A stretch of 64,000 bases of DNA. Origin: Crambe crambe. Lineage: Eukaryota; Porifera; Demospongiae; Poecilosclerida; Crambeidae. The translations under genes and the position numbers were made by a program. Each line of letters begins with the position of its first letter. Positions within the stretch are counted from its first letter, which is position 1. Shown in pieces: positions 1 through 64,000 of this stretch. The notes beneath the pieces were generated by a model. The model saw nothing but the letters and a program-made list of their open reading frames with translations, searched no databases and was not told the origin of the DNA. The stretch covers positions 3,100,001-3,164,000 of the forward strand of contig OZ004588.1 of the NCBI GenBank assembly GCA_963924555.1. Reading direction: 5' to 3'.

Positions 1-162
1 CTCTGCCTGCTCAGCAGAAGTCTCACGTAGCCAGGACTAGCTCACTAACTCTTAGTACATAGTTCGATCGATTGTAGTATTCTAATTAATGCATGCTCAC
101 GTGTACAAAACATTATTAGTCATTTTTTTGGTGAGAATTTCATTTGTTCAGTTCATTGTTAA

Positions 163-1700
163 AAGACAAAAGCCTGTAAGATTATTGAATACATTGGTGA
201 ACACCTTAGAGATAAAATACTTAAAGATATAAAGGCAGCAAAATGGTTTTCTATTCTATGTGATGAGGTTGTTGATGTTGGGAATAAAGAACAAGTGTCT
301 ATTGTACTCAGATTTGTGGATGGGCAAACTATTAGGGAGGAATTTTTGGATTTTGTTACAGTAGAAAGGATAACAGGAGAAGTATTAGCAAATAAGCTTA
401 AAGATATGTTAATTAGTTATGGTTTGGATATTGGTGATTGTCGGGGACAAGGGTACGATGGTGCTTCCAACATGTCTGGTAAATCTGGTGTACAAGGGCG
501 TCTTATGGCGGTCAACCCTAAAGCTATATATGTGCATTATAATTCACATATCCTTAATTCATGTATTGTTCAAGCATGTAGCCTACAGGCAATTAAGAAT
601 ATGAATGCCACAGTGACTGAAACAGCTCATTTTTTTAATAATAGTTCTAAATGGCAAAATTTTCTTGAGAAAGTTATTGACAAGACAAGTAGCAAAGTTA
701 AAGTTAAAGACCTGTGTCGTACTCGATGGATTTATTGACATGAAGCCTATGAGAATTTGCTTTTTAAATATCTTGTAAAGTAATGGCAGCAATTTCAGAA
801 TGAGATTCAACATATGGGGAGATGAATTGGGATGGCAAGACGATAATTGCTGCTAATGGTTTATTCAATCTTTTTCATTCATTACATCCTTTGTGGTAAC
901 AATAAATGCCATGGCAGTCATTAAACCTGTCAGTATTAAACATTGTGTATGCCTACTCTAAAGTCAAAGATGTAATAGATGAGCTTGGTGACATTCGTAA
1001 AGATGATAAAATTATTCATTCTTGGTATGTACAGTCAGAAGCTGTAGCTGCAGAGGTTAATGTAGTACCTGAAGTGCCATGGATAGAGTGCCACAGGGAT
1101 AACGTTGAGCATGCATCAACTGAAGAATATTACCGCAGAACGAATAGCACAAATGCGTGAGCGTTTTGGTGATACTCAAATTATTGCTTCCAAATTAATT
1201 AATCTGGTACCTTCTGTAATTTGTAATGTTAATGATGTTTGTTTTGATGATTTAATTTCTTTTTATAATGATGATTTGCCCAATCCATCTGTTGTTGCCA
1301 CTGAGATTTTGAGATGGAAGGCTAAGTGGGAGAGACAAGGTGCAGAGGATCGACCTGAATCTCTGGCAACTGCCATCCAGCAATGTGATAAGGATTTCTT
1401 TCCTAATATTTATGCACTGCTACATCTTGGTTGTACTGTACCAGTCACTTTCAGTGAGAATGAAAGAGCCAATAGTGTACTTAAAAACTTGAAATCATTT
1501 TTACGTAGCACCCAGGGACAAGAACGATTATCATCCTTAGCTTTGATGCATATCCATTATAGTTTACCTGTAGATCTCGATGAAGTAGTAGAAAGATTTA
1601 AACTAAAATGTAATAGAAGAATAAAATTCCACATCATTATCACTTTACATTTATACTTTACCACAAAGGTGCGTGATTTTCTAAAATTTTCGCCCAGAGT
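163..1700 (+). pseudogene. hAT-superfamily (DUF4371-like) transposase, decayed
   Basis: Transposase of the hAT type related to the ZMYM/P52rIPK-like DUF4371 family. Seen: an open stretch 163-738 with the motif WFSILCDEVVDV (probable first catalytic Asp) and GQGYDGASNMSG, ending in a TGA at 736-738 where Arg is expected; the same frame continues as HEAYENLLFKY after the stop, then has a TAA at 781. Further pieces lie at about 860-950 (frame shifted, TSFVVTINAMAV), 906-1160 (HRDNVEHASTEEYYRR) and 1105-1627 (C-terminal dimerisation region, TFSENERANSVLKNLKS, ending near CNRRI). At least three frame changes and two stops show it is dead. The N-terminus with the BED/zinc finger is absent or off the window. 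The 3' end runs into the exon-like repeat family. Confidence 0.85.
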
Positions 1701-3552
1701 TCAGAACCCCCCTTCTAATTTTTCTAGATCTGCCCCTGACATGGATGAGTTCATAGACCTGAACATTTCATGGCCCACCGCTGTCAAACTGAGATTGACT
1801 ATTCTGTTGCTTTTTGTTGGTTGTTCTTTTGAAGTGTTGAGACCCTTTACCCATTTAAACCTAGGTGATACTGAACACGTACACTCATTTTGAACCTTTT
1901 CTTGCTTAAATTCATATAGTCGCTTGTGACTTTATTGATCCTTACCAATTAATCTAAAGTGTAATTATTCTTGCATAAATTTGGTATAGTTTAAGTCCTT
2001 ATTTACCAAACCACCAAATTGTCCATCCACATGGAAATCTGTGCATCATTAGCTTCTCCATGTTGGAAAAACTTGCACCTCTGTACTGACATCAGTTTCA
2101 CATCGATTAATTTCTCTCATCCTTGATAGGATTCTTGTACCATCTGAATCTATGGGAACCTACCCACATACACAATTCAACTTCCTCCACCCCTTCCTCC
2201 CTGCTGAACAAGTTATGGGTGAATACGAGTTGCTTGCATGAAGTAAAGACTCTCCGATTGATATAATTGGTACATCTTCTAATTGCCACCCCCCCCCCTC
2301 CCTTATGCATTCAGTTTGCCGATGGTAGACATGTCATTCTATTCTACTTATGACCTAATATTGAGACCCTTTACCCAGCTTATGTGTGGCAGTATAGGAA
2401 CTTGACTTTGAATGTTGTCCAGAGAGGTGGTAGCACTTTCAGTCGATATGATTGTTTACTTTCTGTTTCACGATCGCTCCCTTTCTATTGTCCAGTGTCA
2501 AGCCAATATGTGTTTTTTAGACTGGGAATACCTTTATTTTAGGAGGGTGTGGTCTAATATGAATCCCATGCATAGTCTGAGCATGTTTCAACTAGCCTTA
2601 AACTGGAATGTAATTACTGTGCATTATTTAGAACCTTTAGTATTAGATGCTGGTGTATTATACAGTGAAACTTGTCATCTTTAGATACTGTGTCAACATT
2701 ATCAATACATGTATAAGTTTAATCAATGACCACCTTCCATCCATCCAAGCCAGTACTGTCATGTTGAAGAATAGTGACTAAGTGCTCTTCCATGTGTCAG
2801 AAATGCAATGTACTAGGGTAGTATATCAGACGTCCTATTGTGCATAATATTGTGTTGTTTATTAACAATGTGTGAATTACAATTTACTACTACACACACC
2901 CACTCCCCTTCCACACTTCATTCTTTTTAGCTAAGCACTATATGTTGTGCATGTGATTACAAAATGTGATGACGAAGCCCAAGAAAGAAGAACCATCGTA
3001 ATCGATCTATCTCACCTTTATCTGTTCAAGCAGCCATTACTTGGTCACTTTCCTTTCACATGTGATTTCTGTTTGATGTAGTTTCAGACCGTATCAACCA
3101 TCTCCCCCTCCCCTTCTTGAGCCTTTTTGTGGTTGTATTGTGGTTGTAATTGCATGTACTAGCATGTGTGTGGAATCATGTCCTCTATGCTTCTTATCCA
3201 GCTTTCCCCTTTAGAAGGTGCCAGTACTTTAAGTGGAACTGACCCAAAAGACATCACTTTTCATGTTTGGTGTTGATATGCCACCTATGTGCAGTGCATT
3301 AGGTACGTGTAATCAGTACGTCTTCTGATTGCCCCCCTCCTCCTATATATTGTCCCATCTTTCTTTGTCCCTAGCATGGATAGTGCTGAGGGGGAGTTTG
3401 CACATGTGAGCACCTCATATTACCTTCCACTCATTCTAGACGATCAACCCCTTTTCATGCTGAAGATAGAACTCTGCCTCAATACATTTCCACAAATTCC
3501 ACCATTATCATCCACCATTACATAATAATGCCCCAGGAGGAGTATATTTCCC

Positions 3553-3557
<5 letters not shown>

Positions 3558-3589
<32 letters not shown>
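3558..3589. repeat. (TG)n microsatellite
   Basis: Sixteen uninterrupted TG units within the module block. Confidence 0.95.
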
Positions 3590-3590
<1 letters not shown>

Positions 3591-4195
3591 TTATGTTGTG
3601 GTGAATTAGTGTTTTATTCCTCTGACTTGTAGTCCATTCAGAACTGATGAAATTACTTTCCATAGTTGATTGCTCTAATGAAGGAAGGGTTGGGGGTGGA
3701 CCCCAAATTAGTTGTGTTGCTATGTACTTATCATGTTTTAGAACATTGAAAAGGAACCACCTTTTCTACTCTCCCAATTAGTGTTTGTGCAGTGGTTCCA
3801 TCCATGCATAATGTGAAAATTTCAGTTCCATGTTATTCCATAGAAGACTACAAAGCTGAGGAATAAAGTATGATATCTGAAAAGCCACTTTTTCCCGCTC
3901 TGAGACATTGCAGTTTTTTATACACAATCAGCAGTAAATTGTATGCTCTTTGTATAGAACCTTCCTCAATTGATGTGTGTTAGTAGTGAAGTGGAAGTGG
4001 TTAGAATGTCTATGTCAAAAAATTTCTGGGGATCGGAGATAATGTCTGAGATCCCCCCTCCCCTCAACACAATACGTACACATAATGTGTTGCTGCTATC
4101 ACTTGTAGTATGTATATTTTTTGCCATACACACCCCCACCCCCCGTCTTTTGCATCGTTCTATTTAAGTACTGTATATTGTGTATGCAATTACAG

Positions 4196-4266
4196 AATGA
4201 GATAATGAACCCCTCAAGAAAGAGGAGCAGTCGTAATCATCCCTCTATGAAACCAAACCCTTCAAG
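4196..4266 (+). CDS. 71-nt basic exon-like module (copy)
   Basis: Preceded by a pyrimidine-rich tract and ATTACAG, followed by GTAACT. It encodes a Lys/Arg-rich peptide (NEIMNPSRKRSSRNHPS). Same length and position of splice signals as the copies at 41721 and 47562. Function unknown; may be a pseudo-exon. Confidence 0.4.
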
Positions 4267-5436
4267 GTAACTATCAATCCTTCTCACCTTATATTTGTAC
4301 TGTGTAATAGTTTCTTTAAGGTCAATTGGATCCTATAAAGGGTGTGCATGTATGGCAAAATGATGTGTGACAGCGACCCTTACTTGGTTATCACATGTGA
4401 TTTCCTTTTTGATGTGTTTTTTTAGAGCATTATTATTGCACCTTCTCCCTCCTCGAGCCTCTTTGTGGTTGTATGTACTAGCATGTGGAATCATACTCTT
4501 ATCCTGCTCCCCTTTTAGAAGGTGCCAGTACATAATGTTTTGTATGGCTCAAAAGATATCAATTTTCCATGCTAAACGAGGTGTTGATATGCCACCCCTT
4601 TCCATGGTGTCCTATATTCAGATTCAATACATTTCCCTTCATATCCACCAACATCATCCACCGTCTCGTTGTCATATAATATTAAGTTAATTACATATGT
4701 TAATATCCCAGGAGAATGCTTGTCCCAATACTCTGTGTGTATTCTACTGCATTGTTTAGTTATCAAATGTCACAATATCAGTTTGGCTAAATTAATTGTA
4801 ACCTTAAGGTGTGTGTGCAGACCTACATCATCTGTAGGTGCCTGATAGCACATCAAATCACCTGTAGGTGTCTGATTGACATGTCCAAATAAGTGCCAGT
4901 TGCTACATACATATGGTGGACATTATAATGTGACGGTCCCAGCCAGCACATTAGATTAATTGTTCCTCAAATTATGCTTTAAAATTACGAAACAGTCCCA
5001 AACTTCCCTATCAGGTAGGGATTTGTAGACCTGAGCACCTCATGGCCCACCAGTGTCATTGACTTTTTAGGACCTTTTAAGGTTGAGACCCTTTACCCAC
5101 TAGCGTGAAGTTGACTTCAAAAAATGTTGATCCAGAGAGGTTGCCATATTAAAACTGTCAGGTAATACAATTTTTCACTTTCTGTTTCAATGCGGCCCCT
5201 TTCTATCATCCAACTACCATAGTATGGTATGAGGGTAGAGGGGAGGGTGTGCTACAATATGGATTCATAATCCAAGCATGTTACTGAAGACCTTTTACTC
5301 AGTGTTCACTCTATTTTATAGTTGTTCTGAGTGCGTCTGTCTTTCATAAACTTATACTTCACATCTTGACATGTTGTGAATATCAGTTGCCTGTGGAGGG
5401 CTGAGTTGCTGCCAATTAAGTTTCCAGTATTTTCAG

Positions 5437-5497
5437 CATTTAGTAGGACTAGAGCAGTTGCACTAAAGCTAGCCATACCAGCTGTGTGTATGGACAG
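5437..5497 (+). CDS. 61-nt exon-like module (copy)
   Basis: Acceptor TATTTTCAG and donor GTGGTA bound an open 61-nt stretch (SRTRAVALKLAIPAVCMDR). The copy at 50362-50422 is nearly identical with the same ends; a third, with a decayed 5' end, finishes at 9289. Unrecognised product; the opposite strand is open too, so coding status is uncertain. Confidence 0.35.
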
Positions 5498-6645
5498 GTG
5501 GTACCCTTGTACTGGTACTGGCCCTTGAGTGTTCCATAAGCCTGGGGTATAGAAAAAAGAAGGGTGGGGGCAAAGGAAAAGGCACATCACATACAGTACT
5601 TCAAGCTGCAATAAATAATAAGTATAATTTAATTTTAAATTATAACTTCTATATTGTCTGTACAGCTTCTAAGAACAGTTTACTGGAACACTTACTGTTC
5701 ATTGTGATGAGCATAAACAAGCTGAGAATCCAACATCCCACCACTGTCAATTTATGGTATGTTTGGAGATTGACTATTCTGTTTTTGACTTTCTGGTGTT
5801 GAGACCCTTTACCAATTTTTGATAACCTTCTCTTGCTTAAATTCATGTAGTCGTTTGTGACATTATATAATGAACTTTGGTAGCATAATTGCAAACCACC
5901 AAATTATCCATCCACATGGAAATCTGTGCATCATAATTATGACTTTAGCTTCTCCAGGTTGGAGAAATTTATCTGCACCTGTGTACTGACATCAGTGTCA
6001 CATTGATTAATTCCTCTCTCCCTTGATAGGGTCTGAATGTCTGGGATCCTACCCACTTGCAAATTCAACTCCCTTTACCCCTTAAGTACGAGTTGCATGC
6101 ATGAAGGAAGGACTCGGTATTGTCGGTACATCTTCTAATTGCCCCTCCCCTATATATTTTCCCATCTCTGTCAGTAGTGGGGTGAATACGAGTTGCTTGC
6201 ATGAAGGAAAGACTCTCTCTGATTGGTATAATTGTAATTCCCCCTCCCTCCCCTATATATTCAGTTTGTCCCTAGCATGGAAGTGTTGATGGAGTTAGTA
6301 GATGTGAACACCTCATGGCCCACCACTGTCATTCTATTATGACTTTCTAATGTTCAGACCCTTTACCCAGCTAATGTGTATAGAGTGGCAGTACAGGAAC
6401 TTGACTTTAAATGTTGAGGTGTCTCTCCAGAGAAGTTGTAGCACTTTCAGTCGAAATGATTGTTTACTTTCTGTTTCATAATGGCTCCCTTTCTATTATC
6501 AAGCCAGTATGAATTTATTTATGGAGGGTGTGCTCTAATATGAATCCATGCACCCTACACACTTACCAACTCACTGTGTGTGTATCAAACATAATCAATG
6601 CAGTTTTCTTGATATGCCTGTATCCTGTCCACCTTCCCCCTTTAG

Positions 6646-6681
6646 AAGGTGTCAGTACATTACCTTTCCATGGCTCAAAAG
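6646..6681 (+). CDS. 36-nt microexon-like module (copy)
   Basis: CCCCCTTTAG acceptor and GTATCA donor bound 12 codons, KVSVHYLSMAQK. Related copies at 3215-3250, 4519-4555 and 41986-42021 (KLPVLYVELAQK) have lost one splice site each. Unrecognised; part of the reiterated module family. Confidence 0.35.
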
Positions 6682-7752
6682 GTATCAGTATACCTCCTTT
6701 TTCACACCAATAAGGTGTGGATAAATCAACCCCTTTCCATGCTGAAGACAGAACCCTGCCTCAATACATCTTCACATTTTCTACGCACTCCTTCATATCA
6801 TCCATCATCCTGTTGTTACCTAATAATGCCCAAGGAGAAGTGAATATCCCAGTACTGTGTGTGTGTGAGTGTGTTTAAGGACTTTTAAGAGAAAATAAAA
6901 AAAGAAATTAACATTAATTTTATGCAAAGGGTTAAGTATGTGTACCGCCCATATGCAACACAGTTGTCACATGACATCATAACGTTTGGGTTAATGATGT
7001 CATTAACTTATGTTTCAAGTATTTCACTCAAATTTTTTCCTGATTATGTATTCATATATGCTGAGTGTGCATGATATGAGATAATGTCGAACATAACCAT
7101 GAAGACCGCAGCACTTCATGCCCCCTGTCATTCTAGACAGTTGATATCAACTATTCTGTACTTGATGTTGAGACCCTTTACCCACTTCAGCTTAGTTAAT
7201 GTGTATAGAGTGGTAAAATGTTGAGGTGTGTATACAGAGAGGTTGTCATATTAGTTGATATGATCGTTTATTTTCTGTTTCGCTGTGGTCCCTTTTATTA
7301 TGTATGGGGTTTTTGAATGGACCATTGGAAAGCATTTCTGGTGATTTCAAGTGGGATCTATAAGAATCAAATTATTGATCATGAATCATAATATTAATTA
7401 TCACATAGTTGGTTAATGCCCTCAGCCTCGGAGTTCCACATAGGACGGTTATAATGACCTCAAGCTTTGCCCTCAGTCACCGTAATAGCAACAACTCTCA
7501 GGTTCCTAAACTAGTGAAACTCCTTGACTTTGTGGAATGACCTTTATACTCAAGTGGTTAAATTACTGTTGTATAATGTACATACATATGAAGTGTTTCC
7601 CTCTGTTTTCCATGTAGATGCTTCAACTTAAGGAATGCAAAGACAATGGAGCACTAACATTCTGTGGTGATCTGCAAACTCAGAACTGGGTGCTGTTTGT
7701 TTTGTTGACTCCACCTCCTCTCCCCTCCTCTCCCCTGATATGACACCCACAG

Positions 7753-7826
7753 AGATTGCGTCCCCTATGAAGGGATCCAGCTGCTCCTTATTTAAGACCA
7801 CTTTCACTCACTATCTGATTCTGAAG
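7753..7826 (+). pseudogene. Penultimate exon-like module, frame broken
   Basis: ACCCACAG acceptor and CTGAAG/GTATGC donor match the open copies at 45417 and 50696, but the frame open in those copies meets a TGA early here, so this copy is probably decayed or read in another frame. Confidence 0.4.
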
Positions 7827-8048
7827 GTATGCAGAAAAGTCACTTTCTTATTCTGCAGTTTCCTGTTTTGGTTACTGTGGACATGTGTCTTTTGAATATT
7901 TGACCTTGATGTGGCTAATGGAATGTTAATTACCCTTTGATGGATGAGATGATCCCTACATAACACTCCCAATCACTATGACCTAAACCTATGGGGTGTC
8001 CCTGTAATTAGTCCATGAATGACCTTTTGACCTTTCTAATGTACATAG

Positions 8049-8185
8049 GAGAGGGAACAGAAGTGGACGTCATCGATGTATTCTCACCAGAGTCTGAAGA
8101 TGACACGTCAGAAACACTTCTGCCAGCCCGTACAGTGATGACTACAGGGCCACACCCACTTATGTCTCACCTTTCATCTTTTTGA
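8049..8185 (+). CDS. Terminal exon-like module, copy 1
   Basis: After the acceptor GTACATAG the phase-1 frame is open for 44 codons to TGA at 8183-8185 and encodes an acidic piece (VDVIDVFSPESEDDTSE) then TTGPHPLMSHLSSF. The copy at 12804 shares the start and the TTGPHPLMS end but has a small frameshifting deletion; the copy at 51013 stops after SQESEDDKLYHFMNLWRL. Unrecognised acidic C-terminus. Confidence 0.4.
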
Positions 8186-8302
8186 ACTATTATGTGTACA
8201 TATTAATATGTGTATGTTGGGTTGAGAGAGTTCAGTATCATTGTTGGTCATGTGATCAGTTGTATCATCATTCTTGATAATATCCTCCACTAGATAGGCA
8301 AT

Positions 8303-8482
8303 TTTGCGCATGGGCATTGTGATTTTAGGGGGTGGGGCAGGCTGGTTGCATGGTGGGCATTATTTGCATCAGTGATAGCACATGCATTGAATATTCTGAC
8401 CAAGAGCTCTGTTTGAAGATCGAGATGGAGACAGCTTGCTTGTTGAGTGTCTGCAGTCAGCGACGAGGTTTCATTCATTCAG
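8303..8482 (+). promoter_or_regulatory. Putative promoter/5' leader of module gene copy 2
   Basis: Begins with TTTGCGCATGGGCATTG, close to the NRF1 (ALPHA-PAL) palindrome TGCGCATGCGCA, a common motif of animal promoters. The following roughly 180 bp, including GGGGTGGGGCAGGCTGGTTG, are almost the same as at 40721-40915. High conservation against poorly conserved flanks suggests a functional or recently duplicated promoter. No TATA box is obvious. Confidence 0.45.
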
Positions 8483-8516
8483 ATGGAAGTGTTCTGCATT
8501 AATAACTGGCATCTGT
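8483..8516 (+). CDS. Candidate first coding exon of module gene copy 2
   Basis: ATGGAAGTGTTC opens MEVFCINNWHLC and is cut by the consensus donor GTAAGT at 8517. The copy at 40916-40944 encodes MREVFCINN and is cut by GTAAGT as well. Conserved ATG, peptide and donor after a conserved NRF1-like leader make a first exon plausible. No protein family recognised. Confidence 0.35.
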
Positions 8517-10821
8517 GTAAGTACCTGCAGCCTTTGGACATTTAGGTTAACAAGTCTTGAATCAGTGATAGCGTCCAACTCGTAAACATCATCCATTGAT
8601 CCACCCATCTTTAGCAAAAGACATGTTTCACCTGTAGGTGTCTGATTGACATGTCCAAATAAGAGCCAGTTGCTACATACATATGGTGGGCATTATATGT
8701 GACAGTCCCAGTCAGCACATTAGATTATTCATTTCTCAAATCATGCTTTATAATTATGAAACAGTCCAAAACTTCTGTCATATATAATGGTTGTCCTGTC
8801 TCACCTTGTCCCTAGCATGGATTGTGTTGAGAGGATTGTAGACCTGAGCACCACCCTGTTATTATAGATGGTTGACATTGACAAGTCCTTTACCCAATGT
8901 ACGTAGTACTTTCTAAATGTTGACACCCTTTACCCACTTCAATTTAGCAAGAAATTGACTTTTTTCACTTTTTGTTTCACTATGGTCCCCTTTCTATCAT
9001 CCAACTATTAACCCATAAATATATTGTATGAATTTGATTGTATTGAGCAAAGAGGAGAATATGGATTCATAATCTGAGCATGTTACTGAAGACCTTTCAC
9101 CCAGTGCTCACTCGTTCTGAGTGAGTCTGTCTTTCATAAACTACTCTGTATAGTTTTTGAATACTGGTTGCCTATGGAAAGCTGAGTTGCTGTTAAGTTT
9201 GCCAGTATTTTACATTTTAAGTTGTGAGTATTAAGACTAGAGCAGTTGCACTAAATCTACGTAGCCATACCAGCTGTGTGTATGGACAGGTGGTACCATC
9301 GTACTGGTACTGGCAAGCTGTGGACTGCTCCAAGCCCTTCAGTGTTCCATAAGACCAGGTAGCACTGGCACACTACTTAAAGACCTTCAATTAGAAATAC
9401 TGTCCTGGCTCTGTTCCTCTGACATAATGTATTCAGAACTGGTGGGATTACCTTTCCACAGCAGATTGTTCCAACCACATCATAATGAAGGGGGAGACCC
9501 CCTAAATTAGTGTTGTGTGTACCAACTGATCCTGTTATGTGTTTCATTATGCACACTATCACATGTTAATTTCCTCTGGATACCACATATGTACATGCAT
9601 GCACATCCACTGGCTTGACTAATATCTGTGTGGCAATAGCATATCATGCGCATAATTTCTTATGATCCAGGGACAGATTTTTTTGGTAGAGTTGTACTAT
9701 GTCTAGTATTGGACTTTAGACTGAAGTCCAGGTAAAGGGTCCCTATGGGTATGTTAACCATGTGGTCATTACTTGGGGGAATGATAATACTCTTGAGAGT
9801 ACTTGCATTGGGAGCATTTAATTTTATATTCCATACAACATGTGATATATTAATAACTCACAATCTTCTAGAGAAGAGTAGTTGGGTCTATACATACTAG
9901 TATGAGTCACATGATTGCTTGGTGGGTGTGGTTTGTTTGATTGACTCCACCTCCTCTCCCCTCCCCCTTATACTCACTATCTTCACCCAAGGATTCTTGA
10001 TCAACTGATGGTACATACTTTAGAGTTATTTGGGTGCAGAAAGGTTCCATTTGTATTCTGTGCCATTACCTCTATATCTGAATATTCCATCTTATGTGGT
10101 TAATGGAATGCCTTTGATTGGTGAGATAATTCTTATGTATTATTACCTCAGCCTGTTTTAATTCCAGGGTCTTCCCTCACACCTATGGGTAGTGTTGGGA
10201 GGACCTGAGCACCTCATTGTTAATCTAAATGGTTGACATTGACACTTGTGTGTACGTATCATTCTAATGTTGCAACCCTTTACCCACTCTAGTTCAGGTG
10301 CCTAGGTAGCACTTTCAGTCAATATGATTATTCACTTTCTGTTTCGGTATGGTCGCCCTTATAAGACATGCGCTTACCTTTGATAGAGATTTGAGAAGGG
10401 TATGCTATCCACAATCCAAGCATGTAATTGTCTTTTTGGTTTTCAGACTGAACCGTGTGAATTACAAGTGTTTTTATGGTAACTGTTGTCAAGTGAAGTA
10501 AATCCATAATGGACCTTGCAGTTTATATTCTCTATCCATATGTAATCAATGGTCTTCAAATTGTATGCTCTATATAGAACAGGGATTCATGTGGATGGGT
10601 GGGTGTATGATAAGGTCTCCCTTCCTAAAATTGCATTGTTTAAGAAGTAATTCTACAACCTAATGTGTCTATTAAAATTAAAACTATCAAGGATGTCATT
10701 AAAGCTTGTTCTGGACTCTCAGTGACAATTCTCATCATATGGATCTAAAGTGTGACAAAAGTGGAAGTATGGCAAAAGTTGATATGGTTAGGGCAAATTT
10801 TTCAGTCTGCATAATGCACCA

Positions 10822-10823
<2 letters not shown>

Positions 10824-10885
<62 letters not shown>
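10824..10885. repeat. (TC)n microsatellite
   Basis: About 31 TC units, followed by three CAACCT-type hexamers. The open frames over it on both strands are low-complexity artefacts. Confidence 0.95.
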
Positions 10886-10889
<4 letters not shown>

Positions 10890-12538
10890 TCAACCTCAAC
10901 CTTAAAATCCTGTATGAATCCTTGTAAAACTTTCCTCCATTAAAAGATCGGGCAGTAATTTTATGAATTATGTACTCAATGTTTCTCGAGACAGTCTCAA
11001 CTGCCCCCATTTAGTTCGTCTCTTTGTGTGTGCTGTATTCTGATTATGTTGCCTATTATTCCTGAGTATGTATTCATATGTGCTGGGTGTGCATGATATG
11101 AGATAATGTCGAGCAAAACCCTTCCTCCTGTCTCTGATTGCTCCTCTCCCTCCCCCTATAATATTGTACCATCTCACTTTGTCCCTACCATGAGTTTGTA
11201 GACCTGAACACCTCATGGCCCATCCCTGTTATTCTAGACAGTTAACATGTACTCGATGTTGAGACCCTTTACCCACTTTACCTTAGTTAATGTGTATAGA
11301 GTGGTGAAGTGTGTATCCAGAAGTTGTCATATTAGTTGATATGATTGTTTATTTTCAGTTTCATTATGGTCCCTTTTATGGGTTTTTGAATAGACCAACC
11401 ATTGGAAAGTTCTTGAATTAAAAAGCTGCATTTTAGTGGTAAAAAGGTTCTACCAGTATGTACAAGCAAGTCTATAGAAGTTCAACAAAGATGAATAATT
11501 TCAGGTTTAAAAAAATTTTTTTTTTCATGGTCATGAACCCCTGAAGGTATCATGTCTAAGTCACAATTCAAATAGTCCATAGTCATGCACTACTGTCACT
11601 ACTTCCACTACAGACTTCACTATAGTCTTATAGTGGTCCCTTGATGTGGATCATTGCTTCCATCAGTAACAAATGATAATGGAAGCAATTTCCTCTGAGA
11701 ATGCATTCAAAAAAAGATGAAACTTGAAAGTACAACTACCATGACTTCCCACATTTTACATCCTATAAACGTAGCACTCTGCACATACATCCCATTCATG
11801 TCACTGTTAACAAAAATAACACTCGATGTTATTCTTCAGCTTCTATGGTATACTGATGGATACACATAGTACATTCAAACCCAATCACATGACCAATTGT
11901 ACCTAATCACATGATTGGATTGCAATACAATGTCCTATGCCTTTGAAGTGGCTACAGGACAATAGCAGTTGTCTAGAGATTTGGTCAGATAAAAGATATT
12001 GACCAGGAAACAGTGAACCCTGACACACTATGTACTAATTACTATAAGACTATGGCATCCATAATATGCTTTGAAGTTTCTACCTTCTTTAAAATGACCA
12101 ATACCTGTCTGGGCTCCATAAGCACCAGCTTCGACTCATTTTATAGTGTCATTGGGTTTCTTGTGTTTTTAAAAGAATGCAATTATTTTGCATTAACTTT
12201 AATAGTGTTATCAAATAATTATTCTTTAAAAGCACCAGAAACCCAACAAGACTGCTGAAGGTTTGACAGTATCATTGAGTCTACATTATACTGTAAGTGC
12301 CGAGTTCCACTGCTATAATGACCTCAAACTTTGCCCTCAGTTACCATAATAAAGTGGTTCAATGACTGTTGTATGATGTACATACATATGAAGTGTTTCC
12401 TCTGTTTTCCATGTAGATGCTTCAGCTTAAGGAATGTAAAGACAATGTTCTGTGGTGATCTGCAAACTCGTAGAACTGGGTGCTGTTTGTTTTGTTGACT
12501 CCACCTCCTCTCCCCTCTCTCTGATACAATACCCACAG

Positions 12539-12587
12539 AGACCCAATGAAGCTGGTCCTTATTAAAGAGCACTTGCAGTCACTGAAG
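12539..12587 (+). CDS. Penultimate exon-like module, copy 2 (shortened)
   Basis: CCCACAG acceptor and GTATGC donor. One frame is open (PMKLVLIKEHLQSLK) and aligns with the longer copy at 50696 (WVQLVLTEEHLYTWILDQLK). About 30 nt shorter. Unrecognised. Confidence 0.35.
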
Positions 12588-12803
12588 GTATGCAGAAAAC
12601 TCACTTCATAGTTTGGACTATTTTGGTTATCTTGGACATGTTTCTTTTGAATATTTGACCTTGATGTGGTTAATGGAATGCTAATTACCCTTTGATGGAT
12701 GAGATGATCCCTACATAACGCTCCCAATCACTATGACCTAAACTATGGGGTGTGAATAGGTATCAGTCCATGAATGACCTTTTGACCTTTCCAATGTGCA
12801 TAG

Positions 12804-12960
12804 GAGAGGGAACAGAAAAGACGAATGTGAAGTTTGTCGATGTATTGTCACAAGTCTGAAGGAGAGGACACTTCAGAAAGTGATGGAGGTTCCACTTCCA
12901 CGAGTCTGACTACAGGACCACACCCACTTATGTCTTGCCTTTTGTTTTTAAAGTGTATCA
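12804..12960 (+). pseudogene. Terminal exon-like module, copy 2 (frameshifted)
   Basis: Acceptor TGCATAG, then sequence aligned with the 8049 copy. A small deletion near 12845 moves the frame so the acidic part is continued as KSEGEDTSESDGGSTS and TTGPHPLMSCL in another frame. Confidence 0.4.
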
Positions 12961-13045
12961 TCTTTAATTCTATTATGTGTGTATATTGGGTTAAGAGAGT
13001 TCAGTATCATGTGACCAGTTGAGTCATCATTCCTGATAACACTTC

Positions 13046-14760
13046 TGTATTTGGCTGTTCCTTCTCCAAGATCTAATTATGTTGGGTGCACATCTTCCCT
13101 AGCCCTAGGCCAGAGTAAACCAGTGTTGATATCTGTAGTGAAAAAAGTGAAGAAAAACTCTTGAATGGTTGATCTGAACAGGTCCAGTGCAATACATGAT
13201 GAGGTAGATTCATCAGATGGTACGGCTCTACAGTGTGATACATGCAAGTGGGGATGAGGGTCTTTAGACTTCGTAGGACTTGTATTGATGTGCAGTACAT
13301 ATGTATGTACCTGAGTTATGAGTCTTTGTTTTGAGGACTTGGAAGACTTGTCCAGCTGCTCTGAAGTACCATTGCCTTGCCTGCTCTGAGTCAACATCCT
13401 CTATGTGGGTTCACAGGTGTGCTCCCATCCTGCATGAAATTTCAATGTACATCAAGTCACAGATTGATCCCACTTCTTCCTTCACTCCCACTTCATACTT
13501 ATAAGTTGAATGTTGTATTAAATTTTCATTGAAAATCTATTAATTTTAATAAAATATTTCTCTTAATAGTACCTACTAGATCAAGGGTCAGAGATTACAT
13601 TAATTTCTGTCACATTACATTCCACAGTTCAAGTGCTCACCCTTGGTGTGGAGGAAGGACCTAGACTTGAACACAGCTTCCTGTTTCTTACAACTCCATT
13701 GAAGGATGGAAGAGATGACTAGGACATCTGCAATAAGTGCAAAAAGGATATTAAATATTAGTACAGTGATACATGGTACTCATTGTCTTGTCTGACTGTG
13801 AAATGGACTTTTAAGCATGAATCTGCTGATAGAACCTAGAAGTTAACACACACAAATGCACTCAGTACAACATTCAAAGAAATATATGTTATTCTTGGCA
13901 ATGCATTGATAGGTGAGAGCAGTTCTAGATACAGCACTTAATACCGGGTCATTAAGTGTTACTGGGTATGCTACACATGTACACACATGGGATGTCTAGA
14001 TAAAGAGAGGAGATTTTGCTGGGGTAATATTTCCCAATGTACACTAAGAAGGTATAAACCTCAAAAATTAACCCATGAAAATTTGCACCACAGATTTTAC
14101 ATGACAGAAATCTCTAGTGTTACATGTACATGAGGTTGTCATAAAGGGACTATTTTGTTAGTATTCATAAATCAAGCAAGGTTTTACCCTTTTATTCCAT
14201 GAGATTTCCATTCTCACTGAGCTTGCCTTAGGACACCTGGATAGGAAGAATCCTATTAGGAGTGGATTGGACAAATTCAATAAGTGGACCATGGGGCAAT
14301 TTTCTGGCACAACTCAATGCCACACTCCCAGAGCTGCAAAGAAACAAAATAGCAGATAAAGAGTATCAAAACATTACATATTTGTGGGTTAGCCTCACTA
14401 GGGATTAGGGATTAGGGACTAGGGCTAGGGCTAGGGCATCAGTACTACATGTAATATAGAGCTTCCAAGCCAGAGAAAAAAAGAACAGATCGGATTAAGG
14501 GTCTCTATATACACAATCAAACTGGTGGAATGTAAAGACGAGGGAGACAGGACCAATCATCTCTAGGACATAACATGACTGGTAGTTTTTCCCCTTGCTG
14601 ATCATCTGGTTATCATGTCTCCATAGCTACATCACCACAAACACTTCATACAACTGCTTGAGAGTTTCATCACACTTACCTGTCCAGAAGACCAGAACTC
14701 ACTAGATGCACTATTAGCTGGCAGGTGAATGCCACAGCCAGCTCAAATACAGGGAGAGAA
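13046..14760. other. Intergenic stretch between module block and gene A
   Basis: No coding feature I can support. Minus-strand open frames at 13073-13397 lack family signals. It holds the telomere-like array at 14399-14437. Confidence 0.5.
14399..14437 (+). repeat. Degenerate telomere-like tandem array
   Basis: Consecutive TAGGGAT, TAGGGAC and TAGGGC units, six in all. Resembles metazoan TTAGGG repeats with an extra base; probably an interstitial microsatellite. Confidence 0.7.
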
Positions 14761-14765
14761 TCTAG

Positions 14766-14790
14766 TCAGCATGCGCTATGCGCATGCAGT
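14766..14790 (+). promoter_or_regulatory. NRF1-like palindrome upstream of gene A
   Basis: GCATGCGCTATGCGCATGC is a near-perfect palindrome made of two NRF1-like half sites. It lies about 100 bp before the first ATG of gene A, where a core promoter is expected. A similar TGCGCATGCG precedes gene B at 54341. Confidence 0.45.
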
Positions 14791-14878
14791 ATATGCATAC
14801 CCTTTACCATATAGAGTTTAGATATGACTACCCTTTACCATAATTTTGGGCGTTGCACCAGGATGTGAAAAGAAAGAA

Positions 14879-15464
14879 ATGGGGAACAAGACGAATAAAC
14901 AGAAGCATGGGCCCGAGCCCGAGCCAAACTCTTTTCCTTCGAAGTCCGCAGGGAGCGATCTTTCTTCAGATTCCAACCCCCTAACCTGTGAAGCAAGCCA
15001 AAAAAAGACACACAAAGCTGCCTCCTCCCCTCCCCCTCCTGTAAACATTGACATTGGACCTTCCAAGCAAAATAAGGAAAGCGAGCCTTCCCCTGATGAG
15101 TTCTTCGATCCTCCAGATCTTCCTAGCATAGATGCAGGGAGTAAAAGTTTGTCGAGTGGACCAGCATTTAAGACTGAACCGAAGTCAGATCAATCTAAGT
15201 CTGCAGGGAGTGATCTTCCTTCAGATTCCAGTCCCGTATGCACCCCTGAAGCTGCCTCCTCCCCTCCTCATCCTTTGAACATTGATAAATCATCTGAACT
15301 TCCCATGTCAAATAAGGGGAGTGAGCCTCCCTCTGATCATCCAGACCCTCCTCTGGACACTGGGAGTAAGAGCAGACCAGCATTTAAGACTGAGTCAAGT
15401 CCTCCAAAGAAAATATCACGGCAGGAGAGGCGACGAGGAGAAAGGGCGAAACGCAAGTTCAAAG
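14879..15464 (+). CDS. Gene A exon 1: Ser/Pro-rich acidic N-terminus
   Basis: ATG at 14879 in good context (GAAATGG), open to the donor GTATCT at 15465, phase 1. 195 residues of low complexity with two internal repeats of KSAGSDL-SSDS/PSDSSP, runs of ASSPPPP, DPPDLPS and a basic end RRRGERAKRKFKG. No globular domain; probably disordered. The frame stays open back to 14846, so an internal exon starting slightly upstream is possible. The exon at 61347-61622 is a shortened paralogue with the same KRKFKG end and donor position. Confidence 0.7.
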
Positions 15465-18400
15465 GTATCTAGTTACACACTCATACCTGTGACTTGTCCA
15501 TAGGAGTATAGAGGGATTGTAATGGCTGTGGTTCATTACTGCTGGAGGGTTTGTCTATACATGTGTCTGACCTCCAATGTAAATTCAAGACAGTTTTTCT
15601 AACATGATGCAGCCCAAATCATCAACTTGTCTCACCTTTGCCCCAAAACTAACTTTGCTAAATGCTAAATTGATGGAGTTAGAGGAAGTGATAAGCTCTT
15701 CTTTGTAGCATAAACAGCAGCAGGAGCCTCCAAAAGTGCAAACCAATTTAAGAACTACAATTTATGCCAAATACACCAATATGGACATAGCTGTTAAATT
15801 ATAGTAAGCCACCACCTATAGCAACCTCTATAGGATCTTAGGGTACAGAAATATCATACTGTATGTCCGGCAGTCATCTTGCTCAGACATGGATGACTGA
15901 TGACTTCCCCAGTCATTCCTGATTGAGCTGTAATGACTCCACATAATCTTTATGGGAGACATTGTATTACTGTCTGCCATTTCCACACAAGCATTTCAAT
16001 AGCTGGCTCCTCTTTTACTCTTGTCAAGACAAATACCCTCTACATGTTCTCCCAGTACAACACACAAACTGAAAGCAATCACAAAAATGCCTTAAGTGGT
16101 AGGTAGTAAGTGATAGGACTGATAGGGTGTGACTTCCTTCATGCACTGTGTGATCACCTGGATAAGTGGGGGTAAGGTGTCCCCAAACTCGTGTGCTGCT
16201 GCATTATAGATTGTGAAGTGAAATGGGCATGGCTAGGCTGGTCATTTCTGGGACACTACAGTGCACTGGCTTGGGAATGAGGTGTGGATGGGGTCAACTT
16301 CACCCCTGATCCATGTGCTTGTTACAAGATGCCGCCATGTTGGTGTATAGGTGAAGGGTGCTGCTATTTCATAAACCTCATGCAAATGCAAGTCAACTCT
16401 GACTTCTTTTTAGTGTTAAAACATGATCTAACATACCAGCAACAGGACTCCTAAAGGCAAACTAGTACATTTCCCCTATACCATGTACACCAATATGGAC
16501 AAGTCCAACATTATAGAAAGCCACACCTATTGCAACCTCTCTATAGGAACTAAGGGGACAGAAATAATAATTATACTGTGTATATTACCTGGAATTAATA
16601 GGCTCCTGCAAATTATGCTCAAATTTATACACAAGATTCTATTCTCAGATTCTCACTCTAGCCCCTATTACTTTCAAATGTACCCATTATTCCCATATAC
16701 ATAGCTATGGCAACAGGGCTGGATTTGGATTATTAAATAGATGGGGTTGCATTACTAGGGACACACACTGGACCATGGGGAAGGGTGTGGGAAAGGGCAC
16801 ATGGCTTGGGAATTATTTGGAGGACCATGTATGTTGGCTTACTGATAGTTTGCCACATTTTGAGCTTTTAAAGTTTGCTTTTCATGTGCATACAATTGAA
16901 TCCAAGTAGAGTAGTCTCCTATACCATAGATTGGTGTTACATTCCTGTGGGTTATTATAAACTAATGGTTTGTAACCTCAATACATAATAACATTGAGCT
17001 GCATGCCTATACCAACTATCCCTAATAATGTCTGCATGTAGCAGTTATTTTTGCTGACTTCTTCCAGCTTCTCCTTCTTCATATGAGTATTAGTATCATG
17101 GGTCCTTCCCCACTTCTTCATGAACATTAGTCTTGTTCAGTTTCTTCCCCAGGATATGACAATTCCACCACCTTAGACCCAGACACCTTCTGCAGCTTCC
17201 TTGCTCAATCCATTAACTTCACATTTCATACTCTGGATTTCTCCTGATGAAAGCAAGGGTTAAAGTACCTCAGCTAAATGTAAACGACTGGTGTTACATT
17301 TGTATGGCTTAAAAGGGTATTATAAAATTGGTCCTCACATTCAAGGGGTTGTTATTATTCAGCATCTATGGTGTCCCCCTAAATGGCATGCTTTGTGTGC
17401 TGTGTGGTCAGTCATATGCTAGCATTTGTGTAGGTAAGGGATGAAGCACACCAAAATTATGACATCTTTGAAGTGGTTACAGGTGTGATCAATAAGGAAA
17501 TCACAGTTTGTATGCACTAAGTTATAAAATGTGTGACCAAGTCAAAGTACAGTGCAATATGGATGTGTCGTGTATACATAGACTGTTTCTTCATTCATAC
17601 AAGTGAGTGTTGGGGGGAGGACTCTTCATCCCAAACCCTGGAAGCATGATCATCCCCTAAGTAAGTGAGTATGTAGGGACAAGCCACTAACATAGTTGCT
17701 AACTACTGGAAATAATAGTGACAGTCTATACGTGCCTATGGCACACACAAAAATTCTTGTCCACACCCACTTTTTATTAAACATGCCCATTAGATTAAGC
17801 TTCAGCTCCACCAAAGAAAAGATGATGTCATTGGTCAGATCACATGATGTGTGTTGAGCGTTCATAATAATGCTACAGTTGAACTATAGTAACTACTTTT
17901 AGCTCCATGTAGCTCTATCTGTTGGGACAAGTCATTGTTAAAGCACTATTTCAGGCCATAGATTGTATAGACTACGTAACCGGGATTGGAAACGCCCCAT
18001 AGCAACAATACAATCTGCGTGGTACGATCCGTATTGCGGTGCGTGGTAGAGCTGAAAAGCTTAACATGGAGGAATCGACCACTCGAAGTTCAGAAGTAAG
18101 TCCATAGCATAGGTAGTAACTTCACTACCTTACTTGTGCAAAAAGCAAATTTTTGGAGCCTGTTTTGGCTTTGTGTACCTGTATCTCATGAAAGAATAAA
18201 TATTCAGCTTACAGTTTCAGAGTTTAGTATATACTCTACTTCATGCCCTCATACGTGAACTTTGCATATATTTAGCCAATAGTTCACATTAGCTGGGTGT
18301 GTCTTTGCAAACTGAAATAAATTACCAGGATCAATGGCTGCACACTTGATACCCATATATTTGCTTTTTCCTTGTATTAATTAATGGGGGCATGTGCAAT

Positions 18401-21400
18401 AAGGAATGGCCAGGCAGTTTATATTGCGTTTCCAATCCCAGTCACGTAGTCTATACAATCTATGGTCAGGCAGGACCAGGACAAGAGCTATAATATTCTG
18501 AGTGTCCATGCCAAATCGATAGTGTTGGTAGCTATGCACTAAATAGAACTGGTTAATACCTTTTGTGGACATCATCTTATTCACTATAATCTCCACTGTG
18601 GGGTGTGTTAGGTGTGCCAAATTAAACAGCTGTGGGTCCCTTTCCTGTCTATTATAGGAGCTGCTGAGTCAGTTTGGGGAATCCAAAACTCAATGTGTAG
18701 GATTTCACCTGCTGATGTCAGAAGAGTGACATTTCCAATGAGACCAATAGTTGAGAATGCAAGCTTTGCAAATTTCCTAATATTCAACAACGTTATGTGA
18801 AAATAATGTGGATCATTTTTAAGGGGAAATCAGTCCTGATATTAGCAGAGACATATTCACTTATAATGATGTCACATTTTTATGCAAGGACAAATAGAGT
18901 CCCTATGAAGGGACTCACTTTTCTCTCACCACTAAATGTGTACATGTTTATTCATATTGACTGAAGTGAAGTGGGTAGGTCCCTGCTGATATCTTTTAAT
19001 TAGTGTATCATAGATGAGTTCATTTTAATAATTTTGCAATATTTACAGCTCCTGCCTTCAGTGTCAAGAACGTTATGGCAGTCCTAAAGACACTTTCATT
19101 GGACAATGTTCGTATCTACCTGTGTATCCCTTACTCCAAGTATGATTCTATAAAATCCGAATATCACACAGACCAGGAAAGACTGGCAGAACTCGTCAAG
19201 TATTGGATCTTTAATGATCCATGGGCATCCTGGAGGAAACTTATACAAAGGCTTGACCAGTACAACAAGTCAGATATAGCGGACAGGATACGGAAGTATG
19301 CAGAGAAACTAACAGGTTAGTGAGTATCATTACTCAGATGCTGAGATGTGATAATGTAATTGAGCCCACACACTAATTGTATTAGTGAGGAAAGAAATAT
19401 ATGTACATTAACATATGGTACGTGGACAGGTTCAGCATGCTGCAGTTCAATTCTAGAAGTCAGTGGTCAGTCAATCTATGGATCCTACATTCTTTTCTAT
19501 CAGCATAGACTGTTCCTTTTAGATTAGATTCAGTTGCAGCTCGTGTATTATCTCTAATTCCTCTAAGTGTTAGTTTAGGTAATCTGTATTTATTTGACTG
19601 GCAGCACATAAACATATAAGGACATGAGAGTCTAACTTCTATATCTGCTGAGTCAGCTATATCTTGGAGTTGATTGTAACTACTTGACTGCTGCACATGC
19701 TGAGATCCATGCCCAGTTGTTAAGAGTAGAGACTCAAAGTCTGTAGTACATGTAACAAAGTTTAATTTTTTGCTTGTCTATTTCATTGCACTATTCCAAC
19801 AAACCCTATTATAGTCTATTTACATTCACTCTGACACCTTGAAGTTAATGAGTCATGTAATCAGCTCTCTGCTGATGTCTGAAATCAGTCAGGAATCAAC
19901 AAAGTTATGCTGTAGTTCCAGAAATTTCCAAGTTGAAATATTTCACATTTTAATTTTTCAATGAAATTTAATTTTGGAAACATTATATACAACATCCAAA
20001 AAAATTAAAACAAACGAATTGTTATTGCATCAGATGTGCATGAATTAGAGTTCGACTAGTTACTGCATGTACGTATGTATGTAATGGCAGAGTCCATGGC
20101 TGAGTCACAATGTGAGGTGGATTCCTGCATCAGAGGCTATCATGAATACAGAGCAATATGGACAGCAGCTATTGGAGAGTCTCTTTGTTGTATTAGGGGA
20201 GCCTACTAATACAATAGCTGTTGCTGTAATTAGAAGTGGACTAGTTGTTGGACATTTTCCTAAGAAGATTTCAAGAGTTTGCTCACTTTTTTTGAGGAGA
20301 GGAGGTACCATATATTGTATAGTTACCAACACCAGGAGATATTCCGCAGACCTCCCTCAAGGTGGACTAGAGATCCCCGTAGCTACTTTGCATTTTGAAG
20401 GGATCAATTCTTTGAGAAGACACTTAAAAAAATGTATGCCCAATCTCAATTCATAATCAGTACTTAAATCATCTGCTAAAATTATATTATAAAAGTTACT
20501 ACCGTACAGAGGTTTTTTTATATTTCGTTAATCATCAAAGGACAATACAGATGAAGAATTACGGTAGTCTTTTATTCCGTATGGTACGATTATTTTAGCG
20601 CATGTACAACAATATCTGCGGACTTCGCTTCACAGCTGCTTTTTCACTGGCTTGCATACTATTCTTTGCCTTCATTTCTTCAGGTATAGCCCTCTTCGCA
20701 ATCGTGGCGACTTCTTAAGTGATGGAATCTAGCTAGCTAAGAAGAAAGTGGACCAGAAGGTTATGTAAGTTACATATATTGCATGCTGTAGTTGAATGTA
20801 CGAACGTCTACATGTGGCTAAATGGTGGCTTTTTATTGGAAATAGAAAAAATTTTGATAGACTGATTACTGAACCGAATTTTTATTCCCACCAAGATTAT
20901 CCCGCTGTAAGGTACACATTAAGTACATCAATCAATCACCGTTCACATCCACTTCTTCTATCTCTGAATCTTCCACACCAAGTGCTTTATTGTCAACATC
21001 AAGTGCTTGACATATTCCAGCTTCGTTCACTATGAATGACGGATTATCAGCAATGTGCTGAACACTCTTGACAAGCCATTTGGCACCAAGTTCTTTCATA
21101 GCTGGTAAACATAGGTCAGCAGGTTCCAATCTTGATCCAACTGCTCTGCTATTTGACTTGAATACCAGTCTTGAAATTTTCGCCGAAGAAAATCCTTCAC
21201 AGGCTTATTAACAGAGATGTCCATTGGCTGTAATAAATCTGTGGTATTAGCAGGCAACAAACAAACATGAATCGAATTCTCTTCAAGAATAGCATTAACA
21301 CATGGAGTGATTTGACCTTTAAAATTATCCATAATCACAAGGGCAGACTTGTCTTCCCCCAAATTGTCTCTTTGCTTTTCAACATATGGAATGATTATGG

Positions 21401-24400
21401 CTTTGATGTATTGAAACATCGTTTCTTCATTTGACCAATGTTTGGGTGAATGTGTAATATCCCAGTCACTCGGAAATTTGAAATGGGGGTGTTGAATGGG
21501 GGTGACAACGGTTTGTCTTGACAGTGGAAGTGACATCATTTAGAAATTCAAATGTGAAAAATTGGCAACACTAAATTTGTTCTTTGTTGTGGTGGCTTTT
21601 CACTGGACAAATTTCATCCACACAAGAAGTGAATTTGCCCATGGTCTGTAGCCACCAAACTCTTCTAACTTGAACTTGTCATATGTCATCACAATACCTC
21701 GAGCAGCAGCAACAACAATACATGCAGATACAACACCTCCAGCTTCTCTCAGTTTCAGCAAATATGCTTGCACAACCATTATCATAGGGTGGAATGTCCC
21801 CCGCTTAGAATGACCCGGGGGTCATTTTACCCTAGGGTGAAGTGACCTGGGGTCACTCTAACCTAGGCTGGAATGACCCCCCTGGGTCACTCAGCCCTAG
21901 GGTATATTGATCCCTGTAGTGACCCCCTGGGTCACTTTGCCCTTTGGTATAATGACCCCTCCCTCCCCGTCTCTACATAGGATGTGGAATTAGATAATCA
22001 AATCAATTACTTTGGTGAACATCAAAACCACTTGATACTTTTTTTTTCTTCCATGCTGCTGCTGGTGCTGTGACACATTGCTTATGAAACCACTGAGTCT
22101 TGGCATGAGCTGCAACTGATAATCAGTTACAAAAATCTCAAAGTTAATTGCTGCCAAACTTGAGCTTTTTTCTGGTTTTCTACTGTGGAAATGATGTCAG
22201 TGCCAATTTTCTAACAGTTGAAAAGATGCTTCCGAAACTTGTGTAATATATGCAACAGAGCAAACAATCACTGCCATTACCCTGAATTTTGTACATTGAC
22301 GAAACATATATCCAGTGGAGTAGGAATAGGAAATTTATCTGGGGGAGGGGGGCAGGGACAATAATAAGTAAATCTCAGTAATAGCAACAAAATTCAATCC
22401 TTCTGTCATTAAATTGCATTAGCAGCTGACATCACACTGCAATGACATGTAATTGCTTGGTGCTTGGTCTTACTTTCAATATACTGTTCATATTTGGGGG
22501 GGCAGTGCCTCTCCATCTATAGTATTGGGGGGCAGTGGCCCCCCTCCCCCCCTCTCCCCCCATTCCTACTCCACTGTCTGATATCATAAATATAGTCTCA
22601 CGGGCCAATCCTTTACCAAAATACACCTCTGATATCAACGGAAACTGTTGATATTAAATTAGCCAGGGGCTGCTAAAAAAACTGTAAAGAAATATTGTTC
22701 TGTGATCATGAAGTGCCGAATACTTATTAGAGCATGCGCAACTCACATGTACACTTTACTTATGTGGGGGTCACTTGACCCTGAGGGGGGTCATTTAACC
22801 CTAGATTGGAGTGACCTCCGGGTCACTACACCCTAGGGTAGAATGACCGGGGGTCACTATACCCTCCAACACCGTATCTAAGTAGTCCCCCAGCAAAAGT
22901 TGCCTACCACGCTTTCTTTCAGGAAGCTCATCTACTCATTATTATCTGTTTCCGTTTCTCTCTCACACTTTCAAGGTAGTCCTTGATCGAGATGGTACTA
23001 CTGTTAATTTTCACCCTCAACTTTCAAGAGAAATGTGCAGCAGCTGCTGAAACTCCATGCTGACTGCATATCTGCCCATATCAGCACAATCCTTAGGACT
23101 ATATTAATAGAATTGTCATCTTTTTCCTAAGCTAGCTTAGCTACCTACGTAAGTATATACTTCATATATGGACCACGTTTTTTCTGTTTCTTAGCTTCAA
23201 CCATCACTTTGTCCACTTCCTTATTAGCGAGCGCTACTGCCCTCAAGGTCATAATGTTGGATAAAGATCCACTGGGGCTTGGAAGTCCATCCTTAGCCTT
23301 GAAATACTTCCATAAAGACATGTCTCGAGTATGTCAGAGCCACGTGTTACCATAATTTAAATTTTCATATAAATATAATTTCTGGTAAGTAGTTTTATTC
23401 AGACAATTTAATTTCGGAATACTTCCAACTTCCGAAAATATTTAATTTTTGAATTTTTCTGGAACTACAGTAACTAGTATCAATACTCTAAGTGCTAAGT
23501 AGATTTTTCAGAGCTATCTAGATCTTGGGGTTAGTAGGTGAATGCACTGCACATACAGAAAGAGAACAAAGAGCATTATAGAAATCCAATAGTCACTGAA
23601 AGGACAACAAAGAGGTTCTATGTAACTGAAGGTATTCTGTAATGTATGGAAATGAGTTGTCTCACATAGCCAGCCTCTTGATTGCAATGCTGAGATCACT
23701 AGCATATGTTAGGAAAGGCTATCGTAGAGGTTTTGTCCCTAGGACCAGAAGAGGTGTGATTGAGTGAATTAGACTCTTGCTCTCTAATACAATTTCTTTC
23801 TTATTTCTTGGCTAGCAATAGTCATGAAAAATGTTAAATTTTAATAATAAGGTCAGTCAGTCCTATTGAAGAGAACTGCAAGAAATGTGAACAAACTACG
23901 TATAGTAGTAAGAGACTTGCTGTATTATATATTCTGGGGGAAAGTTTAGTAATATTTTGGACAACATCTAGGGGATGAAATTTCCCCTACACCTCCCCCC
24001 TAATGGTTAGAGTTAGACACAAGAATTAGGTGGTTTGAGGTTTCCATGCAATGGTTAACAGTGACTTCTAAATGTTTGACCTCGTAACTTCCCCTCCAAG
24101 TCGAAAATCCTCTTATTTGTATGCTTTGGTACATTATGAAAGAGCCAACTTTGGAAAAGCTGGACCATCTACAGCTAGGTATTGCGTCTCTGAGAATTTG
24201 AGCTGAGCATTTGCATGTGATGATTATTTTATATATACACTATAGAATATTGGAAGATTGTCAGTTCAGCAGACTAGATCCAACCTTACATGCTCTTACC
24301 CGTACAGAAACTAATATGTTTGTCTTTTTGTTTTAAAATCATTGAGTGGGAAATGGGAGAGGAATATTTTAGTCACTCCTCAAACAATCACATGCCTTCA

Positions 24401-27400
24401 TTTTTCCTCACAAAAATGGCATACAATATGAGTGCATAATTTGTTTACTGTGCAATGAAGACATGTGAACTTGACCAAACCCATTTCTTGCATGTTAGTG
24501 ATGAGGGGATCATGCTTTTAGCCAAGTAGGACCCTCACCTCCTAAATAGCTTAATTGATTCATTGATAGCATAAACTTCCCCTCTCCTCCCACATTGATT
24601 ATTAATTGTATTATCCTGAAACATATACACACCCACACACAAACATCCCAGTGCCTCGCTCTCTATATGGAACCCTCCATGGTACTTGACTAGTACTGTA
24701 GATTCTGTGGGTGCTGTCTTATCTGAGGTAATAGAAGTGTTTGTGTCCTCCCAGACCCCAGCCTCACCTCTCACAGTTTGCTGGCTGCTCTGGACACTGT
24801 GGGGGACCATGTACTTGAGATACCATGGGGAAAGAAGAGCGAGATGAAGTCACGCGATGAGATGATAAAGTTCTATATAGATTTTTATCCAAACGCTGGA
24901 TGGAATCACTTGGCTGGGAGACTTCTCTACTGGGAACAACAGACAGCTCTTAAGAAAGTGAAGGGGAATGTTACAGCTGATAAAGGTAGGTGTATACATA
25001 CAAAGTGAGGCAAGGGTGAATATAGTCATGTGATTGGTCAACAGTGGATACTCTTATGAATAAATGACTCTCCAAGTATAAATATGTTTTTCTCACTAGA
25101 ACACATTCCACCATGTATCCACCACTACCAGAGTGTCTACACTCCAAAATACAATTTTTAAAGTTAAGAACAAGTTCCTTATAAATTTTTCCGCCAATAT
25201 GTACTAGTCCCAGGGGGGGAGATCCCCCTTTGATTAAAATTCCAGTAATCCTGTTCCAGTGTGTCAACCACTATGTGGAGGTCCCAGTGTGTCCACCACT
25301 ATTTGGAGGTTCCAGTGTGTCCACCACTATTTGGAGGTCCCAGTGTGTCCACCACTATTTGGAGGGTGGAATTGATGTGTACAGAGTTTTGCAAGTTGCT
25401 TATCACATTGCAAAATGCTAATACACAACTAAATCAACAATGTAGTAAAGCTGAATAGAAACATGTAAATTTACCATCATGTGACTGTCATGCATCAGCC
25501 AGATTTGAAAAAATAGCCAGGTACTGTGTACAAGTCTGTGTAGCTAACTATGTCCTACTACCAGCATTCTAATTACTTCTTTGGTAATGGCCAGATGACT
25601 CCCTATTACTACCCTTGGTCACAGCCTCCTTATCAACAAGAATGGGCAGGTGTAAGTCAGTAAGACCGTGATAACACCCTTATTCTCATTAGTCCATCGA
25701 AGAGTACAGTTGAAGATTCTGATCATGACTCAAGTGTAACTGAGCCTAATTTCAGTTAGTGTGAAAATAATTTGTCCCAATGAAAATAGGATTGAACACA
25801 AGACATTCATGTTGCGTGACCTTGATATGGGGGAAGTGAGCTCAATATTAGCTTTTAGAAAAGAGATACTTACCCAATTTGGTGATGGACTTATTGACGC
25901 AATTTGGATTTCGGATTCTACAAAGGAACTAAGCGAATATGGGATCACGATTTTGATGAACTGATCCAATCACTTCAAACAAAATCTAGTACTATAACTG
26001 TATGGTGTGAAGGGTACAGCAAGAAACGAAAGAAGGACTCCTCAGGCTCTGAAGATGAATCTAACGGAACAAAAAACCAAAAAAAGGAAAGGATCTAGTG
26101 ATGACAGAATGTCAAGAGTTGATGATATAACAGACAACTTGAGATGGGCATATGTAAAGTAACCTACAGTATTGTGTATGGGCTGAAATAATTGTTGGAG
26201 GCAGGCATTCATCTATGGAAAATCCTCCAAGAGGGTCATATTTCAAGAAATCCAAAATTCTACCATCACGCGATCTTTCACCAGTAAATTTAGAGAGAGA
26301 AAACCCTACTGTAATTACCCAGTTAAAGCTGCTGAATTGAAGACAATTTATATATCTCAAATTAAAGAACTCTATTCGTTGCTCAAGGTTGGGGCTATAA
26401 CAGATGGTGACTTTCAAAAACAAAAGAGTAGTATTTTAGAACTGATGGATAAATTGTAAGGCTATATTGCTTTTGATATTACCATACATTCTAATCTTAG
26501 CACCCACTAAGATTATGGAGCAAGCAATTGCTTAAATGGAAAGAATAAATTAGGGATCTTAATTTATTATGCACTATTCTATTTAAGAACTGCTTTCTCG
26601 TGGTGGGTTTTACCCAAAACTGGCAAGATCTAGACTAGCTGTAATTTGAAATGATCCTGCAACTTCAGTATGGTCATAATGCTACGCCTAAAACTTTCTC
26701 AGAATATCAGTCTCTAAAAATATATTATATGAAACATTACATATAACCTGCATGTTTAATATAATTTACACAATCTAGTGGAGTAATTGAAGCAAATGCT
26801 TCAGCGAATATGATTCTAGGTGTGTTTGTGGATTGATAACTTAGTTCATTATCTCTAAGATATGACTTCACTTGACTAAAAGCTTCCTCAATGGGGTTCA
26901 AGTCAGGGGAGTAAGGTGGTAAAAATCGTACTAAAGCACCAGTGGCTGAAATCAATTGAGTTACTGCTTCTACATGGTGGATAGATGCATTATCAAGTAT
27001 GACTACAGAACAGGGATTATCGCCACCATCGAATGGAAGTAGTATAGGAAGTAAGCACCGTTGTACAAAATTCATGAAAACATCCGAGTTCACATTTCCC
27101 TATGGCCGACAACCTCTTACCATATACAGTAAATTTGTGGGAAACAGGTGTCATGCTTTGTACTCTTCAACGGACTAATGAGAATAGGGCTGTTATCACG
27201 GTCTTACTGACTTACACCTGCCCATTCTTGTTGATAAGGAGGCTGTGACCAAGGGTAGTAATGGGGAGTCATCTGGCCATTACCAAAGAAGTAATTAGAA
27301 TGCTGGTAGTAGGACATAGTTAGCTACACAGACTTGTACACAGTACCTGGCTATTTTTTCAAATCTGGCTGATGCATGACAGTCACATGATGGTAAATTT

Positions 27401-30400
27401 ACATGTAAATGCCCTTTCTATTCAGCTTACTACATTGTTGATTTAGTTATCACAACTTTTGTATTAGCATTTTGCAATGTGACAAGCAACTTGTATGTGT
27501 TGTCTACTCATAATTATGTTCATTTGGAGGAAATGTATTGAAGTTTTGAAAACTACATAAATGTGGTCTGTGGCATGTAGTGTTGTTGGTCAAATGTAAA
27601 CAGTCTCTATGGCATGACATCTTGTAACTATACATTCCTATTTAACATTAAGCATGCGTGCCATTGTGGATATCCCAGGGTTGCAATTGTAATGTGTATA
27701 AGGAAGAATCTTAGGCTTTTGGGGAAGAGTTAGTACGTAGATGTCCCATTCAGCCAAGGAAATAAGTAATCAGGAAGTTACGCAATAGTAGTGTAGTGAT
27801 CAAAATAATATTCTGACACGACATTCTAATCAAGTATATCAGGTACATGCATAACACCAGTAAAGGCATGTAGTCTTAGTGTTCACAATGCATAGTCATC
27901 CTGAAGAAAATCTAACCAAAGTGGACTACATTAATATGCTCAAATTTCAGCTCTACAATGCTATACATTCCTATTTGACATGAACTTTCACATTCTCCCA
28001 GTCTAACATAATGTACTGTTGCCTCTGTATTACTTTTTTTTCCTGATGCAGTGCATTGATTTTCAGTAAATCTAACCAAAAGTTGTTTTTAGTGTTGATA
28101 CAATATTGTAACAGTTCCCATTGACTGGTTCGTTATTTCCACTAATTTTATTAAAGTACTACTTACCTGATGACTATCCATTAACTTTCACACGTGAAAT
28201 ATACCACAATACAATTTAGTAAGCAACCACAAAATTAAGTGAGCGATTGTTCCAGGAAATTCATTATACTATTCCGTGTTCACTGGCATTTCACATGCAT
28301 ATGGAGTATCTATATTATCTATGGCCTATGCAAAAGGCTGTAGAAAGCAATCTAGCTCAATTACAATTGGAGCATGTGCATTATGCACACACACGTATGG
28401 CACCATACGTATGCCTGGGGCATTTTGTATTGTAGACATATATATATTACAATTTCAATGAGTCATGACCTGAGAGTCAGCTCACTCACTCTACTCACTC
28501 GCTTAATTAAGTAAGATATCTGTAATTTAGGTCCTTATTTATAGGAATTATGTAATCTGTACGGCATATCTGATTATTGTATATGACCACATGAATTCTT
28601 TTGCCAACGGATACAGTTGTTAGTACAACTGATAGTAATTTTGTTTGAGTGATTTTAGTCCACTGAGGTCCCATGTAGTTTTAAATAGCAGTGGAATTAA
28701 TGTGTATTACACAGAAGATACTTTTTGTGCTCTGTGTTGTTTCCTGCCCATATATTAGCTAGCATATATTCATTTGTTAGACAATAACATGAATAATTCC
28801 CTTTGATATAATGAGGTAACTATATCATGTAGTAACCACTTGTTCGGCATACAAGTGATCAGGTATCTACTTAGATACCAACTTAGAGACCTGTGGTTGT
28901 CATAAGACTATACACAGTTTATACTAATGTCTAAGTCATTAGATCACTCCAGTGAGTGACTAGCTACTTGGTTTACAATAGACACCTCTGGCTCTGTCTC
29001 AGTATCTATTGTAAACCTTGTAGTCACTCACTGTCATGATCTAACATAAAAATGTTGATGACTGTCATAAATACTATAGATTGTCAGTGGTATGTTGTGT
29101 GGTTGGTCAGTTAGTTCTGACTTGATTATTTTTGTGACTTCCCTAGTCTCCATCATGTCACATTGTATTGCTATTGGTCAAGAATATCTAGGCAAGTGTG
29201 CTTTAATTTTCATTTCATAGTTTCTTTGTTTTCATATGATTTCCTCATTTGGATGACTATTTCACCTTTTTGTTTTCAATGAAGATACCTGATGGAGGTT
29301 TTAATATAGTTATCAGTGTATTATCATTATTATTGCAAACAGTTGAGTTATGTAATCATTAAGTTTTGTTCACGTGATCTAGCCGTTCCTGACCCAGCTA
29401 TCGAAGGATTGTACTAGATTCAATGATCAACTTCTTTTTTAGTACAGTCAAGGTCAAATAGGAATTGTGATATTTTTGTACATCCAAATAGCAATTATTA
29501 AAGGGGGTGGTAAGATTATTCCTATTCTGTTTCATTAAAGTGGCATTTTTTGTTGAAGCAATAAGCTTCTCTATAGTCATAGCTATGAGATACTGTATAT
29601 GGAAATGATACATACCTACATCAAGGTCAGAGCATGCATACTACAACAGGGGTCAAAGGTCTGATATCTAATGGTGATAGCAATCTTCAAATTATAGGAA
29701 TTCAGTTTTTCTTTTTATTTCTTTTCTTTTTGTGTATTTGTGTAAGAATATTATTAAAGGGGTCATACCTATCACACCATTGATTCTTTTGCTAACAGAT
29801 ACAGTTCTGATTTTGTTCGGAGGGTTTTTTGTGGTTTTTCTATTTTATGCTTGCCGTCCTTGTTGAGTGTACATATGGCTAGAGGGTATGAACAAGGATA
29901 GGTATTGTTGTGCATCAGTGTGGGAGGGGCTAACAGCTAAAAGGTTATGGAGCGCATTATTTCATTATTAATAATATAGAAATGTGCAACACAAATCTTT
30001 TTATGTCAAAGCAATTCCCACTATATACAGTACCTGTCATTCATCTCTTGATGTTAACACTAAGTGCATGCATACACCTCATAATTGTCTTTAGAGCATA
30101 AACTATAGTTGACTGAAGTAATACATGCTCATACTATTTCCATTTGTTCCTGTTACTTGTTGAATGGACTTATTTTTGTTGCTCAGCTCATGTTTTATTT
30201 TCTATGTTCTCTCCCACAGACCCCTCCCTCACCCTCACTAATCTCACTCAGCTGCTGGAGGATGTGAGGGATTTGATTGATGTGTCTGCTTATCTACACA
30301 TCCCCTTCTCAGTGTATTGTAGTATTACAACACAACAGTCCAGTGAGTCTGAACGTAGGAAGGCTTGTTGGGAGTGGTACCTGAACAACCACCCTTGCCC

Positions 30401-33400
30401 TTCATGGCGTCACATTGCTAATGCTCTGTATATAAGTAAGGAGCATGGAGTGCTAGAAGTGTTGAAGAGTCGCTACCTTAAAGGTGAGTCTGGTTCTCTG
30501 TGATGATTACTGGAATGGTTGATTTGCATGTGTCCTGTCCCCAACTATGTAAAAACATCATCCTATATGCCACTGTTATTAATTAAATTTCTTCTCTCAT
30601 AATCGATTGTTGTTGTTATTGTTGTTGTTGTGATTGTTATTTTTGTTAGTTTTAATTCATTGGGTAGATGATATGAATATCGTGTATTAGTCATCTGCTA
30701 TGGAGTACTGGCATGAAGTTACATATAAAAATACAATACTCTTTTTGCAGAAATATTATTAATTCAGTGTATTTTCTGCTGGTACTTAAGCCACTCTGTT
30801 TTTAGGAAAGAAGAATGAAGGAACCATTTGTAGTAGAAAATTGTAGTTCTTATGAAGAGATGCAGTCTTGCTGATATAGCTACTTACATTCAAGAATGAG
30901 CCTTCAACAAGAAAACAGTGTTCTAGCATAGCTGTACTACTCCACTGACAGTTGATAGAATTCTTTCTCTGCGTACCTATCACATGGTTTTATAGGCAGA
31001 GCTGTAACAAAATAAGACAAGTACAGCTTGGACATGAAGCAGGTTGCCGAAATTAGTCAGCTGATTCAACCTGTGCCTAATTGCTTCAGCCAGTTAGCAG
31101 ATTGAGGTTATAGTGGTTTGACTACTTCAGCTTCAAGGTTGGATGAGCAGTGCTTCTACATAGCAGAGGATCATCATGGGCTCTAACTGAGCTACATTAA
31201 ACATCTTTACATACTAAGTGCTATATATATTGTGAGACGATCGGTCATTTCCGAGGGCCATATTTGTTGTATGTTGTGTAGATTAACACATCTACATGAG
31301 GTCTTTCCATATGTACCATGACAGTAGCAATAAATTTGAAGGCTCTCAATATACTGCTCTGAAAGCCTTGCAGAAAACAGCTATTGGGCCTCTTCTTATC
31401 AAACTATGCAGATTAACTCATTAACAGCATTACATAACCACATACCTCAATATCTACAAATACATTACAAGCATGCATGATACTTTTACAAGCTATTTGA
31501 AATGAGATTACAAGAAGATACAAGATGTCAGTCAAGGTGAGTCTGGTTCTCTGTGATGATTACTGGAATTGTTGATTTACATGTGAGTCTTCTCTCCTGT
31601 CCTCAAAGAAGTAAAAGCATCTTCCTATATGCCACTGTTATTAAAGAAAGTTTAAATCGGTTCTCTCATAATCGATTGTTGTTAGTTGTTATTATTATTA
31701 TTGTGATTGTAGTTGTTATAAATATTTGTTTTGATTCATGGGGTAGGTTGTATGAATGTCATATATTAGACATCTGCTATGGCTAAAGTACTGGCAAGAA
31801 GTTGCGTATAAAAATACAATACTCTTCTGCCATCCATATGAATCCTCTGCCCACTCTGTTTTTAGGAAAGAAGAATAAAGGAACCATTTGTAGTAATAGT
31901 CCTCATGAAAAGATGGAGTCTTGTTTAGCCTCGTCCCCCCAGGCCCTCCTTTTGTTATGATTGTGGAAGGCCTGGTACGCGAAGTCACTGGTATACAACT
32001 GGGGCTTGAACCATCTATATAATTAGGCGTGGGCAGTGTATGAGAGCATAATGACCTGCCCACGTATTTGGCTAAAGGATTGACCTAAAGGCACCAGAAG
32101 AACTTTTGCTTTTTTGCTACAACAAAAATCAATAACCAATTTGCTATGGCCATAAATCAAGGATTTGCTAAAACTCATGAAGAATTCTGAGGCCAATCTA
32201 TTTATAATCCAGCTAAGCCTAAAATCTTGATAGCTTTACTATCTAATGATAGGCAGCTCTGATACTATCTGCTGCTAGGCTAGCAACACCCGAATTCAGT
32301 GGCAGCTCAGTGGCTTAACACCTCTTCTCTTTGTTAGGCCTGGTTGGCCATGTGCTCGTGCATGGTTGTATCACCAATTCGTCATGGTGATGTATGCATT
32401 ATGAATGCGTTTCCTTGGACTCACCCACACTATGAATTTCTATGGTTTTGCGATATTTTCGAGTACCAGGCCCTCCACAATCATAATTAAAAAGGAGGGC
32501 CTGGGGAAGGCTAGTCATGATAAATTTTTGATTTTGATTTATTTTCATGGTCATTAAATTAATCACATAAAATTTAATTACCTTGTACAATACGGAGTAA
32601 AAGCCAAAGAAAATAAAAATTGAAAACATGAATTATTATTTAACTGAAAATTTCCCAATTTATGGTAGCTACTTACATTCAAGAATGAGCCTTCAACAAG
32701 AGAACAGTGTTCTAGCATAGCTGTACTACTCCATTGGCAGTCATATAAATTTAAAGATCGATAGAATTCTTTCTCTGCATACCTAACTCATGGTTTTATA
32801 TCCACATCAGTTGAAATAAGACAAGTACAGCTTGGATATGAAGCTGGTTTCCAAACTTTGTTAGCTGATTCCACAGTCTTCTGTGCCTAATTGCTGCAGC
32901 CAGTTAACAGACATTGAGGTTATAGTGGTTTGACTACTTCAGCTTCAAGGTTGGATGAGCAGTGCTTGTAGGATGCTATAACTGATGGCCGTGTGTGGTT
33001 CAAAAAGTTCAGCAACAAGAGAGTGAACTTCATAGGATAAGATAAAATATAAAGGGAGTGAAGAAGGAATAGTTAGCTCGTAGTTTGGTAATATTGTTGG
33101 TTACTTGACTGAAGTTCACTCTCTTAATTAACAGCATTACATATCCACATACCTCAACTACAAGCACATTACAAGGATATGCATGACACTTTTGTAAATT
33201 TACAAGCTATTTTACAAGGACCCCAAGATGTCAGTTTGTGGATCAATGGCATCAACCAGGCCCAAATTTTTGTGAGGTAAAATTAGTAAAAAAAGTTTTA
33301 TGCACAAATTTTCATGAATTCCATGCCCCACAAAATTTTGCACTATACGATAATGGAACTTCAGCACAATAATTATATTTTATTAGCACTTTGTTGGCTA

Positions 33401-36400
33401 CAGCAGAATTTGCTATAAGAATCAAAGTAGCTTGAACAGAGTCACTTAATATGGAAGCCGAGAAGGGCACTTTTTCCGCGTAAACCGAATAACTTTTTAT
33501 ATGTTCCACCTGATCGGCTGGATAGTGTGACTACTACCTTTAGGCGAAGTTACCTTCACATATCACATAAATAATTATGATTTGCATTAATTATACCCAC
33601 CAGACTTCCAGCAAGTTTTCTTCTCAAGTGAATAACCTCTGCCTTCAAGCAACACTGACCTCATTTCAGTTTTGCTTGATCGACCACATACCCATTATTT
33701 AACTGGGTATAAGTTACGTATGAGCTCACTTTACTTACCCGAGTAGCCAATCACTTAATGAGTGATGAATGAGTGATGTAGGCTGGAGTACAAAGTACGG
33801 AAACAAGGTGTACTGCATTTGCTCTGCTAACTGTCACAGAATTGACAAACCCTACATCGCTGCATGGACTGCATTTGTCACTGTGCTCTGCTAACTGTCA
33901 TGAAATTGACATAAACCCTACATCGCTGCTGCCATATTATCCTTTTTGGCAGTGACGTAGGGTTTATGTCAACTCTATGTCCAATTGGGCAGTCTGTACC
34001 ATCCCTAGCTACTTATCGTACTCTCTCATACTTTACTTAAATTTTTTTTCAGTATTTTCAAAAATTCCTGTCAAATTAAAAAATACTAATGAGTCGATAT
34101 GGTGGGAAAGCACTACATTCATAATAGCATATCTCACCCGAACTATGATAACATGCATGTGTGACAGTTGAGGGTAGAAATCAAGCTTCATTCACGCTTT
34201 CTACTTTCGAAAAAAAGTTTGAAAGGCAGAAAATTGACAAAAGTAAACTTTGACTAAAATGTTGGGGTTGTCCCCAGAAAATAAAAGTAGAGCAGTAAAT
34301 TGTGTCACTGCGCATGCATGTAATCGATCGCGCACAAGATCGTCGGTCAGTATAGTGCAGTAGCCTCGTCCCCAGGCTCTAATTTTACAGCTATAGGATA
34401 GCTCTCATGTACCAGTTCTTTCTCAGTGTGCGGATGGTGTGTTTGTTTAGCTGGGATAACCCCACCTAGTAATGAAGAAGGTTCAGCAGCAAGCAATTCT
34501 CTCCATTGGTCTGTTCGTTGGTGAATAGTGCAGAGCTGATGCTATGATCATCTCCTCTGAGGTTGGTTTACGGATGCACCACTATGAATAGATTTGGAGA
34601 ACAGAGCAATGCTCATACACATAGTTACATGCTGTGACATCACATACCATCATAAAGTGTAATAGGCTGGAATTTCGCGTGAAACGAGACTATACAGTGC
34701 AGGTGCAGTGTAAATGGGCTGAGTTTCGATACAGCTAGAGTCAAGTAAGGTATTGAAGAGGTAGTGAAAATAGCTTAGTTCATTATTCCAAGTCCATAAG
34801 CTTAAAAGCCTACCTTATAGCTGTTGTGCTGGATTCTCTCCGTTCACTAGCTAGCTGAACCAAGACCCTCGTGAGACTATAGCTAGCTTTAGAGCTTGAT
34901 TTGAAGTCTCACTCTAAAATCATCCACTTTCTGTTTTGCAACTGAATTGCTCCATAGGAAGCAGGCATCCTTGTTGTTGTTTTTTTGTCGAGGAAGGGGG
35001 TGATGGGGTCACTGGTGGACTACAAGCCTGTGACTACACAGTTTCAGCATAGACCATTTTATAGAACTTATCCAGACTGAGCCTGGTACATTCTGTGATG
35101 CATAAGGAGCCCCTCCCCCATTTATGTCCACCCCCTAGCCATTATCATATGATTTTGAACTTACAATATACTGTCACTTAGTGCAGTCTAGAACTGAAAT
35201 GGAGAAAGTTGAATATTGTGTCTCCACTGTAGCTCTGGACTTCTCACTTGGAGGTCCTTGTCTCAGTTCTTACTGCAGTCACACTTGCTTGCTTGTCTCA
35301 AATGACAATCAGTTTACTCTTGAGCTAGTTAACAGCATCACCTAACCACATACCTCAATATCTACAAGCACATTACAAGCAACAACCCAAGAACCAAATT
35401 TAAAGTTAGTGCTTTCTAGCTCTATAGGAAGCATGCATGAAGAAATCCTTTAGTTAAAAACATGTTTACTATATCATCATTTTATGAAACGTTTCCCTGA
35501 TTCCTCGTTGATCCTTAAATAACTTCAAACCTGAAATACAGTCACTTGATTAGAATAGTATAGAACTGAAATGGAGAAAATCCATGAATATCATGTCTCC
35601 AATAATTTGGCAGTAGTTCCTCTTGCTCTGGACTTCCCACTTGGTTGTTACTTCTTGCAGTCTTACTTGTCAAATAACAATCAGTTTACTCTTGAGCTAG
35701 TTAACAGCATTACATAACCACATACCTCAATATCCACAAGCACATTACAAGCATATGCATGCAAATTTACAAGCCATTTGTAATGGGATTACAGGAAGGT
35801 TAGGGGAAGATTCAAAGAGTTATGTTCGTGGAGTTGATATCAAGGCAAGGCCATCATCCAAACCCAACAAAAGCCAAGAACTACTTCTAGTTCAGATCAT
35901 TGATGAAACTTCAGTTATGTCAGCTCCAGGACTTACAATAAATAGAAAACAAAGAAGAAACATAAAGATTTAGATATTCAACTGGACACATTGAAGGCTT
36001 ACCATCTATAATGAGCTTTCTATCACCTCATAGAAAAGAATCACCTGTTCCTTAGATTGATGAATTTGAGCATTTAGTTTTCATAAGGTTTATATGATGA
36101 AGCACTAGCTATATGATATTGAATTAACAAGGTCTCAAATTGCATCTTGGAACCAATTAGCTCTTTATGGAATCAGTGTAAATACCATAATCGTATAAAT
36201 TTTCAGAGGTTTAAAATTTCATGATTTCCGGAGCTGTTCCTATAATAAAAAATTTCTGCAGATCTTGGAAAATAATGCATGCGCATAATATTTATATCAT
36301 TGCCTGCTGCTGGGGCCGAGTGACATGCATGATGGCGTGATTTGTGGCTACTACTGAGAAACCTAGATAGTCCCCCAAAAAGAAGAAAAGCTGGGCTGGC

Positions 36401-39400
36401 GATGTCAGACTAAAATCTGGACTGCTACGGAAAGCGAGACACTTCATTGTAGAAGAGAGACAGGTAATGGCCATGATCCCGCATCACGCACGCATGCACA
36501 TCATTATCATTATGATGTCATAGTTCTAATTATTTTCAAGGATTCTGATCGACTACGAAAAAAACAAAAATAAAATCCCATCGAAAATTTATACGATTAC
36601 GGTATATTTTTTCACTACTACTATTTTTCAGGAATGTGATAAGTATAAATATTTGTATGTTATTAGTTGCACTATTGGCATTATCAGGTTCTCCACCATT
36701 GGCTGACTAAAGTGGTACTAGGTAGCTAGCTATCCTGTCAATTGCTAGCAAATTCTTGATTGCTGATCGATTCTTGACCTTACGTAATTTGGAGCTGGCT
36801 ACCACTAACATGATCAGTACTCACTTGGCAGCTAGTGAGCATAAAGAAAGAAGAAATTGTTTTGTTTATCATTCCACTATCATATCTGGAATATAGTAGA
36901 ATGTCCTTACATGTGCATGCAAAAAACTAATACGTAATGTCCAAGAAAAAACTGCAGGACAGTATGCAATGATGTTCTATGTCTGTTGTGTGTGTAACAC
37001 ATACCAAGTAGAAAAAAATTAAATTTGAGTGGGTGTATTAAATATTAGTAATATAATTTATACATGCACAGTGACATTCGTCTGTTTTTTGTTTCATTGA
37101 CTACCCGTAGGTTCCGCTGAGTCACGTCGACTGTATAACGAAGCAATGAAGCAGGGACACGTAAAGTCCCAGATCAACAAAGCCCTCCTTTATGGGGCTC
37201 CAGGAACCGGAAAATCAAGTTCGATGGACCTTTTTGTCGGTAACCCTCCAAGACAAGCCAGAATAAGCACTCCTTTAGCTGCTCGTCCAATTACAATGAT
37301 TCAAATGGGAATCACATCAAAGGAGTGGAAAAAGCTTCATCCAAAAGAACGGAAAGAAATTCTAGCAAGGGCCATATATGCTCAGCTTCATGCCAACGAC
37401 ACAAATTCAGGTGAAGATTGTGAGTCATCAGCTAATTCTGGTGAGAGTTCTGATTCTGATGAAATATTAACGACTCCTGAGCATAAAGAAGCTCGTAGTA
37501 AAGAGGATAAGTCGACACGTGACGTACATCCACGAGTACACCCAGCAACTCCTTCCAGTCCAACATCTGCTAGCAAATCAAAGAAAGGTTCTCATTCGAA
37601 GGAAAAGATTTCACTGCCATCCCTTGGCACACATGATGAACTAACAAAATTATTGGATGAAATTTCCAAATCAGATGATCTTGAAGCTTTACCTGTCTTC
37701 CGGAAAGTTAAACTAATCGATTCTGGTGGACAACCGCAATTTCATGAGGTGTTACCTGTATTTCTTCGTCGCATGTCCCTCTACATATTCGTCTTCAAGT
37801 TGTCAGAAGAACTCGCCACCAAGCCCATGGTAGAGTATTTTGGGGAGGATGGGAAACGTGTGGGGACACCTTACCAATCAGCTCAGTCCAACGAGCAGCT
37901 ATTGAAGCACTGCCTTCGCACTTTGCACACCCACAGATCATCTCCCGATACTAAAGGTGAGTGCTCCAAAATCATGATCGTAGGGACCCACAGGGACGAA
38001 GAACACCTGTGCACGACCGAGACAAGAGAGGAGAAGAACAAGAAGTTAGAAGAGCTGTTACTGCCGATGTTCCAAGAGGAAGTCGTCTATTACAACCTGG
38101 CAGAAAATGAGGTGATCTTTCCAGTCAATGCCAAAAATCCTGAAGAGCTTGATAAGAGTACAGCTAGAGATATCCAAAGTGTAGTCCTAACAGAGTGTAT
38201 GCCTGATCCCATTGATGTGCCCCTTCAGTATTTCTCTTTGGAAATTATCCTTGAAGAAGTCAGCCTTTCTTTAGACAGAGGGGTATTGAGCAAAGAAGAA
38301 TGCCTTAGAGCAGCAGATAAGCTTTTCTTTAATGAGCATACACTGGATGCAGCTCTCCAGTTCCTAGATGAAATTTCGTCAGTCTTTTATTTCCCCGAGG
38401 TTCTGGATGGTGTTGTATTCACTAACCCTCAAGTCCTCTTGGATAAGGTAACTGAGTTGGTGGAGATGATGTATTGCTTGAGAAAAAAAATTGGTGGTAA
38501 AGCACTTCGTGCACGCTCTGGAGGCTGGAAGAAGTTTAAAGATCATGGCATTGTTAGCTTAAAGCTTCTACAAGAAAAAGAGTTTAATAAGCATTATGTG
38601 CCTGATATCTTTACTCCTGTTGATCTGGTCAAGCTCTTTAGAAAGTTGCTCATCATAGCTGACTTTAGTGCTTCAGAGTACATCATGCCTGCCCTCCTTC
38701 CTGTTCTTGAAACTGAAAAGGTTCATGAATATCGTTTGTCTAACGATTCACTTGTAGCTCCTTTTGCTCTGGACTTTCCACTCGGAGGTCCTCGTCTTGG
38801 TACTTACTGCAGTCTTACTTGCTTTCTTGTCTCTAATGACAATCAGTTTCCTTGTCCTTGGAAAATAGTGTTGCTTCCTCGTTCCAGCACTCCGGCTTGC
38901 CTGAATCGAAACTGCACCCAATTCATGGTGCCAGGTTTCCCTGGCTCTGTCACTCTGATTGACACATTTACACATTTTGAAATACATACACACACTGCTG
39001 AAGAAGTGTGTAGCAAGATGTGTTCCTTTGTCTCTCAAGCCATTTTTGCGGGCCTGAAGAAAGCAACTGTTGTTCTTGGCTACAACAACTCCATCCCTTC
39101 AAAAGCACTTCTTTGTCCGTGTGATGTTAGTGACCCTCATATCGCCACTTTTAGAGACAGAGTCTGGACCTGCAGTCGAGACTGCAATGTGTTTGGAGTG
39201 CTTACTTCTAGACAATCACTATGGTGTGATCAAGCAGATCATTCTCCTATGAAAAGTAAGTTAACACTCTGGCTAATGTTATATCCTTGACTTATTGATC
39301 TTGTTTTATTATAACTTATTTAGCTAGTGCCTTAATTCCTTCACTGCTTTGAATTTTGATAATTTTATCTTTATCATGGAATTTGTGATCATTTCATTTG

Positions 39401-39723
39401 CAGGAGCTTCTGCCTCTTCAACTCCTACTATGATGGAAATCATTCGCTTCCCTCTAAAAGATTCCAAAGTGAACTTGGCTCAAGAAATCGGAATAAAGTA
39501 TTTCGAATTTGGAACTTTCTTGCTTGAAGATGCCACTGGTGCTTGTATCAGTGCCTTGAAAAAAGAGTTGAGAGATAATGCAGAAGATATCAATCGCGAA
39601 ATCTTCCAAAAATGGCTGAGTGGGGGAGGAAAAAAGCCTGTTTCATGGGAGACTCTAATTACTGTACTTGAAGACATTGGATTGAGTGAACTAGCAAAAT
39701 CAATAGCAGAAGTCAAACAATAA
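14879..39723 (+). CDS. Gene A: multi-death-fold Roc-COR-Death protein (spliced model)
   Basis: Predicted join of 14879-15464, 19049-19315, 24755-24985, 30220-30483, 37111-39255 and 39404-39723: 3813 nt, 1270 residues plus stop. All five junctions are phase 1 with GT-AG borders, and the sum is an exact multiple of three, strong internal support for one gene. Order: Ser/Pro-rich acidic N-terminus (1-195), three death-fold-like segments (about 196-284, 285-361, 362-449), Roc GTPase with Walker A GAPGTGKSS (478-486), DSGGQ (653-657) and THRD (742-745), a COR-like region and C-terminal Death domain (1165-1270). Likely a cytosolic GTPase signalling scaffold recruiting partners by death-fold contacts. 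Known ROCO-Death combinations include DAPK1 and MFHAS1-type relatives; no kinase is present. Microexons in the long introns could be missed. Confidence 0.72.
15465..17955 (+). other. Gene A intron 1, first part
   Basis: No supported coding. Two stretches at about 15770-15866 and 16480-16585 are diverged duplicates of one another. About 16180-16370 and 16712-17560 are shared with 62860-64000, next to the paralogous exon. Confidence 0.6.
17956..18465. mobile_element. 510-bp TIR element with 5-bp TSD
   Basis: 40-bp terminal inverted repeats (17956-17995 and 18426-18465) starting CCATAGATTGTATAGACTAC, with two mismatches, flanked on both sides by TCAGG (17951-17955, 18466-18470). Non-autonomous DNA transposon in intron 1 of gene A. 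Near its left end it carries ATGGAGGAATCG followed 18 nt later by the donor-like GTAAGT, suggesting a captured or relic first exon. A 5-bp TSD does not clearly assign a superfamily. Confidence 0.85.
18471..19048 (+). other. Gene A intron 1, last part
   Basis: Acceptor-like CTATTATAG at about 18658 is followed by a short open stretch, but phase and donor do not fit gene A. The stretch is open on both strands and has no family signature. Nothing else seen until the acceptor ATTTACAG at 19048. Confidence 0.4.
19049..19315 (+). CDS. Gene A exon 2: Death-like domain
   Basis: Acceptor ATTTACAG, donor GTTAGT, phase 1-1, 88 codons plus edges. Contains the helix 4-6 hallmark of Death domains: YWIFNDPWASWRKLIQRL followed by DIADRIRKYAEKLTG, with the Trp-x-x-Leu pattern. 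N-terminal part VKNVMAVLKTLSLDN fits helices 1-2. Confidence 0.75.
20100..20456 (+). CDS. HIRAN-like ORF inside the pogo-like element
   Basis: Open frame to TAA at 20456 with the signature of HIRAN-like accessory proteins: NTIAVAVIRSGLVVGHFPKK, LFLRRGGTIYCIVT, and DLPQGGLEIPV. HIRAN domains bind DNA ends or forks in helicases such as HLTF; stand-alone copies are frequent in invertebrate transposon-derived ORFs (recollection, not checked). No ATG in frame at the start (open frame preceded by LSHNVRWIPA), so an upstream exon or a frameshift at about 20096 (ATG in another frame) is likely. The short conserved body makes it either a partial gene or relic. Confidence 0.55.
   Translation: MSHNVRWIPASEAIMNTEQYGQQLLESLFVVLGEPTNTIAVAVIRSGLVVGHFPKKISRVCSLFLRRGGTIYCIVTNTRRYSADLPQGGLEIPVATLHFEGINSLRRHLKKCMPNLNS
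20932..23321 (-). pseudogene. Pogo/Tigger-like DDE_1 transposase, broken
   Basis: N-terminus starts at ATG 23321 (MSLWKYFKAKDGLPSPSG, then KKRGPYMKYILT before a stop). The next piece, ELPERKRGRQLLLGDYLDT, abuts the inserted TIR element at about 22870. Beyond it the frame resumes at 21785 with VVQAYLLKLREAGGVV to WMKFVQ, a TGA, then KATTTKNKFSVANF. The segment with the first catalytic Asp is deleted near 21540-21600. The rest (21539-20932) keeps ITHSPKHWSNEET, ALVIMDNFKGQ (second Asp), LLPANTTDLLQPMDISVNKP (pogo-like D-D-D block) and ELGAKWLVKS. Stops, frameshifts, deletion and insertion show it is inactive. Confidence 0.85.
21787..22868. mobile_element. TIR element made of palindromic GGGTCA arrays, nested in transposase
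   Basis: Both ends consist of tandem, mutually inverted units of the type CTAGGGTNGAATGACCCCC / GGGGGTCACT, at 21788-21965 and 22762-22868, in opposite orientation. The ends align as TAGGGTGGAATG and its degenerate complement CACTATACCCTCC. The 800-bp core has no gene. Interrupts the transposase between LDT and VVQAY. Exact target duplication cannot be fixed (GATA on both sides is a candidate), so boundaries are good to a few bases. Confidence 0.7.
24755..24985 (+). CDS. Gene A exon 3: death-fold-like domain
   Basis: CTCCCAG acceptor, GTAGGT donor, phase 1-1, 76 full codons. LLAALDTVGDHVLEIPWG, KSRDEMIKFYIDFYPNAGWN and HLAGRLLYWEQQTALKKVKG keep the layout of the neighbouring Death-like exons (start DPSLT as in exon 4), but the family call is by pattern and context. 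Confidence 0.65.
25257..25368 (+). repeat. 28-bp minisatellite, four copies
   Basis: Unit CAGTGTGTCCACCACTATTT plus GGAGGTCC, four times with few changes. Its length gives open frames in two registers; these are not genes. Confidence 0.9.
25752..26459 (+). pseudogene. Transposon ORF1 (PB1-like N-terminus), frameshifted
   Basis: Begins VKIICPNENRIEHKTFMLRD..., continuing in another frame as DFDELIQSLQTKSSTITVWC and KKRKKDSSGSEDES; a third part reads YPVKAAELKTIYISQIKELY to SSILELMDKL with TAA near 26459. The layout resembles the accessory ORF of marine-invertebrate Tc1/mariner-like elements: a PB1-like fold, an acidic/basic linker and a C-terminal helical part. Several stops. Role in transposition unknown. 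Confidence 0.55.
26737..27093 (-). pseudogene. Tc1/mariner-like (IS630/DDE_3) transposase, C-terminal part
   Basis: 118 residues with the second catalytic Asp in CSVVILDNASIHHVEAV and the final acidic residue in LPPYSPDLNPIEEAFSQVKS, the typical DDE_3 signature. The DNA-binding N-terminus and first Asp are missing, as only 65 bp separate it from the right TIR. Convergent with ORF1. Confidence 0.85.
28940..29043. repeat. Imperfect hairpin / small foldback element
   Basis: Arms 28940-28983 and 29002-29043 are complementary over about 42 bp with few mismatches (core GGTTTACAATAGA), separated by an 18-nt loop. In gene A intron 3. Could be a tiny MITE or a hairpin RNA source. Confidence 0.65.
30220..30483 (+). 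CDS. Gene A exon 4: death-fold-like domain
   Basis: CTCCCACAG acceptor, GTGAGT donor, phase 1-1, 87 full codons. Starts DPSLTLTNLTQLLEDVRD and has ESERRKACWEWYLNNHPCPS, then WRHIANALYISKEHGVLEVL, matching Death helices 4-6 with the WRHIANAL core. Ends RYLK with G shared with exon 5. Confidence 0.75.
30484..33235 (+). repeat. Tandem duplication in gene A intron 4
   Basis: 30484-31534 and 31535-33235 are two copies of one unit, each starting with GTGAGTCTGGTTCTCTGTGA (the exon 4 donor region) and ending near ACAAGATGTCAG. The second copy has gained a MITE at 31926-32513 plus about 150 bp. The second copy repeats the donor without the exon. Confidence 0.8.
31926..32513. mobile_element. hAT-like MITE with 50-bp TIRs
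   Basis: Ends TAGCCTCGTCCCCCCAGGCC... and ...GGGGAAGGCTA pair over about 50 bp (31926-31978 with 32463-32513). Flanks GTCTTGTT and GTCATGAT match at 6 of 8 positions, as for an aged hAT target duplication. No ORF. Confidence 0.75.
33906..33972. repeat. Hairpin with 24-bp stem
   Basis: TTGACATAAACCCTACATCG at 33906 pairs with its near complement ending at 33972 around a 14-nt AT-rich loop. A shifted direct copy of the left arm lies at about 33842-33870. Confidence 0.6.
34361..34692. mobile_element. Short TAGCCTCG...CGAGACTA MITE
   Basis: Ends TAGCCTCGTCCC and GAAACGAGACTA are inverted. Flanks TAGTGCAG (34353-34360) and TACAGTGCAG (34693-34702) fit an 8-bp TSD with a 2-bp CA gain. Same end sequence as the 31926 element. 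Confidence 0.5.
35160..35795 (+). pseudogene. Two tandem fragments of the gene A Roc-COR exon
   Basis: 35180-35325 and 35560-35700 both copy the gene A region near 38705-38850. The first translates ALDFSLGGP and LLVSNDNQF, against ALDFPLGGP and FLVSNDNQF in the intact exon. Each is followed by the TTAACAGCATTACATAACCA tail also found at 31410 and 33130. Decayed duplicates within intron 4, upstream of the intact exon. Confidence 0.75.
35799..35973 (+). other. Unrecognised open stretch, possible pseudo-exon
   Basis: After GATTACAG an open frame GRLGEDSKSYVRGVDIKARP... runs to TAG at 35973. It is not part of the gene A frame (a stop would end the protein before Roc). No family seen; perhaps an alternative terminal exon or a relic of the duplication. 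Confidence 0.25.
35974..37110 (+). other. Last part of gene A intron 4
   Basis: No supported gene. A minus-strand frame at 36292-36474 is unrecognised. Ends in a T-rich tract and ACCCGTAG acceptor. Confidence 0.5.
37111..39255 (+). CDS. Gene A exon 5: Roc GTPase and COR-like region
   Basis: Acceptor CCCGTAG, donor GTAAGT after ATGAAAA; 715 residues. Opens GSAESRRLYNEAMKQGHVK, then Walker A GAPGTGKSS, a Thr in ARISTPLAARPITM as likely switch I, DSGGQPQFHEVLPVF as switch II, and VGTHRDE as the Roc variant of NKxD. COR-like signals follow: VLDGVVFTNPQVLLDKV, FTPVDLVKLFRKLLIIADF and YIMPALLPVLE. Between switch I and II sits a roughly 120-residue acidic Ser/Lys-rich insertion, so Walker A to DxxG is about 170 residues, against about 45-50 in compact Ras-like domains. 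The C-terminal 170 residues (SLTCFLVSNDNQFPCPW...) are not assigned. Confidence 0.8.
39404..39723 (+). CDS. Gene A exon 6: C-terminal Death domain
   Basis: Acceptor CATTTGCAG, stop TAA. 106 residues: VNLAQEIGIKYFEFGTFLLE, EIFQKWLSGGGKKPVSWETL and VLEDIGLSELAKSIAEVKQ, a full Death fold with the K-W-L and SWETL core. Ends the protein. Confidence 0.85.
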
Positions 39724-39804
39724 GCACATTATTATATCTATCTTTATTCTCTGTGTATGTATACATTTCACTTCTGTACTCATACTATAGCACTGTTCAA
39801 TTAA

Positions 39805-39810
39805 AATAAA
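39805..39810 (+). terminator. Gene A polyadenylation signal
   Basis: AATAAA 82 nt after the stop codon. Confidence 0.6.
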
Positions 39811-39884
39811 TTTTCACATTAAGTATATATATCAACAATAATGGACACCAATAGGAATAATAATTAATAGTCTTCTAATTCCAG

Positions 39885-40110
39885 GTCTTTCTCTCCTCTG
39901 ACTATGATAGACATCCTGTATCTCCTCCTAACTTTACAAAACTCTAACAGAAGTGAACTTGGCTCAAGATTTATTATAGCTATACTCCGAATATGGAACA
40001 TTTCTTCATTTCTAACACTTCAGATGAACGTTGGATGGGCTGATCCAAAAGATGTACATCTGGTACAACTTTGTAAAAAGGATATTATGTCAGATTCTTT
40101 CTCAGATTTC
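39885..40110 (+). pseudogene. Degenerate copy of the gene A Death exon
   Basis: CTCTGACTATGATAGACATC and AAGTGAACTTGGCTCAAGAT followed by CGAATATGGAACATTTCTTC align with exon 6 (ACTATGATGGAAATC, AAGTGAACTTGGCTCAAGAA, CGAATTTGGAACTTTCTTGC). Frame lost. Shows local duplication of the 3' end. Confidence 0.65.
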
Positions 40111-40129
40111 TAGCATAATGTGCCAAAGT

Positions 40130-40720
40130 CTCAGAGTCAAAGCCATTTCTCATAGATGCTTCAAAATAATCTCCCCCTCAATGCTCACAATGATTGGATA
40201 TGGTTTCTTGCACTTCCCCAACAGTCTCTGCCTATCATCCAATTCTTTTAGCTCTTCCTTGATGTATACTCACAGGCTTGTGGTGTGAAACTCTGCTTTC
40301 AAGTCATGACACTCCTTTACAAGTGTATATCATCCATTATATATGAGATCCTATGTTCTCCCTCTCGTCCAATAGACAATTTAGAAATCCCAACTTCCTC
40401 TCCACTAATATGCTGTGTTTGTGAGCCATCTAAGACCATTCGCACCACGTTCTTCTCACGCATAGCTAATTTATTCCAATTTTTATATCCATAAGAAGCA
40501 TACAAGTTTCAATCACTGATCTCACAGAAAAAGAGGACTCATATCACTCTGAAAAGCCCCAATAACTCAGTACTTTCTTTACATCCTCTTAGATGGAGTT
40601 AGTGGCCAAAGGATTATGTCTCCCTCCACCAATACCCCAAACATTTCCCTTCTTTTATAACGCATTAACTTGGTAACTGTCTCTAGTTAGCACTCTAAAA
40701 TAGACAATTATTCATTCTTT
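40130..40720. other. Intergenic, nothing supported
   Basis: Short overlapping open frames on both strands without family signals, between the gene A duplicate and the module block promoter. Confidence 0.5.
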
Positions 40721-40915
40721 TGCGCATGAGCATTGCGTTTGATTTTAGGGGGTGGGGCAGGCTGGTTGCATGGTGGGCATTATTTGCATCAGTGGTTAGC
40801 ACATGCATTTGAATATTCAAACCGAGAGAAGTCGATGACTTCTGTTTTATAGATCGGGGTGGAGACAGCTCTTGCTTGTTGAGTCTCTGCAGTCAGCGCC
40901 ATTGAACGAAGTTTC
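40721..40915 (+). promoter_or_regulatory. Putative promoter/5' leader of module gene copy 3
   Basis: Starts TGCGCATGAGCATTGCG, NRF1-like, followed by GGGGTGGGGCAGGCTGGTTG as at 8303. Almost identical to the copy 2 leader over most of its length. Confidence 0.45.
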
Positions 40916-40944
40916 ATGAGGGAAGTGTTCTGCATTAATAACTG
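40916..40944 (+). CDS. Candidate first coding exon of module gene copy 3
   Basis: ATGAGGGAAGTGTTC encodes MREVFCINN and meets GTAAGT at 40945. Paralogous to 8483-8516. Confidence 0.35.
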
Positions 40945-41720
40945 GTAAGTACCTGCAGCCTTTGGACATTTGAGGGGTAATGAAATTCTTGAATCTGTGA
41001 TAGCTTCAAAGTTCTAAAGATCATCCATTCATCTATTCATCTTTATCAAAACACATGTTTTCTTGGAGTCAGGTATGATGTGCATTTACATTGTATTAGG
41101 ATATATACCTATATGATGTCATGTGACAGCTGGTTACATATGACATAAACCCCTTGCTTGCCAATGTCTACTTATACGGTACTGTTGCCTTACTGAATAT
41201 GATGTGACCTTTATCAAGTTGTTTAAATTATGTGCTGGGTTCATGATAATTAGGGATTTATGGAAGCATTGAAGGCTGGCTTGGATAAAGCATCAAAGTC
41301 TTTAAATATACAAATATGCCAGAAATCCTTTTGTGTATAATATTAGCAATGTGTGGATTTACAGTGTACACCCTTCCTCTCCCCCTCCACTTCACTTGTT
41401 TACACTTCCACACCTTTGTTTCAACTGCTGCATGCTTTTCATTTTGTTTTACAGAGTGGAGTTGTACTTCCAACACAGCTGGTCACTAGATCGTTTACTT
41501 TCGGAAAGAAGTTTCTGACCATTTGGTAGGTTTGGGATATAGTGAGCCCCCTCCCCCTTCACCCCCAATACAATAAACTAACATGTTACATTTCCATGCA
41601 ATCACTGGTAGTAGTAAAGCACTGATGTTTATATATACAGATAGAGCAAACACACCCCCCACCCCCTCCATACTTCTTTTTGTTCTAACTAATCACTGTA
41701 TGTTGTGTATGCAATTACAG

Positions 41721-41791
41721 AATGAGATGATGAAGTCCTCAAGGAAGAGGAGCAGTCATACTCGTCCCTCTAAGAGACCAAACCCTTACAG
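41721..41791 (+). CDS. 71-nt basic exon-like module, best copy
   Basis: CAATTACAG acceptor, GTAATC donor, open frame NEMMKSSRKRSSHTRPSKRP NPYR. Arg/Lys/Ser-rich, like a nuclear-localisation or RNA-binding tail. Length conserved in 4196-4266 and 47562-47632. Confidence 0.45.
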
Positions 41792-42152
41792 GTAATCATC
41801 AATCCTTCTCATATTTGTCTGTTGGATCCTAGCAGCCCTTACTTGCTTTCACATGTGATTTTCTTTGATGTGGTTTTAAAACATTGATATTATATCTCAA
41901 CCACCCCCACCCTCTGCTCAAGCCTCTTTGTGATTGTATGTACTAGCATGTGTGTGGATTCATGTCCTCTATGCCTCCCCTTTATAAGCTGCCGGTGCTT
42001 TATGTGGAATTGGCTCAGAAGGTATAAATACTCCTAATGCTTAACAATAAGGTGTTGATATGCCACCTATGTGCAGTACGTCATAGGTATGTATAATCAG
42101 TACATTGCCCTTCCCTTCCTCTATATATTGTCCCATCACACTTTGTCCCTAG

Positions 42153-42218
42153 TATGGATAGTGCCGAGAGAGAGTTCGTAGACCTGAACACCTCATGGCC
42201 CACCACTGTCAATCTATG
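42153..42218 (+). CDS. 66-nt FVDLNTSWP exon-like module
   Basis: CCCTAG acceptor, GTATGT donor. The phase-2 frame reads MDSAEREFVDLNTSWPTTVN. At least ten related copies lie in the window, most with the same CCCTATATATTGTCCCATCT upstream tract; this copy has both splice sites. Unrecognised. Confidence 0.4.
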
Positions 42219-43650
42219 GTATGTTTTGAGATTGACTAATCTGTTTTTGACTTTCTGGTGTTGAGACCCTTTACCCATTTTGATATTGTTGAACCTTCTC
42301 TTTCTTAAATTCATGTAGTCGTTTGTGACATTATGTAATGAACTTTGGTAGTATAATTGCAAACCACCAAATTATCCATCCACATGGAAATCTGTGCATC
42401 ATAACTATGACTTTAGCTTCTCCATGTTGGAAAAACTTGCACCTCTGTACTGTTAATTCCTCTCTCCCTTGATAGGGTTCTTGTACCATCTGAATGTCTG
42501 GGATCCTACCCACATGCAAATTCAACTCCCTTCACCCTTAGATACGAGTTGCATGCATGAAGGAAGGACTTGGTATTGTCGGTACATCTTCTAATTGCCC
42601 CTCCCCTATATATTGTCCCATCTCTGTTTATCAGTTGTGGGGTGAATATGAGTTTCTTGCATGAAGGAAGGTTTCTCTCTGATTGGTATAATTGATACAT
42701 CTTCTAATTCCCCCTTCTTCCCCTATACATGTCCCTAGCATGGAAGTGCTGATGGAGTTAGTAGATATGAACACCTCATGTCCCACCACTGTCATTTTAT
42801 TCTGTACTTATGACTTTCTAATGTAGAGACCCTTTCCCCAGCTAATGTGTATGGAGTGGCAGTACAGGAACTTGACTTTGAGTGTTGAGGTGTCTCTCCA
42901 GAGAGGTTGTAGCACTTTCAGTTGATATGATTGTTCCTTTCTGTTTCATAATGGCTCCCTTTCTATTATCAAGCCAGTATGTTTTTTAGGCTGAGAAGGA
43001 TTTTATTTTGGAGGGTGTGCTCTAATATGAATCCATGCATAGTCTGAGCATGTTTCAACTAACCTTAATTAAACCCAGAAAGTGCTGAAGTCGCGGGAAT
43101 GTAGAACCTTGAGTATTAGATGCTCTGTGTCCCCCCCCCCCCAGATCAGGTTTTACTCTGGGGCTATCACATGTTTAACACACACACACACTCTATAGGG
43201 TTTCATACGAATCTTCCAATAAGGGGGGAACCACTTGAAGCCCCTCTCCCTTCAAAATAATTAGCCATTAAGAGACCACCTCTATTTAAAGACTACATTT
43301 TCCACTGTATAGCTACATGAATTCTTATCACCACATCATCTCAAGAGAGAATGCAAGTATCAGACATCATGCAATAAGCTTCAGTCCCAAGTTGTACATA
43401 TCAATGGGGCATACAGACAATACACTTATTAACCCCTTGCTTGATGAAGTACGTATGGTGGGCATTATTATGTGACAGTATCAGGTAGAAATCCTTAAAT
43501 CATGCTTTTAATAATGAAACTGTCACAAGCTTTGTCATTTAAGGTATTATTTGTGGTGTGAATGACCGTCAATCCCTTACTTGGTCACTTTCCTTCCACT
43601 TGTGATTTTCTTTTGATATTTTTTCTTGAGCACTGATATTGTATTTCAAC

Positions 43651-43675
43651 CTCTCTCTCTCTCTCTCTCTCTCTC
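43651..43675. repeat. (CT)n microsatellite
   Basis: Uninterrupted CT run ahead of a CAG. Confidence 0.9.
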
Positions 43676-45416
43676 AGCCTCTTTGTAGTCGTAATGAACT
43701 ATATATGTACCAACATGTGGAATCATGTCCTCTATGCCTCTTTTCCAACTTCCCCCTTTAGAATACAGAAGGTATCAATATGCCAACTTTATGTCCCAGT
43801 CAGAGGTACATATAATCAATACGTCTTCTGATTGCCCCTCCCTCCCCCTATAATGCTGTCCCATCTCATTTTATCCCCTGCGTGCATGGATAGTGCCTAT
43901 CCAGAGTTTGTAGACCTGAGCACTTCATGGCTGGCTGGCCCACCCCTGTCATCTGGATGACTATATTCTGCATTTGTGACTTTCTAAAGTTTGCCCACTA
44001 TAGCCCTAACTTGCTAAGGAAATGGAGTGGTGTATCCTCATAATAACACTTTCAGTCAATATGAGTTTCTGTTTCAATATGAATCCCCCTAATCAGCTGA
44101 TTAAGATCTTTATGTAAGCAGTGGTGTTATCCATGCATGTGTGAAAGTTTCAGTGCCTGACAGATCCTGTCATTCCATAGAAGACTGCAAACTGAATAAA
44201 GTATCTGATAAGCAACTCTGAGACGTTGCAGTTTTCAGTAAAATTGTATACTCTTCATATAATATAAACCTCCCTCCATTTAAAGATCAGACGTGTGTGT
44301 TAGTGAACTGGAAGTGGTTAGAATCTCTTCCAGAATTTTATGCTCTGCTGGTCACTACATAGTTGCAAAAAAGTTTAAAATGCCACCCCTCCCATGCTGT
44401 CCTTTATATTCAACCTCAATACATTAATTTTTTTACTAACTCCTTCATATCCACCAACATCCTGTTGTCACATAATTATGTTAATATCCCATGCAGGAGA
44501 AATGCTACTGTGTCACTCCAAAATTGACAGTTGGACTACTAGTAGGACACACACACAACAGGACTCACAGTAACACTACATTATTGTCCACACATGATTA
44601 TCTAATAGCAGTTTTACTATAATAGAAAAATTGGTCAGACAAAGGCAGAAAATGACTGGACAAATGTCCTGTGACTGATTGTTATTGTGAGCCCTGACTC
44701 ATTGTTGGCTAATTCTCCTTCCATTTTCATAACTGAATGTTAATTTTTTGTATTGAGCTAAAGAATTGTACTTAGTGCTCTCTGAGAGGAAATTGTGGAT
44801 GTAGCATCAGTTTAACATTAATTATTAGTTGCTTTTTTCCTGTGTATATATCAAAGGGGGACGAATGTAATGCCCCCTGTGGCCCCCAAATTCACCCCTG
44901 ATAATATAATTGGTCTATTCAGAACTGGTGTAATTACTTTTCCACAGCTGATTGCTCCATAATGAAGCCTAAATTAGTGTCGTGTGTCCTGTTATGTGTT
45001 TCCTCTGGATACCACATATGTACATGCATGCACATCCACTGGCTTGACTAATATCTGTGTGGCAATAACATACCATGTGCATTATAAACTAATTTCTTAT
45101 GATCCAGGGACTGATTATTTTGGTGGTTGTACTATGTCTAGTATTGGACTTTAGACTGAAGTCCAGGTAAAGGGTCCCTATGGGTATGTCAACCATGTGG
45201 TCATTACTTGGGGAATGATAATACTCGAGAGTATTTGCATTGGGAGTATTTAATTCTATTGGTGTGTTATATTCCATACAACATGTGATATATTAATAAC
45301 TCACATCTTCTAGAGAAGAGTAGTTGGGTCTATACATACTAGTATGAGTCACATGATTGCTTGGTGGGTGTGGTTTGTTTGGTTGACTCCATCTTCTCCT
45401 TATACGGTACCCATAG

Positions 45417-45500
45417 AGACTGCCTCCCCTGATGAAGGGATCCAACTGGAACAGTGCTTACACTCACTATCTTCACCCAAGGATTCTTGATCAACTGATG
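45417..45500 (+). CDS. Penultimate exon-like module, open copy
   Basis: ACCCATAG acceptor, GTACGT donor, 84 nt open throughout: RLPPLMKGSNWNSAYTHYLH then PRILDQLM. Aligns with 50696. Confidence 0.45.
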
Positions 45501-47561
45501 GTACGTACTTTAGAGTTATTTGGGTACAGAAAGGTTACATTTGTATTCTGTGCCATTACCTCCATATCTGAATATTCCATCTTATGTGGTTAATGGATCG
45601 GTGAGGTATTTACCTCAGCCTGTTTTGATTCCAGGGCCTTCCCTCACACCTCCCAATCACTATGGCTTATATGTTAATTGATTATGGCCCTTAGTGGATT
45701 GACCCTTTGACCTTTGTCCCATCTCATTTTATCACTGGCATGGATAAGTGACACATGGATAGTGTTGAGAGGTGGTTTATAGACCTGAGCACCTCATTAT
45801 TATTCTCAATGGTTGACGTGTGTACGTATCATTCTAATGTTGAAACCCTTTACCCACTCTGGTGTCTAGGTTATCATGTTAGCACTTTCAGTCAATAATT
45901 ATGATCGTTCACTTTCTGTTTCAGTATGGTCCCTTTATAAAGTATTGTAAAACATGAGCTTAGTTTTGATAGAGATTTGAGAAGGGTGTGCTACAATATG
46001 GATTCACAATCCAAGCATGTTAGTGTTACCAGGTAAGTTTTCAGACTGAACCATGTGAATTACAAGTGTTTTCCATGTAACTGTTGTCAACTATGAAGTG
46101 AAATAGAAGAGGGACTCGTGTGTGGGTGGGTGGGTGTGTGATAAGATCTCCCCTCCTAAAATTGCTTTAGTGGTGTTGTGTAAGAAGTAATTCTACAACC
46201 TAATGTGTGTATTAAAATTGAAACTATCAAGGATGTCATTAAAGCTTGTTCTGGACTCTCAGTGACAATTCTCATGTATGGCTGTGCTAATTGAGAAATT
46301 ACCATGGTACAGGCATTAGACTGCTGCACTTAGTGAGTTTTGAATATCTTGCACTCTCATGTGTACATACCATAATGTACTTAACTGTACATTATTTAGA
46401 AGTTTCATGTTAACAACCCCAGACAGAAATGAAATACACAATCTCACTTTGTCCCTAGCATGGATAGTACTGAGAGTTTATAGACCTGAACACCTCATGC
46501 ATGGCCCACACTGTCTTTCTAGACCATCACTTCAAATGTTTCGTATTCTGATGATGTCATGTGTGCTGGGTGTGCATGATAATGAGATAATGTCGAGCAT
46601 AACCATTGAAGGCCCTTCCTCTGGCTGTGAACTGTCTCTGATTGCTCCCCTCCCTCCCTCTATATATTGTACCATCTCACTTCGACCTGACACCACCCAC
46701 TGTCAATCTAGATATGTTTTTGACTTCCTAGTAACACGCTTTACCCATTTTATCTTGTACAATTCATCTCTTAATTGCTTAAATTCATGTAGTCAATCCT
46801 TACCAGTTACTCTAAAATGTAATTATTCTTGAACCTTGACAGTTGAAATCCTTAATTGCCAAACCACCAAATTATCCAGCCACATGATTTTACGACTTCC
46901 CTGTCATGGAAGTGCTGATGGAGTTAGTAGACACAATCATTCTATTTGCATGACTTTCTAATGTAGAGACCCTTTACCCATCTAATGTGTATAGAGTGGC
47001 AGTACAGGAACGTGACTTTAAACGTTGAGGTGTCTCTCCAGAGAGGTTGTAGCATATGATTGTTTGTGTTTACTCTCTGTTTCACAATGGCTCCCATTTA
47101 GAGACTGACATGCTGGCATAATAAGCTATGGTGAACTCCATGGTTGATCTTGATTCTTGAATGTATATATCACATGTGCCTAAACTAGCTATAGCCACTT
47201 GACCAAAAGTGAGATTGCAAATAGCGTCATCTTTCAATACAGTCAAGAGCATAATTGAAGAATAATAGGTCAGTAAAAAAAGAATAATGACTTTATAATT
47301 ATACAGCTGGAATTAGAGTTGAATAATAGGGAAGCAAAAAAGCATAATGTGCCAGTCCCTTTTCTGTTTCAATTTGGATCCCTTTCTATTGTCCTGTGAG
47401 GTAGCCTCTAGAAGAGGGTGTGCTTAGATTTGTGAGATCACTGAAACACTGATGTTCGTATACATTGCAGATAGAGCTGTTTTTGACAAACACACCCCCC
47501 ACCCCCTCCACACTTCTTTTTTGTTCTAACTAATCACTGTATGTTGTGTATGCAATTACAG

Positions 47562-47632
47562 AATGAGATGATGAAGTCCTCAAGGAAGAGGAACAGTCAT
47601 AATCATCCCTCCAGGAGGCCAAACCCTTACAG
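47562..47632 (+). CDS. 71-nt basic exon-like module (copy)
   Basis: CAATTACAG acceptor, GTAACC donor; NEMMKSSRKRNSHNHPSRRP NPYR. Differs from 41721 by a few substitutions and no indel, as expected under coding constraint or recent duplication. Confidence 0.45.
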
Positions 47633-50361
47633 GTAACCATCAATCCTTCTCAATTTTGTCTGTTGGATCCAAGCAACCCTTACTTGGTTACTTTCCTTTT
47701 TCCTTTTAATTTGATGTGGATTTTGAACATTGCAAATTGTATTTCTACCATCCCTTGCTCAAGCCTTTTTGTGGGGAACTGGCTCAGAATGCAAGTTCGA
47801 CAATAAGACCACATATGTGCAGTGGATACCAGTTGCATAGGGTACATATAATCAGTACATCTTCTGATTGTCCCTCCCTCCCCTATATATTGCACCATCT
47901 CACTTTGTCCCTAGAGTAGATAGTGCTGAGAGAGAGTTCATTGACCTGACACCTCATGTGTCAATCTAGATATAGTGAGATGTTTTTGAGTGTTGAGACC
48001 CCTTACCTTGTTGAATTAGTGAAATCATTTTGAGCCATGGGTCATTCCATATCAATTCAACGAAAGTTGAAATGTGACCCCTTCAGAATTGGATAAAATT
48101 TGGTTTGTATGTGGGGAATGATATAATAACCTCTTGTGAAAAATGTTTAGTGTGGATACTGTATGGCTTCTCAGCTAGAGCCAATAAAAACCGATAAAAT
48201 CCGCTATTTTTGGAGCAGTGGCTACACTGTAACTTTTGGACCATAAACATTTAGGACTATTAATGAATATCCTGTTATAGAGTGAAAATTTTTCTTTTAT
48301 TTGATGTTTTATGGCTTCATCCAATAAAAATTTGGTGTTGTGCTTAATTAATAACCTTTGAACCCTGACCAGTTGAAAAATCCTGTTTAGATTTTTTTAA
48401 GTTTTCACAGACATTCTCTTTGTAACATCCTCTTGTGATCCTACAAGACACCCTGTCCTAGACAGGCTATCAGTATGTCCCCCTCCCCCCTCTACTAGTA
48501 TGGATAGTGTTGAGAGGAGGTTTGTAGACCTGAACATCTCATGGCATATCCCTGTTGATCTAGAGGTTGACATTGACTATTCTGAACTTGTGATTTTCTA
48601 ATGTTGAAACCCTTTACCCACTCAGCAGTTGTGCAGGAATTTGACTTCAAATATTAAGGTGTTTGAGAATGGAATGGGAGACATGCTGCACTTAGTAAAT
48701 ATTGTCTGAATTTTTTAATGTCTTGATCAGCACTCTCATGTGTACCATATTTACTGTCCATTATTTAGAAGTTTGAGTATTATGATGCTAGTGTGTGTGA
48801 TAGTCCCAGACAGATTAAACACAACCCTTTAGAGCATATCCTCCATTGGTTGGTATGTACGTATGTGAAATTCCTGCCAGGTTGGGACTGTTACAAAAGC
48901 ACATACGTAAAGTATGACATAGTGTTAAGATATCATGTGACAGGTGGGTTGCATAACATCTCTACAAAGGAGGACAAAAGGTTGGGTCCCAAGTGTGTCA
49001 GGTTCCACTGCAATAATCTCTATCCCAGTCCCAATATGTCTTCTGATTGCCCCTCCCCCCTCCCCCTAATAATTACATTGTCCCATCTCACTTTGTCCCT
49101 AGCATCACTTTGCATCTAGCATTGATAGTGAACACTTCATGCCCCACCCTTTTCTTTCTAGATGGTTTCACTTTCTATTGATTATATGAGGCTTTATATC
49201 ATCCATTAAAATTAATTTGAGTAGTAGCTTTGATAGAGATTTGAGGAGGGTGTGCTACTTTATGGATTCATAATACGAGCATGTTACTGATGGCCTTTTC
49301 CCCGTGGTAGTTTCATGGTAATTGCTGTCAACCATATAGTGGAGTAAATCCATAGTGGACCTTGTTCTTAATGATGCTCACCCTTGGAGGTATATAATAC
49401 ATTGGATGCTGCTCACCCACCTTCCTGTACTATTACATTGATGCTCACCACATTTCCCATATTGATTAATGTATGGTAGTAACACATTGGATGTTGCTCA
49501 CCACCCATCCTGTATTGCATTCCTAATGATGTGTAACTCTTTGCTTGTCTAGAACATAGCATAAGGCAAATCGACCGTATTAATGACACGGAAAGTGTAC
49601 TGTAGTAAACAAACGTAAACGGAGTCTAAAGAAATGGCTGTATTGAAAAATGTATGGGAAAAGCTTAAAAAAGATTTCCAGAGAACTACGTATTTATCAG
49701 CTGTAGTATGAAAGTAAGTTACTAGCTCACGTTATCCATCCCTATGGCTCTGGAAGATTACTCAAAAGCTACAAAAACTGTCGACTAATGGTAGAATGGT
49801 AACTGCTACAGAAGTTCTCCTTTTTGTTGGATTCAGATAATAATTCTCAGAAACAGTCTTCATTTCATATTGTTAGAAAATCTAGTCGTATCCATCCATA
49901 CAGTCCTCGCTATAACAAGGAGCAAATTTGACCAAAATTGTGAAGCAGTTTATGACAGAAAAGCTTGGCTCATGTTTTATAAACTTTGTTATGATCATGT
50001 ATTTTATGCTATAAAATAGTCTAAAAGTATCTTTCCTGACATATAGTGGAGCAAAAGAATGGGATGGACGATTGTTGATATTTGATTTTCAACAGGTGGT
50101 CGAAAATAAGTAACGGTGGTCGATTGATGGTGCTTTAGTTGATGTAGTAGATTCAGGGTTACAAAATTTCAATCATGAGAGAAATGATTTATATGATGTT
50201 AAAGAGTTACTTTCCCTATGGTTGTTGTTTGAGGCTTTGACGACCATTATGGTACGATGTTAATAGTCTGGTCGAAAGACGATGGTAATATGTTTTGAAT
50301 ACGTTTTGAATACCAGTTGCCTGAGTTGTTGCCAGTATTTTTAAGTTTCCAGTATTTTCAG

Positions 50362-50422
50362 CATTTAGTAGGACTAGAGCAGTTGCACTAAAGCTAGCCA
50401 TACCAGCTGTGTGTATGGACAG
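50362..50422 (+). CDS. 61-nt exon-like module (copy)
   Basis: Bounded by TTTTCAG and GTGGTA; nearly identical to 5437-5497 although 45 kb away. Confidence 0.35.
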
Positions 50423-50695
50423 GTGGTACCATCTCGTACTGGTACTGGCAAGCTGTAGACTGCTCAAGCCCTTGAGTGTTCTATGAGGCCTGGTATAACC
50501 TTATTCATACCACTAAGGTGTGCAATTACCATTGTTCAGTGATTGTTGAAACTATTTTGTCCTGCACTTACTGGGTATTCATTACTCTCTGTTTTCTGCT
50601 GCCGCTAAAGGAAAACTGAGATCTGCATTTCGTCCTTGTAAAACTTGGTTGCTGCTGATTTTGTTGACTCCACCTCTTCTTCCCTCCTCCCACAG

Positions 50696-50776
50696 AGATT
50701 GCCTCACCCCAATAAATGGGTCCAGCTGGTCCTTACTGAAGAGCACTTGTACACATGGATTCTGGATCAATTGAAG
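50696..50776 (+). CDS. Penultimate exon-like module, open copy
   Basis: TCCCACAG acceptor, GTATGT donor, 81 nt open: RLPHPNKWVQLVLTEEHLYT WILDQLK. Predicted helical. Frame preserved against 45417 (three-base length difference). Confidence 0.45.
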
Positions 50777-51012
50777 GTATGTACATGGAGTTATTCATAT
50801 GCAGAAAGGTTACTTATTTGACCCTTCTATATCAATGATGTGGTTAATGAACCTTTGATGTATGAGATAATCCCTACACACTTACCTCAGCCTATTTCAA
50901 TTCCAGTGTCTTCCCTCACACCTCCCAATCACTATGACTTGTAACTATAGGCTGTGAATTGATTATGGCCCTGTAAAGTCAATAATGATCCTTTGACCTT
51001 TGCCCTTTCTAG

Positions 51013-51092
51013 GAGAGATGAGGGTTGATGTATCATCACAAGAATCTGAAGATGACAAACTCTATCACTTCATGAATTTATGGAGGCTTTAA
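51013..51092 (+). CDS. Terminal exon-like module, copy 3
   Basis: CCTTTCTAG acceptor; in the phase-1 frame GEMRVDVSSQESEDDKLYHF MNLWRL then TAA at 51090. In phase 0, which follows directly from 50696, it stops after two codons. Confidence 0.35.
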
Positions 51093-51189
51093 CTCTACTG
51101 AGAACCAGTGGTGACTGATCAGCCCACCCATGTGGCAACACCCACTTATATTGTGTTGTCTAATTTTATCATCATTATTTTGTATGAGA

Positions 51190-52028
51190 GTTCAGTATCA
51201 TTATTTGATGTGACCAGTTGATACTTTATTGTCAAAATTAATAATACACAATAGCTACAAAAAGAAGTTACAACAAAGTCCAAAATAGCACTCCAGTAGG
51301 TCCAGTACAGTTCAATTTCAATGTGGTATCAATTCATCAGATGGTGAGGCCGTTTGCAACTGAACACTCGATTAGAAAGGAGAAGAAGAGTACTGGATGA
51401 CATATACATCATATTATTGCTCTCAGGGTGGTGGCACATCCCGCCCACACATGGTTGCTAAGGGGTCATATACTTGCACCATAGATTTTTAACTGCACAT
51501 GGCTATAAAGCAGCTTAGTAATACTACACACAAAAAAAGAAGAAGAAAGGTCAAGTCCTGCAGGTGCTATGAACAGTTTTCGAATTCAAAGTAAAAAGCA
51601 TTACTTCTCATCAACCACCAAACTTCACTGGTTTGTAGCTTTCTAGCATCACTCTCTAAAAAATTTCAGAAGGGTTTGTTGATATCTATTTTACTTCTTG
51701 ATTTGGCCCAGAAACTTAAATACTCACTTTTGGGAACTCAAAAAGTAAAGTAGCTAGATACCAACAAATCCTTCTGTAATTTTGTAGAGAGGGCTACTAA
51801 GAAGCTTTAGGCCAAAAATCAGCCACTTAATTTCAGCAGTCAGTGAGAAACAATGCCTTTTATCTCTAGAGTAAAAAGATTCATATCACCTGTAAGAATT
51901 AACCATTTTAGTGTGTGTATTAGTGATATAGCTACTATCATATAACACTGTGCAATTTGAAGTCCATATATAGCTATAGTAATTTTGGAGTTTTTAATAT
52001 TTAACTGTTAGCACGTGCATTGCTATGT
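51190..52028. other. Intergenic, nothing supported
   Basis: AT-rich with no ORF or repeat I can name. Confidence 0.5.
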
Positions 52029-52036
52029 GCCACCAC

Positions 52037-52890
52037 TAGGCCTCGATAAATTATGCTAGCATTATTTTTGAGTATTTTAGGTATGTCAAAGCATAAGCAT
52101 AATAGGCATCATTTTGAGAATTTTAATTAATTGCTTATTAATTTTTATGCCTGTAGCCATAGAGTCTGCATGCACAGCAGCATGCAAAGTGGAGTTAGCT
52201 AAATGTATACAGGGCTCAATTGCAAGGTTGAGTCTCTCAGCACTGTGTCTGAGCACATGATATACAGCTGGAATGGCTGAAGCAAGTGACCTTGTTGTTT
52301 TTGGTACAGACAGCTCACTGAGCTCAGGATTGGAAACAGTGATTATGACATCACTAGACCTATCATTCAAGTACCAGTAGTTAGTCTTCTAGATAAGCTC
52401 AGAAAAGCATCCTATAGGAGAGGGCCTTTCAGATGCAGCTCGTGTTGATCAAGTGAAAGTAGTCACATGCAGGATCTCGCATAGAAGCTACTAAGACATT
52501 GGAACCTATGGCTAGCTCAGTGGAAAGGGAAATGATTAATTGGCGTGCAACTATAAAGCCTGCAAAATTGCTTTACTCATGCAACCTTCATCAGCAACAG
52601 CGGAGTGCATTTTTCACTGTTATCAAATTTTTTAATTCTCAGCAAACTTCTTCTTTGGAAGACTACATTGAAACATCAACTACAGAAAAGTAGCTAACAG
52701 TTTCGTAACAGTGAATGGGAATAATGAGTATAATGGGTCTCATTTTGTCACAATGTGAATGGGAATAATTAGCATAATGGGTTCAATTTTTCAGCATAAT
52801 AGGTAGATTTCAAAGCATAATAGGCACTGTGCATGGGAATTTGAGAATAACATAATAGGGAGAAAAGCTAGCATAATTTATCGAGGCCTA
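52037..52890. mobile_element. hAT MITE with perfect 24-bp TIRs and 8-bp TSD
   Basis: TAGGCCTCGATAAATTATGC(TAGC) at 52037-52060 and its exact complement at 52867-52890. Flanked by GCCACCAC on both sides (52029-52036, 52891-52898). Subterminal GCATAATAGG-type repeats. Contains a 94-codon minus-strand open frame (52370-52086) and a 64-codon plus-strand one, neither recognised; they could be transposase or captured relics. Confidence 0.95.
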
Positions 52891-52899
52891 GCCACCACC

Positions 52900-54000
52900 C
52901 TTAAAGAAAGGTTTGAAACATCTGGAGTGGAGATAATGTGGGAAATCCCCCTCCCTCAGCAAAATATCGTGTTGCTGCAATCACTGATAGTTGATGTTGT
53001 ATACGTTATAGATGGAGTTTTGTGCCTTTCCATTTCTTTTGCATCATTACTATATATAGTGTATACAATTGCAGAACGAGATGATGAAGTACTCAAGGAA
53101 GAGGAGCAGTTGTAATTGTAAGAGACCAAACCCTTACAGTAACCAAATCATCACCTGTATAATAGTTTCTTTAAGATCCATTTGATCCTATAAGAGGTAT
53201 GCATATGTGGTAAAATGATATGGCAGCAAGCAACCCTTACTTGGTTATCAAACATCAAGGCTGTGGTTGTATGTACTACTAGTATGTGGAATCATGCTCT
53301 TACAGAGGATTGCAGGTTGGAGGGAGATAATTTTGCTTATTGACATAATATACCACTAGCCATTGTTCAGGACAATAGCTGGTGGCCTCTTATATGAAGC
53401 CTTCTCCCTATGCATAGCTACATACATGAAAGAGAGAGAGAAAACAGACCAGGAACAAGTAAGGGAAAAACATTTCTATGAAATCAAAAAAATGTAGGGA
53501 TGACCATTGCTCAAAATGTAAGGAAACAAGGGTAGTGAGTGGAAATGGGATCGATCTTTGTTCTGTATATCCAGCCAACGATCCCTACATATACGTATAT
53601 TTCTGCACTATAATCTGTTAATATGTATGTAGGGATTGTTGGCTCGATCTACAGGACAAAGATTGATCCCATTTCCCTTGTTTCCTTTTTTGAGCAATGG
53701 TCATCCCTACATTTTTTTTTAATTTTTCTTATTGCACGGATATGATCCTTGATTATTTTTGGCTTTTTGTAGTCTGAAGTGGGCATCCAGTATTCAAAGC
53801 TTCACGCTTCGTGTGGGAGGGGGTACACTCTCCCCCTCGAAGCAGCCTCTGGCCACACATCACAGATAACCTTGTCAGTATTGCTCCCATACTAAAAATC
53901 CTCTTCCTCTGCCTATGTTTATGCCACCCCTTTCTATGTTGAGGATAGACCTCCTTTTTACATCAACCTTAATACATTTTAAATACACATCCACCACCTC
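52900..54000 (+). repeat. Module block fragment, copy 4
   Basis: Aligns with 3990-4560: the GGAGATAATGTG...TCCCCCTCCC lead, a GTGTTGCTGC..TCACT piece, then the 71-nt module (here 53075-53139, 65 nt, in-frame 6-nt deletion, donor weakened to AGTAACC). Interrupted by the foldback at 53492. Confidence 0.55.
53492..53713. mobile_element. Foldback element, about 100-bp arms
   Basis: TGTAGGGATGACCATTGCTC at 53493 pairs with GAGCAATGGTCATCCCTACA ending at 53712. Arms 53492-53596 and 53628-53713 with a 30-nt AT-rich centre and a small deletion in the right arm. Flanked by A-run and T-run. Confidence 0.85.
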
Positions 54001-54340
54001 GATTATGTACTTTATAGCATACTGTAAAATTATTTTGGTACATTTTATCATTTTTAAAAAATTATAACCAGTGAGCTAAAAAGGGGCCTATATGTAAAAA
54101 CTATGGTATCCTATTACTAGCTAATTTTTTACTATAATTGTAATTTCTTATTTCGCTATAATTCCATTTTGACACTACATGTAGCAACCACCCAATGGTG
54201 GAAATCCGTTCTTTTGACAATACTTCCAATATCCCCGGCCCTGTAACACATGTGTAGTGTGCACACACTGAGCATGAGTTAGTAAACATTATTTTAATTA
54301 GTTTTTGTGGTCAGATTAACATGAGTAATTCTAAATCAAC

Positions 54341-54583
54341 TGCGCATGCGTAGTTCTCATGATTGCATATCATCACGGCAATATAGAGAGCTTTTTCTCT
54401 TATCATCGGGTTTGATTTGCGTGAGTGTTGGAGTCAGTTTGCTGATAGATTGTGTCTAAACTAGTGCTAGAGTAGTAGTTTCTCTTCTAAGAGTACTCGG
54501 CGTAACTAACTAGTTGAAGTAGCGCCAGCTTACTTGTGGTCATTTTGGGAGGGCGGGGCTCGCTCTTGATCTCCAAAGCAAAG
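54341..54583 (+). promoter_or_regulatory. Promoter and 5' non-coding exon of gene B
   Basis: TGCGCATGCG at 54341 is an NRF1-like site. A GC-richer leader follows to AAAGCAAAG with donor GTACGT at 54584. The next acceptor is CATTTTAG at 56048, ten nt before the start codon of gene B. Transcription start not determinable. Confidence 0.45.
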
Positions 54584-54681
54584 GTACGTATGATAGTCAT
54601 CACTAAATAGCTACACTAGCTATAATATGGGTTGCAACTACAGACTCTTGAGCGGTCAGCACAGTCAAGCAGCTGAAGTTC

Positions 54682-55368
54682 TAGGGCTCAATAAATTATG
54701 CTCCAAATTCTCCCCATAATGCTATTCCCTAATTCTCATGCACATAATGCACAAATTCTTGATCATAGTTTTAAAAAGTTATCTAGCTATAGCTAGTTGT
54801 ATTGGAGCATAGAAGTTTAAATAGTGTCATCCAAAGCAGAAGTTTGCTGGTCTGAAAAGTGAAAAACAAAAAAAAAAACAAAAAAAAAATAAAACGAAAC
54901 AAAACAAAACAAAACAAAGCACTCTGCTGCAGTAGAGGAGGGCTGTACTAACAGAATCTGTCTGCAAGTAACAGACCAGTGAGGGAGCTGATTAGCATAT
55001 TTCTTCCACCATTCAAGCTTATCCACTTCAGAAGAAATCACCATCCACTTTTAAGTTGGAAGTTCTAAATCTTCTATTTGATCACCGAAAAAACTTGTTG
55101 TAGTCAATTAGTAAACTTGCAATGAACAGTCTCTGTGACTTAGTAGTGATTGTAATGGCCAAAATGTTCATATCTTAGGCTATTTCAGTCTCCTATCTCT
55201 TTATGTTGCAAAGTTGATGTTTAGCTAGCTAGCTATAATGTGTAATGATGTCCAAATTCTACTTAAAATGCTAAAAAATGCTGCAGCACACCTAAAATGC
55301 TCAGAATGCTTCAGTGTGCGTGCACTCATAATGCGCTTAAAAAATGCCGGCACAATTATTAAGGCCTA
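54682..55368. mobile_element. hAT MITE in gene B intron 1
   Basis: Ends TAGGGCTCAATAAATTATGC and the complement of TAGGCCTTAATAATTGTGCC; flanks TGAAGTTC (54674-54681) and TGAAGTTA (55369-55376), 7 of 8 matching. Related ends to the 52037 element. Confidence 0.75.
54852..54918. repeat. A-rich (AAAAC)n low-complexity tract
   Basis: Runs of A with AAAAC pentamers, inside the MITE at 54682. Confidence 0.9.
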
Positions 55369-56058
55369 TGAAGTTATTTCGATATCTCAAGATTTTCATT
55401 GGCAAATTTTAATAGCTCAACACTATCATAGCTAGCTAGTGCCTGATGGATAAAAACAGATGAAGGAATGCTTTGAAGCCTGTGGTCAATGTATAAAGGA
55501 AATCTTCATACTAGCAGTAGTAGTAGCTATAGCTAATACAACTTATAAAAAGGCTGGACTCGGTTTGTAACTATTAGCTATTAGAAAATTTCCTTAGCTG
55601 TTTTATTTTATGCATCAGCAGTTGAAATAGGAATATGAATAACAGGAGTAGTAGCTAATTCAGAATGTCTTCAACTCTGTGTAATAGCTAAATATCAATA
55701 AAAGCAGTCTGCATTAAGAGTATAATAGGAATAGGAATCAGACTTTGTGTAGCATGCTATGAATTATATATCAATATGTATAGCATGCTATGAATAATAA
55801 TTCATAACTAACTACATGTATAATTTCCAGCCATTCTCATATTATCTTACTGCATGTGAATCAGATGCAAGAAGAGAGAAATAATTGCTTTTGATGGCTT
55901 TACATTTTGAATGGCTGAGCATTTACCTTCAATATTAAAAGTAGGATGAGAATCGTGAGATTTATCGGCATAGTGGCAGTCCTTAGCTACTTTAAATCAA
56001 CTAGCTTTGATTCCTGTTGGAAAGGCAGTGATGAGCTTATCATTTTAGGTGTGAGAGG

Positions 56059-56269
56059 ATGATCAGGTCTGAACTGGTGCAGTTGTGGAAGTCTCGGGTC
56101 CAGTACCTGAGGCAATATTATTGCTTCAATGGCCATAGACCAAAGCAGAGAGACTACCCCGTCCTTTCCCGCCATGTCTGGTTCATCCCTTTCATTTTGA
56201 CTGCATGGTGGTTGTTGATAGCTGTCATCTTTTTATACAAGCTCAAAATGCAGGATTTATTAAACAACG
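56059..56269 (+). CDS. Gene B exon 2: start and transmembrane segment
   Basis: ATG in AGGATGA context after the acceptor at 56048; donor GTGAGA at 56270. 70 residues: basic N-terminus (LVQLWKSRVQYLRQYY) and a hydrophobic span VWFIPFILTAWWLLIAVIFL, fitting a signal anchor with the N-terminus in the cytosol. Confidence 0.65.
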
Positions 56270-56937
56270 GTGAGAATTATGTATAATTTATATTAAGTGT
56301 AATGGATAGTTAACCACTATGAATAAAGTTGGTAGAATTACTTTGAAGTGTCTAAATGAGCACCTAAATGAAGTGTCTCTACAAAGATTACCATATACCT
56401 TGGTCTGTTCATTACAGAGAGTTAGAATGTGTTGTTATAGTTACTTATAAGTTTGATCTTATTATAACTAGGGTATTTTGACAAGCATTGGGTAGACTTT
56501 GCCGGTTCCTGATCCTAAGAAAGCAAGCGATTATGTCCTGTCTTGGTGTGTCTAGCTACCAGGTAGCTCTATAGCTATGATGTTCCATTAAATCACTTCC
56601 TGTGTAAAGCTATAAACTTAACTAGTTGCCTATAGTTAGTAAAATCTGAAGTATTAAAAATCCATTCTTGGTGGTGTTGGTTACGCAATTAAACTTTGAT
56701 GACATTTAGGTTGCACAGAAGGTGATTTCAGACTTGTAAATGGAACTAGTACTGAGGGTTGTGTGGAGATATGTCTCAATGGAACTGTGTGTGACCAGAT
56801 GTGGAGTGACACTGATGCCAGTGTGGTCTACAAGCAACTGGGAATGTCATCTACAGGTAGCACTATAACCTAAACTGAATATTTGAGAAGTGGAAATGCA
56901 AAATAATTAGTCCATAATAAATTATTTAATATTGCAT

Positions 56938-56989
<52 letters not shown>

Positions 56990-59900
56990 AGTAGCTCTCT
57001 CCTACCCCTCCTCCTTAGAAAAAAAAATAAAGTCAAAAATTATGGTACTCATTATTCATAATGCATTCTATAATTCTACAGTATTGAAAGAAAGACGGAG
57101 CTTACATAATTATATTTTGAACTGGATTTTAAAGCTAATAATTTCACATAGCCCTACTACTTGATGATTGTCAAAACTCCAAATTACATGACTGGGACTT
57201 TGTACCCACAACCCAATGCTCCATGCTTGCATAAAAAATTCCATCCAGTCTCTGTGATAAATTTTTTCTTCTTCATCATCATCTCCTTTTGGCCAACAGC
57301 ACTATAAGTATAAATGAACATATAATATAGAGTTGACATCACACTAGCCTACTGAGCTGTCTGCGTTTAACTTTTCTGAGCATGGCTTAGAAATAGAACA
57401 TGGGTTATAATTATGATAGCAGCAAAGTACATAGTCTAGTAGTTAGCATTGAGATGGGAAGAATAAACTAAAGTGCTTGTAAATCAGAAACCTTATATTA
57501 CATCATAGAAAATTTCTTTGAGCTATTATAATTATTTTTATTTCTACTAATGAGATAAAATTGAAATACTTATACTTAACTCTTTTAATGCTCTGTTTTT
57601 CTATAGGTGATATCACAAGATACTTGCTTGCTTTGAACTTCCTGCTGGTATTGTTGTGGTGGAAGCTTGCCATAACTGAATCTGAAGGAATGCTTAGACC
57701 TCACCTATATAAAGGCCCCTGTGGTTCTATGTGCACCAATCACAAGCTTCAATATGGCTGCACTACTGCATACAAGAATGCTTCCATAAACACTTTACCA
57801 CCCCTTCGTGATGACTGGAAGTGGTATCAAAGAAGATCTCTTTTCACTATCCATTATTCTGACCTTCAAGTGTTGGCGCCATTAACATTATTATTGTGTG
57901 GTGATATTGAAACTAATCCTGGTCCTGGTGAGTATGTTACTTTATATTCAGTGTGTATTCAAGCAAGTGTATGTGAATCAAGTGTCTATATACGTACACA
58001 GTATGTGGGCTAATAATATACCAGAGAAAATTAATAGTATTCATGGCCACAAATGGCTGATTTTGTAACCTGATAGCTACTGTATGTCATAATATGCTAG
58101 TATGTGCATTGTACTAGACTGTATATCAACTATGTGGTAATAATGTACCAACTAAAACTCTTAATGCTATTTCATGTATTCTGAATTCATAATTCAGTGA
58201 GTGAGCGTAGCAATCAAGCTGACTCTGAGGCTAACCCTCAGCATATGTGCAAGGGTTATAGTGTGTGTCGTATGTGTATCTGTTACATCCATTACGAAGC
58301 CAGTAGTGGTTATAGTGCTTCAATTTCAGCATTAACAATGTCTAGACGATACTCTTCAGTGCTTAAATTTTTTGATAAAGGCTTTATTCCTGAAACTATA
58401 TGTTTGTCGACCATTAGCTACCTACTCATCTATAGGTGAGCTCTGTGTCTGTGGTACTCATTCATGAGTGTTATGATTTAAATAAATAGACTATTATATA
58501 ATCATGATGGGTGGAGTTTCATACTGATGTTATGATTTTATACCTTAGGAGTTAAAGATAGCAATGGTTCAGATAACCATAGTTAGTGTTTAGTAATCAA
58601 TAGCTTAAAAATTGCCTTAGTACTTCCACAAATTTCATTGTTAAATTTTTGTGGTCTGTTCAACAATTATTAACCCTGCACAGTAAAAAGTAACATGAAT
58701 TTCCCAATTTACAGTAACTAATTACTTGGTTTATCTACTAATCAAAATTCCTAGTTCAGAGTGGCTTTACAGCTAGCTATGGAATGACATCTGCTGATGG
58801 AGATAGAACGATACTTTTACCTAGAAATGAATGAACATAATATGAACAGTTAATGAAGATTCATCTTATTCAGTGAAAAAAAAGGTTCACTTCCCTTCCT
58901 GCTCCAAAAGAGCTGGATGAGGCTAGAGTATAGATAGATCTGTTTAATCAGGTATTTTAATGATGGAATCTTTGTTTTTATAGATATCGATGAAAAGACT
59001 CTGCTAAGTGAACTAGTTGCAGTAGAGATCAAGTGGCTTCAAATAGGCATCCAGTTTGGCATCAAAAGAGACAAACTTAAAACATTTGAAGAAAATCACT
59101 CTTCCACTTTCAGATGTTTGATGGAAACTGTGAGCTATTGGTTGAATGGGAATACAAATATTCCAGTATCCTGGGAATCTGTAGTCACAGTTCTTAATGA
59201 TCCTTCTGTTGATGAGTCAGGAATAGCAAAGCAAATACAGGAAAAGTACTGCTCCAAGAAAGGTATATTTTTGTGACCACATAATATTTAAAGCTTAGTG
59301 CTATACATTAATATGGCATGATATGAGGGGAATATGGGGAAATATTTAGTTTAAGGCTGTATTGGCCCAACTGCAGGGAGGGACAATATACAACCCGAGA
59401 ACTGAATATTATTTTAATACTTATTGTACACTCATGCATTGATATTTCTAGGCCTAGAAGCATCATGAGATAAACTGCTGCAGAATTCAATTAAGCTTAC
59501 CTATCACCTTCAGAAATTTCAGCCAATAACTCTACTAGGCTATTCCATGCATGTGTAGCCAAGGTGTTGATAATGCCATTGAATATCATGTGAAAATTAA
59601 AACTTCCAGATATACAGAAAAAGGAAAATGTGTTTCAAGGTTGCATGTGGAGAGGTGTATGTGACCTCTTTGTCAAATACTTGCCTAGCTAGCAATCAAG
59701 TAACAAATTTTAGCTAGAGATTAGCCGATTGACAATGCTATTTTCATATTTCATGAATATAGCCTGTTTGCAGAATTCATATGAATTACTACTAACTATA
59801 GAAGACTGCTGTAACTAAGTATATATTTTGTGGCCAATAATCATTATAATAATGGATGGCATTTTTTTAAAAAGCCTAGCCTTTCTCTGAACTATTACTG

Positions 59901-60261
59901 TTACAAAACCACTCACTTACTTGATAGCTAACCTTTTCATTGATACCAGTTCTCTAGACATTAACACTTCTTGCATGGTGGAAGTGTCAAAACTCTTGAT
60001 GTAGCTACATCATCTGGTCCAAACTCCAAGATATCATCTGCTAACACAAATCAAAACAGTTCTGTGGATGAGCCTAATAGTAGCACTATGAAACACTCCA
60101 CTGCTGTCTCTCCATGTGAACCTTCTTTGCATACTCAAAGAGACAGTATTACGAAATTATCACAAGGAGATTCGATTGTGCTATGTACAAAACTACCCAA
60201 ATGGCCACCAGTGTGTGATAATTATAATCTCTATCTAGCAGATGAAATAAGTAAAATATAA
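56059..60261 (+). CDS. Gene B: membrane-SRCR-2A-Death protein (spliced model)
   Basis: Predicted join of 56059-56269, 56710-56856, 57607-57927, 58984-59262 and 60005-60261: 1215 nt, 404 residues plus stop. All junctions GT-AG and phase 1. Order: basic cytosolic tail and membrane segment (about 40-60), half SRCR domain (71-119), second hydrophobic segment (about 125-145), Cys-containing linker, 2A motif DIETNPGP (219-226), Death-like domain (227-319), Ser-rich tail (320-404). 2A peptides make ribosomes skip the Gly-Pro bond, so residues 1-225 and 226-404 may be separate proteins. Alternatives: splicing from 59262 to 61347 for a longer protein, or use of the 58198 exon. Confidence 0.65.
56710..56856 (+). 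CDS. Gene B exon 3: half SRCR domain
   Basis: Acceptor CATTTAG, donor GTAGCA, phase 1-1. CTEGDFRLVNGTSTEGCVEI, then LNGTVCDQMWSDTDASVVYK and QLGMSSTG, the first half of a scavenger receptor Cys-rich domain. The usual second half (later Cys) is not found in the next exon, so the domain is truncated or degenerate. Confidence 0.75.
56857..57606 (+). other. Gene B intron 3
   Basis: Contains a (AG)n tract at 56941-56989. Otherwise AT-rich; no second SRCR half seen. Confidence 0.6.
56941..56989. repeat. (AG)n microsatellite
   Basis: About 24 AG units. Confidence 0.95.
57607..57927 (+). CDS. Gene B exon 4: hydrophobic segment and 2A peptide
   Basis: Acceptor TTTCTATAG, donor GTGAGT at 57928. Hydrophobic YLLALNFLLVLLWWKLA, a linker with four Cys (PCGSMC, YGC and LLCG), then LAPLTLLLCGDIETNPGP at the very end of the exon (core 57903-57926). 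This matches the D-[VI]-E-x-N-P-G-P 2A consensus at every position with the usual hydrophobic run before it. The last base completes a codon with the next exon. Confidence 0.8.
58198..58439 (+). CDS. Gene B alternative exon (possible terminal exon)
   Basis: Acceptor CATAATTCAG fits phase 1 from exon 4 (NPGP then VSERSNQADSEANPQ). Open for 80 codons, ending ISYLLIYR then TGA. A donor AGGTGAGC overlaps the stop but is phase 2 and out of frame with the Death exon. AATAAA at 58481-58486 would serve as a poly(A) signal. Could give a short isoform without Death. Confidence 0.35.
58984..59262 (+). CDS. Gene B exon 5: Death-like domain
   Basis: Acceptor TTTTATAG, donor GTATAT, phase 1-1, 92 full codons. 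IDEKTLLSELVAVEIKWLQI, then GIQFGIKRDKLKTFEEN and ETVSYWLNGNTNIPVSWESV, VTVLNDPSVDESGIAKQIQE: same helix 2-6 pattern as gene A exon 6 (SYWLN..PVSWESV against QKWLS..PVSWETL). Joined to exon 4 the sequence reads NPGP-DIDEKTLL, placing Death just after the 2A break. Confidence 0.8.
59263..60004 (+). other. Gene B last intron
   Basis: AT-rich; no feature beyond splice ends. Confidence 0.5.
60005..60261 (+). CDS. Gene B exon 6: Ser/Asn-rich tail with stop
   Basis: Acceptor TTGATGTAG in phase 1; TSSGPNSKISSANTNQNSSV...PSLHTQRDSITKLSQGD...DEISKI then TAA. Low complexity. The acceptor lacks a strong pyrimidine tract, so this exon is the weakest of the model. Confidence 0.5.
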
Positions 60262-60395
60262 TCGAAATTCATCACTTTATTTGAAGACATAGGGAGTCTT
60301 TCTTGAGTAGAGAAAGTGAAACAGAATTCCAAAAACATGTTAGAGCATCAGCCATATTTCCTTTCAAGAAAGCTACAATGAATGAAATCAAAAAG

Positions 60396-60401
60396 AATAA
60401 A
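60396..60401 (+). terminator. Gene B candidate polyadenylation signal
   Basis: AATAAA 135 nt after the stop at 60261. Confidence 0.45.
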
Positions 60402-60475
60402 GACAGGAGTTTTTGCAGCTAATTTTTGATCATCAATCTTACATGAATTTTAATTAGCTACAGCTGCATTTGTCT

Positions 60476-60760
60476 CTAGACTGGAGACAAATTTGTGATG
60501 TCACAAGCACAATGTGGCCTCGTTAGTTTACCACCATTTCCCACTGTAGTTTTGCTTGCAGCTACAGATCTGTAAAAAGATGACAATTGACATGTTAGCA
60601 AGTCTAAGACAGGGGTCTGTATCTTAGTATTTTCTTTCTACAAGTCTGCAAACTTACAGCCACGAAAATGGTGGTAAACTAGCAAGGTCAGCACGTGGTG
60701 CTTGTGACATCACATCCTGCTACAATTCATTGCTGAATCTGAGCTTTTACGCCAGTCTAG
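60476..60760. mobile_element. MITE with inverted arms downstream of gene B
   Basis: GTGATGTCACAAGCAC...TTAGTTTACCACCATTT (60495-60539) pairs with 60665-60713; outer ends CTAGACTGG and CCAGTCTAG. Central 125 bp unique, no ORF, TSD not clear. Confidence 0.7.
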
Positions 60761-61346
60761 CAACAAACACAGCTGTAACGCAAAAACTGTTGGAGGATGG
60801 AACTCAATTTTAGGAACCATTTAAACTGGGCACTAGCTGGAGATGCTTTTCACATAATAAATCTTAACTACAATATTCGGATAAACACATTAGGACCAAA
60901 AATATGAAAAAAAATGGCTTCTACTGAATATTGTTGAAGTTTACCTTGTGCTAGGATGGCAAAGAAAACTGTAGAGGTGATACTAATGCTAGTGGAAAAA
61001 ATGTTCAAGATTGTAGGCCTTGACTACATGAATTATGGAAATTATGAGCTAAAGAAAATGAATCCCACACCACCTGTTTTAGGTACCTTTGTGTAGAGTT
61101 GTTTATAAGCAATACTGTTTCATTTTCAACATTGATATTTGTACTGTAGTTTGAGTGACAGCTGAATTATCCATGCTGAGTTTCAGACAATTCTGACCTG
61201 TAGCATAGGAAATACAAACTCTAACTCAAGCTTCCTTTTGCCTGCTTTGTTCCCTGCCAGTATCAGGGTTGACTGCACTATATGTAGTGCCACAGGCTTA
61301 AAGAGTAGAACTTTTGTAATTTTTGTTTCTGTCTTCACCAAATCAG

Positions 61347-61622
61347 ATTCCTCAGGGAACGATCTTCCTTCAAATTACAGTCCCCAAAGCTATGAATCAA
61401 GTAACCCTCTGATAGAGATCCCGGAACCTGCCCTTCCTCTGTTTTCTCAAGACATTGGACCTGATAAGGAGAGTGATCCTTCCCCTGATGATCCTCCAAA
61501 CCTTCCTAGGAGTGAGCTTCACCTTGGTGATCTTCCTCTTAATGAGTCCTTTGATCCTCCAGACCCTCCTAGTATAGCTGAGTCCAGGAGAAGAAAACAA
61601 AGGATGAAGCGCAAGTTCAAAG
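61347..61622 (+). CDS. Paralogue of gene A exon 1 (Ser/Pro-rich, KRKFKG end)
   Basis: Pyrimidine-rich acceptor CACCAAATCAG, donor GTACCT, phase 1-1, 91 full codons. SSGNDLPSNYSP, QDIGPDKESDPSPDDPPNLP and ESFDPPDPPSIAESRRRKQR MKRKFKG match gene A exon 1 (SAGSDLPSDSSP, DIGPSKQNKESEPSPDEFFD, KRKFKG). Either the start region of a second Roc/Death gene off the window or a 3' continuation of gene B. Confidence 0.6.
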
Positions 61623-62069
61623 GTACCTTAACTAGCTACACATTTGTACTTGTCCACAGGAATAGAGAGGTTGCAATAGCCATGACTTTTTACAAGAAGC
61701 TTTACATTGGTGTACACCTGTAAAGTGTAAAGTACATTGCTATTTTACTTCTTGATGGGGTATAAATGGCTCAATTCTGTATACATCTGGAACAATCTCT
61801 TGCTGATCCTTAGTTTATTCTGCAAGACTATTTATTGTCAAAATTTCACAGGGAGGGTTGGGAAACTGGGAATTTTCCCACCCAAAAAATCCCTCTCCTC
61901 CAAAGAAATTACTTCATCTAAAGTTTCACATCTCTTAGGTCTTGCTGATACTTATGCCCCCGAATTAGTAGTATGAAACCCTGATAGTTAACTTTGGTGT
62001 TAGTCAACTGCCAAATGAAATCGTCCACTGAATTTTTCCAACCATGTAGTACATTGGTGGGAGGTGTCA

Positions 62070-62119
62070 TAGTCAGGAGTGACTACCTCCATTGATGACT
62101 TCCAGGTGACTCCTGACTA
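62070..62119. repeat. Small palindrome
   Basis: TAGTCAGGAGT and ACTCCTGACTA, 11 bp perfect with 28 nt between. Confidence 0.6.
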
Positions 62120-62165
62120 GGTGTGGTATAATGTATGCTCATGAATTAATGAGACCAGTAGTAAC

Positions 62166-62832
62166 TAACTAGGCTTCACCCTAATATACTAATTTTTACG
62201 CAATTTTTCTACAACTGAAAATATATGGTAGGAAGCACATTACATACTAGCTCTCGAGCTTGCATTGTATTTAAAGCAGAAGTATGGATTTCAGATGCCA
62301 AGGGATCTTTGTCTGAGCTAGCAATGCTGAATTTAGTAGCGAAATTTTAATTGTTAAAAGTAATTCGCAGGTGATTCAAAAAAATAAGAAATAAACACAT
62401 CAAGAAATTTTCTGCGAAATTTTCCCAATTTACGGTTTTATGTTTCGAGCAATTGCTGAATAAGCTACCACGAAATTATGCCCATTATGCTCAAGTTATG
62501 CCCACAATTTATTGAAATTTGGTTGCCCAAAAGTATATTAGTTGTAGATTTATCTTTTTTCGGTCAGTTAGTCACAAACTATACACATGACTAGTCAGTG
62601 GCAGTTGTATTGGAGTAGGAGTGATAACTTTATAAGGATTGATCTTGTTAAGATTGATAATGCACATTCCCAGATAGTTGCTCCCAGAAGGTTATCTTTG
62701 AGTGATTGCTTACACTGCATGCATAGGGACTTTACTTACTATTTTTCCAAAATTAATATTCTAGCTTTATGCCTGATGGTAGGGAGTACCTATTATGCTC
62801 AAGATTATGCCAGTATATTAAATTCGAGCCTA
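62166..62832. mobile_element. hAT MITE with 8-bp TSD GTAGTAAC
   Basis: GTAGTAAC at 62158-62165 and 62833-62840. Right end reads (complement) TAGGCTCGAATTTAATATAC; the left TAGGCTTCACCCTAATATAC starts four bases inside the left TSD (extra TAAC). No supported ORF. Confidence 0.75.
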
Positions 62833-63034
62833 GTAGTAACACTGACTATGAGATACTGCGGTAAGGTGCCCAAACTTGTGTGCTGTATTATATAGATAGT
62901 GACGTAAAATGGGCATGGCTAGGCTGGTTATTTCTGGGGCACTACAGTCCACCATTGTCTGGCTGGTTTGGGAATGAGATGGCAGTGGTGGTTTCTTTTT
63001 ACTTCTTAAGAAGTACCCATCTTAATTGCACAGC

Positions 63035-63898
63035 CAGGGCCGGATCCAGGATTTTTAGATAGGTGGGGTTGCAGGACTAGGAGCACTGCCACACACACAC
63101 TGGGCCATGGGGAAGGGTCAAGAAAGAACAAGTTATTTGAAGGATCCATGTTGGCTTCACTTGCAGGCTGCTACTTCTTGAGCATTTGCTTCATAATGCA
63201 CAAATTTGGATCCAAGAAGTCCAAAATTTTCCCCAAATTTCCCTAAATGGCACATATTTGTGTGCATTATATGACAGCATGAGTATAAGCAAAGGTGTGA
63301 ACCATCTCAAAAATTGCTAGCTAGCTATTACACTCAAACTCTGAAGTGACACATGCAAGGTCACAGGTGTTCATGAAGGAAATCACAGTTAGTATGCACT
63401 GAGTTATCTAATGTGTGACCTTGCAAATGAAAGCCAAAGTGTTCCAAAATTTAAAGTGCAAGTTCACAGGTGTGAAATAAGGAAGTCTCAGTTAGTATCC
63501 ACTGAGTTATCTAATGTGTGAACTTGCCAAACATATACATAGACTTGACCATAGCCTTAGATTATGATGGCAGTAGTAACCACATTAGTTAAGTTAGCTC
63601 ATAATATGTTCCTCTAATTATACTACTTTAGAGCAGAAACACAAGAAAATAGATACGGCTAAGCAAGTAGGCATGATCAAATTGCATTAGCTATTATAGC
63701 TAGTGTATCATTTCATAGCTTGGGAACAAAGGGGGGGGGGGGGGGGGGGGGGGGGGTTGCAACCCCCTCAACCCCACCCCTGGATCTAGCCTTGACAGCA
63801 TTAGCAATAAAAATATAAAAATGGGTGTGGTTATGGGAGTGGTAGTAGGAGACCCACTATTAAGAAGTACCCTTTAGAAAATCCTGGATCCGCCACTG
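63035..63898. mobile_element. CAGTGGCGGATCCAGG-type TIR element
   Basis: Left CAGGGCCGGATCCAGGATTT and right (complement) CAGTGGCGGATCCAGGATTT. Holds the poly-G tract at 63731-63756. A relative with a decayed left end starts near 16712. TSD not resolved; no ORF. Confidence 0.65.
63731..63756. repeat. Homopolymer G run
   Basis: 26 consecutive G, followed by TTGCAACCCCC. True length may be mis-assembled. Confidence 0.9.
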
Positions 63899-64000
63899 GA
63901 CGGGGATCTCAACTTCACCCCTGGATCCAGGGATCCAGCCATGTGCTTGTTATAAGATGCCGCCATGTTGGTGTATAGGTGAAGGGTGTGTCTATGAGTA

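Follow-up and report, generated by a model that had tools for sequence, protein, structure and literature searches.

A canonical StopGo/2A motif lies at an exon edge between a predicted two-helix membrane leader and a Death-fold protein in a multicopy gene family of the sponge Crambe crambe

A canonical StopGo/2A motif was confirmed in the window, by which the whole analysed stretch of 64,000 nucleotides is meant, and separates a putative membrane leader from a Death-fold protein within one predicted spliced frame. The preliminary description of this DNA had placed a 2A between a membrane part and a Death domain and had joined exon 57607-57927 in phase to the Death exon, and motif, frame and exon borders all hold, with phase-1 borders at 57927/58984 and a single open frame. 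The locus probably belongs to a large family in which a one-frame mRNA encodes a two-helix leader with a terminal 2A and then a cytosolic signalling protein, so that skipping would free a Death-ROCO protein and failure to skip would tether it.

The sequence LTLLLCG-DIETNPGP forms the in-frame C-terminal end of the 2A exon (57607..57927, + strand, phase 1-1), which encodes the second TM segment YLLALNFLLVLLWWKLAIT (aa 125-143 of the joined frame), a Cys-containing tail, an L-rich tract and the octapeptide. DIETNPGP (57903..57926, +) fits the core octapeptide (D/G/C/N)(V/I)ExNPGP, with the skip predicted between Gly (57921-57923) and Pro (57924-57926). The L-rich hexapeptide TLLLCG upstream of this core (57885..57902, +) fits a known class of upstream context, L-rich and ending in (A/S/C)G, that is set out in a section of PMC12846837. 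A degenerate 2A pattern matched the window once, at 57903-57925 (+), and had 0 matches in 100 dinucleotide shuffles of it, and six-frame translation of the window gave one core octapeptide and zero further NPGP. Judged by its borders, the 2A exon splices in phase 1 to the Death-fold exon 58984-59262, and the joined frame of five exons keeps phase 1 throughout and is open over 411 codons.

Upstream of the 2A, the TM exon (56049..56269, +) has its start codon at 56059 and encodes a basic N-terminus and then TM1, VWFIPFILTAWWLLIAVIF, which covers aa 40-58 in the joined frame and has a hydropathy of 2.36; its donor follows 56269. The leader measures 225 residues to NPG and holds two TM segments. 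Since the 2A lies about 80 residues past TM2, both helices would already be outside the ribosome when NPGP is reached. By the positive-inside rule the 2A end of the leader is predicted to be cytosolic unless a third, weaker hydrophobic stretch adjoining the 2A (aa 198-216, mean 1.29) also spans the membrane, in which case the topology of the leader would change.

The first domain after the skip is Death-fold exon 1 (58984..59262, +), which begins Pro-Asp-Ile-Asp. Its AlphaFold model (pLDDT 94.6), compared using VIA-align, has FADD as nearest structure, and the modelled Death fold speaks for a place of the exon in the Death domain superfamily. Pfam Death gave no match on window exon 58984-59262; at E 0.1 it matched 8 of 23 aligned relatives, and in a separate scan a homologue scored 25.7 bits, over the cut-off of 22.6. 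No scanned exon of this gene passes that cut-off; Death2 scored 21.8 bits and the last exon 21.5 bits. Death exon 1 is followed by an acidic/proline-rich linker exon with a basic stretch at its end (61347..61622, +, phase 1-1) and, past the window in window-equivalent coordinates, by the Death2 exon (65337-65600), a further exon (70945-71211) and a weakly Death-like exon (76831-77106). The interval C11:3183402-3185573 holds a Roc/COR-like exon, 84% identical to that of the neighbouring gene, after which comes the closing Death-type exon with a stop. The preliminary description was right in placing a Death-fold domain after the 2A, but the protein is not a lone Death domain, as the Roc/COR-like exon and the closing Death-type exon with its stop follow. 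The gene spans about 56.0 to 86.3 kb (window-equivalent) in the order TM, half SRCR, TM+2A, Death1, linker, Death2, two exons, Roc/COR-like and closing Death-type. In the Roc/COR-like exon, P-loop, DSGGQ and GTHRD motifs were recognised by eye; the Roc profile scored 18.0 bits in this gene and 17.5 in the neighbour (cut-off 27), Pfam listed no COR, and searches of PDB and NCBIfam gave no match.

The same order of exons as found past the window is seen in the neighbouring gene, a member of the same family whose 3′ part occupies 14828-39723 (+) of the window. It comprises a linker-like exon (14828-15472, +), recognised by eye and missed by tblastn at E 1e-4, a Death2-like exon (19057-19317, +), two further exons (24751-24987 and 30210-30485, +), a Roc/COR-like exon of 729 residues (37101-39287, +) and a closing Death-like exon with a stop (39328-39723, +). 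A tblastn search at E 1e-4 turned up neither a TM nor a 2A exon for this neighbour within the window, so its leader must be different, lost or located beyond the window.

Reading through the intron between the 2A and Death exons adds 28 codons and then a stop, and a short membrane protein would be made if that intron were retained. The leader and the Death-ROCO part might on this ground be two genes, the TM-2A exon yielding a short membrane protein by intron retention and the Death gene starting independently. This is very improbable, as the phase-1 AG/GT borders and the order of the exons recur over many copies, and a separate leader gene would gain nothing from ending in a 2A. Among 14 close copies, all scorable borders retain AG and GT, and in the more distant of these copies the exons resemble each other more than the introns do.

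The exact 2A pattern had 208 matches in the genome (143 Mb, 119 contigs) and 0 when read backwards. A genome search with the whole 2A exon gave 83 matches, 0 of them with a stop, and 65 of at least 60 bits are here called strong. For pairing with TM and Death exons 81 of the 83 were used, two partial duplicates being left out. On the same strand and within 15 kb, 63/65 strong 2A exons have a TM exon upstream of them and, inversely, 68 of the 71 TM-exon matches in the genome are followed by a 2A exon. A TM exon was found on the opposite strand at 0/81 2A places and downstream at 6/81.

This pairing, together with AG/GT borders and open frames, also bears on whether the 2A exon is a captured or mobile fragment of a retrotransposon or virus that lacks a function in the gene. 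Parts of the literature report 2A motifs in non-LTR retrotransposons, a 2A of that kind being expected in front of an APE/RT frame, and the preliminary description had allowed for a 2A exon found solely within a retrotransposon transcript. No RVT_1 place lies in the window among the 150 scored of 801 candidates, and the exons that follow the 2A are of Death type, so an identity as a non-LTR retrotransposon 2A was rejected. When 28 of the 150 RVT_1 places were compared with the 2A sites, one lay within 6 kb downstream (C8:6512977). Nor was a viral contig encoding a relative of the 2A exon found in a contig search from which records near the window's genome were possibly left out. A captured fragment of this kind is hardly credible; for the short motif itself, a viral or transposon source in the distant past may apply. 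Elsewhere in the window, Pfam recorded transposase-like remnants at 163-735 (+) and 26740-27099 (-), with DUF4371 at 55 bits and DDE_3 at 69 bits respectively, and a third DDE-like frame was recognised by eye at 21096-21539 (-). Rfam gave nothing at gathering score on the window, and Pfam nothing of note on six further window ORFs.

As a part of the gene, the octapeptide is conserved to an extent that supports protein-level constraint across dozens of copies, as judged from codon comparisons. Each of the 64 strong exons that could be scored has D(V/I)E(T/I)NPGP at its end (DVETNPGP 60, DIETNPGP 3, DVEINPGP 1), and in 63/64 a GT donor stands directly after the octapeptide (G|GT). Extraction required the 2A pattern, which is present in all of these 64; the remaining copy, L040 (C11:2665928), was left out of the constraint analysis because an insertion immediately ahead of the core breaks up its 2A exon; octapeptide and donor are still present beyond that insertion. 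Relative to the most distant group, a mean of 4.2-5.4 of the 6 synonymous sites in the eight core codons differ and 0-0.3 of the 18 non-synonymous core sites (core dN 0-0.015), against a dN of 0.52-0.53 in the remainder of the 2A exon; at this distance the octapeptide is close to saturation at its synonymous sites, and its amino acids scarcely differ. Comparison of the two main groups gives dN 0.011 and dS 0.25 for the core, against dN 0.34 and dS 0.77 for the remainder of the exon. The window's close group shows 0 synonymous and 0.38 conservative amino-acid differences (V/I, T/I) per pair in the core, so that the constraint becomes visible only at greater distance. Over distinct 2A contexts of all leader types, a G precedes the D in 88/88, at least 3 of 4 upstream residues are aliphatic in 87/88, and the context is L-rich and ends in [A/S/C/G]G in 88/88. 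A DVE(S/T)NPGP motif was in addition observed in tandem at C9:306738-494751 and in L104, with at least 16 copies on C9.

It is conceivable, though unlikely, that the motif, although genuine and present in the spliced message, brings about little or no skipping, the octapeptide being kept for another reason and the product being mainly a membrane-anchored Death-ROCO receptor. Chimeric 2A sequences were often inactive in the experiments covered by a portion of PMC12846837, and sponge NLRs with TM segments are read as putatively membrane-bound in a passage of PMC12909245. Against this, the constraint sits on the residues needed for skipping, and the L-rich context is of a class that was active in assays reported in part of PMC12846837. 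Synonymous codons moreover change freely between distant groups, so the core is not kept as a splice signal.

The half-SRCR exon (56710..56856, +, phase 1-1), which lies between TM1 and TM2, scored 23.6 bits with Pfam SRCR (cut-off 26.1), and the match covers profile positions 5-44 only, whereas a complete domain has about 100 residues; being half a domain only, its role in binding is doubtful. Such an exon is present between the TM and 2A exons in 16/65 strong 2A copies. Among 150 scored SRCR matches these 16 have this position and the rest lie elsewhere, mostly on C20 and C18. In a tree, which was a short run with the bootstrap not settled, 15 SRCR-bearing copies make up one side of a branch (support 97/90), and SRCR presence required 1 change as compared with 13.8 in shuffles. 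Because the SRCR-bearing copies form a single group, a single capture most likely brought the SRCR half, in the form of a phase-1 exon, into the intron between TM and 2A. SRCR was consequently rejected as a core part of the design: the split of leader, 2A and Death in the preliminary description of an SRCR/Death splitter stands, but its SRCR part is incidental. The basic design, as the exons predict it, is a two-TM leader, then the 2A and then a cytosolic signalling protein.

Judged by coordinates, a Death-like exon lies within 15 kb downstream of 28/65 strong 2A exons, upstream of 7/65 and on the opposite strand at 0; the Death list employed held 108 of 150 places, the 150 having been scored of 606 candidates. 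A Death profile applied to fetched DNA, built from seven exons of which some were its own hits (including exons of L063, which have no Pfam Death match), adds 10 copies and raises the number with a downstream Death-like exon to at least 38/65, which is a lower bound because the lists are incomplete and only part of the DNA was read. In the 1.5 kb read downstream, no Death exon was found in L045, L048, L050, L051, L053, L054, L057 and L058.

On C11, 11/11 SRCR-bearing copies are followed on the same strand by a Roc/COR-like exon at a distance of 22-31 kb, the pairing there being based on 80 of 142 Roc/COR places. The genome-wide pairing used 91 of the 142, those on C14 and C18 and all but one on C17 being left out, and found a Roc/COR-like exon within 35 kb downstream of 26/65 2A exons, upstream within the same distance of 24/65 and on the opposite strand of 0; random places gave a downstream mean of 2.6 and a maximum of 8. 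Roc/COR exons are upstream nearly as often as downstream because the genes stand in tandem arrays. The pairing was therefore rejected as proof of direction, and the limits of the gene rest instead on this locus and its neighbour. Roc/COR places on C11 are mostly without a listed 2A leader (39 versus 13), which suggests that the leader is optional. Scoring of 142 out of 449 candidates gives at least 142 Roc/COR-like exons for this genome, with 39 in tandem on C11; these exons occupy C11 at 1.6-3.85 Mb and are found also on C14-C18, a very large ROCO-like expansion of which a part has 2A leaders.

Leaders with a 2A also stand before other proteins in this genome, Death-NACHT (NLR) genes among them. 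In L063 (C16) a homologous leader, whose TM exon matches in its first 37 residues only, is followed by an exon without a Pfam name and then by a NACHT ORF (79 bits). L109 (C5:9012401-9018400) has an unrelated leader with a 2A, which the 2A-exon search did not find, followed by a Death match at 35 bits and a NACHT match at 67 bits. In L010 and L012-L014 still other leaders with a 2A precede Death-like exons recognised with the Death profile built here. NACHT lies within 12 kb downstream of 10/137 2A places (9 different NACHTs), upstream of 3 and on the opposite strand of 0, while random places gave a mean of 1.6 and a maximum of 6; pairing of 2A with NACHT thus concerns a minority of 2A places. 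No NACHT was listed near C11 3.15-3.19 Mb among 103 scored of 232 candidates, nor among 150 scored of 202. Apparent leucine-rich repeats were seen by eye in L109, and 2A-NACHT pairs recur nearby on C5. A further 2A leader, IIFYLLLLSGDVELNPGP, missed by the 2A-exon search, occurs in L001-L009 (C1 3.55-3.99 Mb), and in L001 an Ig-like exon was recognised by eye after it, so the use of 2A leaders may extend beyond Death genes. There is a somewhat better than even chance that StopGo serves as a standard N-terminal switch of an expanded immune repertoire, in which several non-homologous leaders, all with a 2A at their end and at or close to an exon edge, have been fitted to Death-ROCO, Death-NACHT and other receptors, the efficiency of skipping determines how much of the sensor made from one mRNA is tethered and how much cytosolic, and the arrangement was reached independently of sea urchins.

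Splicing, skipping and topology at the locus are here read from the sequence. The basic N-terminus and a hairpin of TM1 and TM2 would expose the half-SRCR loop on the outer side and keep the tail with the 2A on the cytosolic side. Most ribosomes would release the leader at NPG and resume from Pro, giving a free cytosolic Death-ROCO protein that begins Pro-Asp, and the non-skipping fraction would give a membrane-tethered form of it. The free protein would consist of Death1, the acidic linker, Death2, the parts encoded by two exons (the second weakly Death-like), the Roc/COR-like part and the closing Death-type part. The occurrence of Death, NACHT and Roc-type domains, together with the tandem expansions, leads us to infer a role in immunity or cell death, as a receptor or adaptor with two locations. 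If this reading is right, at least 65 exon copies keeping the signal under selection, with the other leaders and the 208 exact motifs, would make C. crambe a heavy natural user of StopGo; the membrane-bound NLR and Death proteins of sponges would then have to be read differently, and the locus would offer a directly testable system of two products for innate immunity in early animals.

Among ROCO (Roc-COR) proteins, some that carry Death domains are known. The protein downstream of the 2A resembles these in its P-loop, DSGGQ and GTHRD motifs (by eye) and in a long stretch followed by a Death-type exon; it differs in a Roc below cut-off, in having no COR match, in its multiple Death-type exons and in the 2A leader in front. 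With the StopGo sequences of RNA viruses the sponge 2A shares the core D(V/I)ExNPGP and an L-rich, LLLLSG-like upstream hexapeptide, but the sponge copies are cellular, spliced and multicopy; in the relevant section of that study one motif (6) of the L-rich class was assayed and supported skipping, and cellular use of StopGo is called rare (PMC12846837). Among the papers listed by literature searches there was no report of a 2A in sponge receptors, although the Rao 2025 Cell Rep survey of eukaryotic and viral 2As may already list sponge ones. TM domains in sponge NLRs are described in an excerpt of a paper on Dysidea, which suggests putative membrane-bound NLRs (PMC12909245). The present genes are alike in combining TM segments with Death or NACHT, but that excerpt mentions no 2A, whereas in the sponge family described here it would detach the TM part.

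The closest precedent is the set of 2A-like signal sequences of sea-urchin (Strongylocentrotus) NLRs, for which the pertinent part of Roulston et al. 2016 (PMC4981915) describes skipping that separates the leader from a cytosolic product, with about 80% skipping for one leader sequence in reporters and dual localisation on failure. Both systems place a canonical 2A N-terminal to an expanded immune-type family with Death or NACHT domains, and in both a membrane-targeting leader would be split from a cytosolic product, in the sponge as predicted from sequence. In that same part of the account the sea-urchin 2A belongs to a signal-like peptide of 26 residues at the very N-terminus, whereas the sponge leader extends over about 225 residues with two TM segments, carries its 2A at an exon edge and here precedes a Death-ROCO-like protein instead of an NLR (PMC4981915).
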